Part shown: positions 1 through 64,000 of the stretch, in pieces
Layout: the number at the start of each line of letters is the position of its first letter
Numbering within the stretch: the first letter of the stretch is position 1
NCBI RefSeq assembly: GCF_003391115.1
Contig: NZ_QTJP01000001.1
Location: forward strand, 1,240,001-1,304,000
Source of the DNA: Sphingomonas crusticola
GTDB taxonomy: Bacteria > Pseudomonadota > Alphaproteobacteria > Sphingomonadales > Sphingomonadaceae
Direction of reading: 5' to 3'
DNA: 64,000 bases
Notes under the pieces: generated by a model
The model's input: the letters and a program-made list of their open reading frames with translations, nothing else
What the model was told of the DNA's origin: nothing
The model's database searches: none
Translations under genes and position numbers: made by a program

Positions 1-1380
1 GCCGTGCTTGACTGTGAAGCGGACATCTTCGGGCTGGAAGCCGGTGACCTTGCCCTCGCCGAACGCGCCGCCTTCGAGCCTGGTCGGCCCTTCGCCGTAG
101 ATGCGCCACGGCCGCGATCCGTGGATCGCCGCCCCGTTGATCGCCATCCAGGCGGTAATGCCGGCGACGATCTTCTCTTCTTCGCTGTCGATCGTTCCGT
201 TCCCGCGGACGGGGATCGACAGCAGCAAATTGCCGTTCTTGGAGACGACGTCGCACAGCCGCTGGATGACCTGGAGTGCCGGCACGTAGCTTTTGTCGAC
301 GAAGCGCTGGCGGTTATAATGCCAGTCGCCGATGCAGGTGCAGGTCTGCCACGGCTCCGCGCGCAGATGATCGCTATAGCCGCGCTCGATATCCTCCATC
401 AGCGCGCCACGCTGATCCTGGGTCAGCTTCTTGGCGGTGACGACAACGTCGACCTTGCCATGCCATTCGGTCGACTTGGCATAATAATGGGCGAGCGCCT
501 CCAGCCCGGCAGCGCCGAACGGCACGCCGGTATCGTCGAGATAAACCATGTCGGGCCTGTATTTCTCGACCAACTCCTGCTGGCGCGCGAGCCAGTTGGC
601 GACGAAGCGTGCCGGCGCGGGCGGCGCGGTTTCGATCCACTGGCCGTCATGCGCGTCATGCCAGGCATCCATCGCCTTGATCGACGTGATGCCGTCGGGA
701 GCCGCATACCAGGGACCGGTGTAGAGTTCCTGCGGGTCGAGGCCTTCCCACCATGTGCCCTTGCCGTCCGCCTTGGTCAGCTTGAACGCGTCGTAGCGCT
801 CGCCACGGCGCGGCCCCTCGGCGTCATAGCCATAGGCCACCTGCCACCAATGCCAGGCGTGCGAGCTATGATTGCTGACACCGAAGCGCAGCCCAGCCCT
901 GCGCACCGCCTTTTCCCAGGTGCCGATAATGTCGCGCTTCGGCCCTACACGCAGCGTATTCCAGGAATGGTGGCTGCTGTTCCAGGTGTCGAGATTGTCG
1001 TGGTGGCTGGCGATGGCCATGAAATATTTGGCGCCGGCTTTTTTATACAGCGCGATCAGCGCTTCCGGATCCCATGCCTCGGCCTTCCACGCTCCCTCGA
1101 TCTCTAGGAAGCCGCGGTCGGCCGGATGGCCGTAATGTTTGAGGTGATGGTCGTAAAAAGGATTGCCCTGGACGTACATCAGCCGCCCGTACCAATCGCC
1201 GGCCTCGGGAACGCATTGCGCGCTCCAATGCGCCCAGATGCCGAACTTGGCGTCGCGAAACCAGTCGGGCGGCGTGTAGGCACGTGTCAGCGACGCCCAG
1301 TCGGGTGCGATTGCAGCGGCGGCTCGCGTCGCCATCGCGGCAGCAGCGGCTGCCATGAGGCCGCGGCGGCCGACCTTCAT
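1..1380 (-). CDS. Alpha-L-fucosidase, GH29 (3' end outside window)
   Basis: Retaining exo-fucosidase that would release L-fucose from glycans, probably in the periplasm. The visible 460 residues begin with a short twin-arginine-like leader (GRRGLM followed by an alanine run), then the GH29 N-terminal landmarks WFRDAKFGIWAHW and KYFMAIASHHDNLDTW. The catalytic nucleophile aspartate should lie in DMVYLDDTG near residue 283. The gene runs off the left edge, so the stop and the C-terminal domain are not seen. Its ATG overlaps the stop of the fuconate dehydratase gene by four bases (ATGA, 1377-1380), so the two are translationally coupled. The neighbouring fucose catabolic genes support fucose as the released sugar. 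Confidence 0.88.
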   Translation of the reverse strand, partial: MKVGRRGLMAAAAAAMATRAAAAIAPDWASLTRAYTPPDWFRDAKFGIWAHWSAQCVPEAGDWYGRLMYVQGNPFYDHHLKHYGHPADRGFLEIEGAWKAEAWDPEALIALYKKAGAKYFMAIASHHDNLDTWNSSHHSWNTLRVGPKRDIIGTWEKAVRRAGLRFGVSNHSSHAWHWWQVAYGYDAEGPRRGERYDAFKLTKADGKGTWWEGLDPQELYTGPWYAAPDGITSIKAMDAWHDAHDGQWIETAPPAPARFVANWLARQQELVEKYRPDMVYLDDTGVPFGAAGLEALAHYYAKSTEWHGKVDVVVTAKKLTQDQRGALMEDIERGYSDHLRAEPWQTCTCIGDWHYNRQRFVDKSYVPALQVIQRLCDVVSKNGNLLLSIPVRGNGTIDSEEEKIVAGITAWMAINGAAIHGSRPWRIYGEGPTRLEGGAFGEGKVTGFQPEDVRFTVKHG

Positions 1381-2675
1381 GCCGCGGAGGCCGCGCGCTC
1401 GGGGCGATGGACGTAGCCGGCGAGCGTCGCCTGCTTCATCTCGATCGAGAAGCCGGGCGCGGTCGGCGGCCGGTAAGCGGCGTCAACGACCTCGCACGGG
1501 TCGACAAAATGTTCGTGGAGATGATCCACATATTCGGCAACGCGACCGTCCGTCGTGCCGGAGAAGCAGAGATAATCGATCATCGAGAGGTGCTGGACAT
1601 ATTCGCACAGGCCGACGCCGCCGGCATGCGGGCACACCGCCAGCTCGGCCTTGGCGGCCATCAGCAGCACCGTCAGCACCTCGTTGACCCCCCCCAAACG
1701 ACAGGCATCGAGCTGGACGATATCAATCGCGCCGCGACTGATGAATTGTTTGAACAGGATGCGATTCTGGCACATCTCGCCGCTTGCCACCTGGATCGGC
1801 GCCACCGCCTCGCGCACCGCGCGATGGCCTTCGACGTCATCAGGACTGGTCGGTTCCTCGATGAACCACGGGTCAGCGAACGCCAGAGCCTGGACGCGCG
1901 CAATGGCCTCCCCCGTCTCCCACACCTGATTGGCATCGATCATGACCTTGACGTCGGGACCGACCGCCTCGCGCACGATCTGGAGCCGGCGTCGATCATC
2001 CTCGGCATCCGCGCCAACCTTGATCTTCACATGGCGAAAACCCTGCGCGATTGCCTGCGCGCAGAGATCGCGCACCTTGTCATCGGAATAGCCCAGCCAA
2101 CCGGCCGACGTCGTATAGCAGGGATAGCCGCGCGCCTTGAGCGTCGCGATCCGTGCCTCCTTGCCGGCAGCGCGCACCTCCAGCAGCGCCACAGCCTCGT
2201 CACGCGTGATGAAATCGGTCATGTACCGAAAGTCGATCTGGGAGACGATCTCGCCAGGACTCATCTCACCGATATATTGCCACAGCGGCTTGCCCGCCTG
2301 CTTGGCAAGCAGGTCCCAAACGGCGTTCACGACCGCCCCGGTGGCTAGGTGAATCACGCCCTTTTCCGGACCGATCCAACGCAACTGACTATCTCCGGTA
2401 AGGTGCCGCCAGAAGCGCGCACCGTCAGCCCGGATCCACTCCAGCTCGAGCCCCTCCACCAGGGGCGCCAGCGCCCGAATAGCCGCGCAGCAGATATCGT
2501 TGCCGCGCCCGATGGTGAACGTAAGGCCATGGCCGGTCAGATCGGGCTGATCGGTGTCGAGGATGCAATAAGCCGCCGAATAATCCGGATCGGCGTTCAT
2601 CGCGTCCGATCCGTCGCGCGCCAGCGCGGTTGGGAAGCGCAAATCGAATATCCGAATGCCCGTTATTCTGGTCAT
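1377..2675 (-). CDS. fucD: L-fuconate dehydratase
   Basis: Enolase-superfamily enzyme converting L-fuconate to 2-keto-3-deoxy-L-fuconate (EC 4.2.1.68), cytosolic. The 432 residues match the family length. Visible landmarks are the N-terminal fuconate-type capping domain (RIFDLRFPTALARDGSDAMN), the KxK catalytic pair at K217/K219 (HVKIKVGAD), the metal ligands in VMIDANQVW and FIEEPTSPDD, and the HAGGVGLCEYVQHL segment carrying the second catalytic base. No strong ribosome-binding site is seen before the ATG, but no better in-frame start exists upstream. It is first in a pair with the GH29 gene and belongs to the same pathway as the plus-strand genes at 12694-16780. Confidence 0.92.
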   Translation of the reverse strand: MTRITGIRIFDLRFPTALARDGSDAMNADPDYSAAYCILDTDQPDLTGHGLTFTIGRGNDICCAAIRALAPLVEGLELEWIRADGARFWRHLTGDSQLRWIGPEKGVIHLATGAVVNAVWDLLAKQAGKPLWQYIGEMSPGEIVSQIDFRYMTDFITRDEAVALLEVRAAGKEARIATLKARGYPCYTTSAGWLGYSDDKVRDLCAQAIAQGFRHVKIKVGADAEDDRRRLQIVREAVGPDVKVMIDANQVWETGEAIARVQALAFADPWFIEEPTSPDDVEGHRAVREAVAPIQVASGEMCQNRILFKQFISRGAIDIVQLDACRLGGVNEVLTVLLMAAKAELAVCPHAGGVGLCEYVQHLSMIDYLCFSGTTDGRVAEYVDHLHEHFVDPCEVVDAAYRPPTAPGFSIEMKQATLAGYVHRPERAASAA

Positions 2676-2764
2676 CGAAGCGCCGTTGCGGCCTCACCAT
2701 GGTCACCGACATGGGGAAGCGCTGCGATGCCGGGATGATATTTCACTGTCCTCTCCCCGGGGTC

Positions 2765-2786
2765 GCGGACTTAATCCGCCGTTTTT
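2765..2786 (+). terminator. Weak terminator-like hairpin
   Basis: A 5-bp stem (gcgga/tccgc, loop cttaa) is followed by CGTTTTT, the layout of a small intrinsic terminator read rightward. Both flanking genes are on the minus strand, so it would stop antisense rather than sense transcription. The stem is short; low confidence. Confidence 0.25.
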
Positions 2787-2842
2787 CGACCCGCGCCACA
2801 AAACTCTGTTCGTGGGTGAGCACGGTTTTCATATGTGTAAAT

Positions 2843-2864
2843 GGTAGCGATAGCAAGCGCTACC
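2843..2864. promoter_or_regulatory. Inverted repeat upstream of fucD, candidate operator
   Basis: Perfect 7-bp arms ggtagcg and cgctacc flank an 8-base centre, placed between the IclR-family gene and fucD, directly after the regulator stop codon. A regulator operator is plausible. Whether the IclR protein binds it is inference; the site also contains an AGCGCT core reminiscent of LacI-family operators. Confidence 0.4.
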
Positions 2865-2867
2865 GCA

Positions 2868-3653
2868 TCAGATTCGGCTATCGCTGTCGATCAACTGATC
2901 GGAAATGGCGGCTGCTGAGGTCTGCACCTTGATCGCCGCTTCCTCTTGACTGACCTGCGGCCCAAGCTTCTCCAAAAAGGGCACCGTCAACGCGGCCGCA
3001 GCAACGCCGCCGCGCATAACCGGCGCCGAGATGTCGGTGACTCCCGCGACGAACCGGCTGGGCGTCAGCTCGACATGACGTTGGCGAATCTCGTCCGCAT
3101 GTACGCGCCAGTCGGCGAGTTCCTTATCGCTGAGCGGCGGCGACAGCATCTGCTCCCATCGCCGGCGAACATCCTCCGGCTGGAAAGCATAGAGCACGGC
3201 GCCCGATGCCGCCTTCACCAAAGGCCGACGATATCCCACCCGCACCGAAAAACCGAGCTGCTCGCTCGATTCCATCCGCGCGACCACCACCATCTCGCCG
3301 AGCGTATGCAGCGCGAGGTGGCAGGATTGCCCAACATCGAGCGCAAGCTGGCGCATCACGGGCAGCGCGACTTCGACCAAGCTGTGCGTCTTCGGGCGCT
3401 GCATGCCGAGGGAAAACAGCCGATCGGTGAGCAGATAGCCATCGGCGGAGGGATCCTGTTCAATATAGCCGCGGAATTCGAGCACCTGCACCATCCGGAA
3501 CAGTTCTCCATGGGAGCGGCCGAGTTGATTCACGATCGCTGTCAGCGTCATCGGCGCGGACGATGTCGCGAGCAGCTCAAGAATATCGAGCCCCTTTTCA
3601 AGCGCCGGTGCCTTGTAGCGGCGATCGTCGTCGAGGCTGGCCATGTCATTCAT
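2868..3653 (-). CDS. IclR-family transcriptional regulator
   Basis: DNA-binding regulator of 261 residues, likely sensing a fucose-pathway intermediate. An N-terminal winged helix (residues about 12-75, LEKGLDILELLATSSAPMTL onward) is followed by the IclR effector domain (about 90-250), with the typical motif GQSCHLALH and the segment AAALTVPFL near the end. It lies upstream of and in the same direction as fucD and the GH29 gene, separated from fucD by about 190 bases that hold an inverted repeat. Family assignment is firm; the ligand and targets are inferred from neighbours only. Confidence 0.88.
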   Translation of the reverse strand: MNDMASLDDDRRYKAPALEKGLDILELLATSSAPMTLTAIVNQLGRSHGELFRMVQVLEFRGYIEQDPSADGYLLTDRLFSLGMQRPKTHSLVEVALPVMRQLALDVGQSCHLALHTLGEMVVVARMESSEQLGFSVRVGYRRPLVKAASGAVLYAFQPEDVRRRWEQMLSPPLSDKELADWRVHADEIRQRHVELTPSRFVAGVTDISAPVMRGGVAAAALTVPFLEKLGPQVSQEEAAIKVQTSAAAISDQLIDSDSRI

Positions 3654-3723
3654 TCGCGTCCCCTACGGCGCACGTCGTTGCAACGTAGATAGGCTTGCGC
3701 AGGTACTCAGGGCAACCGGACGA

Positions 3724-4353
3724 TCACCGTGGCACCTTGACGTTGAAACGGTGAACATCGCCCGCAAAGTTGATCGTGACGAGGACTTCGGGCGTCTTGG
3801 CACGTCGTAGTTTCTCGGTGATGACCTGTCCGCCATCCGCGGCGTTGGGCCGAATTGTGATTGGCTTCAACAGCACGGCGTCGAGTGCCGCGGCGTTGCT
3901 CGGCCGGCGCTGCGCCCGATCGATCGAGGACGCCGGCACGCCGCCCGTCACGCCGACCGAGCTTCCGGTGAAGCCCGAAACGTCGGTTTGACCAGTGCTG
4001 GTGATCGGCAGGGCGGCAGTCGTGTGCGCCTGGGCGGTTTCATCGCTGGCGATCGCGGTACCGGTCCGTTCCGTGACCAGGGCATCGCGCGTCATCAGTG
4101 CGATGGGCGTCTCGCCCGCCGTGACCGTCACGGCATCGGGACCGAAGGGCTGGGGTGCCCCGCTGAGGTTGAGGATTACGATCTTCAGCACCAGCCGCCG
4201 ATCGTTGAGCATGGGGTCGGCCACCAGATGGACCTCGCTCCTTGCGGTACGCGAGACGAGGCCGGCAGCCGCGTCGCCGCTAACAATCTCCTGTGCGGGC
4301 ATCGATGGCGCAGCAAGCGCGACCGCGGTGGCCAACACTAAGGTTCGGATCAT
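3724..4353 (-). CDS. Exported protein of unknown function in halogenase operon
   Basis: I do not recognise a named family. The start is set at the ATG at 4353 because GAGGAG sits six bases upstream and the product then begins with a clear signal peptide (MIRTLVLATAVALAAPSMPA, cleavage probably before QEI), leaving about 190 mature residues. The mature part is rich in Val, Thr and Ala with alternating hydrophobic strands (LVLKIVILNLSGAPQPFGPD), suggesting an Ig-like beta fold in the periplasm. It begins 13 bases after the second halogenase gene and is probably co-transcribed with both halogenases, so a role linked to them or to the receptor is plausible but unproven. Confidence 0.7.
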   Translation of the reverse strand: MIRTLVLATAVALAAPSMPAQEIVSGDAAAGLVSRTARSEVHLVADPMLNDRRLVLKIVILNLSGAPQPFGPDAVTVTAGETPIALMTRDALVTERTGTAIASDETAQAHTTAALPITSTGQTDVSGFTGSSVGVTGGVPASSIDRAQRRPSNAAALDAVLLKPITIRPNAADGGQVITEKLRRAKTPEVLVTINFAGDVHRFNVKVPR

Positions 4354-4366
4354 GGTTCGCTCCTCC

Positions 4367-5890
4367 TCAGGCAGCCCGCGCCTGGGCGGCGCGGCAATGG
4401 CGTTCGATGAAGGCGGCGTGGCCGGGCATACCATCGGCAGTGCGCGCGATGACGTTGCGCATGCCCGACAGGACCGCCTGCGTTTCGCGGGGATTCACGA
4501 TATCCGCGAGCGGATCATAGGTGTCGGGGCTGATGCCCTGCCCGAGCATCACGGCAAGCCAGCTCGCCTCGTGGAACAGGTCCTTCTCGCGCTCAATCAG
4601 GCGGCCGTTGAGCCGGAACATCTCCATCTTAGCCGCGAGCGTCGGGGGCGGCTGGATCGTCATGCAATGGCGCCAGAAATCCGAATCGTCGCGCTCGGTC
4701 GCCCGATAATGGAGCACCAGGAAGTCGCGTATGCTTTCGAATTCGCGCGCTATCTGGCGATTATATTCGGCGGTCACGGCAGGATCGAAATCCCGATCGG
4801 GGAACCAGGCAAGCAGCTTGGTGATGCCGCTCTGGACGAGATGGAGGCTGGTCGACTCCAGTGGCTCGAGAAAGCCCGACGACAGGCCGAGCGCGATGAC
4901 GTTGCGAGCCCAGCCCTGCGCGCGCATGCCGGTGGTGAAGCGCAGCTTGCGCGGCGCGCCGGTGGGGGCGCCTTCCAGCCCCGCCAGCAGAATGCGTTCC
5001 GCTTCGTCATCCGCCATGAAGGCGCTGGCATAGACGTGGCCATTGCCGGTGCGATGCTGGAGCGGGATGCGCCATTGCCAGCCTGCACTGCGCGCGGTGG
5101 CGCGAGTATAAGGCGGCAAATCCGCCAGCCTGGCGCTGGGGACGGCGATGGCGCGATCGCATGGGAGCCAACGCGTCCAATCCTGATAGCCCACCCGCAG
5201 TTTGTCGCCGATCAGCAATGCGCGAAAGCCGGTGCAATCGAGGAACAACTCACCCTCGATCCGCTGCCCGCTTTCCAGCGTGAGTGCCTCAACGAAGCCG
5301 GTCGCGGCGTTGAGCGCAACGTCGGCGATCTTGCCCTCGACGCGCGTCACGCCGCGCGCTTCGGAATGGGCACGCAGGAACGCCGCATAGAGACCCGCAT
5401 CGAAATGATAGGCATAGGAAAAAGTCGAGAAGACTGAGTGCGGATCGGCCGGCGGCCGATCGAACTTGTTCTTGTAGGCGGCAGCCTCGGTCAGCGAATA
5501 AGCCGACAGCGGTGCGGGGTCGCCGTGAGCGCGGGCGCGCAACCATTGCTGATGAAACGGCGTCATGCCGAAATCGTCGCCATAGCGGCCGAACGGATGG
5601 AAATAGCGGTGGCCCCGGCGATACCAGTCGACGAATTCGATACCGAGCTTGAACGTGCCCTGCGTAGCCTTGACGAATGCGGTCTCGTCGATGCCGAGCA
5701 CCTGATTGAAGGCCTGGATCGGCGGGATCGTCGCCTCCCCTACCCCGACGGTGCCGATCTCCTCCGACTCAATGAGCGTGATGCGGCACCTCGTGCCTTG
5801 CAGCGCTGTCGAGAGAGCCGCCGCGGCCATCCATCCCGCGCTGCCGCCACCGGCGACAACGATCGATCGCAGCGCCCTGGGGTTGCTCAT
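4367..5890 (-). CDS. Flavin-dependent tryptophan-halogenase-family protein (second copy)
   Basis: Family enzymes use FADH2, oxygen and halide to halogenate aromatic substrates. The 507 residues contain the FAD-binding GGGSAGW (residues 14-20), the halogenase signature W271-x-W273-x-I-P, the lysine expected to carry the halogenating species (K81 in TQGTFKLGI) and the partner glutamate E345 (EPLEST). All key positions of PrnA-type halogenases are therefore present and the length is normal. The start was placed at the ATG overlapping the upstream halogenase stop (ATGA, 5887-5890), although the reading frame is open further upstream. No flavin reductase is adjacent. The substrate is unknown; the locus suggests a glycan-linked or receptor-linked compound. 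Confidence 0.88.
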   Translation of the reverse strand: MSNPRALRSIVVAGGGSAGWMAAAALSTALQGTRCRITLIESEEIGTVGVGEATIPPIQAFNQVLGIDETAFVKATQGTFKLGIEFVDWYRRGHRYFHPFGRYGDDFGMTPFHQQWLRARAHGDPAPLSAYSLTEAAAYKNKFDRPPADPHSVFSTFSYAYHFDAGLYAAFLRAHSEARGVTRVEGKIADVALNAATGFVEALTLESGQRIEGELFLDCTGFRALLIGDKLRVGYQDWTRWLPCDRAIAVPSARLADLPPYTRATARSAGWQWRIPLQHRTGNGHVYASAFMADDEAERILLAGLEGAPTGAPRKLRFTTGMRAQGWARNVIALGLSSGFLEPLESTSLHLVQSGITKLLAWFPDRDFDPAVTAEYNRQIAREFESIRDFLVLHYRATERDDSDFWRHCMTIQPPPTLAAKMEMFRLNGRLIEREKDLFHEASWLAVMLGQGISPDTYDPLADIVNPRETQAVLSGMRNVIARTADGMPGHAAFIERHCRAAQARAA

Positions 5891-7404
5891 GCCGCCACCG
5901 GCGCCGGGCAGGCCCGATCGACAAAGACGGTATGGGGCGGGATCCGCTCCGCGACGCGCGCGATCGCCTCGCGACGTTGCGCCATGCCACCGCGCAGATG
6001 TTGGAGCGTGAGCTGATCGACGATCGGATCGTAGCGGCGCGGCAGAACCTTGTTGCCGAGGAAGATCGAGACCCAACTCGGCTCCTGATAGGATTCCTCC
6101 GAATAGAGCGGCACGCGGCCGCAGGCCTGCCAGATCGAAATCTTGTGGGAGAGTGTGTCGGGGATCGCCATCGTCCGGCAGTGCTGCCACATCGGTTCGG
6201 GCCGACGGCTGCGGCAATAATGGAGGATCAGGAAGTCGCGGATGCGCGCATATTCGTTCGCGGTAACACGGTTATATTCGCTCGCGATCACCGGATCGAA
6301 ATCCATGTCCGGCAGATATTCCACGAGCCGCGCAAGGCCGGTCTGGATCAGCTGGATACTGGTCGATTCCAGCGGCTCCATGAAGCCGGCCGCGAGGCCG
6401 AGCGCCACCACATTCTTGTACCAGAATTTCTCACGGTGGCCGGTGGTGAAGCGCAGCAGGCGCGGTTCGCCGAGCTGTGCCCCATCAAGGTTGGCGAGCA
6501 GCAGCGCCGTCGCCTCCTCATCCGAGGTGAAGGCGCTGGCGTAAACATGGCCATTGCCCGTGCGGTGCTGGAGCGGGATGCGCCATTGCCAGCCCGCGGG
6601 GCGCGCGATCGAGCGCGTGTAGGGCGTGAGCGGATCGCGGCGTGCGCTCGGCACAGCGATGGCACGGTCGCACGGCAGCAAGGCAGACCAATCCGCATAG
6701 CCAACGCCCAGCGCCTGGCCGATCAACAGGGCGACAAAGCCGGTGCAGTCGATGAACAAGTCACCCGCAATCCGCCTTTCGCCCTCCAGCCGGAGCGCGG
6801 CAACGCGGCCGGTTTCGGGATCGAGCTCGACATCCGCGATGCGGCCTTCCTGGCGGGTGACGCCCCTGGCTTCGGCATAAGTACGCAGGTAGCGCGCATA
6901 GAGGCCCGCATCAAAATGATAGGCATATTTGAAGAAGGCGGCCTCGCCGCTCTGCTGCTGGACCGCCTCGGGGGGCGCGAAACGGTCGCGGCGCGCGGCC
7001 GCATAGGGCATCGACCAATCCTCGATCGGCGCGGGATCGCCCAGCTGATGGAGCTTGAGCCAATGATGGTGGGGCGACACGCCCTGAATGGCCTCGCCAT
7101 AGTCACCGAAGCCGTTGAAATGAACGTTGCCGATCTCGCCCCAGTCGCAAAACTGGATGCCGAGCTTGAACGTCCCCTGCGTCGCCGTGACGAAATCCTT
7201 CTCGTCGATACCGAGCACGCCATTGAACTGGGCCATCAGCGGTACCGTTGCCTCGCCGACGCCGATGGTCCCGATCTCGTCGGATTCCACCAGCACGATT
7301 TGGGCGACGGGAGGGGGCAGGAAGCGTGCCAGCAAAGCGGCCGCCATCCACCCCGCAGTGCCGCCGCCGGCAATGACCACCTTACGGATCGGCGCTGCGG
7401 CCAT
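5887..7404 (-). CDS. Flavin-dependent tryptophan-halogenase-family protein (first copy)
   Basis: A 505-residue paralogue of the following gene. Visible are GGGTAGW (FAD, residues 13-19), K80 in TQGTFKLGI, W272-x-W274-x-I-P, and E346 in EPLEST; numbering of the lysine and glutamate is almost identical to PrnA (K79, E346), so an active halogenase is likely. It follows the TonB receptor gene by 102 bases that contain an intrinsic terminator, so it may be expressed at a lower level by read-through or from its own promoter. Related halogenases next to TonB receptors are known from Brevundimonas (BrvH) and Xanthomonas, with natural substrates not established to my knowledge. Confidence 0.9.
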   Translation of the reverse strand: MAAAPIRKVVIAGGGTAGWMAAALLARFLPPPVAQIVLVESDEIGTIGVGEATVPLMAQFNGVLGIDEKDFVTATQGTFKLGIQFCDWGEIGNVHFNGFGDYGEAIQGVSPHHHWLKLHQLGDPAPIEDWSMPYAAARRDRFAPPEAVQQQSGEAAFFKYAYHFDAGLYARYLRTYAEARGVTRQEGRIADVELDPETGRVAALRLEGERRIAGDLFIDCTGFVALLIGQALGVGYADWSALLPCDRAIAVPSARRDPLTPYTRSIARPAGWQWRIPLQHRTGNGHVYASAFTSDEEATALLLANLDGAQLGEPRLLRFTTGHREKFWYKNVVALGLAAGFMEPLESTSIQLIQTGLARLVEYLPDMDFDPVIASEYNRVTANEYARIRDFLILHYCRSRRPEPMWQHCRTMAIPDTLSHKISIWQACGRVPLYSEESYQEPSWVSIFLGNKVLPRRYDPIVDQLTLQHLRGGMAQRREAIARVAERIPPHTVFVDRACPAPVAA

Positions 7405-7456
7405 TCATCCCCCCAGGGCCTCCGCCCTGCCTTCCTTCATAGCGGCCAACCCCTTC

Positions 7457-7490
7457 AAAAAACAGGCGTCGCCGGATGCTTCGGGACGCC
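7457..7490 (-). terminator. Intrinsic terminator after TonB receptor gene
   Basis: On the minus strand a GGCGTC/GACGCC stem (7485-7490 with 7465-7470) continues as CCG/CGG with one bulged base, and is followed by TGTTTTTT. It lies 17 bases after the receptor stop codon and 53 bases before the halogenase start, so it should separate or attenuate receptor and halogenase expression. Confidence 0.7.
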
Positions 7491-7506
7491 CAGGGGAGGA
7501 AAGAAC

Positions 7507-10500
7507 CTAGAAGACGCCACGGATAAGGAACGCCACCTTCCGATCGGTGTCGGTCCAGCTGTAACGCGGCTTCAACTTGGGATCGCCGACATCAAGGAAG
7601 GTGCGCGCATTCAACAGGTTGGTTGCCTGCACGCCCACCTTGAGATGCTGGTTGAGCGAGTAAAGAATTGAGGCATCGAGCTGGCCGTATTTTTCCGACC
7701 AGACCGGGAAGTTGATGTTCGCCGCCGAGGTCGTCAGCAGGAAGTGCGAACGCCAATTATAGGCAAGCCGCGCCGAGATGCCGTATTTCTCGTAAATCGC
7801 GGCGACGTTATAGGATGTCCTGGACAGCCCCTCTAGCGGCAGGCTTACGCCGGCATTCGTAACCTGATTGGCGTCAAACACGTTGACGGCGGTATTCTTG
7901 CCGCCGCTGCTGTCGACGAACGTGAAATTGCCTTGGAAGCCGAGGCCTGAGAGCGGCCCCGGCAGCATGTCGAAGAACTGGGTATAGGCCAGTTCGAAGC
8001 CCTTGATCTTGCCGTGCGAGCCATTGGTCTGCTGGGTCACGTCGAACGTCAGCGTTTGGCCGTTGCTGGTGTAGGTCTGCTGCGATGTCCCGGCGAAAAT
8101 GTAATCGCTGATCGCCTTATAGAAGACGGCCAGTGTCAGGCTGTTCGATCGGGTCGCGCCGAAATACCATTCGAGGCTAGCATCGAACTGATTCGATCGG
8201 GTCGGCTTCAAATAGGGATTGCCCGCGGTGCCGGTAAAGGCCGTCGTCGCGCCGTTGACCCCCGTCCCGTTGGCGATGCCGGTCGTCGCATCGAACGAGA
8301 AGGACAAGTTGGTAAAGGCATTGAGCTGCGAGAAGGTCGGCCGCACGATCGCCTTGGCCGCCGCCAGGCGCAGGTAAAGATTGTCCTGCAGGAAGAAGCG
8401 CACGTTCAGGCTGGGCAGGACGTCCGTGTAGGAGCCCTTCGCAGTCTGCGTAAGGCCGCCGATATTGCCTCCCGAGAAGGCAATGGCCGAAGCCAACAAG
8501 GCGCAGTCCTGCGCCGTCACCAACTGCCCGGTGCGAGGTCCGCTGCCGATTACGGTGCCGACGGCGCAGTTCGGTGCAGTGAGCGTGCCCAGACGGATGG
8601 CGGAGCCATCGGCGGTCGTCTTGGTGCCGACGACCCGAACACCGATATTGCCGTCGAAGTGGCCGATCGGGCCATCTTCTTCGCCGAAGCGCAGCAAGGC
8701 ATAGGCTGCCTTGGTCTTTTCGGTCTGGTTGTTGATGCCGCCGCTGACATTATCGGCGGCAGGCGCGGCCAGCGAATAATCGTCGCTGAGCGGGACCCAA
8801 CCCCAGCCGCCGGACTCGGTATTCTTGAGATAATTATAGGCGTTCGCGGTGCCATGGCTGACGAGTGAGGCGCTCGGGAACCACCAGGATCCGCCGGATT
8901 GCACCTTGCCGCGGAAGAAATTCTTATACTTGAATAGATCGGACTGCGCCGGCAGGCCGGCATTCTGATGCGCGGCGTCGAAGCCGGTCTGGTTGAGATA
9001 GACCGGCGCTCCGGTCGCACCCCAATATTGTTCCGACAGCAACGCCCAATTGTAGCCGGTCTGGCGCGTGGTCGCGTTGCGATCGGTACCCCGCACACCC
9101 AGGCGGAACGACTTCAGGAAGCTGTCGTCGTCAAACGAATATTCGGCATCGCCGCGATAGGCCCATTCGTGCGCATCGTTGTCTTCGATATGGTCCATCG
9201 CTGAGGACCAATAATAATTGCTCTGCTGCGACCAGGCGGTCGAGCCGCCGGTGGGCGTGATTACCAGTTTGGGCTTGTTGCCGGACAGATCGAAGTCAAT
9301 CGTGGCCGTCGTCGGGGTCTGATCGTAGGCGGTCATGCTGACGACCTGCGCGCTCGACTTGATATACTGCACGTCGGCGCCGAATGCCCAGTGATCGGTC
9401 GGCGTCCAACGTACATTGCCGGAGAAATCGCGGGTCTTGTTGGTCTGCTGACCCGAGCGCGTGTCGGGATTGAGCTGGCGATTGTTGATCACGCCCGAGA
9501 CGAGCTCGTTATTGTCGCCAAAGACGTAAGTGGAATTGTCCGGCTCGGGCGATGCATAATCGCCCATCGCATGTTCGAGGTCGTGCGGCGTCGCCTTGCT
9601 GAGCAACGCTTCGCCGGTGATCACCAGATTGTCGGCCGGCTTCCACTGGATCGAGCCGTCGAAGGCCGTGCGGCGCTGCTGCCAGTCGATCTGGCGGAAG
9701 CCCAGGCTGTTGGGAATATAGACGTTGGTGCCAGTGGCGAGGCCATCCTGCGGCCGCCCGAGCGTCGCACGATCGAAACGCCCGTCCGAAATCTGATCGG
9801 TGCGGTTGCCGGTATTGCTGATGCTGTAGGATAGCAGAATGCCGATCTCGCCAAGGCCGGTCGACCAGCGGTTGCTGCCGAGCACGCTTCCCGACCAGAA
9901 TCCCTTCTTACGGAGATCGGCGTAGTTATAGTCGCCTGAGAAAGCGAGAACATGGCCGGGCGCATCGAACGGCTTGCGGGTGCGCAGATTGACGATGCCG
10001 CCAATCCCGCCCTCGATCAGTTCGGCCGAAGGGTTCTTGTAGACGTCGACGCCCGCGAGCAGGTCCGACGACACATCGCTGAAACTGAGCGCGCGGCCGT
10101 TATTGGCTGAGAATACGTCGCGGCCGTTCAATTCCGACCGCACGAACGACAGGCCGCGGATGAATACGCCGCCGCCTTCGGACGACAAGCGCGCGGGATC
10201 GCGATTGTCGTTGGTGCGCTGGAGCGTGACGCCCGCAATGCGCTGCAAGGCTTCGGCGACGGAACGGTCGGGCAAGGCGCCGATGTCCTGCGCGGTGATC
10301 GAGTCGATCACCTGCTCGGCGTTGCGTTTGCGCGCGGTCGCGCTCTGTACCGAGGCGCGGATGCCGGTGACGACGACCTCGCCTGCGGTGTCCGTGGATA
10401 GCGACTTGCCTTCGGTAGGCGCGGTCGCGACCAGCCCTGCTCCCCCGGTGGTTGCGCTGGTGGGTGTGCTGTCGGCCGCGGTTTGCGCTGCGGCCGGTGC

Positions 10501-10602
10501 CGCCAGCATCATCGCGAGCGTCGCGGTGGACACGCCGAACAGACGCGCCTTGGCTCTCGCGCGCCGACGAGCGCTAATCCAGCAGTCGGTATCACCCATC
10601 AT
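7507..10602 (-). CDS. TonB-dependent receptor, Xanthomonas/Caulobacter carbohydrate type
   Basis: Outer-membrane beta-barrel receptor of 1031 residues for TonB-driven uptake, here probably of a fucose-containing oligosaccharide. It has an N-terminal export signal ending in AAPAAAQ, a TonB-box-like segment (GEVVVTGIRAS), a plug domain with QDIGALPDRSVAEALQRIAGV and FIRGLSF, and a long barrel ending in aromatic VAFLIRGVF as expected for BAM recognition. Two ATG codons in tandem (10602 and 10599) follow GGGAGGG; the second has the better spacing. The size and plug wording fit the TonB-Xanth-Caul receptor group. The neighbouring esterases, halogenases and fucose genes give the likely ligand class; the ligand itself is inference. 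Confidence 0.9.
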   Translation of the reverse strand: MMGDTDCWISARRRARAKARLFGVSTATLAMMLAAPAAAQTAADSTPTSATTGGAGLVATAPTEGKSLSTDTAGEVVVTGIRASVQSATARKRNAEQVIDSITAQDIGALPDRSVAEALQRIAGVTLQRTNDNRDPARLSSEGGGVFIRGLSFVRSELNGRDVFSANNGRALSFSDVSSDLLAGVDVYKNPSAELIEGGIGGIVNLRTRKPFDAPGHVLAFSGDYNYADLRKKGFWSGSVLGSNRWSTGLGEIGILLSYSISNTGNRTDQISDGRFDRATLGRPQDGLATGTNVYIPNSLGFRQIDWQQRRTAFDGSIQWKPADNLVITGEALLSKATPHDLEHAMGDYASPEPDNSTYVFGDNNELVSGVINNRQLNPDTRSGQQTNKTRDFSGNVRWTPTDHWAFGADVQYIKSSAQVVSMTAYDQTPTTATIDFDLSGNKPKLVITPTGGSTAWSQQSNYYWSSAMDHIEDNDAHEWAYRGDAEYSFDDDSFLKSFRLGVRGTDRNATTRQTGYNWALLSEQYWGATGAPVYLNQTGFDAAHQNAGLPAQSDLFKYKNFFRGKVQSGGSWWFPSASLVSHGTANAYNYLKNTESGGWGWVPLSDDYSLAAPAADNVSGGINNQTEKTKAAYALLRFGEEDGPIGHFDGNIGVRVVGTKTTADGSAIRLGTLTAPNCAVGTVIGSGPRTGQLVTAQDCALLASAIAFSGGNIGGLTQTAKGSYTDVLPSLNVRFFLQDNLYLRLAAAKAIVRPTFSQLNAFTNLSFSFDATTGIANGTGVNGATTAFTGTAGNPYLKPTRSNQFDASLEWYFGATRSNSLTLAVFYKAISDYIFAGTSQQTYTSNGQTLTFDVTQQTNGSHGKIKGFELAYTQFFDMLPGPLSGLGFQGNFTFVDSSGGKNTAVNVFDANQVTNAGVSLPLEGLSRTSYNVAAIYEKYGISARLAYNWRSHFLLTTSAANINFPVWSEKYGQLDASILYSLNQHLKVGVQATNLLNARTFLDVGDPKLKPRYSWTDTDRKVAFLIRGVF

Positions 10603-10772
10603 TCACCCTCCCGTACGCCGTCTTCCAGACGATCATTCCAGAATGGAGCGTTTAGCACTGATGAAAATGGTATTCAACTGTGCAAACAGCAAGCGTGAAG
10701 TAGGGGGGTAGAGCCGCCGGCAAACGACGCTTGTTGATTTCGGATTATCGCGTGGCGGTCGCCGCCCCCGGG
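10603..10772. other. Promoter-bearing gap upstream of TonB receptor
   Basis: This 170-base gap holds no gene. The half nearest the receptor is AT-richer and includes aaaatggtattcaactg (10664-10680). A similar aatggt core occurs in the fucD and fucP upstream regions (2840 and 12603), which hints at a shared regulator site but is too short to be firm. Confidence 0.3.
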
Positions 10773-11534
10773 TCAGTCGATCGCGCGCTGTAGCGCCGCC
10801 TCCACAACCGAAGCCATGCGCGCATAGCCATTGGCCAGCGGGTGCAGCCCATCCCGGGTAAGATCGCGCTGCAACAGCCCATCACGGTCGACCGTGACGC
10901 GATAATAATCCGCCAGAACATAACCGCGGCGGCGACAGAAGGCAGAGAGCCAGGCATTGAGTTCGCGGATGCGCTTCGGGTCGCGCTTAGCCAGCATATC
11001 GCTGGCGTTACCGCTATAATTATTGACGGGCAGGATCGCCCCGAACACGACCTTGATGCCATGGGCATCGGCCATGTCGGCCATGGCTTCCCAATTGGCT
11101 TCGATGCCGGCATCGCTCTCGCGCTGGAGCGCACCGTAAATATCGTTGATTCCCGCAAGGATGACGACAGCATTCGGCTGGAGCGCGATCACGTCCTGGT
11201 GAAAGCGCAGTACCAATTGAGCGGTTACCTGGCCGCCGATGCCGCGGTTGATATAAGGCTTGCCCGGAAAATAGCGGGACAGGTCCCACAGATCGGTGAT
11301 CGAGTCGCCGAGGAAGACGACTCGCTTCTCGCCCATGCGGGGCGGCGGCAGCGCCCGATCGGCGGCGGCATAGAGATAGGTCTCGCCGAAATCGCGGTGC
11401 ATGGCTGACCAAAGCTTGGTGAGATAATCGGCTTCCCAATGGTTGGTGGGGCGATCCTCGGCGAAGCTCTGCCGCTCGGGCGAGCTTTGATAATAAGCCG
11501 GAACCGCCGCGGCGGCGAGCAGCAGGGCAATCAT
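10773..11534 (-). CDS. SGNH/GDSL-family hydrolase, secreted
   Basis: Esterase-like hydrolase of 253 residues. SGNH blocks are present: block I VVFLGDSITDLW (nucleophile Ser), block II with the glycine in NRGIGGQ, block III AGINDIYG (Asn), and block V DGLHPLANGY (Asp and His). The start at 11534 gives a short hydrophobic leader (MIALLLAAAAVPA) and overlaps the stop of the upstream esterase gene as ATGA, so the pair is coupled. Such enzymes often remove acetyl or other acyl groups from plant or algal polysaccharides, which would suit this locus. The exact ester bond is not predictable from sequence alone. Confidence 0.85.
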   Translation of the reverse strand: MIALLLAAAAVPAYYQSSPERQSFAEDRPTNHWEADYLTKLWSAMHRDFGETYLYAAADRALPPPRMGEKRVVFLGDSITDLWDLSRYFPGKPYINRGIGGQVTAQLVLRFHQDVIALQPNAVVILAGINDIYGALQRESDAGIEANWEAMADMADAHGIKVVFGAILPVNNYSGNASDMLAKRDPKRIRELNAWLSAFCRRRGYVLADYYRVTVDRDGLLQRDLTRDGLHPLANGYARMASVVEAALQRAID

Positions 11535-12508
11535 ATAGCCGCCTCGGCAAACACCTTTTTGCGCGCGGCGAAGCGGGTGAACAATTGCGGCCATATGGCC
11601 GGCGTCGCGGCGGCGGGCAGGTGCGCGCCGAAGCCGTGGCCGGCTTCGTCAAACAGGTGCATTTCGGCGGAGCGATGTTGTTCGAGCAGGGCCTGGTAGA
11701 GTGCAATGCTGTTCGCTACCGGCACCAACCCGTCATCCGAGGCGTGCACCAGGAAGACGGGCGGGGTCGTGGCATCGACCCTCCGCTCGACGGAGCGATG
11801 GAGCCGGGCCTGTTCGGCCGCATTCGCCCCCAGCAGATTGTCGCGCGACCCGCCATGGGTGAACGGCGCGGACAGGCTGACCACCGGATAGATCAGCCCC
11901 GCCACATCGGGCCGCGCCGGCAGGTGATCCGCATCGTCGACGGCGGAATAAACCTGCTCGGTATGACGCGTAGCCAGCGATCCCGCGAGATGGCCGCCGG
12001 CCGAGAAGCCGAGCACAGCCACGCGAGCCGGATCGATTGCGAACCGGGCCGCATCGCGCCGGATGACGCGCATCGCGCGTTGCGCATCCTGCAAAGGCAC
12101 GTCCGCCCGGCCCGCCCAGCCTTCCGCCGGAAGCCGATAGGACAGGATGAAGGCGGTCACGCCGAGCGCGTTGAGCCAGCGCGCCTGGGCCGTGCCTTCG
12201 TTGTCGTAAGCGAGGAATTGGTAGCTCCCGCCGGGAATGACGAGGGCCGCCGAACCGTTCGGTTGCGCAGGACGATAGACCGCTAGCTCGGGCCGCGAAA
12301 TGCCGTAGATCCAGCGATCTGGATGCGCGGGATCGTGCGATTGATCTTCGATCCGGCGGGTGATCGCCGTGCCGATGTCGCCCGGCGGCTTGCCCGGCCA
12401 AAGTGCGATCCTTTCCTCAGCCATCGTCGCGTTCGCGCGGTGTGCTTGCACCCCTCCGAGCATCAGCGCCGAGCCCGCCCCCAGCAATGTTCTTCTCGAA
12501 AGCTCCAT
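11531..12508 (-). CDS. Alpha/beta hydrolase, acetyl(xylan)esterase-like
   Basis: A 325-residue serine hydrolase, first gene of the minus-strand block. It starts with a twin-arginine-type leader (SRRTLLGAGSALMLGG), followed by an alpha/beta hydrolase core with the oxyanion region VIPGGSYQFLAYDNEG, nucleophile elbow GFSAGG, and the acid and histidine in SDDGLVP and GHGFG. The WPGKPPGD start of the mature part is typical of secreted carbohydrate esterases of the BD-FAE/acetylxylan-esterase type. It probably deacylates the glycan before fucosidase action. The divergent fucP operon begins 185 bases away, so both likely share regulation. Confidence 0.86.
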   Translation of the reverse strand: MELSRRTLLGAGSALMLGGVQAHRANATMAEERIALWPGKPPGDIGTAITRRIEDQSHDPAHPDRWIYGISRPELAVYRPAQPNGSAALVIPGGSYQFLAYDNEGTAQARWLNALGVTAFILSYRLPAEGWAGRADVPLQDAQRAMRVIRRDAARFAIDPARVAVLGFSAGGHLAGSLATRHTEQVYSAVDDADHLPARPDVAGLIYPVVSLSAPFTHGGSRDNLLGANAAEQARLHRSVERRVDATTPPVFLVHASDDGLVPVANSIALYQALLEQHRSAEMHLFDEAGHGFGAHLPAAATPAIWPQLFTRFAARKKVFAEAAI

Positions 12509-12693
12509 CGTCCATCCTCACTAAGACTAGGCACACTTCTGCCCTTCTCCACCGCCGATTATGAAGCGATATGCACACATGAAAACAGCTTTTATATTTC
12601 ACAATGGTGTTGGTACGGTTATCGTTTCCGCGGACCGCCAACAATCAAGAGCGGGTAAGGAGGGTTGGGTGACACGATCCGGCGTCCATAAAG
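12509..12693. promoter_or_regulatory. Divergent promoter region, esterase operon / fucP operon
   Basis: The 185-base gap separates two divergent operons of the fucose locus and must hold both promoters. An AT-rich stretch (about 12555-12605) ends in caatggtgttggtacgg (12602-12618), which carries a direct ggt repeat and resembles the aatggt core upstream of fucD and the TonB receptor. No clear -35/-10 pair could be fixed by eye. Confidence 0.4.
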
Positions 12694-13914
12694 ATGGCTG
12701 AACCGGGCAGTGTCGTGAGCCGACGTGCGCTCGTGCTGGTCACCGGCTTATTCTTACTCTGGGGGGTCGCCAACAATCTGAACGACGTGCTGATCGCGCA
12801 TTTCCGGCATGTCTTCATCCTTAGCGACTTTCAGTCCGGCCTGGTCCAGTCGGCCTTCTATCTCGGTTATTTTTGCTTCGCGGTGCCCGCCGCGCTGACG
12901 ATGGCGCGCTTCGGCTATAAGACGGCGGTGATCGCCGGCCTTGGCCTGTTCGCGGCCGGCGCAGCTTTGTTCTGGCCAGCAGCGCTCGCCTCCAGTTACC
13001 CGTTCTTCCTGTTCGCATTGTTCGTGATCGCGAGCGGCCTCGCCTTCCTCGAAACGGCGGCCAATCCGATGGTGGCAAGCCTCGGCCCGCCCGCGAGCGC
13101 GGAACGCAGGCTCAATTTCGCGCAGGCGTTCAATCCGCTCGGGTCGATCACCGGCGTCGCCTTGGGCGCATGGCTGATCCTGCCCGGGGCCGCTGTCGCG
13201 GACGGGGGAGGAGATCCCCTGCGCAACGTGCTGCTTCCCTACAGCCTGATCGTGGTGGTCGTGCTGCTATGGGCGGTCTTGCTGGCCTTCACCCCCTTCC
13301 CCGCCGTCGCAACCGAGGAGCGGCGACCGCATCCCTTATCCGAATATGCGGCATTGCTTCGGCGCCCCCGTTATCTCGCGGGGGTGTTCGGCCAGTTTGC
13401 CTATGTCGGCGCGCAAGTCGGCGTGTGGAGCTATCTCATCCGTTATGTCGAGGCGGCAGTGCCGGGGACCGGGCAACGCCAGGCGGCCTGGCTGCTGACG
13501 CTGTCGCTCGCCCTGTTCATGCTCGGCCGCTTCGTGGGTGCCGCCTTGTTGACGCGCGTGCGCGGCGCACCGCTGATGCTGGCGTTCGCGGCCGCCGATG
13601 TCCTTCTCTGCGTGGTAGCCGCATCCGCCGGCGGTGCGGTTGGCGTGGCGGCGCTGGTCGCGACCAGCCTGTTCATGTCGATCATGTATCCCACCATCTT
13701 CGTGCTGACGCTGCGCGACCTAGGCCCGCTGACCAAGAGCGGTGCGGCGATGGTGGTGATGGCGATCATCGGCGGGGCGGTGTTCACGGCATTGATGGGC
13801 CTGGTATCCGACCGGACCCATTCGATCGCATTCGCAATGCTGGTGCCAGCCGGTTGCTTCGTCGTGGTCGCCTTGTTCGCAGCGCTGCATCTGCGCGATG
13901 GCCGCCACGCTTGA
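12694..13914 (+). CDS. fucP: MFS sugar permease, FucP family (L-fucose:H+ symporter type)
   Basis: Inner-membrane proton symporter of 406 residues with about 12 hydrophobic segments. Family landmarks are the first helix LFLLWGVANNLNDVLIAHF, the YLGYFCFAVPAALTMARFGYK loop, and LETAANPMV with FAQAFNPLGS, all characteristic of FucP/glucose-galactose transporters. It leads a five-gene operon in which each of the next junctions overlaps by four bases, so imported fucose is delivered to the oxidation enzymes encoded just downstream. L-fucose is the likely substrate from context; related carriers also move galactose or glucose. Confidence 0.88.
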   Translation: MAEPGSVVSRRALVLVTGLFLLWGVANNLNDVLIAHFRHVFILSDFQSGLVQSAFYLGYFCFAVPAALTMARFGYKTAVIAGLGLFAAGAALFWPAALASSYPFFLFALFVIASGLAFLETAANPMVASLGPPASAERRLNFAQAFNPLGSITGVALGAWLILPGAAVADGGGDPLRNVLLPYSLIVVVVLLWAVLLAFTPFPAVATEERRPHPLSEYAALLRRPRYLAGVFGQFAYVGAQVGVWSYLIRYVEAAVPGTGQRQAAWLLTLSLALFMLGRFVGAALLTRVRGAPLMLAFAAADVLLCVVAASAGGAVGVAALVATSLFMSIMYPTIFVLTLRDLGPLTKSGAAMVVMAIIGGAVFTALMGLVSDRTHSIAFAMLVPAGCFVVVALFAALHLRDGRHA

Positions 13915-14726
13915 TCGACGCGCACGTCCATATCTGGCGGCTGGGCGGAAACGGCTGCACATGGCCACCGCGTGATCTGGCTGCGATTCATCGCGATCAT
14001 GATCTGCGCGAGGTGGAGCGTCTGATCGCGGGCACTGGCGTCGAAGGAATCGTGCTGGTGCAAAGCCAGGAAAGCGGGCTCGACACGGAATGGCTGCTGG
14101 CTGAGGCCGCCGACGCGCCGATCGTGGCAGGCGTGGTTGGGTGGATCGATCCGGCGGAGGAGGACGTGGCAAGGCGGGTCGCAGAGCTGGCGGAGTTGGG
14201 ACCGCTGGTTGGGCTGCGGGTGATGGCGCAGGATCGCGTGCCTGATTGGCTCGCGGCGCCGCAGCTCCATGGTCCGTGCGCCTGCCTGTCCGACCGAAAT
14301 CTCGCGCTCGATCTGCTGATCCGACCGCAGCATCTTGCCGCCAGCATCGCACTAGCCGCGCGCTTCCCGACGCTGCGGATCGTGATCGACCACGGCGCCA
14401 AGCCGCGCATCGCCGAGCAGGGCCTGGCGGCATGGCGCCAAGCGATGGCACCGGCCGCGGATCGTCCCAACCTGTTCTGCAAGCTTTCCGGGCTGGCCAC
14501 CGAGGCGCCGCCCGGCCGGCCGTTGGCGGAGCTGGCACCTTATGTCGCGACACTGCTCGACCTATTCGGGCCGGAGCGGCTGATCTGGGGGAGCGACTGG
14601 CCTGTGCTCAACCTGGCGAGCGATTATCGCGCCTGGCTCGATTTCGCCCGCAGCGCCATTCCCGAGGCGGACCGGGCAAAGGTGTTCGGGGGCACTGCCA
14701 GCCTCTGTTATCGGCTCGATCGATGA
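13911..14726 (+). CDS. L-fuconolactonase (amidohydrolase family)
   Basis: Metal-dependent lactone hydrolase opening L-fucono-lactone to L-fuconate. The 271 residues carry the amidohydrolase N-terminal IDAHVHIW, a central VIDHGAKP and the terminal GSDWPVLN typical of the COG3618/fuconolactonase group. The only sensible start is TTG at 13911, directly before IDAHVHIW and overlapping the fucP stop as TTGA; no ATG lies in frame near the domain start. Translation therefore probably depends on coupling to fucP. Function follows from family and from its place between the permease and the fucose dehydrogenase. Confidence 0.85.
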   Translation: MIDAHVHIWRLGGNGCTWPPRDLAAIHRDHDLREVERLIAGTGVEGIVLVQSQESGLDTEWLLAEAADAPIVAGVVGWIDPAEEDVARRVAELAELGPLVGLRVMAQDRVPDWLAAPQLHGPCACLSDRNLALDLLIRPQHLAASIALAARFPTLRIVIDHGAKPRIAEQGLAAWRQAMAPAADRPNLFCKLSGLATEAPPGRPLAELAPYVATLLDLFGPERLIWGSDWPVLNLASDYRAWLDFARSAIPEADRAKVFGGTASLCYRLDR

Positions 14727-15691
14727 GCGGACTGGTCCTGCCGCGGCTGGGCGTTGGTACCGCCGCGATCGGCAATCTCTATGCGGCCGTCTCCGACGAG
14801 GTGGCGCACGCCACGATCCGGGCCGCTCTCGATGTCGGTATCACCTACTTCGATACCGCGCCTTATTATGGCTTCGGGCTGGCCGAGCGACGGCTGGGTG
14901 CGGCCTTGGGCGATGCGCAGGTGGTGATTTCGACCAAGGTCGGTCGCCTGCTCGAACCGACCAGGGCGAGGGGTTCGCGCCATGGCTACGTCGATGCCGA
15001 CCCCTACGAGCCGCGCTTCGATTACAGTGGCGATGGCATTCGACGATCCTACGAGACCAGCCTTGCCCGGCTGCGCCGCGACCGCGTCAATATCCTGCTG
15101 GCGCACGATCTCGGGCGGCTGACGCATGGTGCCGATCATGCACGCCAGCTGCGTGACTTCCTCGACAGCGGTTATCGCGCGATGCGCGATCTCAAGGACA
15201 CTGGCGCGATCGACGCGGTCGGCATCGGAGTTAACGAGGTGGCGGTCTGCCTCGAGCTGATGACCGAAGTCGATCTAGACGTCATCCTGCTTGCCGGCCG
15301 CTACAGCCTACTCGACCGCAGCGCGGCAGACGTGCTGATCCCCGAATGCGTGCAGCGCGGGATCCGCCTGATCATCGGCGGGCCTTATAATAGCGGTATT
15401 TTGGCGCAGGACGATTTGAGCGGCGCGAGCCCGCTCCGCTTTGATTATGCCTGGGCTCCCGATCGCCTAGTCGCGCAGGCGCGTACCCTGTCGGCAACCT
15501 GCGCCAGCTTCGGAGTGAACCTGTCCGCCGCGGCGCTGCAATTTCCGATGCAGCATCCCGGTGTTGCGACAGTGATTGCGGGCGTGGCGGGGATCGATCA
15601 GGTGCGGGATCTTATCGAGCGCGCGCAGACCCCGGTTCCGGCCGAGCTGTGGGATGCACTCGCCGAGCTACCGATGGAGACGATATTATGA
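14723..15691 (+). CDS. Aldo/keto reductase, L-fucose (D-threo-aldose) dehydrogenase type
   Basis: NAD(P)-dependent oxidation of L-fucose to its lactone, first catabolic step. The 322 residues begin LPRLGVGTAAIGN and show the AKR catalytic aspartate and tyrosine (ITYFDTAPYYGFG), lysine (VVISTKVGR), and a HDLGR segment in place of the usual histidine motif, as in galactose/fucose dehydrogenases. The C-terminal IAGVAGIDQVRD forms the cofactor loop. The start at 14723 overlaps the lactonase stop as ATGA. Assignment to fucose rather than another aldose rests on the operon. Confidence 0.85.
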   Translation: MSGLVLPRLGVGTAAIGNLYAAVSDEVAHATIRAALDVGITYFDTAPYYGFGLAERRLGAALGDAQVVISTKVGRLLEPTRARGSRHGYVDADPYEPRFDYSGDGIRRSYETSLARLRRDRVNILLAHDLGRLTHGADHARQLRDFLDSGYRAMRDLKDTGAIDAVGIGVNEVAVCLELMTEVDLDVILLAGRYSLLDRSAADVLIPECVQRGIRLIIGGPYNSGILAQDDLSGASPLRFDYAWAPDRLVAQARTLSATCASFGVNLSAAALQFPMQHPGVATVIAGVAGIDQVRDLIERAQTPVPAELWDALAELPMETIL

Positions 15692-16419
15692 GGGGACGGC
15701 TGGCGGGAAAGACCGCCCTCATCACGGCTGCAGGCCAGGGCATCGGCCGCGCCTCCGCCGCCTTGTTCGCGGCCGAAGGCGCGCGGGTGATCGCCACCGA
15801 TCGCGAGCCGGGCGCGCTCGATGGCCTATCCAACTGCGACTGCCGGGGTCTCGACGTCACGAACGGCGACGCGATCACAGCGCTGGCTGCCGATCTCGGC
15901 CAGATCGATATCCTGTTCAACTGCGCCGGCGTGGTTCATGCCGGCTCGATCCTCGAGTGCGACGAGGCGACGTGGCACAGCGCGCTCGCGCTCAACATGA
16001 CCGCCATGTACCGCACGATCCGTGCCTTCCTGCCCGGGATGGTGGCGCAGGGGCGCGGCGCGATCGTCAACATGTCCTCGATCGCCAGTTCGGTGAAGGG
16101 CATTCCCAACCGCTTCGCCTACGGCGCGAGCAAGGCCGGCGTGATCGGCCTAACCAAGGCGGTTGCCGCCGATTTCGTCGACAAGGGGGTGCGCTGCAAC
16201 GCGATCTGCCCCGGCACGGTCGATACGCCCTCGCTTCAGCAAAGGCTGCGCGACACGGGCGACTATGATGCTGCGCGCGCCGCCTTCATTGCACGCCAGC
16301 CGATGGGGCGGCTGGGCCGCGCCGAGGAGATTGCGGCGCTCGCTCTGTATCTTGCCGGCGACGAATCCGCCTTCACCACCGGTGCCGTCCACGTGATCGA
16401 CGGCGGCTGGATCAATTAA
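15688..16419 (+). CDS. 2-keto-3-deoxy-L-fuconate dehydrogenase (SDR)
   Basis: Classical short-chain dehydrogenase of 243 residues. It has the nucleotide motif TAAGQGIGRA (residues 13-22), NCAG (78-81), the catalytic serine region NMSSIAS and Y145-x3-K149 (YGASK). In the Xanthomonas-type fucose route this enzyme oxidises 2-keto-3-deoxy-L-fuconate to the 2,4-diketo acid. The start chosen (15688) overlaps the preceding stop as ATGA and places the domain at residue 2; an in-frame upstream ATG would add a sequence that belongs to the aldo/keto reductase gene. Substrate is inferred from pathway context. Confidence 0.85.
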   Translation: MRGRLAGKTALITAAGQGIGRASAALFAAEGARVIATDREPGALDGLSNCDCRGLDVTNGDAITALAADLGQIDILFNCAGVVHAGSILECDEATWHSALALNMTAMYRTIRAFLPGMVAQGRGAIVNMSSIASSVKGIPNRFAYGASKAGVIGLTKAVAADFVDKGVRCNAICPGTVDTPSLQQRLRDTGDYDAARAAFIARQPMGRLGRAEEIAALALYLAGDESAFTTGAVHVIDGGWIN

Positions 16420-16420
16420 C

Positions 16421-16780
16421 GTGGTCACGCAGCGCCACGTTCTGCTGATCGATTTGGCCGACGACGCAGCTGCAATAGCGCGCTACGAAGCCTGGCACGC
16501 CGCAGGCGTAGTGCCGCCCAAGATTACCGGCTCGATCCGCGCCGCCGGCATCGTCGCGATGGACATTTACCGTAGCGGCAACCGGCTGGTGATGGTGATG
16601 GAGACCGAGGCCGGCTTCGATGCTGCGCGCAAGGCAGCGACTGATGCGGCCGACCCCGCCGTGGTCGCGTGGGAACGCTGGATGGACGAGGTGCAACGGC
16701 CACTGCCGTGGGCTGCTGCCGGCGCCAAGTGGACCGAAGCCGCGCGTATCTTCTCGCTGGAGGAGCAAACACCGGTCTAG
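16421..16780 (+). CDS. L-rhamnose/L-fucose mutarotase (DUF718 family)
   Basis: Small cytosolic mutarotase of 119 residues interconverting anomers of the imported sugar so that the dehydrogenase gets its preferred form. The protein resembles the L-rhamnose mutarotase family: a ferredoxin-like single domain with an RYEAWHAAGVVPP helix, IVAMDIYRSGNRLVMVME strand and a C-terminal WERWMDEVQ. Last gene of the fucose operon, starting with GTG two bases after the SDR stop. Fucose specificity is inferred from the operon. Confidence 0.8.
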   Translation: MVTQRHVLLIDLADDAAAIARYEAWHAAGVVPPKITGSIRAAGIVAMDIYRSGNRLVMVMETEAGFDAARKAATDAADPAVVAWERWMDEVQRPLPWAAAGAKWTEAARIFSLEEQTPV

Positions 16781-16863
16781 CGCTTGCGCGCGACAGCCTT
16801 CTCCGGCAATTCGCCTCGCCGAGCCCGGCAGGGCAGCGGCGGGAAGGTTGGCGGTCAGAGACG

Positions 16864-19800
16864 ATGGAAGCGCCGGTCTTTTATGATCCCAGCGGCCGCC
16901 GGCGGCGCTGGTCGATGCGCATCTTGCTCGGGCTTATCCTGGTGCTGGTCGCCGCCGCGTTCGGGTTCGGCGCCACCATCCTCGACGTTCCCGCGCCCGA
17001 TCCGCTCAAGGTAGGGCTCGAGCGAGAACAGCCGCGTTCGCTCAAGGCGCAGGTCGGGCATCTCCGCCGCAAGGCGGGCTCGGTCACGGCCTGGCTTCCG
17101 GGCTCGCGCGCGAAGCCGGCGCAACGCCAGGCGATCGTCGGCTTCTACACGCCATGGGACGATGCCAGCCACGCCAGCCTTGCCGCCCATATTAGCGAGC
17201 TGGACTGGCTTGTACCTGTCGTGGGGACCGTCACCGGCGCCAATCACGATTTCGCTTATGTCCAGGACCGGGCGCTACGGTCCATTCTGGCGAGCCAGCA
17301 ACGCCGGCCGGCATTGCTGCCGATGATCCAGAATGTGCGTGGTGGCGTGTGGGACGGACCCAATGCCGCGCTGTTGTTGCGCTCGCCTGCGGCACGCAAG
17401 GCTTTGCTCGACCGCATCGAACCGATCCTGGTGCAGCAACATGCCGCCGGCGTGTCGTTCGATTTCGAACAGCTGCCGCCGTCTGCACACCCCTTCTATC
17501 TACGTTTCATTGCCGAGGCCCGTGCCCGCTTGGCGCCAAAGAAGATGCTGGTGACACTGCAGGTGCCGGTCGACGATGCGGAGTGGGACCTGAAGGCCTA
17601 TGCCCGCGTCGCGGACAAGATTTTCCTGATGGATTACGACCAGCATTATCCCGGCAGCGAAGCCGGGCCGATCGCAGCCCAGCCCTGGTTCGTCCAGCAA
17701 TTGCGCGCTGCGATCAAGGCGGTGCCTCCCGGCAAATTGATCGTCGCGATCGGCAATTATGCCCAGGATTGGCCGGATGGAAGAACCGACGCCGACAGCA
17801 TGTCCGTACAGGAAGCGTGGCTGATCGCGCATGACAATGGATCGCAGACCCGCTTCGATCCGGCGAGCGGCAATGCCACGTTCGACTATAAGGACGATGA
17901 CGGCACGCTGCGCCACGTATGGTCGCTCGACGCGGCGAGTGCCTGGAACCAGCTGCGCGCGATCAAGGTATCCGGTGCCTGGGGCGTTGCCTTATGGAAG
18001 ATGGGCGGCGAGGATCCAGGTGTCTGGGACGATTTCCGCGCGATCCGCGCAGGCATCGCGCCGCCCACCTTTGGCGCGCTGGAGCCGCGCGGCAACACGC
18101 CGGAGGTTGTCGGCCAGGGTGAGATCGTCCGCGTCACCGACGTGCCCGGCATCGGTATGCGTACCGTCACGGCGGACCGGCGCGGGTTGATACGCGACGA
18201 GCATTTCGCCGCCTATCCGACCCCCTATGTGGTCGCGCGGACCGGCTACAAGCCCAAGCAGATCGCGCTGACTTTCGATGATGGCCCCGATCCGCGCTGG
18301 ACCCCGCAGATCCTGGATGTTCTCAAAGCGAAGCGCGCGCCCGCCACTTTCTTCGTCATCGGCGAGAATGCGCTCGCCCATCCGTTCCTGCTCAACCGGA
18401 TCCTCAACGAGGGGTCGGAACTCGGCAATCACAGTTACACCCATCCGGATATGTCGCTCATCTCCCCGCGCGGAGCACGGATCGAGCTCAACACGACCCA
18501 ACGGCTGGTCGAAGCCTATACCGGCCGCGCGATGCGGTTGGCGCGCATCCCTTATTTCGGCGATGCCGAGCCCACCACCGACAACGAGCTGCGTCCCGTG
18601 CTCGAGGCCCAGAATGCAGGCTATCTCAATATCGGCCTGCACGTGGATACGGAGGATTGGCAGCGCCCCGGAGTTCAGGCGATCATCGATAATGCGCTGG
18701 CATCGATCCAGGCCGGCGAGGACATGGACCCGTTGGCCGATAACAAGTCGCGCAACATCGTCCTGCTCCACGATTCCGGCGGTGACCGCGACCAGACGGT
18801 GGCGGCGCTGCCGCTGTTGATCGATACGCTACGCGCGCGGGGCTATTCGCTGGTGCCGGTCTCGGCATTGGCGGGCCTTACCCCTGCGCAGGTCAATCCG
18901 CGGATCAGCGGATCGGACCTCTTGGCCGTGCGGTTCGACGTGTCGATCTTCCTGCTGCTGGCAGGACTCGATAATCTTCTCAAATATCTGTTCTTCACCG
19001 CGATCTTCATCGGTACCGCGCGGGCCGTGCTGCTCGCCACCCTGGCCGTGCGCTCCAATCTCGCGCGCAATCGGCCGGTACCGCCAGCGATCGATCCGGA
19101 TAGGTTCGTGTCTGTGCTGATCCCGGCCTACAACGAGGCGCGGGTGATCGAGCAATCGGTGCGCGGCGTCCTGGCCAGCGAGCAGGTCAGGATCGAGGTG
19201 ATCGTGATCGACGATGGATCGAGCGACGAGACCAGCGCGATCGTGGAGCGGGCCTTCGGCGGCGATGCCCGGGTCCGGCTCCTCACCCTGGAAAATGGCG
19301 GCAAGGCGCGCGCGCTTAACGAAGGATTGAAGCTCGCCACCGGCGAGGTGATCATCGCGCTGGATGCCGACACGCAATTCGAGCCGCTGACGATCGCGCG
19401 GCTGGCGCGCTGGTTCGCGCATCCCAACATCGGCGCGGTCGCCGGCAACGCCAAGGTGGGCAATCGCATCAATCTCGTCACGCGCTGGCAGGCGGTCGAA
19501 TATGTCACCGCGCAAAATCTGGAGCGCCGTGCGCTTGACCGGTTCGACGCGATCACGGTCGTGCCGGGCGCGGTCGGTGCGTGGCGGCGGACCGCGCTCG
19601 ACATGGTGGATGGCTATCCGCACGACACGCTGGCCGAAGATCAGGACCTCACGATCGCGATCCAGCGCATGGGCTGGCTGGTCGAATATGACATCGATGC
19701 GGTCGCGTGGACCGAGGCGCCCGAGACGTTCGGAGCGCTTGCGCGCCAGCGTTTCCGCTGGGCGTTCGGCACGCTGCAATGCCTGTGGAAGCATCGCCGC

Positions 19801-20220
19801 ATCTTGCGCGAACGGCACCCCCCCGGGCTGGCTCTGGTCGGCATTCCGCAGGCGTGGCTGTTCCAGATCGGTTTCGCGCTGATCTCGCCGCTGATCGATC
19901 TCGCCCTCGGCGTGAGCATCGTCGCCACCATCCTGCGGGTCGAACAGCATGGGTGGGCCCAGACCCAGTCTGACGTGCTGCGCATGGCAGTCTATTGGAT
20001 CGCCTTCACCGGCATCGACGCGATCTGCGGCTGGATCGCCTACCGGCTCGAGCCGCGCGAGAAACGCTTCCCGCTTTTCCTGCTGCTGGCCCAGCGCTTC
20101 GTCTACCGCCAGATCATGTATTCGGTGGTGGTGCGTGCGGTCACGGCCGCCGTGCGCGGGCCGTGGGTCGGCTGGGGCAAGCTCGAACGATCAGGCCGGG
20201 TGACCGCAACGCAAGGTTAG
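16864..20220 (+). CDS. GH18-like / polysaccharide deacetylase / GT2 fusion protein
   Basis: Large membrane protein of 1118 residues with three catalytic modules. After one N-terminal membrane helix (about 19-40) comes a GH18-like chitinase barrel (about 85-390) with the acid motif GVSFDFEQ; then a NodB-type polysaccharide deacetylase (about 465-690) with TFDDGPD and HSYTHP; then a membrane segment and a GT2 processive glycosyltransferase (about 745-1000) with VLIPAYNEA, LDADTQF, EDQDL and the QxxRW box QRFRW, ending in several membrane helices. The start at ATG 16864 avoids an upstream extension lying over the mutarotase gene. Such fusions probably make and modify an N-acetylhexosamine polymer; the product here is unknown. 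It stands alone, 83 bases after the fucose operon. Confidence 0.88.
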   Translation: MEAPVFYDPSGRRRRWSMRILLGLILVLVAAAFGFGATILDVPAPDPLKVGLEREQPRSLKAQVGHLRRKAGSVTAWLPGSRAKPAQRQAIVGFYTPWDDASHASLAAHISELDWLVPVVGTVTGANHDFAYVQDRALRSILASQQRRPALLPMIQNVRGGVWDGPNAALLLRSPAARKALLDRIEPILVQQHAAGVSFDFEQLPPSAHPFYLRFIAEARARLAPKKMLVTLQVPVDDAEWDLKAYARVADKIFLMDYDQHYPGSEAGPIAAQPWFVQQLRAAIKAVPPGKLIVAIGNYAQDWPDGRTDADSMSVQEAWLIAHDNGSQTRFDPASGNATFDYKDDDGTLRHVWSLDAASAWNQLRAIKVSGAWGVALWKMGGEDPGVWDDFRAIRAGIAPPTFGALEPRGNTPEVVGQGEIVRVTDVPGIGMRTVTADRRGLIRDEHFAAYPTPYVVARTGYKPKQIALTFDDGPDPRWTPQILDVLKAKRAPATFFVIGENALAHPFLLNRILNEGSELGNHSYTHPDMSLISPRGARIELNTTQRLVEAYTGRAMRLARIPYFGDAEPTTDNELRPVLEAQNAGYLNIGLHVDTEDWQRPGVQAIIDNALASIQAGEDMDPLADNKSRNIVLLHDSGGDRDQTVAALPLLIDTLRARGYSLVPVSALAGLTPAQVNPRISGSDLLAVRFDVSIFLLLAGLDNLLKYLFFTAIFIGTARAVLLATLAVRSNLARNRPVPPAIDPDRFVSVLIPAYNEARVIEQSVRGVLASEQVRIEVIVIDDGSSDETSAIVERAFGGDARVRLLTLENGGKARALNEGLKLATGEVIIALDADTQFEPLTIARLARWFAHPNIGAVAGNAKVGNRINLVTRWQAVEYVTAQNLERRALDRFDAITVVPGAVGAWRRTALDMVDGYPHDTLAEDQDLTIAIQRMGWLVEYDIDAVAWTEAPETFGALARQRFRWAFGTLQCLWKHRRILRERHPPGLALVGIPQAWLFQIGFALISPLIDLALGVSIVATILRVEQHGWAQTQSDVLRMAVYWIAFTGIDAICGWIAYRLEPREKRFPLFLLLAQRFVYRQIMYSVVVRAVTAAVRGPWVGWGKLERSGRVTATQG

Positions 20221-20499
20221 CCGGGACCGAAAAAATAAAAAACACCAGAAACGAACTTGATGAACCGCGATGTACGGCGTCCCGATAGCCAGTCGCGAAC
20301 GCACGTACGGGCCGCTCTAACCTCCCGCACAATCCGCTCGCCGAGAAATTGGCAGACATGAGAAAGAGCCGAAAGCGCACGCGCCCGAACGAAGCGAACT
20401 TCGTACGTTAAATGCGTACGTCTGTCAAGGTTAGCCCCCGCGCGCATGCACGAGGTTCGCCGCCCCAGTGCAGAGCTACGGCATGGCCAGTCCCGTTTA
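20221..20499. other. Gene-free convergent region
   Basis: This 279-base stretch lies between two convergent genes and holds no convincing reading frame. It contains an A-rich tract at 20230-20245 (T-rich for leftward transcripts), three CGTACG palindromes (20304, 20402, 20415) and a strong leftward promoter-like sequence described separately. Confidence 0.6.
20400..20428 (-). promoter_or_regulatory. Orphan leftward promoter with embedded palindromic operator
   Basis: Read on the minus strand: TTGACA (20428-20423), a 17-base spacer, TACGAA (20405-20400). The spacer contains CGTACG and overlaps a second CGTACG at the -10 side, the layout of TetR-type operators that block polymerase. No gene starts downstream; the transcript would run toward the T-rich tract at 20245-20230 (about 160 nt), antisense to the end of the GT2 fusion gene if it reads further. 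Confidence 0.5.
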
Positions 20500-21432
20500 C
20501 TACCGGTGAGGCCGCGCGCCTTCCCCGCAGGGATCGCGCTCGATCTGGATCGTGGCGTGGCCGATGCCGAAGCGTTGTTCGAGAAGCGCCGCCACTCTGA
20601 GCCTTACATCCTCACCATCCGCATCGTCGGTAATGGCGATGTGCACGGTTCCGTTGACGTCGCTGATCGCCATCGACCAGACGTGGAGGTCGTGGACGTC
20701 GCACACGCCGGCAAGGGCCGAAATTTCCGTCCGGATATCACCAAGATCGATGCCCTTGGGAACGCCCTCCAGCAGCACGTTGGTCGTATCGCGCAGCAGT
20801 GCCCATGTGCGCGGCAATACCCATAAGGCGATGCCGATCGCGACGATCGGATCGATCCATAGCTTCCCTGTGAACCGGATCAGGATCGCGCCAAGGATCA
20901 CCCCGACGGAGCCGATCGCGTCGGACCAAACCTCGAGATAGGCGCCCTTGACCGCCATACTCTCGCCCCGGCCGGCGACGAGCACCCGCATCGAGATGAC
21001 GTTGATGATCAGGCCGAGCACCGCGACTGCCAGCATACCGTTCGCGGCAACAGGCTCTGGATCGCGGAAGCGACCGACAGCTTCGGCCAGCACATAGGCC
21101 GCGGCCGCGAACAGCAAGAAGGCGTTGAAGGTCGCCGCCAATATTTCGAGCCTTTTGTACCCGAACGTTCGCTTGTCGTCGGGCGCTCTTCCCCCGATCC
21201 GAACTGCCATCAGCGCGATTGCCAGCGCCGCCACGTCGGTCAGCATGTGCGCCGCGTCCGAGAGCAGCGCCAAACTGTTGTACAGGAAGGCGCCGACGAG
21301 CTCGATCACGAGTACCGAGCTTGTAAGCAACAGCGCCGCCGTCAGCGCGCGACCGCTCGCCCCGGTCGTGTGATCATGGTGGCCCGACCCATGGCTATGG
21401 TCGTGATCGTGGTGGCCGTGCCCTTCGCTCAT
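20500..21432 (-). CDS. Cation diffusion facilitator (Zn/Cd/Co efflux)
   Basis: Inner-membrane metal/proton antiporter of 310 residues. The first 21 residues are a histidine/aspartate-rich metal-binding tail ([11 protein letters not shown]). Six membrane helices follow with the helix-2 metal pair H62-x3-D66 (AHMLTD) and the helix-5 pair E167-x3-D171 (EVWSD), where many zinc exporters have His at the first position. The soluble C-terminal ferredoxin-like domain includes VHDLHVWSM. The Glu variant occurs in a subset of CzcD-like proteins and may alter metal preference. The 3' end faces the fusion-protein gene; the divergent SPFH operon lies upstream. Confidence 0.88.
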
Positions 21433-21558
21433 GCGCGGCCCTTAGAGGAGCGGCCGATCAAAAAGAAGGAGCGATGGCCGATCTGCGCTCCGCCGATTGC
21501 GATTGGAACAGGCCGGTCAGGAGCGCATAAGCAAAGCATAAATGCGGAGTCTGCCGAC

Positions 21559-22530
21559 GTGATCCTCTACTTCTTCGCTGCGATCGCATTGTTGGCGATC
21601 CTGATCGTCTTTTCCGGCATCAAAGTCGTCCGTCAGGGCTATCAATATACGATCGAGCGGTTCGGCCGCTTCACGTTCGTCGCCCGGCCGGGCTTCAACT
21701 TCCTCGTGCCCTTCTTCGATCGCGTCGGCCGGCGCGTGAACATGATGGAGCAGGTGCTCGACATCCCGGGACAGGAGATCATCACCAAGGACAATGCCAT
21801 GGTGGCGGTCGACGGGGTCGTCTTCTTCCAGGTGCTGGATGCCGCCAAGGCCGCCTATGAAGTGTCCGAAATCTACGTCGCGATCATGCAGCTCACTACC
21901 ACCAACCTGCGCACCGTGATGGGCTCGATGGACCTCGACGAGACCCTGTCCAAACGCGACGAGATCAATGCACGGCTGTTGTCGGTGGTCGATCACGCGA
22001 CCGAGGCGTGGGGCGTCAAGATCACCCGGGTCGAGGTCAAGGACATCCGCCCGCCCGCCGACATCGTCAACGCGATGGGCCGCCAGATGAAGGCCGAGCG
22101 CGAAAAGCGCGCGGTCATCCTCGAGGCCGAAGGCAGCCGCGCGTCGGAAATCCTGCGCGCCGAGGGCCAGAAGCAAAGCCAGATCCTGGAGGCCGAAGGG
22201 CGCCGCGAGGCGGCCTTCCGCGACGCCGAAGGCCGCGAGCGGTCTGCGCAGGCCGAAGCCAAGGCGACGCAGATGGTGAGCGAGGCGATCGCGGGCGGCA
22301 ACGCGCAGGCGATCAATTATTTCATCGCGCAGAAATATGTCGAGGCGATCAGCCAGTTCGCGACCTCGCCCAACGCCAAGACCATACTTTTCCCGGTCGA
22401 GGCGACGCAGCTCATGGGGACGCTCGGCGGCATCGGCGAGATCGCCAAGGAAGCGCTCGGCAAGCAGGATGCGCCTTCGACGCCTGCTCCGACGCGCGCC
22501 CCGGGGCAGATCCCGATCACCAAAGGCTGA
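21559..22530 (+). CDS. SPFH/band-7 membrane protease regulator (QmcA/stomatin-like)
   Basis: Stomatin/prohibitin-family protein of 323 residues anchored by one N-terminal helix ([19 protein letters not shown]), forming oligomers that organise membrane proteases and micro-domains. The SPFH domain covers roughly 25-190 ([27 protein letters not shown]), followed by a charged coiled coil with repeated ILEAEG/ILRAEG. The start is GTG 21559, preceded by GGAG at about ten bases; the frame is open far upstream but there overlaps the divergent exporter gene. It pairs with the NfeD gene four bases downstream, the usual partner arrangement. Confidence 0.85.
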
Positions 22531-22533
22531 GCG

Positions 22534-22971
22534 ATGGGCGACGCATGGCTGTGGCTGATCGCGGGCGTCGCGCTGGCGATAGCGGAGTTGATCGTCCCGG
22601 GCGTCTTCCTGATCTGGCTGGGCGCGGCGGCGCTCGTTACCGGCACCGTCACGCTCGCTTTGCCGCTTGCCGCGCCGGTCCAGTTCGCCGTGTTCGCGAT
22701 CTCGGCATGCCTCGCCGTGCTTGGCGGACGAAGCGTCATGCGGCGCTCGCCGATCATTTCCGACGATCCCTTGCTCAACGAGCGGACCGCGCGGCTGATC
22801 GGCAAGCGGGTGATGGTCGTCGAGCCCCTGATCGGGGGCGAAGGCCGGGTCCGCGTGGGCGATGGCGTGTGGTCTGCCATCGGGACCGATGCGCCCGCCG
22901 GTACGCTGGTCGAAGTGATCGGCGCCGATGGCGGACGACTGGTAGTGGAACCGATCCCGCCGCAAACGTGA
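22534..22971 (+). CDS. NfeD-family membrane protein
   Basis: Short NfeD of 145 residues with two or three N-terminal membrane helices (WLWLIAGVALAIAELIVPG, LIWLGAAALVTG, AVFAISACLAVLGG) and a C-terminal OB-fold domain (about 85-145, IGKRVMVVEPLIGGEGRVRV). NfeD proteins work with SPFH proteins in membrane protein quality control. It starts three bases after the SPFH stop and is clearly in the same operon. Confidence 0.88.
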   Translation: MGDAWLWLIAGVALAIAELIVPGVFLIWLGAAALVTGTVTLALPLAAPVQFAVFAISACLAVLGGRSVMRRSPIISDDPLLNERTARLIGKRVMVVEPLIGGEGRVRVGDGVWSAIGTDAPAGTLVEVIGADGGRLVVEPIPPQT

Positions 22972-23044
22972 CCGCGGTTGAGCGGCGTCGGCTAAGCGGC
23001 TATCGCCCCGCCGTACACGCAGCTGAACCGTGCGAAAGGCGAGA

Positions 23045-23752
23045 ATGACGGCATCGATCGCGCTCGTCGACGACGATCGCAACATCCTGACCTCGGTGTC
23101 GATTGCGCTCCAGTCGGAGGGCTTCGCCGTGCGCATCTATACCGATGGCGAAACCGCGCTGAAGGCGCTGACCGACAATCCGCCCGATCTGGCCGTGCTG
23201 GATATCAAGATGCCGCGGATGGACGGCATGGAGCTGTTGCGGCGGCTGCGCGAGAAGAGCCCGCTGCCGGCGATTTTCCTGACGTCGAAGGACGATGAGC
23301 TGGACGAGGCGCTCGGGCTCGCGCTTGGCGCCGACGATTATATCACCAAGCCGTTCAGCCAGCGCCTGCTGATCGCCCGCATCCGCGCGATCCTCCGCCG
23401 GGTCGAGATGCGGGGTAAGCAGGATGGCGAAGACGGCGCGCCGATCGCCGAGAAAATCGTGCGCGGACGGCTGGAGATGGACCCGGCGCGTCATCGCGTC
23501 ACATGGGATGGCAAGGACGTGACGCTGACCGTCACGGAGTTCCTGATCCTCGAGGCGCTGGCGCAGCGCCCGGGCTTCGTAAAATCGCGCGACCAATTGA
23601 TGGACACGGCCTATCAGGACGATGTCTATGTCGACGACCGCACGATCGACAGCCACATCAAGCGATTGCGGCGCAAATTTCGACAGGTGGACAACGATTT
23701 CAAGGCAATCGAGACGCTCTATGGCGTTGGCTACCGTTTTTCTGAGGAGTGA
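23045..23752 (+). CDS. chvI: Response regulator ChvI
   Basis: OmpR-type regulator of 235 residues. The receiver domain has the acidic pair D9/D10, phospho-acceptor D53 ([11 protein letters not shown]), T80 and K102 (ITKPF); the C-terminal winged helix (about 135-235) has [17 protein letters not shown] and [13 protein letters not shown]. The start ATG 23045 follows AAGGCGAGA; a GTG 15 bases upstream is less likely. Sits directly before the sensor kinase gene and the PTS regulatory genes, the conserved alphaproteobacterial arrangement that controls envelope, acid and host-response genes in relatives. Confidence 0.9.
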
Positions 23753-25283
23753 CGACGGCGAGGCGCGGTGGCGGCTGTCGCTCACCGGACGTATCCTTGC
23801 AGTCAACATTTTCGCGCTCGTCGTGCTGGCCGGCGGCTTCTTCTATCTGGATTCCTATCGCACCCAGCTGATCCAGGAACGCAGCGACCGGATCGGGACC
23901 GAGGCCAAGCTTACCGCCGCCGCGGTGGCAGTGACGCCGCCGGCCGCCGTGCAGGGATTGTTGACCCGGATGGGGGCCGCCAATCAGACGCGGCTGCGCC
24001 TGTACCGCGGCGACGGTCCGCCGACCGACAGCTGGGCGCAGGGCGGCCCGACCTACACGCTGCGCGACCCGGCCGAAGAACCCTGGCGGCGGCACGTGGC
24101 ACGCTTCATGGACCGGGTGATCGACAATATCGTCGGTGCGGAAGTCCCCGAGCGCTTCATCGAGCCTCCGGTCGATCGGCTCGGCGCCTGGCCCGAAGCC
24201 GTCCAGGCGCAGAAAACGGGTGCGGTCGCGACGGCAATCCGCCGCGCGCCGGCGCGGACGCCGATCATATCCGCGGCTATGCCGGTTCGCGGGGATAATG
24301 CGGGGGTGCTGCTGCTTACCAGCGACCAGCGCGATGTGATCCGCACGGTGCGGGCCGAGCGGTTCTGGCTGGGCATCGTTTTATTGCTCACGACCGCTCT
24401 GTCGGTGGCGCTGTCCTTGTTCCTGGCGCGCACCATCGCCCGTCCCCTGCGCCGGCTTGCGCTGGCTGCGCATCGCGTGCGTCTCGGCCGTTCGCGCGAG
24501 GTCCAGGTGCCGCGGTTGCCGTCGCGCCGCGACGAAATCGGGACGCTCGCCCGGGCGCTATCGGACATGAGCCAGGCACTCCGCCAGCGGATCGACGCGA
24601 CCGAGGCCTTCGCGGCCGATGTCGCGCATGAGATGAAGAACCCGCTCGCATCGCTTCGATCGGCAATCGACAGTCTGGAACTGGTCAAGGATCCCGAATT
24701 GCGCGAGCGCCTGCTGGTCGTGATCAGGGACGATGTGCGGCGGCTCGATCGGCTGATCACCGACGTCTCCGAAGCCTCGCGCATGGATGCGGAGCTGTCC
24801 CGGGCACGGTTCGAGTCGGTCGATATCGGCCATATGATCGAGCAATTGGTCGAGGCGCGCGAGGCGCGCGGCCTTTCCAACGGCATTCGGCTCGCCTTTG
24901 GGCGGCCGCATCGCGGCAGCGCCGTCGTGTTCGGCGACGGCCAGCGGCTGGCACGCGCGATCGAGAATCTGATCGATAACGCCATTTCCTTTTCGCCGCC
25001 CGGCGGCCTGGTCCAGATCACCGCCATGCGCGACGGTCAGCAGGTGGTGATCCGCGTCGAGGATGACGGGCCGGGCGTGCCGCCCGGAGAGCGCCAGGCG
25101 ATCTTCAACCGTTTCCATTCGATCAGGCCCGAGGGCGAAGTGTTCGGGCGCCATTCGGGCCTGGGCCTCGCTATCGCCAAGGCGATCGTCGAGGGCCACA
25201 CCGGAACGATCTCCGTGACCGATCGCGAGGATGACAATCGCGGCGCCCGCTTCTCGATCCGCCTGCCCGCGGCCGAAAAATGA
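23721..25283 (+). CDS. chvG: Sensor histidine kinase ChvG
   Basis: Membrane sensor kinase of about 520 residues, partner of ChvI. It has a first membrane helix ([18 protein letters not shown]), a periplasmic region of some 190 residues, a second helix ([19 protein letters not shown]), a HAMP domain, the H box with phospho-accepting H303 ([14 protein letters not shown]), and N, G boxes ([29 protein letters not shown]). The best start is ATG 23721, which overlaps the end of chvI by 32 bases; a ribosome-binding sequence TGAGGAG lies inside chvI but has no standard start right after it, so the exact N terminus is uncertain. Confidence 0.88.
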
Positions 25284-25705
25284 CCACGACGCTGCATGCC
25301 AGCTGCGTCGCGATCGACGGACGCGGCATATTGCTGACCGGCCTATCCGGATCGGGCAAGTCGGACCTGGCACTGCGCCTGATCGACCGCGGAGCGACAT
25401 TGATCGGCGACGACGGCATCGTGGTCGAAGCGCGTGACGGCCGGCTTCATGCGCGCGCTGGGCCGCATATCGACGGCCAGCTCGAAATACGGGGGCTGGG
25501 CATAGTGGCGCTGCCCTCAGCCCCCGAGGCCCCGCTCGCTTTGGCAGTCGCGCTCGACCAGCCGGTGCCGCGCATGGCTGATGAGTTCCTGCCCGTGCGC
25601 GTCTTAGAAGGCCTCACCCTGCCCGTGATCGCGCTTGCCCCTTTCGAAAGTTCGGCGCCAGTCAAGGTTGAGAAAGCTTTGTTTCTCTATGGCTTACCCG
25701 CATGA
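25280..25705 (+). CDS. hprK: HPr kinase/phosphorylase, short alphaproteobacterial form
   Basis: Phosphorylates or dephosphorylates HPr on its regulatory serine. At 141 residues it contains only the catalytic core without the N-terminal domain of Firmicutes enzymes. The P-loop is intact (GLSGSGKS, residues 21-28) and the HprK signature QLEIRGLGI is present. Its ATG overlaps the chvG stop (ATGA) and its stop overlaps rapZ (ATGA), so expression is tied to the two-component system. The target serine is present in the HPr encoded 1.4 kb downstream. Confidence 0.9.
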   Translation: MTTTLHASCVAIDGRGILLTGLSGSGKSDLALRLIDRGATLIGDDGIVVEARDGRLHARAGPHIDGQLEIRGLGIVALPSAPEAPLALAVALDQPVPRMADEFLPVRVLEGLTLPVIALAPFESSAPVKVEKALFLYGLPA

Positions 25706-26643
25706 GTCGGCCGAGCCGCATATTATTGGTGACGGGCCTGTCGGGCGCGGGACGAACCACAATCCTCAAGACGCTTGAGGATATCGGCTGGGAAACGGTC
25801 GATAATCTGCCGCTGAGCCTGCTCGACCGCTTGCTGTCGAGCCCGCCCGCGCAGGGAGCGCCCGACATCGAACGGCCGCTGGCGCTCGGCATCGACAGCC
25901 GCACGCGCGGTTTCGACGCGCAGGGCATCCTGCGGCGGGTGGCGGCACTGCGCGCGGCTCAAAGCCAGGATATCGAGATCGTCTTCGTCGATGCCGCCGA
26001 CGCCGTGCTCGCCCAACGCTTCTCCGCTACCCGCCGCCGCCACCCGCTGGCTCTCGATCGCCCAGCCGAGGACGGGATCGCCAGCGAGCGCGAACTGCTC
26101 GAAGCTCTCCGCGGCGCCGCCGACCATCTGATCGATACGAGCGAGACCAACACAAACACGCTGCAGCAGGACATCCGCCGCCGCTTCGGAGAGGCTGACC
26201 AGAACGCGCCGACACTCGCCGTCACCTCGTTCAGCTATGCCCGAGGTCTGCCGCGCGATGCCGATCTGGTGCTCGACATGCGGTTTCTGCGTAACCCGCA
26301 TTGGGACGAGGCTCTACGCCCCGGCACCGGCCTCGATGCCGCCGTCGCTGCCTATATCGCGCAGGATCCCGCCTATGCGCCCGCGCTCGACCAGATCGAG
26401 CAGCTGCTGCTGACGCTGCTGCCGCGCTACCAGCGCGAAGGCAAAAGCTATGTGACGATCGCGTTCGGCTGTACCGGCGGGCGCCACCGCTCGGTTCATG
26501 TCGCCGAAGCCGTCGCCGGGAGGTTGCGCGCGGCCGGTTTTTCGCCCACCATCGCGCATCGTGACCTTATTCAGAAGCAATTGGGCGCGCGGGAGGGGAA
26601 GCCGGACGATGGCAGTGGGGCAGTCGTGGCGGTGAACAGATGA
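25702..26643 (+). CDS. rapZ: RapZ/YvcJ-family nucleotide-binding adapter
   Basis: P-loop protein of 313 residues; family members act as RNase E adapter and sensor of glucosamine-6-phosphate in enterics, with unsettled role in alphaproteobacteria. The N-terminal nucleotide motif reads TGLSGAGRTT, with arginine where the Walker lysine normally sits. The C-terminal signature IAFGCTGGRHRSVHVAE is complete. It lies between hprK and the PTS EIIA gene with four-base overlaps on both sides. Confidence 0.9.
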   Translation: MSRPSRILLVTGLSGAGRTTILKTLEDIGWETVDNLPLSLLDRLLSSPPAQGAPDIERPLALGIDSRTRGFDAQGILRRVAALRAAQSQDIEIVFVDAADAVLAQRFSATRRRHPLALDRPAEDGIASERELLEALRGAADHLIDTSETNTNTLQQDIRRRFGEADQNAPTLAVTSFSYARGLPRDADLVLDMRFLRNPHWDEALRPGTGLDAAVAAYIAQDPAYAPALDQIEQLLLTLLPRYQREGKSYVTIAFGCTGGRHRSVHVAEAVAGRLRAAGFSPTIAHRDLIQKQLGAREGKPDDGSGAVVAVNR

Positions 26644-27047
26644 TCGGATTGGTGCTGGTAACGCATGGCCAGCTTGCGGCGGAATTCGTGCGTGCGATGG
26701 AGCATGTGGTCGGCCCCCAACAGGGGATCGAGGCGATCTGTATCGGTCCCGAGGACGATATGGAGGCGCGTCGCGCCGACATCTCGCGCGCGGTGGCCGC
26801 GGTCGATCAGGGCCGCGGCGTCATATTGCTGACCGACCTGTTCGGCGGCACGCCCTCCAACCTCGCCATCTCGTTGATGGAACCGGGCCGGATCGAGGTC
26901 ATTGCCGGCGTCAATCTGCCGATGCTGATTCGGCTGGAGGGCGCGCGCAAGATGATGAAGGTTCAGGCGGCGGTTGCTGCCGCCCGCGAGGCGGGACGCA
27001 AATATATCTCGGTGGCGTCGGAAGTCCTGGGCGCTGCTGCCGCATGA
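26640..27047 (+). CDS. PTS EIIA component, mannose (ManX) family
   Basis: Phosphocarrier of 135 residues with the active histidine H9 (VLVTHGQLA) and the family segment LLTDLFGGTPSNLA. No EIIB or EIIC genes accompany it, so it is regulatory rather than sugar-transporting: it probably receives phosphate from HPr and reports nitrogen or carbon status to the ChvG/HprK system. Overlaps rapZ and HPr genes by four bases each. Confidence 0.88.
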   Translation: MIGLVLVTHGQLAAEFVRAMEHVVGPQQGIEAICIGPEDDMEARRADISRAVAAVDQGRGVILLTDLFGGTPSNLAISLMEPGRIEVIAGVNLPMLIRLEGARKMMKVQAAVAAAREAGRKYISVASEVLGAAAA

Positions 27048-27313
27048 CGGTCGAGCGAACCGTCACCATCACCAATCGGCGGGGGCTGCATGCGCGCGCC
27101 AGCGCCAAGTTCGTCACGCTTGCCTCTACCCAGCCGACCGTCGTGGAGGTGGAGAAGGATGGCTCGAAGGTCGCGGGCACCTCAATCATGGGCCTGATGA
27201 TGCTCGGCGCGGCCATGGGCGACAGCGTCACCATCAGCGCCGAAGGTGAAGGCGCCGACGCCGCGGTGGGCGCGCTGTGCGAGCTGGTCGAGAGCAAATT
27301 CGGCGAAGAGTGA
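27044..27313 (+). CDS. ptsH: Phosphocarrier protein HPr
   Basis: HPr of 89 residues. H16 (RRGLHARAS) is the site phosphorylated by EI and S47 (GTSIMGLMML) the site for HprK. Last gene of the chvI-chvG-hprK-rapZ-EIIA-HPr series; the cognate EI is not in the window. Confidence 0.92.
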   Translation: MTVERTVTITNRRGLHARASAKFVTLASTQPTVVEVEKDGSKVAGTSIMGLMMLGAAMGDSVTISAEGEGADAAVGALCELVESKFGEE

Positions 27314-27343
27314 GCCCCCGCTTCCGGTTGCCGCTCCAAGCGA

Positions 27344-28063
27344 TCACATAGTTCCGCGTTCGGATAGCCGGGCAAGCCGGCCGCAATCGCGCAAAACCAC
27401 CCTTCCGCGCCCGCCAGCGATCAGCCCCTCGGCTCTCCATCGGCTCATGATGCGACTCACGGTCGGCAGGGTAGCTGAAGTGAGTTCGGCGAGATCCTGG
27501 CGCGACAGAGGCAATTCACACCCGTCGGCTTCCGTCCCGTAGGCGCGCTGCGCCATGCGCAACAGGGTGCGCGCGAGGCGCTGTTCCACCGGAACGCTCG
27601 CCACTTCCTCCAACCGCTCGATCAGCTGTTCGGCATAATTGGCGACGGTGCGCAGCACGTTCGCCGCCAGCACGGGATTTGCGTCCATGAGCTCGCGCAG
27701 GATTTCGATCGGCCAGGCCAAGGCCTCGACCGGGGTCAGTGCCGTGGCCGTGGCGTGATTGCGCGCGTCCGATGCCGCACCCAAGGTTCCGAGCGGCGCG
27801 CCGCGGCCGAGCAAGGTCAATGTCAGCGACATGCCTTCCTCGGATGCGCGCCAGACCTTGATGCGGCCCTTGGTGATCACGAACAGCTCGCGCGCGGCTG
27901 CACCCTGTTCGAACAGCGACTGCCCGGCCGCGAATTTGCGCACGGAGGCGCGGCGCTGCACGGCGTCGGCTTCGTCGGGCGCCAATCCGGCGAAGAGCGG
28001 GCTCCTGCTCATTATAACGTCCAGCTGGCCCGTGGCTTCTCGAGCCACTCCGCAACCAGCCAT
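27344..28063 (-). CDS. Crp/Fnr-family transcriptional regulator
   Basis: Regulator of 239 residues with a cyclic-nucleotide-like sensor domain (about 20-140, FAAGQSLFEQGAAARELFVITKG) and a C-terminal HTH (LSRQDLAELTSATLPTVSRIMSRW). The cysteines needed for an Fnr-type iron-sulfur cluster are absent (only one near the N terminus), so an oxygen-sensing Fnr function is unlikely. A second possible start (ATG 28012, before SRSPLFAGL) fits the usual Crp N terminus equally well. It is convergent to the HPr gene. Ligand and targets unknown. Confidence 0.85.
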   Translation of the reverse strand: MAGCGVAREATGQLDVIMSRSPLFAGLAPDEADAVQRRASVRKFAAGQSLFEQGAAARELFVITKGRIKVWRASEEGMSLTLTLLGRGAPLGTLGAASDARNHATATALTPVEALAWPIEILRELMDANPVLAANVLRTVANYAEQLIERLEEVASVPVEQRLARTLLRMAQRAYGTEADGCELPLSRQDLAELTSATLPTVSRIMSRWRAEGLIAGGRGRVVLRDCGRLARLSERGTM

Positions 28064-28351
28064 AATGCCAATCCGATTTTGTGTCGCCTACTTGTCCTGG
28101 CGCAAAGACAGGACGGCCGCCCGGGAGTAGCAGGCGGTGTTCGGTCCCCCCCGGCGATGTCACCCCAAAGCGGCGTCGCTTTACCGAGCAGACATGGATA
28201 CCGCCCGTCCGCCTGGACCTCTGCGCGGTATGAGTGCAATCCTCCAAAAACCCGCTCGTCTGGCGCAGGCCCGGCCCATGTTCCCGCCGCGAGACTTTGC
28301 AATCGGCCCGAGCGGCCTTGCCGCCGCGCCGGCGCGGTCCTAGCTAAGGGC
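28064..28351. other. Divergent gap between Crp-family gene and moaA
   Basis: The 288 bases hold no credible gene. Two structures stand out: an inverted repeat gtcctg/caggac with a nine-base centre at 28094-28114, well placed as an operator of the Crp-family gene, and a perfect 6-bp hairpin aaagcg-gcgt-cgcttt at 28168-28183. Neither is linked to a known riboswitch. Confidence 0.45.
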
Positions 28352-29365
28352 ATGGCCGAGGCGCTCCCCTTCCCCTCCCCGATCCCGCTGATCGACGGTT
28401 TCGGCCGCCGAATCAGCTATCTGCGTATTTCTGTCACCGACCGCTGCGACCTGCGCTGCCGTTATTGCATGGCGGAGACGATGCAATTCCTGCCCGCTGC
28501 GCGGCTGATGACGATCGACGAGATGACGGCGATCGCCGAGGCCTTCATCGCGCGAGGCGTTCGGCGCATTCGCCTGACCGGGGGTGAGCCGCTCGTGCGA
28601 CGGGGCGTGACCGATCTGGCCCGCGCGATCGGTCGTCACCTGGGCGACGGCCTGGATGAGCTCACGCTCACGACCAACGGTACGCGGCTCGCTAGCGAAG
28701 CCCGGGCGCTGGCCGAAGCCGGTGTCAAACGCATCAACGTCAGCCTGGACAGCCTCGACCCGGACCGCTTCCGTCACATCACGCGCACCGGGGATCTGGC
28801 CAAGGTCCTGCACGGCATCGAGGCTGCCGCCGCGGCAGGCCTGCGCATCAAGATCAACATGGTCGCCCTCAAGGGGCTGAACGAAGGCGAGATCGAGCCG
28901 ATGCTGCGCTGGTGCGCGGCGCGCGGTCACGACCTGACGCTGATCGAAACCATGCCACTGGGCGATGTCGAGGGCGACCGCACGGATCGCTATCTGCCGC
29001 TCGACGGCGTCAAGCGGGCGCTCGAAAATCGTTATACCTTGGTCGCCTCGCCCGAGCGGACCGGCGGACCGGCGCGCTATTTCCGCATTGCCGAGCTCGA
29101 CGCAAAGATCGGCTTCATCACGCCCTTGACCGGCAATTTCTGCGCCGGTTGCAATCGCGTCCGCCTGACCGCCGAAGGCCAGTTGTATCTGTGCCTCGGT
29201 CGCGAGGACCGGATCGATCTGCGCGCGGCCTTGCAGGAAGGCGGCCGAGCGGCGCTGAACGCGGCGCTCGACCGCGCAATGGCGGCCAAGCCGGAGAGGC
29301 ATGGTTTCACCATCGACGCGCCGACCCCCGCCGTAGCCCGCCATATGAGCGTGACCGGCGGATGA
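28352..29365 (+). CDS. moaA: GTP 3',8-cyclase MoaA
   Basis: Radical SAM enzyme for the first step of molybdenum cofactor synthesis. The 337 residues carry the SAM cluster cysteines C32, C36 and C39 (RCDLRCRYC), the second cluster cysteines C264, C267 and C281, and the essential C-terminal Gly-Gly. AAGGG precedes the ATG. Its product supports the molybdenum aldehyde dehydrogenase encoded at 41392-45049. The following nadK overlaps by four bases. Confidence 0.94.
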   Translation: MAEALPFPSPIPLIDGFGRRISYLRISVTDRCDLRCRYCMAETMQFLPAARLMTIDEMTAIAEAFIARGVRRIRLTGGEPLVRRGVTDLARAIGRHLGDGLDELTLTTNGTRLASEARALAEAGVKRINVSLDSLDPDRFRHITRTGDLAKVLHGIEAAAAAGLRIKINMVALKGLNEGEIEPMLRWCAARGHDLTLIETMPLGDVEGDRTDRYLPLDGVKRALENRYTLVASPERTGGPARYFRIAELDAKIGFITPLTGNFCAGCNRVRLTAEGQLYLCLGREDRIDLRAALQEGGRAALNAALDRAMAAKPERHGFTIDAPTPAVARHMSVTGG

Positions 29366-30138
29366 GCGGCGAACGTAAGCTCGCGCTTGCAGCCTCAACC
29401 GGGGAAGCGGCCCAGGCGGCGGCGAAGGAATTGAAGCGCCGCTATGAGTGGGTGCCGGCTGCAGAGGCGGAGATTATGGTCGCACTCGGCGGCGATGGCT
29501 TCCTGCTGCAGACGCTGCACGCGATGCTGGACCGCCATCGCGCTTTGCCGGTGTTCGGCATGAACCTGGGCACGGTCGGCTTCCTGATGAACGAGTGGAG
29601 CCCGGACCTGCTCGAAAACCGGCTGATCGCGGCCAAGCAGATCAAGGTCGCCCCGCTCAAGATGGAGGCCGTCACGATCGACGGGAAGCGGGAGACGCTA
29701 TCGGCGATCAACGAGGTTTCCCTGCTGCGCGAGACGCGCCAGACCGCGTGGATCGAGGTGAGCGTCGACAATCGCGTGGTGCTGGCGGAACTGGTCGCGG
29801 ATGGCGTGCTGGTCGCCACGCCGGCGGGCTCGACCGCCTATAATTTCTCCGCCCATGGACCGATCCTGCCGCTGGAGAGCGCGCTGGTGGCGCTGACCCC
29901 GATCAGCCCGTTCCGGCCGCGGCGCTGGCGGGGCGCGATCCTGCGCGACAGCAACCGTATCAAGTTCCGCGTGCTCGACCCGATCAAGCGCCCGGTCAGC
30001 GCGGTCGCCGACCAGCGCGAAATCCGCGATGTCGCGAGCGTCGAGATCATCGTCGACCGGGCCAGCCCGCTGACCTTGCTGTTCGATCCGGAACATGCGC
30101 TCGACGACCGGATCGCGATGGAACAGTTCGCCATCTGA
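29362..30138 (+). CDS. nadK: NAD kinase
   Basis: ATP-dependent phosphorylation of NAD to NADP. The 258-residue protein has the GGDG motif (ALGGDGFLLQTLH), the NE-type segment INEVSLLR and the glycine-rich TPAGSTAYNFSAHGPI. The start overlaps the moaA stop as ATGA. Short form without N-terminal extension, normal for alphaproteobacteria. Confidence 0.92.
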   Translation: MSGERKLALAASTGEAAQAAAKELKRRYEWVPAAEAEIMVALGGDGFLLQTLHAMLDRHRALPVFGMNLGTVGFLMNEWSPDLLENRLIAAKQIKVAPLKMEAVTIDGKRETLSAINEVSLLRETRQTAWIEVSVDNRVVLAELVADGVLVATPAGSTAYNFSAHGPILPLESALVALTPISPFRPRRWRGAILRDSNRIKFRVLDPIKRPVSAVADQREIRDVASVEIIVDRASPLTLLFDPEHALDDRIAMEQFAI

Positions 30139-30157
30139 ACTATGGCGTGCGAAGCGC

Positions 30158-30187
30158 TTGCCACCCGCGAAACCCCGCTGCTATAGG
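30158..30187 (+). promoter_or_regulatory. Promoter of tRNA-Asn
   Basis: TTGCCA (30158-30163), an 18-base spacer and TATAGG (30182-30187) lie just upstream of the tRNA, giving a predicted transcription start about 20 bases before its first base. Confidence 0.5.
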
Positions 30188-30216
30188 CCGCGCCTTCAAC
30201 GGCCCCTTGGGCCTGT

Positions 30217-30291
30217 TCCCCGGTAGCTCAGTGGTAGAGCGTTCGACTGTTAATCGAATGGTCGCTGGTTCGAATCCGGCCCGGGGAGCCA
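30217..30291 (+). tRNA. tRNA-Asn (anticodon GTT)
   Basis: A 75-base cloverleaf: acceptor stem tccccgg/ccgggga, D arm gctcagtggtagagc, anticodon stem ttcga/tcgaa with loop ctgttaa (anticodon GTT), T arm gctgg-ttcgaat-ccggc, discriminator G and encoded CCA. All four stems pair fully. T-rich sequence follows at once (ccttttct). Confidence 0.97.
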
Positions 30292-30594
30292 TCCTTTTCT
30301 CGAAATTTCCGATCGACGAACCCGGCGGCGTGCGCCTCGCGGCCCGGGTCGGACCATGCCGCTCGCCGATCTGCCCGGCAGCGGACGGGGCATGGCGAAG
30401 GCGAGCCAGCGCCGCCCGCACGCCACATCCCTTGGCTAAGGCCGCGAAATCTGCTGTCTTTGGCGGAGCCGTCGCCTCCCCTATGGGGCCGGCAGCGCGG
30501 CCACGTAAACCGCTCGACAAGATTGATTTATCATATAAATTGCTGGGATAATCGCGCCGCGGACGATGACGGCGCTCTCGGGAGGGGCCGGCCG
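30292..30594. other. Gap between tRNA-Asn and symporter gene
   Basis: About 300 bases without a supported gene. The last 75 bases contain the symporter promoter and operator; nothing recognisable was found in the GC-rich remainder, and no copy of the tRNA 3' end marking an integrated element was seen. Confidence 0.5.
30523..30552 (+). promoter_or_regulatory. Symporter promoter with candidate GntR operator
   Basis: TTGATT (30523-30528), 18-base spacer, GATAAT (30547-30552). The spacer is an AT-rich near-palindrome, atttatcatataaat (30526-30540), whose reverse complement matches a site upstream of the aldose epimerase gene (35284-35299) at 13 of 16 positions. Repression by the GntR protein encoded in the same operon is the natural inference. 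Confidence 0.6.
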
Positions 30595-32196
30595 ATGCAG
30601 ATGAGCGCTATCGATATCTCCGTGGTAATTCTCTACGCGATCGCCATTTTCGGCCTCGCGCAATGGGTGTCGCGGGATAAGCCGGGCGCAGGGCCCAAGA
30701 ACACCACCGACTATTTCCTGGCATCGAAGAACCTGCCGTGGTGGGCGATCGGCGCATCGCTGATCGCCGCCAATATCTCGGCCGAGCAGATCGTCGGCAT
30801 GGCCGGCTCGGGCTATGCGATCGGGCTCGCCATCGCCTCCTATGAATGGATGGCGGCGGCCACGCTGCTGATCGTCGGCAAATTCTTCCTGCCGATCTTC
30901 CTGCGCAACGAGATTTACACGATGCCGCAGTTCCTCGAGCGGCGATATGGGAAGAATATCCGGACGCTGATGGCGATCTTCTGGCTCGCCCTCTACGTCT
31001 TCGTCAACCTGACCTCGATCATCTGGCTGGGTTCGATCGCGGTCAACAAGGTGGCGGGCGTCGACCAGAATATCGCGTTGATCGCGCTTGGCGCCTTCGC
31101 CTTGCTCTACCAGATCCGCGGCGGGCTGAAGGCGGTAGCGCTGACCGACATCGTCCAGGTGACGCTGCTGGTGCTCGGCGGTCTGATCATCGTCGTGCTC
31201 ACGCTCGGCAAATTGGGTGACGGCGCGGGTATCCTCGCCGGCTGGCACAAGGTCACCGCGGCCATTCCCGATCACTTCCACATGATCCTGAAGAAGGGCG
31301 ATCCGCATTATATGGATCTGCCCGGCCTCTCGGTGCTGATCGGCGGCATGTGGATCGCCAACCTCAGCTATTGGGGGTTCAACCAATATATCATCCAGCG
31401 CGCGCTCGCGGCCAAGAATATCGCGGAGGCGCAGAAGGGCGTGCTGTTCGCCGCTTTCCTGAAGCTGCTGATGCCGCTGATCATCGTCGTGCCCGGCATC
31501 GCCGCGGTGCTGATCGCGCCCAATCTCGCCAAGCCGGATGAAGCCTATCCGACGATGATGCGCCTGCTGCCGACCGGGCTGCTGGGGCTGGTGTTCGCGG
31601 CGTTGATCGCGGCGATCATCGCGTCGACCGCGTCCAAGATCAATTCGATCGCGACCATTTTCACCCTGGACGTTTACGCCAAGATGAAGGGCCAGCGGAG
31701 CGACGCGGAGGATGGCAGCGCGGCGCATGGATTGCGCGAACGCCATCTCGTGCTGGTCGGCCGCATCGCCGCCTCGGTCGCGATCGTGATCGCCATCCTC
31801 ATGGCGCGGCCGTTGCTCGGCAAATCGGATCAGGCCTTCCAGTTCATTCAGGAATTCACCGGCTTCTTCACGCCGGGCATCACGGTGATCTTCCTGCTGG
31901 GCCTGTTCTGGAAGCGCGCCAACGAAGCCGGCGCGATTGCCGCGGCAGTGTCGTCGGTAGCCCTGTCCTGGCTGTTCAAGCTGATATGGGCGTCGCTGCC
32001 CTTCATGAACCGTATGGGGGTCGTATTCCTGATCGCGGCGGCATTGGCGATCGTCATCTCGCTGGTTACGCGGCAGCGCGAGGACACCGACACGATCGAG
32101 ACCGGGGACGTGGTCTATGCGACGCGCACCGGCTTCAATGTCGGCGCCATCGCCGTGGTGCTGATCCTGATCGCGCTCTACGCCACCTGGTGGTAG
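30595..32196 (+). CDS. Sodium/sugar symporter, SSS (SGLT) family
   Basis: Inner-membrane sodium:solute symporter of 533 residues with about 13-14 membrane helices. Typical signatures include NTTDYFLASKNLPWWAIGAS, IAANISAEQIVGMAGSGYA and the segment IASTASKINSIATIFTLDVY. GGGAGG about ten bases upstream supports ATG 30595 (ATG 30601 is equally in frame). Homologues carry glucose or galactose, which fits the adjacent aldose epimerase and galactonate-type genes. A GntR regulator gene follows after eight bases. Confidence 0.88.
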   Translation: MQMSAIDISVVILYAIAIFGLAQWVSRDKPGAGPKNTTDYFLASKNLPWWAIGASLIAANISAEQIVGMAGSGYAIGLAIASYEWMAAATLLIVGKFFLPIFLRNEIYTMPQFLERRYGKNIRTLMAIFWLALYVFVNLTSIIWLGSIAVNKVAGVDQNIALIALGAFALLYQIRGGLKAVALTDIVQVTLLVLGGLIIVVLTLGKLGDGAGILAGWHKVTAAIPDHFHMILKKGDPHYMDLPGLSVLIGGMWIANLSYWGFNQYIIQRALAAKNIAEAQKGVLFAAFLKLLMPLIIVVPGIAAVLIAPNLAKPDEAYPTMMRLLPTGLLGLVFAALIAAIIASTASKINSIATIFTLDVYAKMKGQRSDAEDGSAAHGLRERHLVLVGRIAASVAIVIAILMARPLLGKSDQAFQFIQEFTGFFTPGITVIFLLGLFWKRANEAGAIAAAVSSVALSWLFKLIWASLPFMNRMGVVFLIAAALAIVISLVTRQREDTDTIETGDVVYATRTGFNVGAIAVVLILIALYATWW

Positions 32197-32204
32197 GACG
32201 CGGC

Positions 32205-32936
32205 GTGGCAGGGAAAAACGCCGAGGCGCTGAAAAGTCCGAGGGACGGCAGCCGTAACCTGACGTTTGGCATGCTCGAGGATTTGGGGCGCGCAATCGTC
32301 ACCGGCCATTATGAGGGCGAACGCTTCCCGACCGAAGACGAGCTGACCGCGCGCTATGCCGTCAGTCGCACCGTCACGCGCGAGGCGGTGAAAATGCTGA
32401 CCGCCAAGGGTCTGCTGAAAGCGCGGCCGCGGGCCGGCACCACGGTGCAGCCACCATCGGCGTGGAGCGTGTTCGATCCCGACGTGCTGCGCTGGCTGCT
32501 GGAGCGCAAATTCTCGCTCGATCTGCTGCGCCACTTCAACGAGCTGCGCAGCGCGATCGAGCCGCAGGCGGCAGCGCTGGCGGCCGTTGCGGGCCCGAGC
32601 CCGGCTTACGACGCGATCGAAGCCGGCTTGCAGCGGATGGAGGCCGCCGAGCGCGGCGAAGACGATACGCTGGAAGCCGACATCGCCTTCCACATCGCGG
32701 TGCTCGAAGCCTCGGCCAACCCCTTCTTCCTGCAATTCCGCGACATGGTGGCGACCGCGCTGCGGACATCCATCCGCTTCACCAACCGGTTCAAGGGCCG
32801 CGCGGCGGACGTCCCGGCGCACCGCGCCGTCTTCACCGCGATCCAGGCGAGCGATCCCGTCGCCGCGCGGGCCGCGATGACGGCGATCATCGGCGAAGTG
32901 ATGGACTTCATAACGACCGCCGGAACGAAGCCCTAG
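32205..32936 (+). CDS. GntR-family regulator, FadR/FCD subfamily
   Basis: Repressor of 243 residues: N-terminal winged helix (about 18-80, FPTEDELTARYAVSRTVTREAVKML) and C-terminal all-helical FCD domain with metal/ligand residues expected in ELRSAIEPQAAAL and IAFHIAVLEASANPFF. Start GTG 32205, eight bases after the symporter stop with GGA upstream. This subfamily includes galactonate and hexuronate repressors (DgoR, UxuR), which bind AT-rich palindromes like those found here upstream of the symporter, epimerase and dgoK genes. Confidence 0.87.
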   Translation: MAGKNAEALKSPRDGSRNLTFGMLEDLGRAIVTGHYEGERFPTEDELTARYAVSRTVTREAVKMLTAKGLLKARPRAGTTVQPPSAWSVFDPDVLRWLLERKFSLDLLRHFNELRSAIEPQAAALAAVAGPSPAYDAIEAGLQRMEAAERGEDDTLEADIAFHIAVLEASANPFFLQFRDMVATALRTSIRFTNRFKGRAADVPAHRAVFTAIQASDPVAARAAMTAIIGEVMDFITTAGTKP

Positions 32937-32956
32937 GCTGCGCCCCGACGCCAGTT

Positions 32957-34090
32957 TCAGCGCGCGGGCTGCGCTCGCAGGCTACGGAATATCTCCGCTT
33001 CGCGTGCTCGATAGGGTTGGCCGTCCGGCTGCACCAGATCGTGGAACCACACGACGGGCTGTTGCAGCGTATAGGGCCGCTCCCAGCTGTCCCACGGCAG
33101 GTTCGTCTGGATCCTGCCCTTTGCGAAGCCCCAGTTGATCATGCCGACATTCTGGCGCCGTGCGATCGGCAGCACCGCATCCACCGTCGATCCTGCGCTG
33201 CGTGCCATCCACTCGGTGCAGATGATCGGCCGGCCATAGCCTCGGAGCTGGCTCACACGCTGCTCGAACTGCTCGGGCCAATCGTAATTGTGGAAGGTGA
33301 TCACGTCCGACTGCTCGAGCTGGATGCGCTGGATCGGATCGAGCTTGCCGGCATTGGCTGGAGACCAGTCGCCTCCTGCCCAGACGCCGCTGGTCAGCGG
33401 TTGGATCGGGTTCTTGCTCCGCGCCCAGCCGAAGATCCGCGGCAGCAATGCCGTGATGCGCGCTCTCTCCTGCGCCAGCTGCAAGCCGTTATAGCTGCCG
33501 CCACCGCCATTGTCGGGCTCGTTCCACATGTCCCAGGCCAGCACGCGATTGTCCTGCGCGAAGGTGCCGATGACATCTTCGACATAGGCCTTGAAGCGGC
33601 CGTCCTGCTTGGGGTCGACCAGATCGGTGCGGCTCGGCCCCTGCACCCAGCCGGAATTGTGGACGCCGGGAATGGGCGGATGCTGGGGCCCGATCTTGGG
33701 ATCGGGATCCCAGCAGCTGTCGAAAAACACGAAGACCGGCTTGATGCCATGCCTGGCGGCGATGGCGAGGAATTGATCCATGCGCTGCTTGAAGCCGGCG
33801 GGATCCTCCTGCCACGCCAGATCGTGGAGGAAGACGCGCATCGTGTTCATGCCAAACTGCGTCTGGGCCCAGCCCAATTCCTTGTCGATCTGCGCCGGAT
33901 CCCAGGTCGCGGCTTGCCACATCTCAAGCTGGTTGATCGCGCTGGCCGGAATGTAATTGGCGCCGGTCAGCCAGGATTGTTTGGCGTACCAAACGTTCGC
34001 CTGCGCCGCGGACCAGCGCGTGTCGGCTGCCTGCGCCGACGATGCGGCGAGAGCTACCGCGCTGACCGCGATCCAGAAAGTCGCCTTCAT
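32957..34090 (-). CDS. Secreted glycoside hydrolase of clan GH-A (GH5-like)
   Basis: Retaining glycosidase of 377 residues with a signal peptide (MKATFWIAVSAVALAASSAQA). The TIM-barrel shows the acid/base E191 in DMWNEPDN and the nucleophile E293 in ICTEWMARS, plus FHNYDWPEQ between them, the pattern of GH5/GH2-type clan GH-A enzymes. The substrate is not predictable; beta-linked mannose, galactose or xylose polymers are possible. It is the second gene after the aldose epimerase (11-base gap), so released monosaccharide would be epimerised and imported by the symporter. Confidence 0.82.
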   Translation of the reverse strand: MKATFWIAVSAVALAASSAQAADTRWSAAQANVWYAKQSWLTGANYIPASAINQLEMWQAATWDPAQIDKELGWAQTQFGMNTMRVFLHDLAWQEDPAGFKQRMDQFLAIAARHGIKPVFVFFDSCWDPDPKIGPQHPPIPGVHNSGWVQGPSRTDLVDPKQDGRFKAYVEDVIGTFAQDNRVLAWDMWNEPDNGGGGSYNGLQLAQERARITALLPRIFGWARSKNPIQPLTSGVWAGGDWSPANAGKLDPIQRIQLEQSDVITFHNYDWPEQFEQRVSQLRGYGRPIICTEWMARSAGSTVDAVLPIARRQNVGMINWGFAKGRIQTNLPWDSWERPYTLQQPVVWFHDLVQPDGQPYRAREAEIFRSLRAQPAR

Positions 34091-34101
34091 GTCTCTCTCC
34101 C

Positions 34102-35241
34102 TCAGCGCGCCGGCGCGGTCGAAAAGCGCAGCACGATGATGTTATGATAGGTTTGGCCCGGGTCGAGCCGCACGGAGCCGAACGCAGGCTGATTGGGCGT
34201 GTCCGGGAACATCTGCGGCTCGATCACGATCGCATCGCCCTGGCGGTACAAATGACCGGCCTTGCCGGACGAGGTCGCGTCGAGGAAATTGCCCGAATAG
34301 AATTGGACGCCCGGCTGGTTGGACAGCACTTCCATCACGCGGCCATGGACCGGCTCCTCGACGCGCAACATCAGGCGCGGCTGGGCGGCGATCTTACGAT
34401 CCACGACCCAATTATGGTCATAGCCCTTACCGAACCGAATCTGCTCCTCGGATGCGTCGCGCACGCGCGCCCCGATCGGCGTCGGCTTGCGGAAATCGAA
34501 TACGGTGCCCGCCACCGGGCGGAGTTCGCCGGTCGGAATCGCGCCCGCATCGGTCGGTGTGTAATAATCTGCCGGGATGGTCAGCAAATGGCCCATGGCA
34601 CCAAGCGGCGAGCCTTCGCCCGCAAGATTCCAATAGGTGTGGTTGGACAAGTTGACGACGGTCGGCTTGTCGGTCGTGGCGGTATAATCGATCGTCAGCT
34701 GGTTCTTCTCGTCGAGCGAATAGGTCGCGATCGTGGTGAGAGTGCCGGGATAGCCCTGATCGCCGTCGGGGCTGACGTAGCGCAGTGTTACGCTGGCCGA
34801 GGGGCCGCTTTTGACCGAGACAACCTCCCAGATGACCTTGTCAAAACCCTTGCTGCCGCCGTGGAGCGAATTGACGCCGTCGTTGACGGGAGTCTGGTAC
34901 GTCTTGCCGTCGAGTACGAACCGACCCCTGGCGATGCGATTGGCGACGCGCCCGACGGTGGCGCCGAAGAATTGCGGCTTCGCCAGATAAGGTTCGATCG
35001 TGGAATGGCCGAGCGCGACATCGTCCATATGGCCGTCACGGTCGGGAATGATCAACGACTGCACCGCAGCGCCATATGTTATGATGCGCGTTTTCATGCC
35101 GGCGGCGTTGGAAAGCGTGATCGCTTCGACGTCACGCCCGTTGGCCTTGCCGAACGACGCGCGGGAAACGTCCGCTGCCGATGCGGCGGAAGCGGCACCG
35201 GCCGTGGCCAGTAGGGACATAATCAACCTCCAACGCGACAT
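34102..35241 (-). CDS. galM: Aldose 1-epimerase (galactose mutarotase), exported
   Basis: Interconverts alpha and beta anomers of hexoses. The start ATG 35241 follows AAAGAGAG and gives a signal peptide (LIMSLLATAGAASAASA) and a 379-residue precursor. GalM landmarks are GATVGRVANRIA, NDGVNSLHGG, NLSNHTYWNL (catalytic histidine) and VIEPQMFPDTPNQP (catalytic glutamate). The reading frame is open another 92 codons upstream, but that part has no ribosome-binding site and no recognisable domain. First gene of a two-gene operon with the GH5-like enzyme. Confidence 0.9.
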   Translation of the reverse strand: MSRWRLIMSLLATAGAASAASAADVSRASFGKANGRDVEAITLSNAAGMKTRIITYGAAVQSLIIPDRDGHMDDVALGHSTIEPYLAKPQFFGATVGRVANRIARGRFVLDGKTYQTPVNDGVNSLHGGSKGFDKVIWEVVSVKSGPSASVTLRYVSPDGDQGYPGTLTTIATYSLDEKNQLTIDYTATTDKPTVVNLSNHTYWNLAGEGSPLGAMGHLLTIPADYYTPTDAGAIPTGELRPVAGTVFDFRKPTPIGARVRDASEEQIRFGKGYDHNWVVDRKIAAQPRLMLRVEEPVHGRVMEVLSNQPGVQFYSGNFLDATSSGKAGHLYRQGDAIVIEPQMFPDTPNQPAFGSVRLDPGQTYHNIIVLRFSTAPAR

Positions 35242-35283
35242 CTCTCTTCCTTTCGGCCGGCGATCCGGCTCAATTTGACGGCA

Positions 35284-35299
35284 AATTTGTATGATAATA
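35284..35299 (-). promoter_or_regulatory. Candidate GntR operator at the galM promoter
   Basis: aatttgtatgataata matches the symporter site (reverse complement) at 13 of 16 bases. On the minus strand it overlaps a possible promoter, TTGTTT-N17-TACAAA, directed to galM. Confidence 0.55.
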
Positions 35300-35535
35300 A
35301 GTCTGCCCAAACAATAGCGTCTCAACTGTTTAACATGCTCTGTCGATATCACAGGATCAAATGACCCATGCCCGCAGCTGCCTGGGCGTCGTGCCGAGGT
35401 TGAGGTCGGAGGAATGATACGCTCATAGGGCAAACCAACCGGCAGGTGATACACGCCGCCATTGCCCGACCGCGATCCCCATAAGCGTCCGAGCAGGTCG
35501 ATTGCGCTGTTGCGCATCGCCCCCTAATTACCCTG

Positions 35536-35554
35536 ACAATTCTAATATAATTGT
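35536..35554 (+). promoter_or_regulatory. dgoK promoter/operator palindrome
   Basis: Inverted repeat acaatt-N7-aattgt overlaps a consensus -10 box TATAAT (35546-35551) only 15 bases before the dgoK start, so the leader is very short. The AT-rich palindrome resembles the two other sites of the proposed GntR regulon. Confidence 0.5.
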
Positions 35555-35566
35555 TGCGGGGCTGGA

Positions 35567-36451
35567 ATGGGCGGCGCGGGACTGGTCACGATCGATTGGG
35601 GCACAACCAATCGCCGCATCTTTGCCCTGGACGGGGCTGGCGAGGTCATTAGCCGTGAGGCGGACGCGCTGGGCGTGACGGCGGTTCGGCCGGGCGGCTT
35701 TCCCGGAATGATGCACGCATTGCGCGCGACCCATGGCGATCGGCTGTTTCTGCTAGCGGGCATGATCGGCTCGAACCGAGGCTGGATAGAGGTGCCTTAT
35801 CTGCCCTGCCCGGTGACATTGGCCGATCTCGCCGAGCAGCTCGCCTGGGTCGAACCTGGCCGCACGGCAATCGTCCCCGGAGCATGCGTGTCGGGAACCG
35901 GCAGGGTCGACGTCATGCGGGGCGAAGAGGTGCAGATGCTGGGCGCCGCGGCCGCGGGCCTTGTGCCTCCGGATGCCGGCCTGTGCCATCCCGGTACCCA
36001 TGCCAAATGGGCACAGCTCAAGGGCGGCGCGCTCGTCGACTTCCGTACCGTCATGACCGGCGAATTGTTCGCGCTGCTGCGCACGCATTCCATCCTGGCC
36101 GCGCAGATGGACCGGCCGGTGGTCGACGGTGAGGCCTTTCGCGACGGCGTCCAGCATGGCTTTTTCGAGCGCGCCTTGACGGCAGATCTGTTCGGAACGC
36201 GCGCGCAGATCCTGTTAGGCCGGCTCCAGCCGCAAGACGCGGCCTCCTATGTCAGCGGCCTGCTGATCGGGGCGGATGTGGCAATCGGACTTGAAATTGT
36301 GCCCGCCGGGCCGGTCGCGCTGATCGGCGATCCGGCCTTGACCCGCCTCTACGGTGCGGCGCTCGACCATATCGGCCGGGACTATCGCGAGATTGACGGG
36401 GAACAGGCGTTCCTCGCCGGTATTAGGGCTATAGCGGAGAAGCTTGCATGA
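35567..36451 (+). CDS. dgoK: 2-dehydro-3-deoxygalactonokinase
   Basis: Phosphorylates 2-keto-3-deoxy-galactonate in the De Ley-Doudoroff route of galactose/galactonate breakdown. The 294 residues show the N-terminal nucleotide-binding VTIDWGTTNRRIFALD, LLAGMIGSNRGW, and the central CHPGTHAKWAQL typical of DgoK. The aldolase gene overlaps its stop by four bases, making a kinase-aldolase operon. Galactose dehydrogenase, lactonase and galactonate dehydratase are not in the window. Confidence 0.9.
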   Translation: MGGAGLVTIDWGTTNRRIFALDGAGEVISREADALGVTAVRPGGFPGMMHALRATHGDRLFLLAGMIGSNRGWIEVPYLPCPVTLADLAEQLAWVEPGRTAIVPGACVSGTGRVDVMRGEEVQMLGAAAAGLVPPDAGLCHPGTHAKWAQLKGGALVDFRTVMTGELFALLRTHSILAAQMDRPVVDGEAFRDGVQHGFFERALTADLFGTRAQILLGRLQPQDAASYVSGLLIGADVAIGLEIVPAGPVALIGDPALTRLYGAALDHIGRDYREIDGEQAFLAGIRAIAEKLA

Positions 36452-37104
36452 CGGCGCTCGAACTCTTCCGAGACAAGCTGGCGGAATGCCCGCTCATCGC
36501 CATCCTGCGCGGGGTCAGGCCCGACGAGATCATCGCGATCGGCGATGCGCTGGTAAACGCCGGAATCGGCATCATCGAAGTGCCGCTCAATTCGCCCGAT
36601 CCGTTGCGCAGCATCGAAACGCTTGCCCAGCATCTTGGCGAGCGCGCCATCGTCGGCGCGGGAACGGTGCTGACCGTCGCCCAAGTCGGGCAGGTTGCGG
36701 CGGCCGGCGGGCGCATCATCGTCTCGCCATCCAGCGATCTCGAAGTCATCGCCGCCAGCGCCGCCGCGGGTATGGTATCCGCGCCCGGCTACTTTACCCC
36801 AAGCGAGGCCTTCGCGGCGCTCAAAGCCGGCGCGCACATCCTCAAGCTGTTTCCGGCCGAAGCGGCGACGCCCGCAGTCGTGCGTGCGCAGCGCGCCGTG
36901 TTGCCGAAGGACGTCCCGTTGATCATTGTCGGCGGGGTGAAACCGGAAGCGGTGAGCAGATGGTTGGAAGCAGGCGCCAACGGCTTCGGCCTCGGATCGG
37001 CCTTGTACAAGCCTGGGCAGACGGCGGAGCAGGTCAGCGCACAGGCGCAGGATTTCGTGCGGGCTATCAGGCTTGCAGGTTCGCAAGGTCCTCAGGCCGG
37101 TTGA
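36448..37104 (+). CDS. dgoA: 2-dehydro-3-deoxy-6-phosphogalactonate aldolase
   Basis: Class I aldolase of 218 residues splitting the DgoK product into pyruvate and glyceraldehyde-3-phosphate. Schiff-base lysine K133 (HILKLFPAEA) and catalytic E44 (IIEVPLNSP) are in place, and the GAGTVLTVAQV segment follows the KDPG/KDPGal aldolase pattern. Coupled to dgoK by ATGA. Its 3' end overlaps the convergent mobA gene by 38 bases. Confidence 0.9.
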   Translation: MTALELFRDKLAECPLIAILRGVRPDEIIAIGDALVNAGIGIIEVPLNSPDPLRSIETLAQHLGERAIVGAGTVLTVAQVGQVAAAGGRIIVSPSSDLEVIAASAAAGMVSAPGYFTPSEAFAALKAGAHILKLFPAEAATPAVVRAQRAVLPKDVPLIIVGGVKPEAVSRWLEAGANGFGLGSALYKPGQTAEQVSAQAQDFVRAIRLAGSQGPQAG

Positions 37105-37600
37105 CGTTCGGGATAGGGGCCCCGGCCTCGAGCGGCGTAGCGCCGATCATGGCGGCCCACCGTCGGATCGACCGGTCTCCACCCTGGGACAGATGCCGCT
37201 CCAGCGACATCGCTAAACGCGTTGGCCAATATCCAAGGATCGGCGCCTCGACGACGTAGGCGGCGCCCCCCGCGCCGGCCAACCGTTCGATCAGGCCGGC
37301 CGGAAGTATCGGCATGTCGCATCCGATCGAAATGACGGCAGGATAATCGTGCAGTGCGGCGTGACGCAGCGCGCCGCATAATCCGCCGAGCGGGCCGAGA
37401 TCGGTGGCCGGCCAATCGGCAATCGCAGTCCTGCCCGCGATCGGCTGCGCGCGTCCGCAGACGATCGTTTCCGCGACGAAATCCTGAAGCGAGGCACCAG
37501 CATGCGCGATCAGCGCCTGGCTGCCCAGCATGGCCAGCGCCTTGTCGCTGCCGAACCGCGACGACCTGCCGCCCGCGAGGATCGCGCCGAGCAGCCTCAT
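37067..37600 (-). CDS. mobA: Molybdenum cofactor guanylyltransferase-like protein MobA
   Basis: Nucleotidyltransferase of 177 residues that attaches GMP (or a related nucleotide) to Mo-molybdopterin. Signature LAGGRSSRFGSDKAL at the N terminus, DLGPLGGLCGAL and SIGCDMPIL with the metal-binding aspartate, and terminal NVNRPEDL. Coupled by ATGA to fdhD. Because the nearby aldehyde dehydrogenase should need the cytosine form, another molybdoenzyme elsewhere, such as formate dehydrogenase, is probably its client. Confidence 0.85.
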   Translation of the reverse strand: MRLLGAILAGGRSSRFGSDKALAMLGSQALIAHAGASLQDFVAETIVCGRAQPIAGRTAIADWPATDLGPLGGLCGALRHAALHDYPAVISIGCDMPILPAGLIERLAGAGGAAYVVEAPILGYWPTRLAMSLERHLSQGGDRSIRRWAAMIGATPLEAGAPIPNVNRPEDLANLQA

Positions 37601-38397
37601 CCGCGATCCAGCGGGGCAAGCGCCAATACGGCATCGGACCGTGCCAGCACGATCAGACTAAGCCCACAGGATTGGGCACGCTGGATCGCCAGATCGGTCG
37701 CCGCCGAAATCGTCACCAGCATCGGGCAATCGGCGAGTGCGGCCTTCTCGACCAGTTCATAGGAGCAGCGCGACGAAAGCAATGCGAAGCCGCCATCCCA
37801 AGCAGCGTCGGCGCGCCGCATCGCGCCGATCAGCTTGTCGAACGCGTTGTGCCGGCCGACATCTTCGCGCACGCGCAGGATGCGTCCGTCGTCCGCACAC
37901 TGGGCCGCGGCATGAACCGCGCCGGTTTCGCGATTGAGCGGCTGCCTTTCGCGCAGGTCTGCCAGTGCGCGGAAGATGGCGCTGTCTGTTGCGTTTGCGG
38001 TTGCCGTCACTTCCGGCAATGGGCGCAAGGCTTGTTCCAGATTCTCGATGCCGCACAATCCGCAAGCGGATTCCGAAATCCGATGGCGCACGCGCCCCAG
38101 CAGCCTTTCGCTGCACGATGGTTGCAGCGTGACGCGCAGGACATCACCGTTGAGGGTAGAGTGGTGCTGGATGTCGACAATGTCCGCCAGCCCGCCGATG
38201 AGGCGTTCGCTGAATGCGAAGCCAACGGCGAAATCGTCGAGGTCGGCGGGACTTGCCATCATCACGGCATAGCCGATGCCGTTGAACTCGATCGCGATCG
38301 GCCGTTCGACCGCCACCGAGCGCCCGATCAGGGAGCGGTCGCCCTCTGCAGCGATCCGGCAAAAATCCACCTGCCTGAAAGTGCCGCCGCCGCTCAC
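37597..38397 (-). CDS. fdhD: Formate dehydrogenase sulfurtransferase FdhD
   Basis: Transfers sulfur to the molybdenum of formate dehydrogenases. The 266 residues hold the sulfur-carrying cysteines C112/C115 (ACGLCGIENL), the FAVGFAFSERLI segment and the C-terminal nucleotide-binding SRCSYELVEKAA. No formate dehydrogenase gene is in the window. Forms an operon with mobA. Confidence 0.9.
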   Translation of the reverse strand: MSGGGTFRQVDFCRIAAEGDRSLIGRSVAVERPIAIEFNGIGYAVMMASPADLDDFAVGFAFSERLIGGLADIVDIQHHSTLNGDVLRVTLQPSCSERLLGRVRHRISESACGLCGIENLEQALRPLPEVTATANATDSAIFRALADLRERQPLNRETGAVHAAAQCADDGRILRVREDVGRHNAFDKLIGAMRRADAAWDGGFALLSSRCSYELVEKAALADCPMLVTISAATDLAIQRAQSCGLSLIVLARSDAVLALAPLDRG

Positions 38398-38492
38398 TTT
38401 GCCTGAACCCGCATTCCCATCTGCGTGCGATATTCTATGCTAGGCGCACGAGCCAGCAGCTAGCTGTGGCAGGTTGCGGCCGAGCAGGAGAA

Positions 38493-40217
38493 ATGTGGAT
38501 GCGGATGGTGAATGCGGCGCGGCTCATGGCCACAGCGATGCTTTCGGCGGCCAGTGCCGTCCCCCTCGCCGCGGCGCCGGTGGCGATGCCGGCCAATGCC
38601 GCGGCCGGCGCGAACGACTGGTGGAAGAAAGCCGTCATTTACGAGCTCTATCCGCGCAGCTTTGCCGACAGCAACAATGACGGCATCGGCGACATAAAGG
38701 GTATTACGGGCCGGCTCGATTATCTCGCCGATCTCGGCATCGACGCGATCTGGATGACGCCGATGTTCCCCAGCCCGCAGGCCGATTTCGGCTATGATGT
38801 GGCGGATTATAATGGGGTCGACCCGCAATTCGGCACGGTCGCCGACGTCGACGCGCTGATCGCCAAGGGCAAGGACCGCGGCGTCAAGCTCATCCTCGAT
38901 TTCGTGATCAATCATTCCTCGGACCAGCACAGCTGGTTCCGGCAATCGCGCGCCAGCCGCGACAATCCCTATCGCGATTTCTACGTCTGGCGCGATCCGA
39001 AGCCGGACGGCAGCCCACCCAATAACTGGACATCGCTGTTCGGCGGTTCGGCCTGGGACAAGGACCCCAAGACCGGTCAATATTATTACCATTTCTTCTA
39101 TCCGCAGCAGCCCGATCTTAACTGGCGCAACCCCAAGGTCGAAAAGGCGATGTTCGACGCCGCCGAGTGGTGGCTGAAGCGGGGCGTCTATGGCTATCGC
39201 CTCGATGCGGTGGGCACCATGTTCGAGCGCGCGGATCTCAAGGATAACCCGCCCGCACCCGGCACCGACGCCTTCGGCCTGCCCGAACAGAACCGCATCA
39301 ACAATACCGAGCAGCCGGAAATGCACATCGCGCTGCAGCGCCTGCGCCAGCAGGTGATCGATCGCTATCCCGGACGCGTGCTGATCGGCGAGACCTATGT
39401 CGCGACCGCACCCGAGCTCACGCGCTTCTACGGCGCCCATAATGACGAGCTGCAGATGCCGATGTTCCTGAGCCTGATCGGGGTGCAGCCGATCACGGCC
39501 GGTGCACTCAGGCCGCGGATCGAGGCGGTCGAGAACAACCCCGTCGGCGGCTGGCCGACCTTTGCGCTCAACAATCACGATCAGCGCCGCGCGCCGAGCC
39601 GCTACACATTGCCCCCCGGCACGAGCAGCGATGACATGGCCAAGATCACCGGTGCGATGCTGCTGACGCTGCGCGGAACCCCGATCCTTTATTATGGCGA
39701 GGAGCTGGGGATGGTGAACAATGATCCCCAGCGTGTTGAAGACGTGCAGGACATCATCGGTAAGAAAGGCTGGCCGAAGGAGAAAGGCCGCGACGGCGAG
39801 CGCACCCCGATGCAATGGGATGCCAGCACCAATGCCGGCTTCAACAAGGGGGCCCGGCCGTGGCTGCCGGTGGCTCCTGACTTTACCACCCGCAATGTCG
39901 CTGTCGAAAAGGACGATCCCGCATCCGTGCTGTCGCTTTATCGAACGCTGATCGCGGAGCGCCGCATCAATCCCGCTTTGGCGGGGGACATGGCGATGGT
40001 CGACCGCGCCAATCCGGACGTCCTGTCCTATGTCCGCAGCGGCGGCGGCAAGCGCGTGCTGACCCTGCTTAATTTCTCGGCCAATGCGGCGGACGTGCCG
40101 CTCGCCCGCGCGGGCGGCGGCAAAACAGGCCGAATCATCGTCCAGAACCGCGCCAGCATCGATGGCACCACGATCCATATCGCACCGCTCGGTGTGATGG
40201 TCGTGGAATTATCCTGA
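38493..40217 (+). CDS. Alpha-glucosidase/oligo-1,6-glucosidase, GH13, exported
   Basis: Alpha-amylase-family enzyme of 574 residues hydrolysing alpha-linked glucosides. AGGAG precedes ATG 38493 and the product starts with a signal peptide (LMATAMLSAASAVPLAAAP). The catalytic triad is complete: nucleophile D238 (GYRLDAVGT), acid/base E300 (LIGETY) and D363 (NNHDQRR). GH13_23-like wording VIYELYPRSFADSNNDGIGDIKG and QPDLNWRNPKV indicates alpha-glucosidase rather than endo-amylase. Its neighbours do not form an obvious starch locus. Confidence 0.9.
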   Translation: MWMRMVNAARLMATAMLSAASAVPLAAAPVAMPANAAAGANDWWKKAVIYELYPRSFADSNNDGIGDIKGITGRLDYLADLGIDAIWMTPMFPSPQADFGYDVADYNGVDPQFGTVADVDALIAKGKDRGVKLILDFVINHSSDQHSWFRQSRASRDNPYRDFYVWRDPKPDGSPPNNWTSLFGGSAWDKDPKTGQYYYHFFYPQQPDLNWRNPKVEKAMFDAAEWWLKRGVYGYRLDAVGTMFERADLKDNPPAPGTDAFGLPEQNRINNTEQPEMHIALQRLRQQVIDRYPGRVLIGETYVATAPELTRFYGAHNDELQMPMFLSLIGVQPITAGALRPRIEAVENNPVGGWPTFALNNHDQRRAPSRYTLPPGTSSDDMAKITGAMLLTLRGTPILYYGEELGMVNNDPQRVEDVQDIIGKKGWPKEKGRDGERTPMQWDASTNAGFNKGARPWLPVAPDFTTRNVAVEKDDPASVLSLYRTLIAERRINPALAGDMAMVDRANPDVLSYVRSGGGKRVLTLLNFSANAADVPLARAGGGKTGRIIVQNRASIDGTTIHIAPLGVMVVELS

Positions 40218-40234
40218 GCACGGAGGGTCGAACG

Positions 40235-40900
40235 TTGGACAAGCCCGTCCTGGTGGATCTTTCGCACAGCATCGAAGCAGGCATGGTGACCTACAAGGGT
40301 CTGCCCGCGCCGCTGGTGTGCGACTATCTGTCGCGGGAGGCGTCGCGCGCGCATTATGAGCCCGGCACGGAATTCGCGATCCAGCGGATCGAGATGGTCG
40401 GCAATACCGGCACCTATCTCGACAGCCCGTTCCATCGCTACGCAGACGGCGCGGATCTGGCGGGTCTGCACCTCGACCAGCTTGCCCATCTCGATACTTT
40501 GGTCGTGTCGCCGGACCTGAGCGAGGGGATCGCGATCGAACCCGCGATGCTGACCGGCCTCGATTTCGCGGGCAAAGCCGTATTGCTCCACACCGGCTGG
40601 GACCGCCACTGGCGCACCGACCTTTATTTCGAGAACCACCCCTATCTCACCGAAGCCGCCGCCGGGGTATTGGCGGACGCCGGCGCGGCCCTGGTCGGCA
40701 TCGATTCGCACAATATCGACGACACACGCGGCCGGACACGACCGGCCCATTCAATCCTGCTCGGCCGCAACATCCCGATTTGCGAGCATATGACGAACCT
40801 CGCTGCGCTCCCGCCGACCGGCGCGCGCTTCTGTGCCGTGCCGCCCAAGGTGGCGGGCTTCGGGACCTTCCCGGTTCGCGCCTTCGCTTTGCTGCCTTAA
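40235..40900 (+). CDS. Cyclase-family hydrolase (kynurenine formamidase-like)
   Basis: Metal-dependent hydrolase of 221 residues. It begins VLVDLSHSIEAGMVTYKG and has the metal-binding TYLDSPFHRYADG, LHTGWDRHW and GIDSHNIDD motifs of the PF04199 cyclase family. The start is TTG 40235, supported by a strong CGGAGGG eight bases upstream and by the domain beginning at residue 6. It follows the GH13 gene by 17 bases. True substrate unknown; the family includes kynurenine formamidase and isatin hydrolase. Ends with a four-base convergent overlap with the Nudix gene. Confidence 0.82.
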   Translation: MDKPVLVDLSHSIEAGMVTYKGLPAPLVCDYLSREASRAHYEPGTEFAIQRIEMVGNTGTYLDSPFHRYADGADLAGLHLDQLAHLDTLVVSPDLSEGIAIEPAMLTGLDFAGKAVLLHTGWDRHWRTDLYFENHPYLTEAAAGVLADAGAALVGIDSHNIDDTRGRTRPAHSILLGRNIPICEHMTNLAALPPTGARFCAVPPKVAGFGTFPVRAFALLP

Positions 40901-41358
40901 CCGTTCAGCTGCTCTTCGAGCTGGTCGAGCAAGGGGCGCTGGCTGACGAGCATTTTTTCGCGCGCTTCCGCCATCGTAAACCATGCGGCGCGATCCACCT
41001 CGGGAAAGCTCCGCATCGCGCCCGACTTGGGCGGCCATTCCATTTCGAAATTCGTGCTGGCAATCGCATCCGCATCGAGATCGCCCTCCAGCGCAAAAGC
41101 GTCGACCAATTTGCCCGCCGCCTGCCGCACGCGGCCAAGCGGACGCGCCGTGCCGGTGGGGGAGACGCCCAGCTCTTCCTCGAACTCGCGCAATGCTGCT
41201 TCCAGCAATTCCTCGCCCTCGTCGATCTTACCCTTCGGGATCTGCCAGGCACCGGCATCCTTGCGCCGCCAGAACGGGCCGCCGGGATGGACGAGCAGCA
41301 CCTCCAAGCCATTGCTTCCCCGCCGGTAGAGCAGGATTCCCGCGCTATGTTCGGCCAC
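40897..41358 (-). CDS. Nudix hydrolase
   Basis: Pyrophosphohydrolase of 153 residues with a perfect Nudix box (GKIDEGEELLEAALREFEEELGV in pieces: GKIDEGEE, REFEEELG) and the preceding WQIPKG. The N-terminal SAGILLYRR and later WPPKSGAMRSFPEVDRAAWF resemble the DUF/NUDIX group acting on NTPs or diadenosine phosphates. Convergent with the cyclase gene; possibly monocistronic. Confidence 0.88.
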   Translation of the reverse strand: MAEHSAGILLYRRGSNGLEVLLVHPGGPFWRRKDAGAWQIPKGKIDEGEELLEAALREFEEELGVSPTGTARPLGRVRQAAGKLVDAFALEGDLDADAIASTNFEMEWPPKSGAMRSFPEVDRAAWFTMAEAREKMLVSQRPLLDQLEEQLNG

Positions 41359-41391
41359 GGTCGGGCAATCGGGCAGGAGGAAAGCCGCGCA

Positions 41392-43605
41392 TCACGTCAG
41401 GTGGGGCAATATTTTGTCCATCGTCAGGGGATAATCGCGGATGCGAGCACCAGTTGCATTGTACACTGCATTGGCGACCGCCGCACCTACCCCGCAAATA
41501 CCGAGTTCGCCGATACCCTTGGCCTTCATCGGCGACGATTTATCGTCCACCTCCTCCAGGAAGATCACCTCGAGTGCCGGAATGTCGGCATGCACCGGCA
41601 CATGATATTCGGCGAGATCGTGGTTCACGAAATAGCCGAAGCGTGTGTCGACGACGCATTCCTCCATCAGCGCCGCGCCTATACCCATGGTCATCCCGCC
41701 GAGGCATTGGCTGCGCGCAGTCTTGGGGTTGAGGATGCGGCCGGCGGCGGCCACCGTCAGCATGCGCCGTACGCGCACCTCACCGGTATCGCTGTCGACG
41801 CCGACCTCGCAGAAATGCGCGCCGAAACTCGCCTGGGCATATTTGTCGGTGAGGTCGCCGAACTTTATCCCGCCTTCGACCGCGATCCCTTCGGTTCCGG
41901 CCACCTGCGCCAGCGGTACGGAGCGGCCGCCCGAGCGCACCGTCCCATCAGCAAAGGTCACGTCTGAAACGTTGAATCCTGCTTTCTGCGCGACCTGCTG
42001 GCGCAGCGCCTCGCACGCGGCATAGACGCCGGCGGTCGAGCTGTTGCCGCCCCACGAGCCGCCCGAGCCCGAGGAAGTCGGGAAGGTGGAATCCGCCAGC
42101 CTCACTTCGACCTGACCGATCTGGACGCCCATCATCTCGGCCGCAGTCTGGGCGATGATTGTGTAGCTGCCGGTGCCGATGTCGGTCATATCGGTTTCCA
42201 CCAGCACCGTGCCGTCGGATTGCAAGGTCACCCGCGCATTGGAATCCATCGTCAGGTTGGAGCGGAAGGCGGAGGCGACGCCGTAGCCGATCAGCCATTT
42301 CCCGTCGCGCGTCCGGCCCGGCTCGGCCTGGCGCCGCGACCAGCCGAACTTGTCCGCGCCGGTGCGCAGGCATTCGACCAGCTTGCGGGTCGAGAATGGC
42401 GTCTCGGGTCCCTTCTCCGGATCATATTGCACGTCGTTCATGATGCGCAGTTCGACCGGATCGACGCCAACCTTTTCCGCCAGCTCGTCCATCGCACATT
42501 CCAGCGCGAGCAGGCCGACGGCTTCGCCGGGCGCGCGCATGGCGTTGCCGACCGGCAAATCCAGATCGACGAAACGCAGCGCGGTCATCCGATCCTTGCC
42601 GCCATAAAGCTGCTTGGTCTGCCCGGTCGCGGTCTCGACCGCGCCGTCATGCTGGTTGCCGTTCAAGCTCTCATGCCCGATCGCCAGTAGCCGCCCGTTG
42701 GCCTCCGCTCCGAAACGCAACCGCTGGATCGTCGCCGGGCGGTGCGTCGTATTGTTCATGATCTGTGGACGCGCGATCGCCAGCTTGACGGGACGGCCGA
42801 GCTTGCGTGCACCGATTGCGGCAAGCGTCGCGTCGGCCTGAATCCACAATTTGGCACCGAACCCGCCGCCCACGAAAGCGGAGACGACGCGAACCCTGTC
42901 CTTGGGAATCAGCAGCGTGCCCGCCAGATCGCGCACCGCCCAATTGACCATCTGGTTGGACGTCCACACCGTCAGCCGGTCATCGTCCCAGCGCGCGATG
43001 GTGGCGTGCGGCTCCATCATCATGTGGCTCTGGTCGGGCGTCGTGTAGGTGACGTCGAGCTTGATCGGCGCGGCCGCATAGCCAGCGTCGAAATCGCCTG
43101 CATGGCTGTCCGGCGGACCCTGCGCCTGTTCGTCGCTCGGCCGGTAGGCGTTCGGTTTTTCCTGCTCCAGATCGAACCGGCCATCTTCGACCGCATAAGA
43201 GATGCGCACCAGATGCGCGGCGTCGCGCGCCTGCTCGAACGTCTCCGCCACGACCAGAGCGACCGGCTGGTGGTAGTAGCTGATTTCCGGGCTCACCAGT
43301 TGCGGGGCGAAATCCCCCTTCTTCGGGCCCTGTTTTGGCGCGTTGAGATGCGTCATCACCAACAGCACGCCCGGCGCCGCCTCAGCCTCGCTCGTGTCGA
43401 TCGCGGAAATGCGCCCCTTGGCGATGCCCGAGGTGACGATGTAGCCATAAGCCGCGTTCGGCACCTCGGCATGATATTCATAGGCGTAAGGCGCATGACC
43501 GGTCACCTTGCGCGGCCCGTCAACGCGATCGTGGGCGACGCCCACCACGCGGCCATGGTCGATCGGATTGGGTCCGGCGGGCTGGTCGAAGCGAAGCTGG
43601 CTCAT
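41392..43605 (-). CDS. Aldehyde dehydrogenase molybdenum-binding subunit (PaoC/YagR-like)
   Basis: Large catalytic subunit of a three-part xanthine-oxidase-family enzyme, 737 residues. It shows [20 protein letters not shown] at the start, the cofactor segment [23 protein letters not shown], the cluster [13 protein letters not shown] and the catalytic glutamate E700 in [10 protein letters not shown]. It starts at 43605, overlapping the FAD-subunit stop as ATGA. The combination of a short separate FeS subunit and a FAD subunit with extra cysteines points to the periplasmic aldehyde oxidoreductase PaoABC type. Substrate is probably an aromatic or aliphatic aldehyde. No XdhC/PaoD chaperone is adjacent. 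Confidence 0.88.
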
Positions 43606-44543
43606 GCCCGTTCCTCCCGCAGCACCGCATTCAGCGTCCGTCGCGTCAGAATGGTCTTGTAAGCGTTGAGCGGGGTAGTCCGGGCACCATCGAGCGCAAC
43701 CTCGGCGATCCGCTCCGCCCCCTGCTCGCGTTCCGCTGCCTCGACCCGCCACGGCTTGTGTGCGAGACCGCCGAAAGCGAAGCGCTGGAAGCCGTCGCCG
43801 ATCACCGCCGCCACCGAGACGTTAGCGAAAGCGTAGGAGGCTCGGTCGCGCACCTTGCGGTAGATATGCTTGCCGCCAAGGGGCCTGGGCAGCACCACGC
43901 CGGTGATCAGTTCGCCCGGCTGCAGCACCGTTTCGATATGCGGGGTGTCGCCGGGAAGGCGGTGGAATTCGGCCAGCGGAATGGTGCGCGCGGCACCGCT
44001 CGGGCTGATCGTCTCCACCGTCGCGTCCAGCACCCGCATCGCGACCGCCATGTCGGACGGCTGGGTGGCGATGCAGGTCTCGCTCACGCCCATGATCGCA
44101 TGGTTGCGGCTGAAGCCGCCGATCGCAGAGCAGCCCGATCCGGGCGTGCGCTTGTTGCAGGGTTTGGACGTGTCGTAAAAATAGGGGCAACGCGTCCGCT
44201 GCAGCAAATTACCGGCGGTGGTGGCCTTGTTGCGTAACTGGCCGCTCGCGCCGGAGAGCAAGGCGCGGCTGAGCACCGCATAATCCTTTCGCACCCTTTG
44301 GTCGGCGGCGAGATCGGTGTTGCGGACATGCGCCCCGATGCGCAGCCCGCCGTCGCCACTTTCCTCGATCCGGTCGAGGCCGAGATGATTGACGTCGATC
44401 AGATGGGTCGGCGTCTCGATCTGCAGCTTCATCAGGTCGAGCAGGTTGGTGCCGCCGGCGATGAACTTGGCGCCCGGCTGCTGCGCCGCGGCTGCAGCCG
44501 CGGCCTGCGGGCTGGTGGCGCGTTCATAGGTGAAAGGCCTCAT
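43602..44543 (-). CDS. Aldehyde dehydrogenase FAD-binding subunit (PaoB/YagS-like)
   Basis: Middle subunit of 313 residues carrying FAD. FAD-binding motifs [15 protein letters not shown] (25-39) and TTAGNLLQ (108-115) are visible. Cysteines C119, C129 and C138 in a loop ([21 protein letters not shown]) mark the extra [4Fe-4S] cluster found in PaoB and 4-hydroxybenzoyl-CoA reductase. ATGA overlaps join it to both neighbouring subunit genes. Confidence 0.88.
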
Positions 44544-45049
44544 GCCTCCTGCACCTCGCGAATGGCGTCGATGATGTTGGGATAAGCGGCGCAGCGGCAG
44601 ATATTGCCGCTCATCCGCTCGCGCACCTCCGCATCCGAAAAGTCGACCTGCATCAGGTCTTCGGTCACGTGGCTCGGAATGCCGTCGGCGATCTCGCCCA
44701 GCATCGCCACCGACGAGCAGATCTGGCCGGGAGTGCAATAGCCGCACTGGAAGCCGTCATGCTTCACGAACGCCGCCTGCATCGGGTGGAGCTGGTCGGG
44801 CGATCCCAGGCCTTCGATCGTCGTCACCTCTTCGCCGTCATGCATCACCGCCAGTGATAGGCAGGAATTGATCCGCCGCCCTTCGACGATGACCGTGCAG
44901 GCCCCGCACTGGCCGTGATCGCAACCCTTCTTGCTTCCGGTCAGGTGAAGATGCTCGCGCAACGCGTCGAGCAAGGTCACGCGCGGATCGAGCGTGAGCG
45001 TTCGGGGGTTGCCGTTCACGGTCAGGCTGAGCTGCATCGTCGGTGTCAT
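44540..45049 (-). CDS. Aldehyde dehydrogenase 2Fe-2S subunit (PaoA/YagT-like)
   Basis: Small electron-transfer subunit of 169 residues with two [2Fe-2S] clusters: C43, C48, C51 and C63 (plant-type) and C102, C105, C151 and C153. First gene of the three-subunit operon. Unlike E. coli PaoA it has no twin-arginine leader: the protein starts directly with the ferredoxin fold ([13 protein letters not shown]), so the complex is probably cytoplasmic, unless the true start lies further upstream, where no leader was found. Confidence 0.9.
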
Positions 45050-45185
45050 GCGGGCGTGCGTCTTTCAGATAGCGGGTTGCCTGGCGAGAGCGGCGCGGCA
45101 GCGACAGCCGCGCTTCCCGTCACAATTCCGCCGGATCACGTTGTTGGAATCGATCAAGGCAGCTCCCGCTCGGGTGGGAACGCGC

Positions 45186-46343
45186 CTAACGTAAAGCGGG
45201 TCCGCGCTTATTGCCATCGAGCGCATCGATCGCGCTCGCCGCGAGCAGGAAGGCGCCTACGCCGTAAAATTGCGTGTCCGACGCCGCCACCCTGTCCGGC
45301 TGATCGCTCACCTGCTGGACCCAGCCGAGACGGCCATCCGGCTGGATCGCGCGGACGAGCGCCGCCCAGCCCTTGCGCACCGCCGGCTCATAGCCTGCGC
45401 GATCGAGCAATCCCGCCTCGATCCCCCACGCCAGACCGTAGGTGAAGAAGCCGGTGCCGCTGCTTTCGGGCGGCGAGTTTTCCGGCGCGAGCAAAGATGG
45501 CGGCCAAGTCCCGTCGGGCTTCTGGAGCGGGACCAGCCGTGCCGCCATCTCACGAAACAGACCTTCCATCCTGATGCGGTCGGGACTGTTTTTGGGCAGC
45601 AGCGGGATGGTGCGCGCCATGCCGGCAATCACCCAGCCATTGCCACGCGCCCAGAACAATTTGCGGCCCTGGGCATCGCGCCGTTCGAAGAAGCGGCTGT
45701 CGCGATAGAAGAGCCGCTCTTTGGGATCGTAAAGAAAGTCGGTGGTCGCCCAGAATTCCTTCAGCGCGAACGCCGCGTAGCGCCGGTCGCCGGTCTGCCG
45801 GCTCATCTCGATCCAGCCGGCCGGCGCCATGAACAAAGCGTCGCACCAGCACCAGCGGGTCAGGCATTCGGTCGCGTCGTAACTGCCGGGTGGCGAATAG
45901 AAGGCCAGCGTCGTGCGTGGCGGATGCGCCAGGATATAATCGAATTTGGCGCGCGCCGGCCCTCGTGCCGCCGGCCCGGCCCCGTTCTTGACCGCCCACA
46001 GGTAAGGCTGGAGGATCGCCTGCGCATCCGCGTGATAAGGCCGCGCGTCGCTCGCCCAGCCGTTGGACTTGCCCATGGCCAGCAATGCGTCGCGGAAGCG
46101 CGGCTGCGGATCGCGATCAGCCAGCGCGGTCAGACCGATCCAGAAGGCGGCGCGCATCCAGGATCGCGCATCGGCCGTCTCCTCGACGTTGCGCGACATG
46201 CCGTCTGTCTGATGCAGGCGGGCCAATTGCCAGTCGGCAAGCCGCTCGGCCGCAATGCGTGGATCCACCGCTTGCGCCGCAACGCGCACCGGCAGCAGCG
46301 TCAGCGCCGCCATGAGCCCGTATATCGCTGCTCTGGTTGTCAT
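45186..46343 (-). CDS. Unsaturated glucuronyl/rhamnogalacturonyl hydrolase, GH105
   Basis: Hydrolase of 385 residues that removes the unsaturated uronic acid left at the end of oligosaccharides by polysaccharide lyases. A signal peptide (LMAALTLLPVRVAAQA) is followed by an alpha/alpha barrel; the family acid D168 lies in WCWCDALFMAP and WARGNGWVIAG is conserved. The freed unsaturated sugar rearranges toward 2-keto-3-deoxy acids, which the KDG kinase encoded at 47371 can use. Confidence 0.87.
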   Translation of the reverse strand: MTTRAAIYGLMAALTLLPVRVAAQAVDPRIAAERLADWQLARLHQTDGMSRNVEETADARSWMRAAFWIGLTALADRDPQPRFRDALLAMGKSNGWASDARPYHADAQAILQPYLWAVKNGAGPAARGPARAKFDYILAHPPRTTLAFYSPPGSYDATECLTRWCWCDALFMAPAGWIEMSRQTGDRRYAAFALKEFWATTDFLYDPKERLFYRDSRFFERRDAQGRKLFWARGNGWVIAGMARTIPLLPKNSPDRIRMEGLFREMAARLVPLQKPDGTWPPSLLAPENSPPESSGTGFFTYGLAWGIEAGLLDRAGYEPAVRKGWAALVRAIQPDGRLGWVQQVSDQPDRVAASDTQFYGVGAFLLAASAIDALDGNKRGPALR

Positions 46344-46423
46344 CGCACCTCTCCGTTATGGCCTGTGGCTATCAGCCCCGGGCGGCAGGGTCATGCCCGA
46401 AAAAGAGCTGAGCGGGAGGCTAT

Positions 46424-47308
46424 ATGGTCCGTCGTCTTGCCTTGCTTGCGGTACTGCTGGCGTCATCGGCGCATGCCGACCGCCTTTCACCCCCGCCTAC
46501 CCGCGAAGCCCAGGCACGGGTCCAGATCGCACCCTATCGCTACGACGACGTGCTGTGGGAAAATGACCGGACCGCGCATCGCATTTACGGCCACGCGCTG
46601 GAGGCCGCGGAGCCGCCGTCGGGCTCCGGGATCGACGCCTGGGGCAAATCGGTCCGCTGGCCCTTCATGGACCGTCAGCTGCGTTCGGGCGACCAGCATG
46701 CCGAACATGGCGAAGGGCTGGACTTTTACGACGTGCGCACCGGCCGCGGTGCCGGAGGGCTGGGCATCTGGTACGACAATAAATTATGGACCTCGCGCAA
46801 TTATCGCGTCGTCCGCATCCTCAATCCCGGGCCCAAAGTCGCCAGCTTCGAGGTAAGTTATGCGCCCTGGCCGGTCGATATCGTGCGCAACGTCCGCGAG
46901 ACGCGCAGATTCACGCTCCCGCTCGGCACCAGCTTCACCCGGCTCGTCTCGACGCTGCAGTCGAGCACGGCGGGTCCGCTGGTGGTTGGCATCGGCATCG
47001 GCAAGCACACTACCGGCCCGGGCAGGGAAGATGTGCTCAGGGACCCGGCCCACGGCTTCTTGAGCGTGTGGAGCCTACCCGCCGAAGGCAAGGGATCGAT
47101 GGCGGTGGCGATCCTGTTCGATCCGAAAAGCCTGGTCCGCATCACCGAGGATGCCGACAATTATCTGATCCTCCTGCGCCAACGGCCCGGCGTGCCGTTC
47201 GTCTATTATTCGGGCGCGGCCTGGGATGGCGGACCCGACTTTCATGATCGTAATTCCTGGACCCGCTATGTCCGTGCGCAACGGCCCGATTTCGATCCGC
47301 GCCACTGA
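46424..47308 (+). CDS. DUF4861-family exported protein
   Basis: Periplasmic protein of 294 residues with a signal peptide (LALLAVLLASSAHA) and GGGAGG before the ATG. The opening YRYDDVLWENDRTAHRIYG is characteristic of the DUF4861 family, often found in pectin- and uronate-polysaccharide loci, with unknown biochemical role. It is divergent from GH105 and upstream of KDG kinase, so a part in acidic-oligosaccharide use is likely. Confidence 0.78.
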   Translation: MVRRLALLAVLLASSAHADRLSPPPTREAQARVQIAPYRYDDVLWENDRTAHRIYGHALEAAEPPSGSGIDAWGKSVRWPFMDRQLRSGDQHAEHGEGLDFYDVRTGRGAGGLGIWYDNKLWTSRNYRVVRILNPGPKVASFEVSYAPWPVDIVRNVRETRRFTLPLGTSFTRLVSTLQSSTAGPLVVGIGIGKHTTGPGREDVLRDPAHGFLSVWSLPAEGKGSMAVAILFDPKSLVRITEDADNYLILLRQRPGVPFVYYSGAAWDGGPDFHDRNSWTRYVRAQRPDFDPRH

Positions 47309-47370
47309 TTTGCCGTGCCGCCCCGGCGGTGCTTAAGAAGCCGGGCAGAATCGAAAGGGCCGCCCGTTTT

Positions 47371-48387
47371 ATGTCTCCCGCCAAGCCGATCGTCTTCTTT
47401 GGCGAGATCATGCTGCGCCTCTCGCCGCCCAACCGCGAGTTACTGCTGCAATCGGCGAAGCTGGACGTGTGGGTCGCCGGTGCCGAGGCCAATGTCGCGA
47501 CCGGCCTCGCGCGGCTCGATCATCCCACCCGGATGGTGACGGCGGTGCCGGCGACGCCGTTGGGCGACGCGGCCGTGCAGGCGCTGCGCTCGCATGGTAT
47601 CGACGTTTCGGGCATCCAGCGCCGCGACGGGCGCATGGGCCTCTATTTCGTGACGCCCGGTGCCGGGTTGCGCGCCACGGAAGTGATTTACGATCGCGCG
47701 CATTCCGCTTTTGCCGACGCCCCGCCCGAAATTTGGGACTGGGATGCCGTCCTGGGCGATGCCGCCCGGCTGCATCTGTCCGGCATCACGCCGGCGCTCG
47801 GGCCCAACGGCACCCAAGCGGCGCTGGCCGCGGCGGCTGCCGCGACGCGCCTGGGCGTACCGATCTCGTTCGACGGCAATTGGCGTGGCAAATTGTGGGA
47901 GGCCTGGGATGGCCGCCCGCGCGAGACACTGTCCCAACTGGTGGCGCAGGCGGACATCATGTTCGGCAACCATCAGGATGTCGCGTTGCTGCTCGATCGC
48001 CATTTTTCCGGCGACGGCGAACAGCGCCGGCGCGAGGCCGCCGAAGCCGCTTTCATGGCTTTCCCCGGCCTCAGGCTGATTGCGTCGACGGCGCGCCATG
48101 TCGAGGATAGCGACCGCCATCGCCTTGCCGCGCGGATCGATACGCCCGAACGTGGCTTCCAGACCGACGAGCTCGCCATTTCCGGCATTGTCGATCGGAT
48201 CGGTGGCGGCGACAGCTTCGCGGCGGGCGTGCTGCACGGGCTGATCGAAGGCCTGAGCCTGGAAGACGTGGCCCGCGCCGGGCTGGCGCTGACCGCGCTC
48301 AAACATAGCCTGCCCGGCGATGCGAGCCTGTTCACCCGGCGCGATATTGCCGCTTTCCTCGAGGGCGGGCTCGACGTGCGGCGCTAG
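47371..48387 (+). CDS. kdgK: 2-dehydro-3-deoxygluconokinase (PfkB family)
   Basis: Phosphorylates 2-keto-3-deoxygluconate for Entner-Doudoroff cleavage. The 338 residues have the PfkB N-terminal FFGEIMLRLSPPNRELL, substrate region AGAEANVATGLARL and the C-terminal anion-hole motif DRIGGGDSFAAGVLHG with the catalytic aspartate. The ATG at 47371 fits the start of the domain better than the upstream alternative. It follows the DUF4861 gene and serves the GH105-derived products. Confidence 0.88.
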   Translation: MSPAKPIVFFGEIMLRLSPPNRELLLQSAKLDVWVAGAEANVATGLARLDHPTRMVTAVPATPLGDAAVQALRSHGIDVSGIQRRDGRMGLYFVTPGAGLRATEVIYDRAHSAFADAPPEIWDWDAVLGDAARLHLSGITPALGPNGTQAALAAAAAATRLGVPISFDGNWRGKLWEAWDGRPRETLSQLVAQADIMFGNHQDVALLLDRHFSGDGEQRRREAAEAAFMAFPGLRLIASTARHVEDSDRHRLAARIDTPERGFQTDELAISGIVDRIGGGDSFAAGVLHGLIEGLSLEDVARAGLALTALKHSLPGDASLFTRRDIAAFLEGGLDVRR

Positions 48388-48394
48388 CCGCGCG

Positions 48395-49396
48395 TTATTG
48401 CGAAGACCGCCTCGCCGCGAGCGTCATTGCCGTCCCGGCCAGGGCGGCCAGGCCAAGCCCTGTCACCACCCGGTGTCGCGCCGCCCACGTGTAGAGGCTG
48501 AAGCTGCGCCCGGATTTGATGCCCGATCGCACGCGGCCTTCATTGGCAGGCGCCGACATATTGTCGCTGGGCGTCGGCGGCCGGCTCGGATCGGTCAGCG
48601 CCGGAATCAGGAAGCGCGCCAGATGGTCGAGCAATCCGGGGAAATGGGTCCCGATCAGGACCTGCAAGCGCGGCACCCCGCCGATCGTGATCTCCCGCCG
48701 CGGATGCTCGGCCCCCTCCAGGATCGCCTGCGCGACCAGATCGGGATCGTAGACCGGCGGCGGGATCAGCGCCTCATGTCCCATATGATTGGCGGCATGC
48801 TGGCCGATCGGGGTATCGATTCCGCCCGGCTTCACCAGCGTGACCGAAACCGGGACCTGCTCCGTCACCAGCTCGATCCGCAGCGAATTGATATAGCCCT
48901 TCACGGCATGTTTCGACGCCGCATAGGCAGCCATCACGGGCGATGGCAGATCGGATGCGATCGAGCCCACCGTTATCAGCGCCCCACCGGATGCGCGCAT
49001 GTGTCGAAGCGCCGCGGTCGCACCGTTGACCACGCCGAAATAATTGGTGCGGAAAAGCTGCTCATGTTCCGCGATCGGCGTGTCGCGCAGCATTGCGTAG
49101 ATCGCCACGCCGGCATCGTTGACCCAGGTGTCGATCCGGCCGAACCGTGCGATCGCCAGGGCCGCGGCAGCCTCCACCTCTTCCGGCACGCCGACGTCGG
49201 CGACCGCGAAGGCAGCAACGCCCCCGGCCTGCTCGATCTCCGCGACGGCATTGGCGAGCGCGGCCTCGTCGCGCGCGACCAACACCACCTTGGCACCCGC
49301 GGCCGCGGCCATTTTCGCGGTGTCGAGGCCAATCCCCGAACTGGCGCCGGTGATCACCATGACCTGTTCGTGCAGCGGACGAAGATGATAACGCAT
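48395..49396 (-). CDS. SDR-family oxidoreductase with C-terminal extension
   Basis: Short-chain dehydrogenase of 333 residues: cofactor motif TGASSGIGLD (17-26), NDAG, catalytic serine in VGSIAS and YAASK. Beyond the usual 250 residues there is a tail with a proline-rich linker and a hydrophobic segment (VVTGLGLAALAGTAMTLAA), probably a membrane anchor. Similar long SDRs are common in alphaproteobacteria with unknown substrate. Convergent with kdgK. Confidence 0.85.
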   Translation of the reverse strand: MRYHLRPLHEQVMVITGASSGIGLDTAKMAAAAGAKVVLVARDEAALANAVAEIEQAGGVAAFAVADVGVPEEVEAAAALAIARFGRIDTWVNDAGVAIYAMLRDTPIAEHEQLFRTNYFGVVNGATAALRHMRASGGALITVGSIASDLPSPVMAAYAASKHAVKGYINSLRIELVTEQVPVSVTLVKPGGIDTPIGQHAANHMGHEALIPPPVYDPDLVAQAILEGAEHPRREITIGGVPRLQVLIGTHFPGLLDHLARFLIPALTDPSRPPTPSDNMSAPANEGRVRSGIKSGRSFSLYTWAARHRVVTGLGLAALAGTAMTLAARRSSQ

Positions 49397-49594
49397 TGAG
49401 ACTATTCTCCGGGTTGCGGGCTACCTGCTTTGCACTGTCGCGTTCGCTGTGACGCGCCCTGGCGGCCACCGGCGCCCCCGACGCAACTCGTTGAGGAAGC
49501 TGCGAAACGGACCGCGCCTTAGGGGCGTTCCATCACGCGGCACGGGCCGCCGAAATAATCTGCACAAGCGCGCGCTCGCCGCTAAGAGGCGCCG
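49397..49594. other. Divergent gap before TonB receptor
   Basis: About 200 GC-rich bases. I see no operator, riboswitch or leader peptide, and no reading frame that would supply the receptor with a signal sequence; the receptor frame is closed by a TAA four codons before its ATG. Confidence 0.5.
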
Positions 49595-51652
49595 ATGCCC
49601 GCAGCCGTCCCGCCCCCCGCCGCCCCGACCGAGATCGTGGCTCCCGCCACCGAATCTTATACCGAAATTGTCGTCACGGGGCGGGGCCTGGCGCAGGTGG
49701 CAGGCGATGCCGCCTATGACGTTGTCACGATCGATCGGGCACGGCTGAACTCGACCGCCAGCGGCAGGCTCGAGGATGTGCTGCGCGACGTCGCCGGCTT
49801 CCAGCAATATCGGCGGTCCGATGCCCGTTCGGCGCATCCCACCAGCCAAGGCGCGACGCTGCGCGGACTTGGCGGCAATGCGTCGTCGCGCGCACTCATC
49901 GTGCTCGACGGCGTGCCGCAGATCGATCCGTTCGGCGGTTGGGCGACCTTTACCGCTTTCGATCCCTCCCGCCTCGGCGAGATCCGCGTTACGCGCGGCG
50001 GCGGCAGCGGGATTTACGGGCCGGGCGCTCTCGCCGGCACGATCGAGATCGACAGCGCCGGGCCGGAGCAATTGCGGCCGGCAACCGCCTCCTTCGCTTA
50101 TGGCAGCCGCAACGCGATCGATGCCGACGCCTCCCTGTCGAGCACCGCTGGGGCGGGCTTTGCCACCGTGTCCGCAAACTATCAGCGCGGCGATGGCTTC
50201 ATCCCGATCGTCGCCAGCCAGCGCGGCCCGATCGACCAGCCGGCCGCCTACCGCCAGGGCTCGGTCAACGCGCGCGCCATCTTTCCCGTGTCAGGCGAAA
50301 CCGAGCTCCAAGCTAACATGCTGCTGATGCGGGACGAGCGTAACCGCGGCGTACCCGGCACCGAAAACGCCACCACGGGCGCGGATGCCAGCTTGCGGCT
50401 GGTCGGCCGCGGCCGCTGGGGTTTTGAGGCGCTGACCTATCTCCAGCTGCGCAAGTTCAATTCCGGCTTCGCCAGCGCCAATGCGGGCCGGACCGCCGCC
50501 ACCCAGACCCTCGACCAGTTCAACGTGCCGGCGACCGGCGCCGGCGGGCGGATCGAACTGCGTCCGCCGCTCGGCGGCAATCTCGAGCTGCGCCTCGGCG
50601 CGGATGCGCGCTATACCGAGGGCGAAACCGAGGAATATTTCACCTATGTCGCCGGTGCCCCGACGCGCCAGCGTGAGGCGGGTGGGCGTACCACCACCGC
50701 CGGCGCCTTCGCCGATCTGAGCTGGCCGCTCGACGACCGCCTGATCCTCACCGGCGGCGGCCGCATCGACCGCTGGTGGATCACCGACGGGCGCCTGCGC
50801 GAACGCACGCTGGCCACCGGCGGCTTCGTGACCAACACGGATTACGCCGATCGCAGCGGCACCGAAACGACGGCCCGCGGCGGCATCGCGTGGAGGCCGG
50901 CGCGCCATTGGCACGCACGCGCGGCCGCGTACCTCGGCTGGCGCCTGCCGACGCTCAACGAACTCTATCGTCCATTCCGCGCCGGCGCTGATGCCACCGC
51001 CGCCAATCCCGCGCTTCGACCGGAGCGGCTCAAGGGGGTCGATGCGGGTATCGACTGGACGCCCTTCGCCAACACCAAAGTAAGCGGCACGATTTTCCAC
51101 AACGTTCTCGATCAGGCGATCGGCAATATCACGCTGGGCGCGGGGCCTGGTACCTTCCCAGGCGTCGGCTTCGTCGCAGCGGGCGGCGTCTATCGCCAGC
51201 GCGGTAACCTCGACGCGATCCGCTCGAACGGTGCCGAATTCGAAGCGCATGTGACGGATGGCCAATGGCGGTTGTCCGCCTCCTACGCTTATGTCGATGC
51301 CAGGGTGCGCGGCGAGGGTCTTTCGGCAGCGCTCGACGGCCTGCGCCCCGCCCAGACGCCGCGCCATCAGCTTTCGGCGACGCTGGGCCGCGAGGAATTG
51401 TGGGGCCTCTCGGCTTCCGCCACGTTGCGCTACGTGGCTGGGCAATATGAGGATGATCAGAATAGCCGCACCGACAAGAGCGCAACCACGCTCGATCTGA
51501 CGGCGGGCATTCCCATCGGACATAATCTGTCGATCGAGGCGCGCGCCGAAAACGTCACCAACGCCCGGATCGAGGCCACCGTGGCCTCCGACGGCACCAT
51601 CGAACGCGCGACGCCGCGTACCTTGTGGCTGGGGATCAGGTTCGGCGCCTAG
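49595..51652 (+). CDS. TonB-dependent receptor lacking a visible signal peptide
   Basis: Outer-membrane receptor of 685 residues. A TonB-box-like YTEIVVTGRG is followed by a plug domain (RLEDVLRDVAGFQQYRR, QGATLRGLGGNASSRALIVLDGVPQ) and a 22-strand-type barrel ending in LWLGIRFGA. The size suits cobalamin, siderophore or small-ligand receptors rather than polysaccharide types. The first residues (MPAAVPPPAAPTEIVAP) look like the mature N terminus and no export signal precedes them. Either the 5' end is altered, or a non-standard start is used. The ligand is unknown. Confidence 0.82.
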   Translation: MPAAVPPPAAPTEIVAPATESYTEIVVTGRGLAQVAGDAAYDVVTIDRARLNSTASGRLEDVLRDVAGFQQYRRSDARSAHPTSQGATLRGLGGNASSRALIVLDGVPQIDPFGGWATFTAFDPSRLGEIRVTRGGGSGIYGPGALAGTIEIDSAGPEQLRPATASFAYGSRNAIDADASLSSTAGAGFATVSANYQRGDGFIPIVASQRGPIDQPAAYRQGSVNARAIFPVSGETELQANMLLMRDERNRGVPGTENATTGADASLRLVGRGRWGFEALTYLQLRKFNSGFASANAGRTAATQTLDQFNVPATGAGGRIELRPPLGGNLELRLGADARYTEGETEEYFTYVAGAPTRQREAGGRTTTAGAFADLSWPLDDRLILTGGGRIDRWWITDGRLRERTLATGGFVTNTDYADRSGTETTARGGIAWRPARHWHARAAAYLGWRLPTLNELYRPFRAGADATAANPALRPERLKGVDAGIDWTPFANTKVSGTIFHNVLDQAIGNITLGAGPGTFPGVGFVAAGGVYRQRGNLDAIRSNGAEFEAHVTDGQWRLSASYAYVDARVRGEGLSAALDGLRPAQTPRHQLSATLGREELWGLSASATLRYVAGQYEDDQNSRTDKSATTLDLTAGIPIGHNLSIEARAENVTNARIEATVASDGTIERATPRTLWLGIRFGA

Positions 51653-51737
51653 CGGGCGCCCCGTTCGTCACGGCACCGTTTCGGTTGCCAAGTGTTGTGT
51701 CCGGGTCGGACCCATGTCCGAGCTTAGGAGAGACACG

Positions 51738-52454
51738 ATGAAAATGAACATTCTTGCCAGCGCGGCCGTGTTGGCGATGCTGGGCGCGATGCCGCTCACC
51801 GCGCAGCCATCGGGCGGGTGGAACAGCGCCTCGTCAGGGAATTGGGATCGCGACGCCTTCTGGCGCGGCGCCCCGGCAGACCCTCGCCAGCGTATTCAGT
51901 TCCTGCAGCAGCGGATCGATCGCGGCGTGGCCGATGGCAGCCTTAGCCGGCGCGAGGCACGCAATGCCCAGCTGGAGCTGAACAACATCCGCCGCGATGC
52001 CTTGCGCCGTGGCTGGAATTCAAGCCGTAGCGTGGCGATCCAGCAGCGGCTGGATACGCTGAGTCAGCGCCTACGCTGGCAGCGTCACAATGGCGATTCC
52101 GCCTATGGCCGCAATGGGGCAGGTTATGCGAGTGGCGGTGCCGGTTACTATGCCGGCAACGATCCGCGTTTCCGCACCAATTACGACGCTTCGCGTTACT
52201 ATCGTGACGGGCCCAATTATTCCGAGCGCCGCCTGTCGTCGCAGGACGAAATCTATCGCGGCTCGGACGGTCGTTATTATTGCAAACGCAATGACGGCAC
52301 GACCGGTCTGATCGTCGGCGCGGCAGGTGGCGGCATCCTCGGCAACGTGATCGACGGTGGACATAACCGTACCGCCGGCACCCTGATCGGCGGTGCACTC
52401 GGCGCCCTGCTTGGTAAGTCGATCGAGCAGAATAACGACGTTCGCTGTCGTTAA
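51738..52454 (+). CDS. Exported glycine-zipper (2TM) protein
   Basis: Envelope protein of 238 residues. AGGAG lies upstream of ATG 51738 and the product starts with a signal peptide (ILASAAVLAMLGAMPLTA). The middle is rich in Arg, Tyr, Asn and Gly and includes a helical QQRIDRGVADGSLSRREA segment. The C terminus has two glycine-zipper stretches (LIVGAAGGGILGNVIDGG, LIGGALGALLG), as in 17-kDa surface antigen-like proteins. No lipobox is seen. Function unknown; probably membrane-associated. Confidence 0.8.
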   Translation: MKMNILASAAVLAMLGAMPLTAQPSGGWNSASSGNWDRDAFWRGAPADPRQRIQFLQQRIDRGVADGSLSRREARNAQLELNNIRRDALRRGWNSSRSVAIQQRLDTLSQRLRWQRHNGDSAYGRNGAGYASGGAGYYAGNDPRFRTNYDASRYYRDGPNYSERRLSSQDEIYRGSDGRYYCKRNDGTTGLIVGAAGGGILGNVIDGGHNRTAGTLIGGALGALLGKSIEQNNDVRCR

Positions 52455-52470
52455 GACCAGAAATGTGGGT

Positions 52471-52492
52471 GCCCGGCCATATTCGGCCGGGC
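52471..52492. terminator. Bidirectional terminator hairpin
   Basis: Perfect 8-bp stem gcccggcc/ggccgggc with loop atattc, in the 40-base gap between convergent genes, ending two bases before the acyltransferase stop codon. No T-run follows, so efficiency is uncertain. Confidence 0.55.
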
Positions 52493-52494
52493 AT

Positions 52495-53232
52495 TCACGC
52501 GCTTACTTCGCCCGTTAGCGGGTGAAAGCCCAAGGCCTTGGCGACCGCCGCATAGGTTTCGCTGGCCAATCGTTTCCGGTCGATCCGCGCGCCGTCCAGC
52601 GGCGCCAGAAAATGCAATGTCACCCGCACCGGCGCCGGGCGGTTGAGCATACGCTTCAGCTCGCTGGTGAAGCCCGCACCGTGCGGCCAGGCGATCTCGC
52701 CTGCCCGCGCACCATAATCGACCGCGAGCGGCTGCACCGTGACCCCGGCCTCGTTGGCCGCGGCGAACAACGATGCCCGAAACGGGGTCAAGCTAAGCCC
52801 GTCGCCAGTACCGGCCTCCGCGAACAGCACGACCGGACGACCCTCGGTCAAGGCCACCGTTACCGCATTGGCTTGCTTGCGCGCTTCGCTGCGCTTCTGA
52901 CGCGCTACGAACACACTGCCGCCAACCTTGGCGAGCCATCCGATCAGCGACCAGCCCGCGATTTCCGACTTGGCGATGAAGCGGGCGGGCGTCGTTCCGC
53001 CGATCGCGGGAATATCGAGCCAGGAAATGTGATTGCCGGCATAGAGTACATTACCGGTCACCGGCCGACCAACGACCTTAATCCTAAGGCCAAGCAGCCA
53101 CCCGACACAGCCCAGGAAGAAGCGCACCATGACAGCGCCCCGCCCGAACAGTTGCAGGATTGCCCAGGCCGGCAGGCATACCAGCAACAGCCCGGCCATA
53201 CTCAGCACACGCCCCACCGCCCTCGCGGACAT
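52495..53232 (-). CDS. 1-acyl-glycerol-3-phosphate acyltransferase-like (PlsC family)
   Basis: Membrane acyltransferase of 245 residues for phospholipid or lipid synthesis. One N-terminal hydrophobic stretch precedes the catalytic NHISWLD (H-x4-D) motif and the substrate motif LFAEAGTGDG, a variant of the common FPEGT. It follows the fur gene by nine bases and may be co-transcribed with fur, rimI and tsaB. Confidence 0.88.
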   Translation of the reverse strand: MSARAVGRVLSMAGLLLVCLPAWAILQLFGRGAVMVRFFLGCVGWLLGLRIKVVGRPVTGNVLYAGNHISWLDIPAIGGTTPARFIAKSEIAGWSLIGWLAKVGGSVFVARQKRSEARKQANAVTVALTEGRPVVLFAEAGTGDGLSLTPFRASLFAAANEAGVTVQPLAVDYGARAGEIAWPHGAGFTSELKRMLNRPAPVRVTLHFLAPLDGARIDRKRLASETYAAVAKALGFHPLTGEVSA

Positions 53233-53241
53233 TATGCTGTC

Positions 53242-53664
53242 TCAGTCCTGTCGGTCGAGGGAGACGCCGTACAGCTCCATGCGGTGATCGACGAGCCGGA
53301 AGCCCAGCTTCTCGGCAATGCGCTTCTGCATCGCTTCAAGCTCAGCGTCGACGAATTCGATCACCTTGCCGGTTTCGACGTCGATCAAATGATCATGATG
53401 CTCCTCGGCCGCTGCTTCATAGCGCGCGCGGCCGTCGCCGAAATCGTGCCGTTCAAGGATGCCCGCATCCTCGAACAGCCGTACCGTTCGATAGACGGTC
53501 GCGATCGAGATACCCGGATCGATCGCCGCGGCACGCGCATGCAGCGCCTCCACATCGGGATGATCCTCCGCCTCGGACAAGACGCGCGCGATCACCTTAC
53601 GCTGTTCGGTGATGCGCAGACCCTTGTCGGCGCACAGAGTTTCCACATCGATCTTGCGCGTCAT
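53242..53664 (-). CDS. fur: Ferric uptake regulator Fur
   Basis: Iron-responsive repressor of 140 residues. An N-terminal winged helix (ITEQRKVIARVL, ISIATVYRTVRLFEDAGIL) is followed by the dimer/metal domain with HHDH at 89-92 (H89, H90, D91, H92). The CxxC zinc motifs of many Fur proteins are absent, as in other alphaproteobacterial Fur. Upstream lies rimI, 18 bases away. Confidence 0.88.
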   Translation of the reverse strand: MTRKIDVETLCADKGLRITEQRKVIARVLSEAEDHPDVEALHARAAAIDPGISIATVYRTVRLFEDAGILERHDFGDGRARYEAAAEEHHDHLIDVETGKVIEFVDAELEAMQKRIAEKLGFRLVDHRMELYGVSLDRQD

Positions 53665-53682
53665 ACGTGCATGCTAACGGCT

Positions 53683-54177
53683 TTACCGCGCCGTTGAAAG
53701 AGCGACGGGCCGATCCATGTCGATCGGCCGCGCCAGCGTCAGCGCATCCCGGGTCGTGCCGTCCGCTCCATGATAATAATCGCGGCGCCTTCCGATCTCT
53801 CCGAAGCCCGCGCCCCGATACAATTCCAGCGCGGGATTATCGTCACGCACTTCGAGCAACAGCCGGTGCGCGCCCTTGCCGGCCGCGATCGCGACCGTCC
53901 GTTCGATCAGCGCGCGCCCGACACCATGCCCGCGCGCATCCGGATCGACCGCCAGCAGCAGCAATTCCGCCTCGTCGATCAGCAGCCGGCTGAGGGCGAA
54001 TCCGGCGGTATGCCCGCTTTCCTCGGCAAAGCTGAGCCAGACGCCCGGCAGCGACAGCATGCCGAGGCATTGGCCGGCGCTCCAGGCCTCGCCGTAAGCG
54101 GGGTCGAACGCGCGCACCATCACTTCCATGATGGCGCCGATATCGCCTTCATTGCCCTCGCGCAGGATAGCGCTCAT
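53683..54177 (-). CDS. rimI: Ribosomal-protein-alanine N-acetyltransferase RimI-like
   Basis: GNAT acetyltransferase of 164 residues. Acetyl-CoA-binding segment LLLLAVDPDARGHGVGRALIER and the family pattern EVRDDNPALELYRGAGFGEIGRR with YY near the end are present. Its ATG overlaps the tsaB stop (ATGA), the common tsaB-rimI arrangement; the longer open frame upstream lies over tsaB and is not used. Confidence 0.88.
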   Translation of the reverse strand: MSAILREGNEGDIGAIMEVMVRAFDPAYGEAWSAGQCLGMLSLPGVWLSFAEESGHTAGFALSRLLIDEAELLLLAVDPDARGHGVGRALIERTVAIAAGKGAHRLLLEVRDDNPALELYRGAGFGEIGRRRDYYHGADGTTRDALTLARPIDMDRPVALSTAR

Positions 54178-54785
54178 CGCGGGAGAGCCGCATCGGGAGG
54201 CCGTCCGTAGAGCGGCGTCGGCGGCAATCCCGCCAGCCCGGCCGGCAGCAGGATCGCATCGGCGGCGTTGGGGAAGCGCTCCTCGGCATGGCCATGGCCC
54301 CGCGCTTCCACCAGGGCTAGCGCGCCCGATCCAAGGACAAGATCGTCGGAAATTTCCACGCCCGCCTCGGCTGGCGGCAGCGAGCGCATCGCAGTGATCG
54401 CCGTCAGCGGCGCCAGCGCGAAGCGCTGCACGAACACTTCGCCATGCCCCCCGGTAATCGCCACGCCGATCTCGTCCCCCGGTGCGGTGGCGGCAATCAA
54501 CGCGAGCGCACTGAAGCCGGCCACCTCGACCTGCCACGCCAGCGCCAACGCGCGCGCCGCGGCCAAGCCGACACGAATACCGGTGAAGCTGCCCGGTCCG
54601 CAATCAACCAGGATCAGGTCGGCGCGCGAGGTATCCGCCGCCGCCAGCACCTCGCCGATCATCGGCACCAGCCGCTCGGCGTGACCGCGCCCGACGATTT
54701 CATGGGCGGAGGCGCGCACGACGGCACCGTCGAGCAGCGCCACCGAGCATGCGGCGGTCGCCGTCTCGATCACCAACGTCGTCAT
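54174..54785 (-). CDS. tsaB: tRNA N6-threonylcarbamoyladenosine synthesis protein TsaB
   Basis: Partner of TsaD in making t6A at position 37 of ANN-decoding tRNAs. The 203 residues start with LVIETATAACSVALLDG and contain LVDCGPGSFTGIRVGLAAARALA, the family hallmark. The start at 54785 fits the conserved N terminus. Operon with rimI and probably fur. Confidence 0.9.
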   Translation of the reverse strand: MTTLVIETATAACSVALLDGAVVRASAHEIVGRGHAERLVPMIGEVLAAADTSRADLILVDCGPGSFTGIRVGLAAARALALAWQVEVAGFSALALIAATAPGDEIGVAITGGHGEVFVQRFALAPLTAITAMRSLPPAEAGVEISDDLVLGSGALALVEARGHGHAEERFPNAADAILLPAGLAGLPPTPLYGRPPDAALPR

Positions 54786-54789
54786 GTGC

Positions 54790-55380
54790 TTAGAGTAGCT
54801 GGTTCGCTTCCTCGAAGTCGAGGCGCGGCAGGCGCTCGAAGATGCTCGCTGGATCGCCATGGCCGAGCGTCGAGATGAAGTTGGTCTTGTAGGCCGTGCC
54901 GCCGAAGAAGGCCTCGTTGACCTTATGGGTGTCGAAACCCGACATCGGCCCCGTATCGAGCCCGAGCAGGCGTGCGGCGATGATGAAATAGGCGCCCTGC
55001 AGCGTCGAATTGCGGAAGGCCGATTCCTTGATCAGGCCATCATTGCCGAGGAACCAGGCACGCGCATCGGTATGGGGAAACAGCTTGGGCAGCCGCTCAT
55101 AAAATTCCATGTCCATCGCCAGGATCGCGGTCACCGGCGCTTTGCGCACCTTGGGTGCATTCTGGGCCGAGCAGAAGCCGGCAAGCTTGTCCTTGGCCTC
55201 CTGGCTGACGCACCATATGATCCGCAGCGGCTCCTGGTTCGCCGAGGTCGGACCCCATTTCAACAGGTCCCAGAGGGCGCGCAGCTCGGCCTCGGTGACC
55301 GGCTCGTCGGTGAAGCCATTATAGGTGCGGGCGGTACGGAAGACGCGGTCGAGAACCTCGTCGGAAAGCGGAGCAGCCAT
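54790..55380 (-). CDS. Nitroreductase-family protein (malonic semialdehyde reductase RutE-like)
   Basis: FMN-dependent oxidoreductase of 196 residues with RTYNGFTDEPVTEAELRALWDLLKWGPTSANQEPLR at the start and LRLIWC-like FMN contacts, closest by memory to RutE/HadB, which reduce malonic semialdehyde. No pyrimidine-degradation genes accompany it, so the physiological substrate is open. Confidence 0.82.
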   Translation of the reverse strand: MAAPLSDEVLDRVFRTARTYNGFTDEPVTEAELRALWDLLKWGPTSANQEPLRIIWCVSQEAKDKLAGFCSAQNAPKVRKAPVTAILAMDMEFYERLPKLFPHTDARAWFLGNDGLIKESAFRNSTLQGAYFIIAARLLGLDTGPMSGFDTHKVNEAFFGGTAYKTNFISTLGHGDPASIFERLPRLDFEEANQLL

Positions 55381-55389
55381 GATTTCCCT

Positions 55390-55974
55390 TTACGCAGCGC
55401 GGACTTCGGTAACCTCGGGCACGTAATGTTTGAGCAGTTGCTCGATGCCCTGCTTGAGCGTCGCGGTCGACGACGGGCAACCGGCGCAGGCACCGTGCAT
55501 CGCCAGATAGACGACACCCTTGTCGAAGCCGCGATAGACGATATCGCCACCGTCATTGGCCACTGCGGGGCGGACGCGCAGCTCGATCAGCTCCTTGATC
55601 TGGGCGACGATGTCCGCATCCTCCGGATGCTCGGCAAAGGCTGAATCGTCCGCGATATGAATGTCGCCGGCACTACCCGCCCTGAACAAGGGGGCCTGGC
55701 TGGAGAAGTGATCCAGCAGCACGGTCAGCACTTCCGGCTTGAGGTCGCGCCAATCGGCGCCCTCGCCCGCCGTCACCGCCACGAAATCGCGGCCGAAGAA
55801 CACGCCCGCCACGTCGCCCAGCGAAAACAAAGCTTCGGCCAACGGCGAGGCCTCGGCCTCATCCGCGTCGGCAAAATCACGCGGCGGGCCGGCCTCGATC
55901 ACCGGACGGCCGGGGAGGAACTTGAGCGTCGCCGGATTGGGCGTGGTTTCGGTCTCGATCAGCATGGATGCCAT
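55390..55974 (-). CDS. Iron-sulfur carrier Nfu (NifU C-terminal-like)
   Basis: Carrier that delivers iron-sulfur clusters to target enzymes. The 194 residues comprise the Nfu N-terminal domain (IETETTPNPATLKFLPG) and the NifU-like domain with the cluster cysteines C163-x2-C166 (GACAGCPSST). Start ATG 55974; an in-frame ATG nine bases later is equally possible. Confidence 0.9.
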   Translation of the reverse strand: MASMLIETETTPNPATLKFLPGRPVIEAGPPRDFADADEAEASPLAEALFSLGDVAGVFFGRDFVAVTAGEGADWRDLKPEVLTVLLDHFSSQAPLFRAGSAGDIHIADDSAFAEHPEDADIVAQIKELIELRVRPAVANDGGDIVYRGFDKGVVYLAMHGACAGCPSSTATLKQGIEQLLKHYVPEVTEVRAA

Positions 55975-56025
55975 GTGGGCCGCGCGACGTGGCAGATCAA
56001 GCGGCGCCGTGCAGCTTCAAGACAG

Positions 56026-56056
56026 GTCATTGCGAGGAATGCAGAAACGAATTGCT
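56026..56056. repeat. Degenerate REP-like palindrome
   Basis: gtcattgcgagg...attgct resembles, in opposite orientation, the gcaatgac palindrome at 59944-59970. It lies in the gap between the nfu and peptidase genes, reaching the peptidase stop codon. Confidence 0.4.
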
Positions 56057-57366
56057 TACTGCTTGGCGGACTTCATGCCGCTCAGCCGCGTCATCAGGAT
56101 GGCGGCGCGTTTGGCCTGCCGCGGGAAGCTCGTGAGATCGGCGGTTTCGCCGGCGGCATGCGCGCCATTGCCGGCGGCGCCGGTGCCGACCAGGCCATCC
56201 GTATAAGGTGCGACGAAGGCGATATCGCCGGCGCCACGCTTCATCGGATCGAGCTCCGCCATTTCGGGAAGGCCCAAGTCGCGGTTGACGCCGTTGAGCT
56301 GCGCCAGCAGCGCCCGGCTGCCCGCGGTCGGCGCCATGGCCGGATAGCCCTCGCTGAAGCTGATCTCGGCACCGGTGCCGGGCAGATGATCGGCGACGAT
56401 CGCGCGCATCTTTTCCTCGATCCGCATCGCCTGATCGTTCGACAAAGCCCGGATATCGCCGGTGGCATATCCCTTGCCCGCGATGATATTGGCCTTGCCC
56501 TGCGCCGTGCCACCGACTGCCTCCTCGGTGGTCGCGGAGGGGGTGGCGGTAACCCCGCCGAGCACGATGCCGACGCTATAGGTCAAATTGGGCTCGCGCA
56601 GCTCGCGGCGGAAGCTGTCGATGATCCGCGCCAGTTCATAATTGGCGCCGAAGCCGTCATTGTCGCTGAAAATTCCGGCCGAATGACCGGTGCGTCCGGT
56701 GGTGGTCAGCGTCCAGGTGATCGAGCCGCGCCGCGCGATCGAGCCCATGTCCTGGCCGCCGTCGCGCGTCAGCCCTTCAAACTCCAGCGCAGCATCGGCC
56801 CATTTGCCCGCCTCGATCATGTCGTGCCGCGCCAGCGCGACCGGATGGCCCGCGCTTTCCTCGTCACCCGACAATATGATCCGGATGTCGGCCCGGGCGA
56901 GCGTCCCGGCGGCCTTCATCGCGCGTAGCGCCGAGACCATGATCACCAGCCCGCCCTTCATGTCGGACACGCCAGGCCCCACCACCGTGTCGCCGCGCCG
57001 CTCCATCTTCTGGAACGGACTGTCCTTCTCGAACACGGTGTCCATATGGCCGATCAGCAGGATGTGCTTGCCCTTGCCCTTATGCTCGGCGACAAGATGG
57101 CCGGCACGGCCGGTTTCTTCCATCGGCACCCAGCGTACGGCGAAGCCGAGCGGCTCCAGTTCTGCCTGCATCATTCCCGCCACCGCGCACACCCCTTCGA
57201 AATTGCGGGTGCCGCTATTCTGGTCGACCATCCGCTGCAGCAACGCGAAGTCGCGCTCCTGCGAAGCGTCGACAGCAGCGGCGATACGCACCTCGGGCGG
57301 AGCAAGCGCGGCACTGGCCGCATCGGGAACGATGATAGCGAGGAGCGCAGCGGCGATCAGCTTCAT
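56056..57366 (-). CDS. M20-family metallopeptidase (glutamate carboxypeptidase-like), exported
   Basis: Di-zinc exopeptidase of 436 residues with a signal peptide (LIAAALLAIIVPDAASAA) and AGGAG before the ATG. Metal ligands and catalytic residues are in GHMDTVFEKD, GPGVSDMKGG and LSGDEESAGH; a dimerisation domain follows (TGHSAGIFSDNDG) and the terminal histidine is in GNGAHAAGE. The layout matches carboxypeptidase G2-type enzymes that remove C-terminal glutamate. Periplasmic. Confidence 0.88.
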   Translation of the reverse strand: MKLIAAALLAIIVPDAASAALAPPEVRIAAAVDASQERDFALLQRMVDQNSGTRNFEGVCAVAGMMQAELEPLGFAVRWVPMEETGRAGHLVAEHKGKGKHILLIGHMDTVFEKDSPFQKMERRGDTVVGPGVSDMKGGLVIMVSALRAMKAAGTLARADIRIILSGDEESAGHPVALARHDMIEAGKWADAALEFEGLTRDGGQDMGSIARRGSITWTLTTTGRTGHSAGIFSDNDGFGANYELARIIDSFRRELREPNLTYSVGIVLGGVTATPSATTEEAVGGTAQGKANIIAGKGYATGDIRALSNDQAMRIEEKMRAIVADHLPGTGAEISFSEGYPAMAPTAGSRALLAQLNGVNRDLGLPEMAELDPMKRGAGDIAFVAPYTDGLVGTGAAGNGAHAAGETADLTSFPRQAKRAAILMTRLSGMKSAKQ

Positions 57367-57405
57367 GGGGTCTCCTGGCTTTGCCGCGACCGACGGGACA
57401 AAAGG

Positions 57406-58242
57406 TCACTTCTTGGCGGGGTCATCCACCTGTAAAGTATATTGATATTTCATTTTGCCGTCCGCCACGGCCCAGACATCGCCGGATGAAGCGATCGCGA
57501 CGCCCAGCGGCACGCGGCTGGCGAGCGAAATCCACACATGGATTTCGGTCGGCTGCGGATCGAGCACATGGGTAACGAAGAACATGAGCGGGTTCGGAAC
57601 GGCTTTCTTCAGATCCATGGCGATGCAGGAATTTGTAAAGGGGCGCGACCCTGCGATCGATCCGTTGGCGGCGACATCGATGCGGTAGTGACCGCCGAGC
57701 GGAAAGCTGCTGATGGTCGCTTGCGGGGCCAGCACATAGACCGGCACGATCCCGTCGATTGTCGCCGGAGGCAGCACGACCGTGTTGAGCGCCCCCTTGC
57801 CACACTGCCGGACGCCGACCTTATTCAACGTCTCGGGCGTCATCACCGCCGCGCGCGCGTCAGCCATGCGACGTTCAATCGCGGTCATCCCGCGATCGTC
57901 GTTGGCGGAGACGATGTGCTGCGAAAGCACCTTGCGCCCCTGCATGTGCGCCACAAACACCTTGTAAGGCTGGTTGCCGTTCAGACCATAGAAGATGGCA
58001 ACGGTACCGGCATTTTCCCGCTCGACAATCCAGCCGCGCACGCCGGCCTTGGCGGGATCGGGCATTGCCGCCACCAGGGCGTCGGTCGCCCCCCAGGCGG
58101 CCTGATCGAAATCGTAAAGATCGCGCCCGATCCGCTCCGCCTGCTCAACGGCTGCCAGCTGCGCGGGCGCTCGGGCGATGACTTTCGTGGCGGGCGCAGA
58201 CGAAGCGGACGAAAGTCCGGCGAGCAAGAGCAACGTCCACAT
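57406..58242 (-). CDS. Exported protein of unknown function
   Basis: About 278 residues with a short signal peptide (MWTLLLLAGLSSASSAPA). I recognise no domain. The middle has alternating strands (AGTVAIFYGLNGNQPYKVFVAHMQG) and the C-terminal third is also strand-rich, with one cysteine pair (RQCGKG and TNSCIAM) that could form a disulfide. ATG 58242 is used; a GTG two codons upstream is possible. Placed between the M20 peptidase and antiporter genes in the same direction. Confidence 0.7.
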   Translation of the reverse strand: MWTLLLLAGLSSASSAPATKVIARAPAQLAAVEQAERIGRDLYDFDQAAWGATDALVAAMPDPAKAGVRGWIVERENAGTVAIFYGLNGNQPYKVFVAHMQGRKVLSQHIVSANDDRGMTAIERRMADARAAVMTPETLNKVGVRQCGKGALNTVVLPPATIDGIVPVYVLAPQATISSFPLGGHYRIDVAANGSIAGSRPFTNSCIAMDLKKAVPNPLMFFVTHVLDPQPTEIHVWISLASRVPLGVAIASSGDVWAVADGKMKYQYTLQVDDPAKK

Positions 58243-58316
58243 GATCACAGGCTAAACGGCCTGTCCTACCATGTGCAACCCTCGGAAACATTCACCGCGT
58301 GCGCGTCGGGCGCGCG

Positions 58317-59858
58317 CTAACTTTCCTCGATATGGCGCTCGTCCTCCGTGCTTAGCGCCAATTCGTGGAAATCCAGTTCCTCCTGCAGCACGATGAACGC
58401 ATCGGCATCCACCTCATGCGCGCCGCGCAGCTCCTCCAGCCGTTTGCGCTGGCGCCGCACGGCGAGAAGCCCGAGCTTGCGCCGTTCCTTGAACGGCACG
58501 GAGTCGCGCGGCTTGGCGACCGCCGCGCGCATCGTCTCAAACGTATAGCGCCAGTAATCGGCGGCAGGCCCGGTACGATCCGCCAGCGTCGCCAGCCCCG
58601 CTTCGGCCAATTCGGTCCGGGCCTTGTCGAGTTCGCGCTGCGCGCCTTCCTCGCCATCCAGCCGCAGCAGCCGCACCAGGGGCGCGAGCGTCAGCCCTTG
58701 CAGGACCAGGGTCGCGAGCACGACGGCGAAGGCGGTCAGCACGATCAGGTCGCGCTGCGGAAAATCGGCCGGCAAGGCGAAGGCAGTGGCCATCGTGATC
58801 AGGCCGCGCATACCGCACCAGCCGACGAGCACGCCATGCCTGATGGTTGCCGGCTTGAACTCGCCGCGCAGGGAGACGAAGCGATTGGACAAGCGGTTGT
58901 AGATCAGCACCCATATCAGCCGCACCAGGATCACGCACAGGATCACCAATCCGGCGAATCCGGCGGCCTCGTAGAGCCGGTCGAGCGGCATGCCCCCGAC
59001 GATCCTACGAGCCTGCATTCCCATCAGCAGGAAAGCGAGTACGTTGAGCAGGAAGACGACCGTCTCCCACACCGCAAAACTGTGGACCCGCACCCGGGCC
59101 AAGGTCTGCAGCCCGGCCGAACGCGCGACCGTCATCGCGAAGGCCACCAGGCACAGGACGGGCGACAGGCCGAGCCGCTCTGCGATGATCCACACCCCGA
59201 AGGCGGTCAGGAATTCCAGCAGATTGCCGCCGAGCGTGCCGCTCACGTAGCGCTGGATGCGCTTGGAGCACCATGCCAGCGCGATGCCGAGCAGGATCCC
59301 GCCCGGTGCGGCCAGGCCGAGCCGCAGTGCGATGCCGCCATCGATGCCGCCATGGCTCTGGATCGAGATAGCGGCGCTGAAAAGGAGCAGCGCGAGCGCA
59401 TCGTTCAACAGGCTTTCGCCCTTGAGCACGGCCACCGACCGGCGCGGCATGCTGACGGTTCCCAGCACCGCGGTCGCCGCCGCGGCATCAGGTGGTGCGA
59501 CGATCGCGCCCAATGCCAGCGCCGCGTAGAAAGGCAATCCGGCAAACGCCATGCCGAGCCAGGTCACGGCGCCCGCGGTCAGCAGCACCGCCACCACCGC
59601 CAAGGCGAAGAGCGGCCGCCATAGCCGCCACACCGCGCCCACCGGAAAATCATAGGCGGCGTCGACCAGCGCCGGGGCGATGAACAGCGCCAACGCGATA
59701 TGCGGATCGAGCGCGATCGACGGCGTCCCCGGGATCAGCGCCAGCACCACGCCCGCGGTGGCGAGCATGGCCGGATAGGGAATGGACAAGCGTCGGGACA
59801 CCTGCAGCAGCAGGATCGATGCCAGCACCAACGCCAGCAAGCTTTCGAAGAAGCTCAT
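58317..59858 (-). CDS. Sodium/proton antiporter, CPA1 family
   Basis: Inner-membrane cation/proton exchanger of 513 residues with about 12 helices (1-400) and a cytoplasmic helical tail of about 110 residues. Family motifs include GAIVAPPDAAAATAVLGTV and GESLLNDALALLLF, where the aspartate is the likely ion-binding residue, and VGWCGMRGLITMATAFALP. Role in pH or sodium homeostasis. Confidence 0.88.
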   Translation of the reverse strand: MSFFESLLALVLASILLLQVSRRLSIPYPAMLATAGVVLALIPGTPSIALDPHIALALFIAPALVDAAYDFPVGAVWRLWRPLFALAVVAVLLTAGAVTWLGMAFAGLPFYAALALGAIVAPPDAAAATAVLGTVSMPRRSVAVLKGESLLNDALALLLFSAAISIQSHGGIDGGIALRLGLAAPGGILLGIALAWCSKRIQRYVSGTLGGNLLEFLTAFGVWIIAERLGLSPVLCLVAFAMTVARSAGLQTLARVRVHSFAVWETVVFLLNVLAFLLMGMQARRIVGGMPLDRLYEAAGFAGLVILCVILVRLIWVLIYNRLSNRFVSLRGEFKPATIRHGVLVGWCGMRGLITMATAFALPADFPQRDLIVLTAFAVVLATLVLQGLTLAPLVRLLRLDGEEGAQRELDKARTELAEAGLATLADRTGPAADYWRYTFETMRAAVAKPRDSVPFKERRKLGLLAVRRQRKRLEELRGAHEVDADAFIVLQEELDFHELALSTEDERHIEES

Positions 59859-60276
59859 GACGCGGTGTAGCCGCAGGATCGTCCCGGCTCAAAGCGGGAT
59901 CTGCCCCGCGCTTGCGGGACACAGAAGAGGGGTTCGGGACTGGATTGCTTCGCTACGCTCGCAATGACAATTTGCCGCAGCGTTCGCGCCGCGGGTTGGC
60001 ACCAGCCAATTGATCGCCTTCGCAACACCGCCACAGTCAGCGGCACCTCAGCCAACCGCCTTGATTTCGCAGGTGCAACAGACTATCTGACCCTCAGCAC
60101 CAACGCATTCGTGTGTTCGGGCGAGCAGCGTGAACTTCCGCCATATGCGGGTCGTGCTTGCCGTGAGGTGCTGTAGCCAAGGGCTCCCCTTTCACGCGGG
60201 TCGTCTCGATGAACCCGCTTGTCGGCCGTCGGACATCTGTGTCCCGACGCATCGGCACGCGCACCGAAAGTGCATA
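59859..60276. other. Divergent intergenic region upstream of rhlE
   Basis: The 418-base gap has no supported gene. It holds a cccgc-gctt-gcggg hairpin (59905-59918), the REP-like palindrome at 59944-59970 and, in the part before rhlE, a gcgggt/acccgc hairpin (60196-60218), which could be part of the helicase mRNA leader. Confidence 0.5.
59944..59970. repeat. REP-like palindrome
   Basis: attgcttcgctacgctcgcaat is an imperfect palindrome followed by gaca. From memory this sequence type (gattgcttcgc...gcgaatgac) is a common dispersed intergenic repeat in alphaproteobacteria. A degenerate copy lies at 56026-56056. Confidence 0.55.
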
Positions 60277-61635
60277 ATGACCAAATTTTCCGACCTCGGC
60301 CTTGCAGCGCCGCTGCAGCAGGCGCTCGCCGCCAAGGGCTATGACAAGCCGACGCCGATCCAGGCGCAGGCCATTCCCGCCGTCATGGAAGGCCGCGATC
60401 TGTGCGGCATCGCCCAGACCGGCACCGGCAAGACCGCCGCGTTCGCGCTGCCGTCGCTCCATCGCCTCGCCGCCGAATTCAAGCCGCGTCCGCCCAAGGG
60501 CTGCCGCATGCTGGTGCTGGCGCCGACGCGCGAGCTCGCCAGCCAGATCGCCGAGAGCTTCACCGCCTACGGCAAGAATCTTCGTCTGTCGGTGATGACG
60601 GTGTTCGGCGGCGTGCCGATCAACCGCCAGATGCGCCAGCTGCAGGCGGGCGTCGATATCCTGGTGGCGACGCCGGGCCGCCTGCTCGACCTGATCGACC
60701 AGCGCGCGCTGACGCTGCGCGATGTCGAGATCCTGGTACTCGATGAAGCCGATCAGATGCTCGACCTCGGCTTCATCCACGCGTTGAAGCGCATCCACCA
60801 GCTGGTGCCCAAGAAGCGCCAGACCCTGTTCTTCTCGGCGACCATGCCGAAGACGATCTCCGATCTCGGCGACAGCTTCCTGACCAACCCGGTCAAGGTC
60901 TCGGTCGCCCCTCCGGCGACCACCGCCGAGCGGGTCGAGCAGTTCATCACTTACGTCAATCAGGCCGAGAAGCAGGCATTGCTGACGCTGACGCTGAAGC
61001 GCGAGACGGTCGAGCGTGCGCTCGTCTTCACCCGCACCAAGCATGGTGCCGACCGCGTGGTGAAGCATCTCGTCGCCGCGGGCATCCCGGCCAATGCGAT
61101 CCACGGCAATAAGAGCCAGCCGCAGCGCGAACGCGCTCTGGCCGAATTCAAGTCCGGCCTCGCCCCGATCCTGGTCGCGACCGATATCGCCGCGCGCGGC
61201 ATCGACGTGTCGGGCGTGTCTCACGTCTTCAACTTCGAAATTCCCAACGTGCCCGAGCAATATGTCCACCGCATCGGCCGCACCGCGCGCGCCGGCGCCA
61301 CCGGCCTCGCCATCTCCTATGTGGCGGATGACGAGCGGGCCTATCTGCGCGGCATCGAGAAGCTGACCCGCGTGCGTCCGACGATCGTGCCGCTGCCGGA
61401 GAATTTCCTCGCCGAGCAGGCCAAGCTGCCCAAGCCGGCCAAGTCCGACGACCGCCCCGACCGCCCGCACGGCCAGCGTCATGGCCAAGGCCAGCGTCGC
61501 GACGGCGGCGGCCGTTCCGACGGCGGCCGTGGCGGTGAACGTCCGGCCGGCGGTGCCCCCAAGCGCCACTTCGGCCCGCGCAAGGGTGCTCCCGGCGCCC
61601 ATCGTGGCGCGGTGCGCAAGACGACTGCACGCTAA
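60277..61635 (+). CDS. rhlE: DEAD-box RNA helicase, RhlE type
   Basis: ATP-dependent RNA helicase of 452 residues acting in RNA turnover and ribosome assembly. Motifs in order: FSDLGLAAPLQQAL with the Q motif (PTPIQAQAIP), AQTGTGKTAA, PTRELASQ, TPGR, DEAD (LVLDEADQML), SAT, ARGIDV and HRIGRTARAG. The C-terminal 80 residues are rich in Arg, Gly and Asp (RNA-binding tail). ATG 60277 matches the conserved N terminus; the frame is open 49 codons further upstream without a domain. Confidence 0.93.
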   Translation: MTKFSDLGLAAPLQQALAAKGYDKPTPIQAQAIPAVMEGRDLCGIAQTGTGKTAAFALPSLHRLAAEFKPRPPKGCRMLVLAPTRELASQIAESFTAYGKNLRLSVMTVFGGVPINRQMRQLQAGVDILVATPGRLLDLIDQRALTLRDVEILVLDEADQMLDLGFIHALKRIHQLVPKKRQTLFFSATMPKTISDLGDSFLTNPVKVSVAPPATTAERVEQFITYVNQAEKQALLTLTLKRETVERALVFTRTKHGADRVVKHLVAAGIPANAIHGNKSQPQRERALAEFKSGLAPILVATDIAARGIDVSGVSHVFNFEIPNVPEQYVHRIGRTARAGATGLAISYVADDERAYLRGIEKLTRVRPTIVPLPENFLAEQAKLPKPAKSDDRPDRPHGQRHGQGQRRDGGGRSDGGRGGERPAGGAPKRHFGPRKGAPGAHRGAVRKTTAR

Positions 61636-61645
61636 GACTGATTGC

Positions 61646-61669
61646 GTGGGGAGACGTGTTCTCCCCCAC
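61646..61669 (+). terminator. Hairpin after rhlE
   Basis: gtggggaga/tctcccccac forms a 9-bp stem with one bulge, starting 11 bases after the rhlE stop. No T-run follows, so it may act as an RNA-stabilising or weak terminator structure. Confidence 0.45.
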
Positions 61670-61672
61670 CAT

Positions 61673-61762
61673 CGTCACCCCGAACTTGTTTCAGGGTCCA
61701 TCGTGCCTCCGCTAGCGGAGTGGCTGTGACGCGATGGATGCTGAAACAAGTTCAGCATGACG
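61673..61762. repeat. Long inverted repeat (REP/MITE-like element)
   Basis: Two 31-base arms (61673-61703 and 61732-61762) match as inverted copies at 26 of 31 positions, with core gaacttgtttcag/ctgaaacaagttc. A perfect 14-base palindrome ctccgctagcggag sits between them (61707-61720). The whole fills the rhlE-dapE gap and could fold into one long stem. Confidence 0.75.
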
Positions 61763-61791
61763 AATTGAGGCAGGGCGGCTAACCGGCTTCC

Positions 61792-62922
61792 ATGGCGCTC
61801 GACCTACTCGAACTCACCAAAGCCCTTATCGCTTGCCCAAGCGTAACCCCCGCCGATGCGGGCGCCCAAGGCGTGTTGGCGGAGGCGCTTCAATCTATCG
61901 GGTTTGCCGTACACCGCTTCACGAGCGGCAGCGCACCGGACGGCCCGATCCAGAATCTGTTCGCCATCCGCGGCGCCGGCGCCCCGTTCCTGGCCTTCGC
62001 CGGCCATAGCGACGTGGTTCCGCCCGGCGACGGCTGGACCGGATCCGCCTTTACCCCCCGTATCGAGAACGACCTGCTCTACGGCCGCGGCGCGGTCGAC
62101 ATGAAGGGTGCGCTCGCCGCCTTCGCCGCGGCGGCGGATCAGCTCCGCGACCATTCCGGCACGCTCGCCTTGATCGTCACCGGCGACGAAGAGGGACCGG
62201 CCACCTACGGCACCGCCGCGATCATCGATTGGATGCAGGCGCAGGGCTACACGCCCGATATGATCCTGGTCGGCGAACCGACATCGTCGGCGCGGCTTGG
62301 CGATACGATCAAGATCGGGCGGCGTGGATCGGTCAATATGTGGATCGAGGTGCCGGGCACGCAGGGGCATGTCGCCTACCCTCACCTCGCCGACAATCCG
62401 ATCCCGGCACTCGCGCGCATCGTGACGAAATTGTCGGAGCTGGAGCTGGACCGGGGCAATGACTGGTTCCAGCCGTCCAACCTCGAGGTTACCGACGTCG
62501 ATACGGGCAATGGCGCGACCAACGTCATCCCCGGCGCGGCGCGCGCGCGTATCAACATCCGTTTCAACGATCTCCAGCGCGGGGCGGACCGGGTCGAGCG
62601 CGTCAGAGCGATCGTCGCGGCCGAGGCGCCGGCGGCTAAAGTCGAAGCCCGTATATCGGGCGAGGCGTTCCTGACGCGACCCGGCGAATTTTCAGCGCTG
62701 ATCAGCGATGCGATAGCCGAGATTACGGGTGTGGTGCCGGAGCTCTCGACCACCGGGGGCACGTCCGACGCGCGCTTTCTGTCGAAGCTGGCGCCGACGG
62801 TCGAGTTCGGGCTGATCAACGCGACCATGCATAAATTGGACGAGGCCGTCGCCATCCCCGATTTGCGCGCGCTGACCGAAATCTACGCCGCGATCATGCG
62901 CCGCGTCTTCGCCGCAGGATGA
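61792..62922 (+). CDS. dapE: Succinyl-diaminopimelate desuccinylase
   Basis: Di-zinc enzyme of lysine/diaminopimelate synthesis, 376 residues. Metal ligands and catalytic residues appear in FAGHSDVVPPGDGW, GRGAVDMKGALAAF and VTGDEEGPATYGT; the dimer domain has GRRGSVNMWIEVPGTQGHVAYPH, and the terminal histidine is in INATMHKLDE. ATG 61792. The 3' end overlaps the convergent smr gene by 29 bases. Confidence 0.93.
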   Translation: MALDLLELTKALIACPSVTPADAGAQGVLAEALQSIGFAVHRFTSGSAPDGPIQNLFAIRGAGAPFLAFAGHSDVVPPGDGWTGSAFTPRIENDLLYGRGAVDMKGALAAFAAAADQLRDHSGTLALIVTGDEEGPATYGTAAIIDWMQAQGYTPDMILVGEPTSSARLGDTIKIGRRGSVNMWIEVPGTQGHVAYPHLADNPIPALARIVTKLSELELDRGNDWFQPSNLEVTDVDTGNGATNVIPGAARARINIRFNDLQRGADRVERVRAIVAAEAPAAKVEARISGEAFLTRPGEFSALISDAIAEITGVVPELSTTGGTSDARFLSKLAPTVEFGLINATMHKLDEAVAIPDLRALTEIYAAIMRRVFAAG

Positions 62923-63463
62923 GGTAGAGCGCACCCGACCCGCCATGGCGGGGGTGGGCGTGGCGCACCGCCGCGATGCGGTCGCGATAGCCGGAGGTGC
63001 CGAGCCAGTCGCCGATACTGGCGCGAATCAGGCCGCGGCCCTTCGCTTCCGGCTTAGGCGGCTTCCCCGTGATGACCACCAGGACGCGGACATCGTCGGC
63101 CACCGCGCGGGCGAGGGCATGTTCGAGTGCGGATTGGGCACTGACGAGAGTGTGACCGTGGAGGTCGATCGTGCGCTCGGGTGCGACGCTGCCCTGGCGC
63201 AGGCGGCGGTCCCAGCCGCCGTCGAGCGTGTCGGTGGGAGGCCTAACCTCCGTTCGGGTCGAGCGCGGCCGAGACGGATTCTCGAGCGGAGCGAGAGGCC
63301 TCGGCTGCGCTCCCCGGGATCCCTCGACTTCACTCGGGGCGAATGGAGAGGATGGCGACGCGTCGCCCGGCGCAGCCCCCCGCCCATCCAGCGGCGTGAC
63401 GGTCGCCGCGACGCGCGCCCACAGCGCGCGTTCTTCAGCGCTGAGGCGCGGTCCCGCCGGCAT
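62894..63463 (-). CDS. Smr-domain protein (MutS2 C-terminal-like nuclease domain)
   Basis: Stand-alone Smr protein of 189 residues, a predicted nicking nuclease or RNA-binding domain. The Smr domain covers about 95-189 with DLHGHTLVSAQSAL (LDGH variant LHGH), VLVVITGKPPKP and GLIRASIGDWL. AGGAAGAG precedes ATG 63463. Residues about 40-65 are encoded by REP-like repeat DNA and form a low-complexity linker (FAPSEVEGSRG). Overlaps the mltA end by 29 bases and dapE by 29 bases. Confidence 0.85.
   Translation of the reverse strand: MPAGPRLSAEERALWARVAATVTPLDGRGAAPGDASPSSPFAPSEVEGSRGAQPRPLAPLENPSRPRSTRTEVRPPTDTLDGGWDRRLRQGSVAPERTIDLHGHTLVSAQSALEHALARAVADDVRVLVVITGKPPKPEAKGRGLIRASIGDWLGTSGYRDRIAAVRHAHPRHGGSGALYLILRRRRGA
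63281..63346. repeat. REP-like element inside the smr coding sequence
   Basis: Two short imperfect palindromes, ctcgagcggagcgag (63281-63295) and ccctcgactt...actcggggcg (63321-63341), resemble the dispersed ttcgccc...gtcgaggg repeats I recall from sphingomonad intergenic DNA. Here they stay in frame in the linker before the Smr domain. Confidence 0.5.
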
Positions 63464-64000
63464 CGCGCTGCTCTTCCTGCATTTCGTGCCGGAGACGCGC
63501 GAGCGTGCCGCGCGGCACAAGGATCAGCATCTGCCCATGCGCCGACATGCCGCCGGCAGTGATGCGCGCGACCACGCCGGCACCCCAGAAGGTGTCGACG
63601 CGATTGGCGCCCTTGATCGCGCCGCCCGTATCTTGCGCAACCCACAGGCCGGTCACTTCCGGGCGGTCGGCGGACAGCCACAACGGAGCGCCCAAGGGAA
63701 TGAAAGCGGGGTCGGCAGCGACGCTGACATGACCGACGACCGGTGCACCCATCGCACCCAGTGGCCCCGCGCCGGTCAGTTCGCGGAAGAAGACGAAGCT
63801 CTTATTCGCTTCGAGCAAAGACTGGGTCTGATCGGGATGGTCCGCCATATATTGCATGATGCCCTGCATCGACGTGGCGTAGCTGGTCCCGGGGCCGATC
63901 AGCCCCTGGTCGCGCATCATCTTGCCGATGCCGGTATATTCGCGCCCATTTTGCGAATCATAGCCGATCCGCATGACGCTGCCGTCGGGCAGGAGCAGCC
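63435..64000 (-). CDS. mltA: Membrane-bound lytic murein transglycosylase MltA (N-terminal part outside window)
   Basis: The C-terminal 188 residues of a peptidoglycan-cleaving transglycosylase. The frame is open to the window edge with LLLPDGSVMRIGY, and the family pattern MRIGYDSQNGREYTGIGKMM, SFVFFRE and the 3D domain (HVSVAADPAFIPLGAPLW, GLWVAQDTGGAIKG, VDTFWG, with the catalytic aspartates) is clear. Signal and N-terminal domain lie beyond 64000. It is upstream of and overlaps smr. Confidence 0.9.
   Translation of the reverse strand, partial: LLLPDGSVMRIGYDSQNGREYTGIGKMMRDQGLIGPGTSYATSMQGIMQYMADHPDQTQSLLEANKSFVFFRELTGAGPLGAMGAPVVGHVSVAADPAFIPLGAPLWLSADRPEVTGLWVAQDTGGAIKGANRVDTFWGAGVVARITAGGMSAHGQMLILVPRGTLARLRHEMQEEQRDAGGTAPQR

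Follow-up and report, generated by a model that had tools for sequence, protein, structure and literature searches.

Tandem flavin-dependent halogenase genes, hal2 and hal1, stand behind a TonB-dependent receptor gene within an L-fucose locus of Sphingomonas crusticola, and halogenases of this group accompany a receptor type across genera rather than one particular sugar. We read the locus as serving a fucosylated plant glycan, with the two BrvH/Xcc4156-type enzymes probably acting as accessories of the receptor, and give this reading as a whole a probability of roughly 60%. The window, which is the whole 64,000-nucleotide stretch of DNA analysed, carries on its minus strand the receptor gene (1031 residues), hal2 (505), hal1 (507) and a gene for a small exported protein (209), in that order, within the fucose locus (Table 1). 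The hal1 and hal2 reading frames share four bases (ATGA), and the receptor-hal2-hal1 run forms an apparent operon whose genes are presumably co-transcribed. An earlier note on this DNA had described the gene run correctly and had overlooked the GH29 fucosidase gene at the left edge, which starts at window position 1380 on the minus strand, overlaps the fuconate dehydratase gene by four bases, continues past the edge and is the sole GH29 match (PF01120) in the genome. Roles in the L-fucose pathway follow general knowledge of that pathway. GH43, GH51, GH97, the GH3 of locus L112, KduI, aldo/keto reductase (AKR), short-chain dehydrogenase (SDR) and signal-peptide labels were assigned by eye, without a profile, and the remaining GH labels in loci by BLAST to profile-checked members. 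To the left of the fucose locus lies a KduI-like pectin locus, L020 (label by eye).

Table 1. Features of the fucose locus, in window coordinates.
Feature	Position	Strand	Match or homologues
GH29 alpha-L-fucosidase, truncated by window edge (533 aa in genome)	1..1380	-	PF01120, E 2.8e-81
Enolase-superfamily sugar-acid dehydratase, probably L-fuconate dehydratase (putative role)	1377..2675	-	78% G155, 70% G091
IclR-type regulator	2868..3653	-	Homologues in related loci: G155 (71%), G091 (69%), L033 (52%)
Small exported protein, 209 aa, predicted beta-sandwich, without family match	3724..4353	-	
hal1, PF04820 flavin-dependent halogenase, 507 aa, BrvH/Xcc4156-like, intact motifs	4367..5890	-	E 2.5e-190
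hal2, PF04820 flavin-dependent halogenase, 505 aa, BrvH/Xcc4156-like, intact motifs	5887..7404	-	E 2.7e-177
TonB-dependent receptor, 1031 aa, TIGR01782 (TonB-Xanth-Caul) type	7507..10602	-	Profile E 9.2e-198
GDSL esterase	10773..11594	-	Homologues in related loci L032, L034, L170, L171
Alpha/beta hydrolase (BD-FAE; PaeX-like, under curated cut-off), probably glycan acetylesterase	11531..12508	-	Homologues L032, L034
FucP L-fucose:H+ symporter	12694..13914	+	TIGR00885, 356.1 bits vs curated cut-off 280.4
Amidohydrolase (PF04909), probably fuconolactonase (pathway knowledge); TTG candidate start at 13911	13911..14726	+	
Aldo/keto reductase, probably L-fucose dehydrogenase (family by eye); ATG 14723	14723..15691	+	Homologues G155, L033
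Short-chain dehydrogenase, probably fuconate branch (family by eye; uncertain start)	15649..16419	+	59% homologue in L174

Both halogenases, 53% identical to each other, have the features of the PF04820 superfamily: the profile match, GxGxxG, WxWxIP (WQWRIP in each) and the catalytic pair (Lys81 and Glu345 in hal1, Lys80 and Glu346 in hal2). The catalytic residues and WxWxIP motif named in the earlier note were correct for both. The closest solved relatives of hal1 and hal2 are 6frl, 6y1w and 9luq, the first two of which we take to be the BrvH and Xcc4156 structures. Matches to 6frl (E 2e-156 and 1.7e-143) exceed those to the best entry named Trp 5- or 6-halogenase (1.2e-88 and 1.8e-82), and by sequence comparison hal1 and hal2 belong nearer to BrvH/Xcc4156 than to the free-tryptophan halogenases. 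According to the portion of the BrvH paper available, a short loop replaces the substrate lid of RebH, and the pocket is open, which its authors compare to MibH, a peptide halogenase (PMC5945002). Across this region the alignments of hal1 and hal2 to 6frl are free of gaps. At the second halide position both have Ser, not Gly (ESTS), and Xcc4156 has Asn, according to the accessible part of its report (PMC7336383).

The receptor-halogenase link noticed earlier turned out to be real and wide. The 13 halogenase-family genes of the S. crusticola genome form 8 clusters, of which 6 adjoin a TonB receptor and 2 are solitary; by gene, 11 of 13 lie by a receptor, two of them degenerate. Receptor adjacency in this genome exceeds chance: the probability that at least six of eight clusters fall no more than three genes from a receptor is ∼5.5e-5, assuming rough figures of 3100 genes and 63 receptors. 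One halogenase scored as solitary in this tally (L018) has a receptor 2.4 kb off, with other genes between, and is included among the 83 halogenase-receptor pairs considered below. In genome G155, 9 of 10 halogenase genes are near a receptor (within ∼2.5 kb). Among the 80 database loci that best matched the query, which are not a random sample, 65 have a receptor ORF within 2.5 kb of the halogenase (51 with the initial receptor profile, 65 with a wider search at the same limit). In six of the 15 others the available sequence breaks off no further than 1.2 kb upstream of the halogenase gene; a receptor fragment is present in three of these six. When searches were made with the receptor only, all nine non-self homologues, from eight genomes and with at most two candidates scored per genome, had a halogenase within 1.5 kb. 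On a receptor tree of 40 rows, 8 of which were chosen for similarity to the window's receptor, the clustering of halogenase labels was equalled in none of 500 shuffles; all 14 sampled rows of the clade of the window's receptor have a halogenase neighbour, the L174 receptor (40% to the window's) being the outermost.

Halogenases scattered independently of receptors were looked for across related genomes, and this was not the case. The earlier picture of halogenases beside glycan-capture genes without a biosynthetic cluster was also confirmed, in that no NRPS, PKS or other biosynthetic genes were recognised in window positions 1-22000 by ORF reading and profile scans. A PADLOC search, bearing on an anti-phage role, matched neither of the two halogenases nor the 209-residue protein. 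According to the earlier note, receptor-halogenase proximity is known in a few genera. The open-licence titles and abstract openings that we surveyed do not treat the link, which may be in print elsewhere, nor do the available portions of the papers cited here, among them PMC8269204, PMC7142613, PMC9775415, PMC11337851, PMC11340318, PMC7333567 and PMC10110911.

Halogenases are also sorted by receptor type. When receptor type was mapped on a halogenase tree of 79 rows (fewer than the 83 pairs because some receptors share one halogenase), 13 changes were found, compared with a shuffled mean of 43.9, and none of 200 shuffles was as low. The halogenase-receptor pairs of G000 and G155 gave an r of 0.745, reached in none of 5000 within-genome shuffles. 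Physical linkage on its own would bring the receptor and halogenase trees into agreement. A second halogenase-associated receptor type has an adjacent GH13 gene in 21 of 24 loci (alpha-glucan-type; each locus counted once per receptor type, the 64-kb window excluded), and halogenases of the same group also occur in xyloglucan-type loci and in one alpha-galactosidase/GH68 locus. In locus L180, a 59%-identical halogenase lies behind a very different receptor (best match 26% over 249 residues).

The ligand of the window's receptor is probably xyloglucan, an assignment drawn from relatives since the S. crusticola genome had no GH74 match in a one-query search run without a positive control. In 15 related loci (G155, L032, L033, L034, L042, L056, L061, L079, L111, L162, L163, L170, L171, L174 and L179), gathered from several searches and not a sample, GH31 and GH35 occur together in 9, GH29 in 6 and GH74 in 2. 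The window's fucose locus has the xyloglucan-locus features of a TonB receptor, an alpha-fucosidase and fucose uptake. GH31 and GH35 are absent from it; elsewhere in the genome are two GH35-DUF5597 genes and one GH31 gene, which is of the type found in the related loci (67% to L042, 66.5% to L179). GH95 (with PF14498 as proxy) had no match in G000, G155 or G227. Because the genome gave no GH74 match in that search and the locus has no GH31 or GH35, the glycan could be another fucosylated plant glycan (rhamnogalacturonan, as in pectin, or arabinogalactan), which would pose the same halogenase question. We consider this doubtful: the PaeX-like and GDSL esterases, the nearby pectin-type locus (labels by eye) and the fucosidase-bearing halogenase locus L029, where a GH29 match stands with arabinosidase-like genes (the latter by eye), are in its favour, whereas the nearest receptor relatives accompany GH31, GH35, GH74 and GH29, and the S. 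crusticola genome still has relatives of the GH31 and GH35 genes.

In the mechanism that we propose, the receptor would import oligosaccharides, most likely of fucosylated (acetylated) xyloglucan, which the esterases and the GH29 fucosidase would trim; L-fucose would be taken up by FucP and then broken down by the dehydrogenase-lactonase-dehydratase set. The halogenases hal2 and hal1 would serve the receptor type, not the sugar, modifying in the cytoplasm an aromatic residue of an uptake-system protein or peptide before its export. Such a residue, tryptophan first, is our tentative best guess at the halogenase substrate, and a protein- or peptide-borne aromatic is favoured because the pocket of BrvH is open and MibH-like. 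It is improbable that the enzymes are maturases halogenating tryptophan of the receptor itself or a partner protein before export, with W519, W527 and W950 as candidate sites; on that reading, halogenated residues would be at work in a whole family of proteobacterial nutrient receptors. Of the 154 columns conserved in the receptor clade at the 85% level, 38 are specific to it, including all three conserved Trp (these same residues), for which a simple count gives ∼0.014; a clade-only alignment at 80% has five conserved Trp columns. The Trp content of the clade is 1.59%, compared with 1.16% in receptors without a halogenase (p 0.0008). A strand-topology reading of the receptor model (mean pLDDT 62.6, falling under 50 in the segment that holds W519 and W527) would place all three residues at the outer face of the barrel. 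As a mark of halogenases the Trp signature fails in the L141-like halogenase receptors, the second receptor type (Trp 1.17%, no different from receptors without a halogenase), and on the tree it is not significant in independent pairs (two pairs, starred branches); we retain it as a lead only. One receptor-specific target residue is also unlikely because the L180 halogenase sits behind an unrelated receptor.

An alternative that we regard as a real, if minority, possibility is that the enzymes halogenate some small metabolite with an aromatic ring, whether indole, a phenolic or a signal made by the cell itself, with one enzyme copy per glycan locus and a product that acts as a defence compound or signal while the cell feeds. 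The many halogenase copies, in loci with differing regulators, and the similar halogenases behind unrelated receptors are consistent with this idea, as is a sponge-microbiome paper that, in its available part, considers that BrvH-like genes in tandem may give rise to halogenated products (PMC7313196). From the text at hand, BrvH slowly brominates free indole, although its authors doubt, on the low activity, that indole is the natural substrate (PMC5945002). Moreover, biosynthetic or export genes were not recognised in the loci read, and interchangeable copies would have no need of sorting by receptor type, although linkage alone could produce it. The proposal in the earlier note that aromatic groups on the polysaccharide, such as feruloyl esters, are modified could point to the BD-FAE-type esterase in the locus, but did not hold up and appears very improbable. 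Halogenases of the same group occur with alpha-glucan (GH13 in 21 of 24), xyloglucan and alpha-galactosidase/GH68 loci, and the idea is disfavoured because these glycans carry, to our knowledge, no aromatic groups. In addition, hal1 and hal2 depend on FADH2 and have no signal peptide by eye, and should therefore work in the cytoplasm, out of reach of the polymer.

The halogenase fold might instead serve other flavin chemistry. QhpG and LodB maturases hydroxylate peptidyl tryptophan, and hal2 and hal1 have weak NCBIfam matches to QhpG and LodB, respectively, far under the cut-offs; Cupin_8 (JmjC-like) genes also lie near several halogenase loci. However, GxGxxG, Lys and Glu are retained in 153 of 173 aligned halogenase rows (the hal1 reference counted), and halogenation has been shown for BrvH and Xcc4156, the characterised relatives, as far as the accessible text of their reports goes (PMC5945002, PMC7336383). 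We therefore hold other chemistry to be unlikely, and halogenation to be the likely reaction of hal1 and hal2 in the cell.

Co-occurrence of the 209-residue exported protein with the receptor and halogenases, a check proposed in the earlier note, was not borne out: it was found at 0 of the 80 best-matching halogenase loci (BLAST, E 1e-6). Matches occur in 7 of 298 family genomes, that of S. crusticola among them, and a homologue lies directly behind a halogenase only in this genome and G155, and near one in G227 (at L029). Its ATG has GGAGGA seven bases upstream, its signal peptide was assigned by eye, and its model (pLDDT 68) has no convincing PDB neighbour. We rejected it as a core part and consider it an accessory not conserved with the halogenases.

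BrvH-type halogenases have so far been characterised as biocatalysts. Ties to defined receptor clades, a likely inducer (xyloglucan) and the alpha-glucan contrast suggest where to look for the substrate, and a common, unexplained halogenase-receptor pairing becomes testable. Should the enzymes act on a receptor or one of its partner proteins, bacterial nutrient uptake would come to involve halogenated residues. A wheat-rhizosphere study, in its available portion, files 2.4 million reads of 'tryptophan 7-halogenase' (K14266) under secondary metabolism and separately finds xyloglucan-degrading genes abundant (PMC12145609). If many of the K14266 reads come from receptor-linked halogenases, they would report glycan uptake instead.

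Several known systems resemble parts of this locus. Among peptide tryptophan halogenases, SrpI is of the MibH type. This type shares the open pocket, judged by the structure of BrvH in the text available (PMC5945002), and differs in that neither a RiPP precursor nor a RiPP cluster was recognised at the window locus. The CUT loci of Xanthomonas and aquatic bacteria likewise combine a receptor, an inner-membrane transporter, a regulator and degradative enzymes; the word halogenase is absent from the accessible text (PMC1790865). Several of the related loci resemble the xyloglucan loci of Xanthomonas citri (PMC8245568) and Cellvibrio japonicus (PMC4285296), as described in the portions available, in having a TonB receptor, an alpha-fucosidase, GH31 and GH35, and some also share acetylesterase-type genes or, in G155 and G091, GH74. 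The window locus differs from both in having GH29, not GH95, in having GH29 only, without GH31, GH35 or GH74, and in its halogenase genes, a word that those portions do not contain. BrvH of Brevundimonas BAL3 and Xcc4156 of Xanthomonas campestris are the best solved relatives of hal1 and hal2 (PMC5945002, PMC7336383, as available). The words TonB and SapC are absent from the BrvH text, and TonB from the Xcc4156 text, in the same portions. BrvH shares with hal1 and hal2 the short substrate loop and the Ser at the second halide position, and a tandem halogenase gene adjoins brvH, as in the hal2-hal1 pair (PMC5945002, available part); unlike in those reports, the pair here stands in a receptor run within a fucose locus.

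Behind the TonB receptor of the window, the run of genes holds two halogenases and a small exported protein (see table). The products of hal1 and hal2 cover the PF04820 profile almost end to end and retain GxGxxG, the Lys, WQWRIP and the Glu, as expected from the earlier note's claim of two complete, motif-bearing halogenase genes behind the receptor. Around the run, two genes encode esterases and one each an IclR regulator, a sugar-acid dehydratase and FucP; three additional nearby genes are compatible with a fucose pathway. In the fucose locus described in that note, a GH29 fucosidase gene, the only GH29 match in the genome, had been overlooked. Elsewhere in the window, a single 1183-aa ORF (16669-20220, plus strand) has, by eye, glycoside-hydrolase-like, polysaccharide-deacetylase-like and glycosyltransferase-2-like parts. 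To the left of the window, less than 20 kb from its start, a further TIGR01782 receptor (locus L020) is accompanied by genes of esterase and KduI type; by eye we read this as a pectin-type locus, and the genome-wide PF04820 search gave no match inside it.

Genes of the receptor-halogenase run, the fucosidase gene and degenerate halogenase copies
Feature	Location	Coordinates	Strand	Remarks
TonB receptor	window	10602-7507	minus	
hal2	window	7404-5887	minus	PF04820
hal1	window	5890-4367	minus	PF04820; ATGA overlap with hal2
Exported protein	window	4353-3724	minus	209 residues
GH29 fucosidase	window	starts at 1380	minus	runs out of the window
Degenerate halogenase	L014	9243-10748		own genome
Degenerate halogenase	L013	7998-9512		
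Degenerate halogenase	L152	7904-9427		
Degenerate halogenases	L036, L040, L053, L063, L067, L083, L095, L102, L107			examples

Halogenases belong with receptors. The 13 PF04820 genes of the own genome form 8 clusters, 6 of which adjoin a receptor (11 genes, two of them degenerate), and in genome G155 no more than about 2.5 kb separates 9 of 10 halogenase genes from a receptor. Among the best 80 database matches listed, 65 loci had a receptor within 2.5 kb of the halogenase (33 from Alpha-, 12 from Beta- and 11 from Gammaproteobacteria, 1 from a Terriglobia MAG and 8 without a named class). When we searched from the receptor instead, a halogenase lay within 1.5 kb of all 3 non-self matches from 397 genomes of the family (E up to 1e-180) and of all 6 matches from 385 genomes of the class (E up to 1e-100). 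For 33 TIGR01782-type receptor loci from the own genome and G155, which include two under the curated cut-off, the halogenase was within 1.5 kb at 8 and somewhat more distant at 2 others. The co-occurrence search proposed in the earlier note upheld the link between halogenases and receptors. The 209-residue protein proved to be a patchy accessory. Two halogenase genes of the own genome (L019 8097-9650 and L018 8005-9516) have no adjoining receptor.

Receptor-halogenase pairs are inherited together. In a tree of 40 receptors, 8 of them taken from the receptor searches, all 14 members of the clade holding the window's receptor (SH-aLRT 98) had a halogenase neighbour, and the halogenase label required 4 changes, where shuffled labels averaged 13.3 and none of 500 shuffles was as low; the 32 rows from the own genome and G155 again gave 4 changes. 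Distances were weakly correlated across 83 receptor-halogenase pairs (r 0.32; top of 2000 permutations, 0.173) and strongly correlated for the pairs of these two genomes (r 0.745; 0 of 5000 within-genome shuffles). The halogenase tree showed 13 changes of receptor type against a shuffled mean of 43.9 (79 rows), a sorting for which linkage by itself could be sufficient cause. At locus L180, a halogenase with 59% identity adjoins an unrelated receptor.

The glycan is likely xyloglucan, judging from gene content: related loci hold GH31, GH35, GH74 and GH29 genes, and the own genome keeps GH31 and GH35, but GH74 gave no match there. G155 carries a counterpart of the run, at 71% identity for the receptor, 69% for hal2, 66% for hal1 and 37% for the small protein; to one side of it stand genes of GH3-like, GH35, GH31 and esterase type, and to the other those for GH74, dehydratase, IclR and FucP. 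In genome G091 a single stretch holds GH31, GH35, GH74, IclR, receptor, halogenase, GH29, FucP and dehydratase genes. On an annotated Novosphingobium capsulatum plasmid, genes for an esterase, a LacI regulator and a receptor come first, followed by a pair of halogenase genes and then by GH31-type, alpha-L-fucosidase and GH35-type genes, in that order. Among 15 related loci, GH31 and GH35 occur together in 9, GH31 with GH29 in L042, GH35 in L163, GH3 with esterases in L032 and L034, and none of the enzymes looked for in L162 and L056. Away from the locus, the own genome has one GH31 gene of the type seen in related loci, plus two for GH35; the GH74 search of this genome gave no match. The window's locus is not classed as a full xyloglucan locus.

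Multi-halogenase cassettes keep long ORFs that lack the FAD motif, Lys and/or Glu. The motif test (GxGxxG, Lys, Glu) was failed by 20 of 173 aligned halogenase-family rows, 3 of them seemingly cut at a contig end, and 16 of the 20 stand second in their cassette. Conservation of such apparent pseudo-enzymes next to active copies suggests heteromers or a binding role. Cupin_8 (JmjC-like) and/or SapC genes adjoin receptor-halogenase pairs at L013, L014, L016, L028, L149 and L152; none lies within the window's gene run.

A second large receptor-halogenase group comprises L039, L041, L043 and 21 more loci with a different type of receptor (L141-like). GH13 genes adjoin receptor and halogenase in 21 of these 24 loci versus 3 of 54 for other receptor types, and the group is read as one for alpha-glucans. 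To our knowledge, aromatic groups are absent from both alpha-glucans and xyloglucan; together with the GH13 setting, this makes an aromatic group on the polysaccharide, one of the possible targets named in the earlier note, unlikely.

The solved structures nearest to hal1 and hal2 are 6frl, 6y1w (BrvH and Xcc4156) and 9luq, and entries named Trp 5-, 6- or 7-halogenase are far more distant. One report describes an open pocket in BrvH, with a short loop replacing the RebH lid, and compares it to MibH, whose substrate is a Trp within a peptide (PMC5945002). The short-loop stretch of 6frl aligns without gaps to both hal1 and hal2. A protein or peptide substrate would fit three observations: the pocket is open, the halogenases share a run with the receptor, and they sort according to its type. 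A small-molecule product is just as likely. Three Trp positions of the window's receptor, W519, W527 and W950, are kept in 39-40 of 40 clade rows versus 2-5 of 22 receptors without a halogenase, a comparison with too few independent tree pairs; they are not conserved in L141-like halogenase receptors. In the predicted receptor structure they lie, by topology, at the outer side, where sugar binding would be the simpler ground for their conservation. In a colony-morphology transposon screen of a freshwater Sphingomonas, one insertion reportedly fell in a 'tryptophan halogenase' gene (PMC11340318).

The L019 halogenase has the halide motif ESTG, with WTWDIG replacing WxWxIP, and by these motifs appears to belong to another subgroup. 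The halide motif is ESTS in 132 of the 153 rows of the halogenase alignment that pass the motif test. In BrvH too, according to a further report, Ser fills the second-halide place, a position held by Gly in most enzymes of this kind (PMC7336383). The Ser of the ESTS motif at the halide place is common to BrvH and most of the intact rows.
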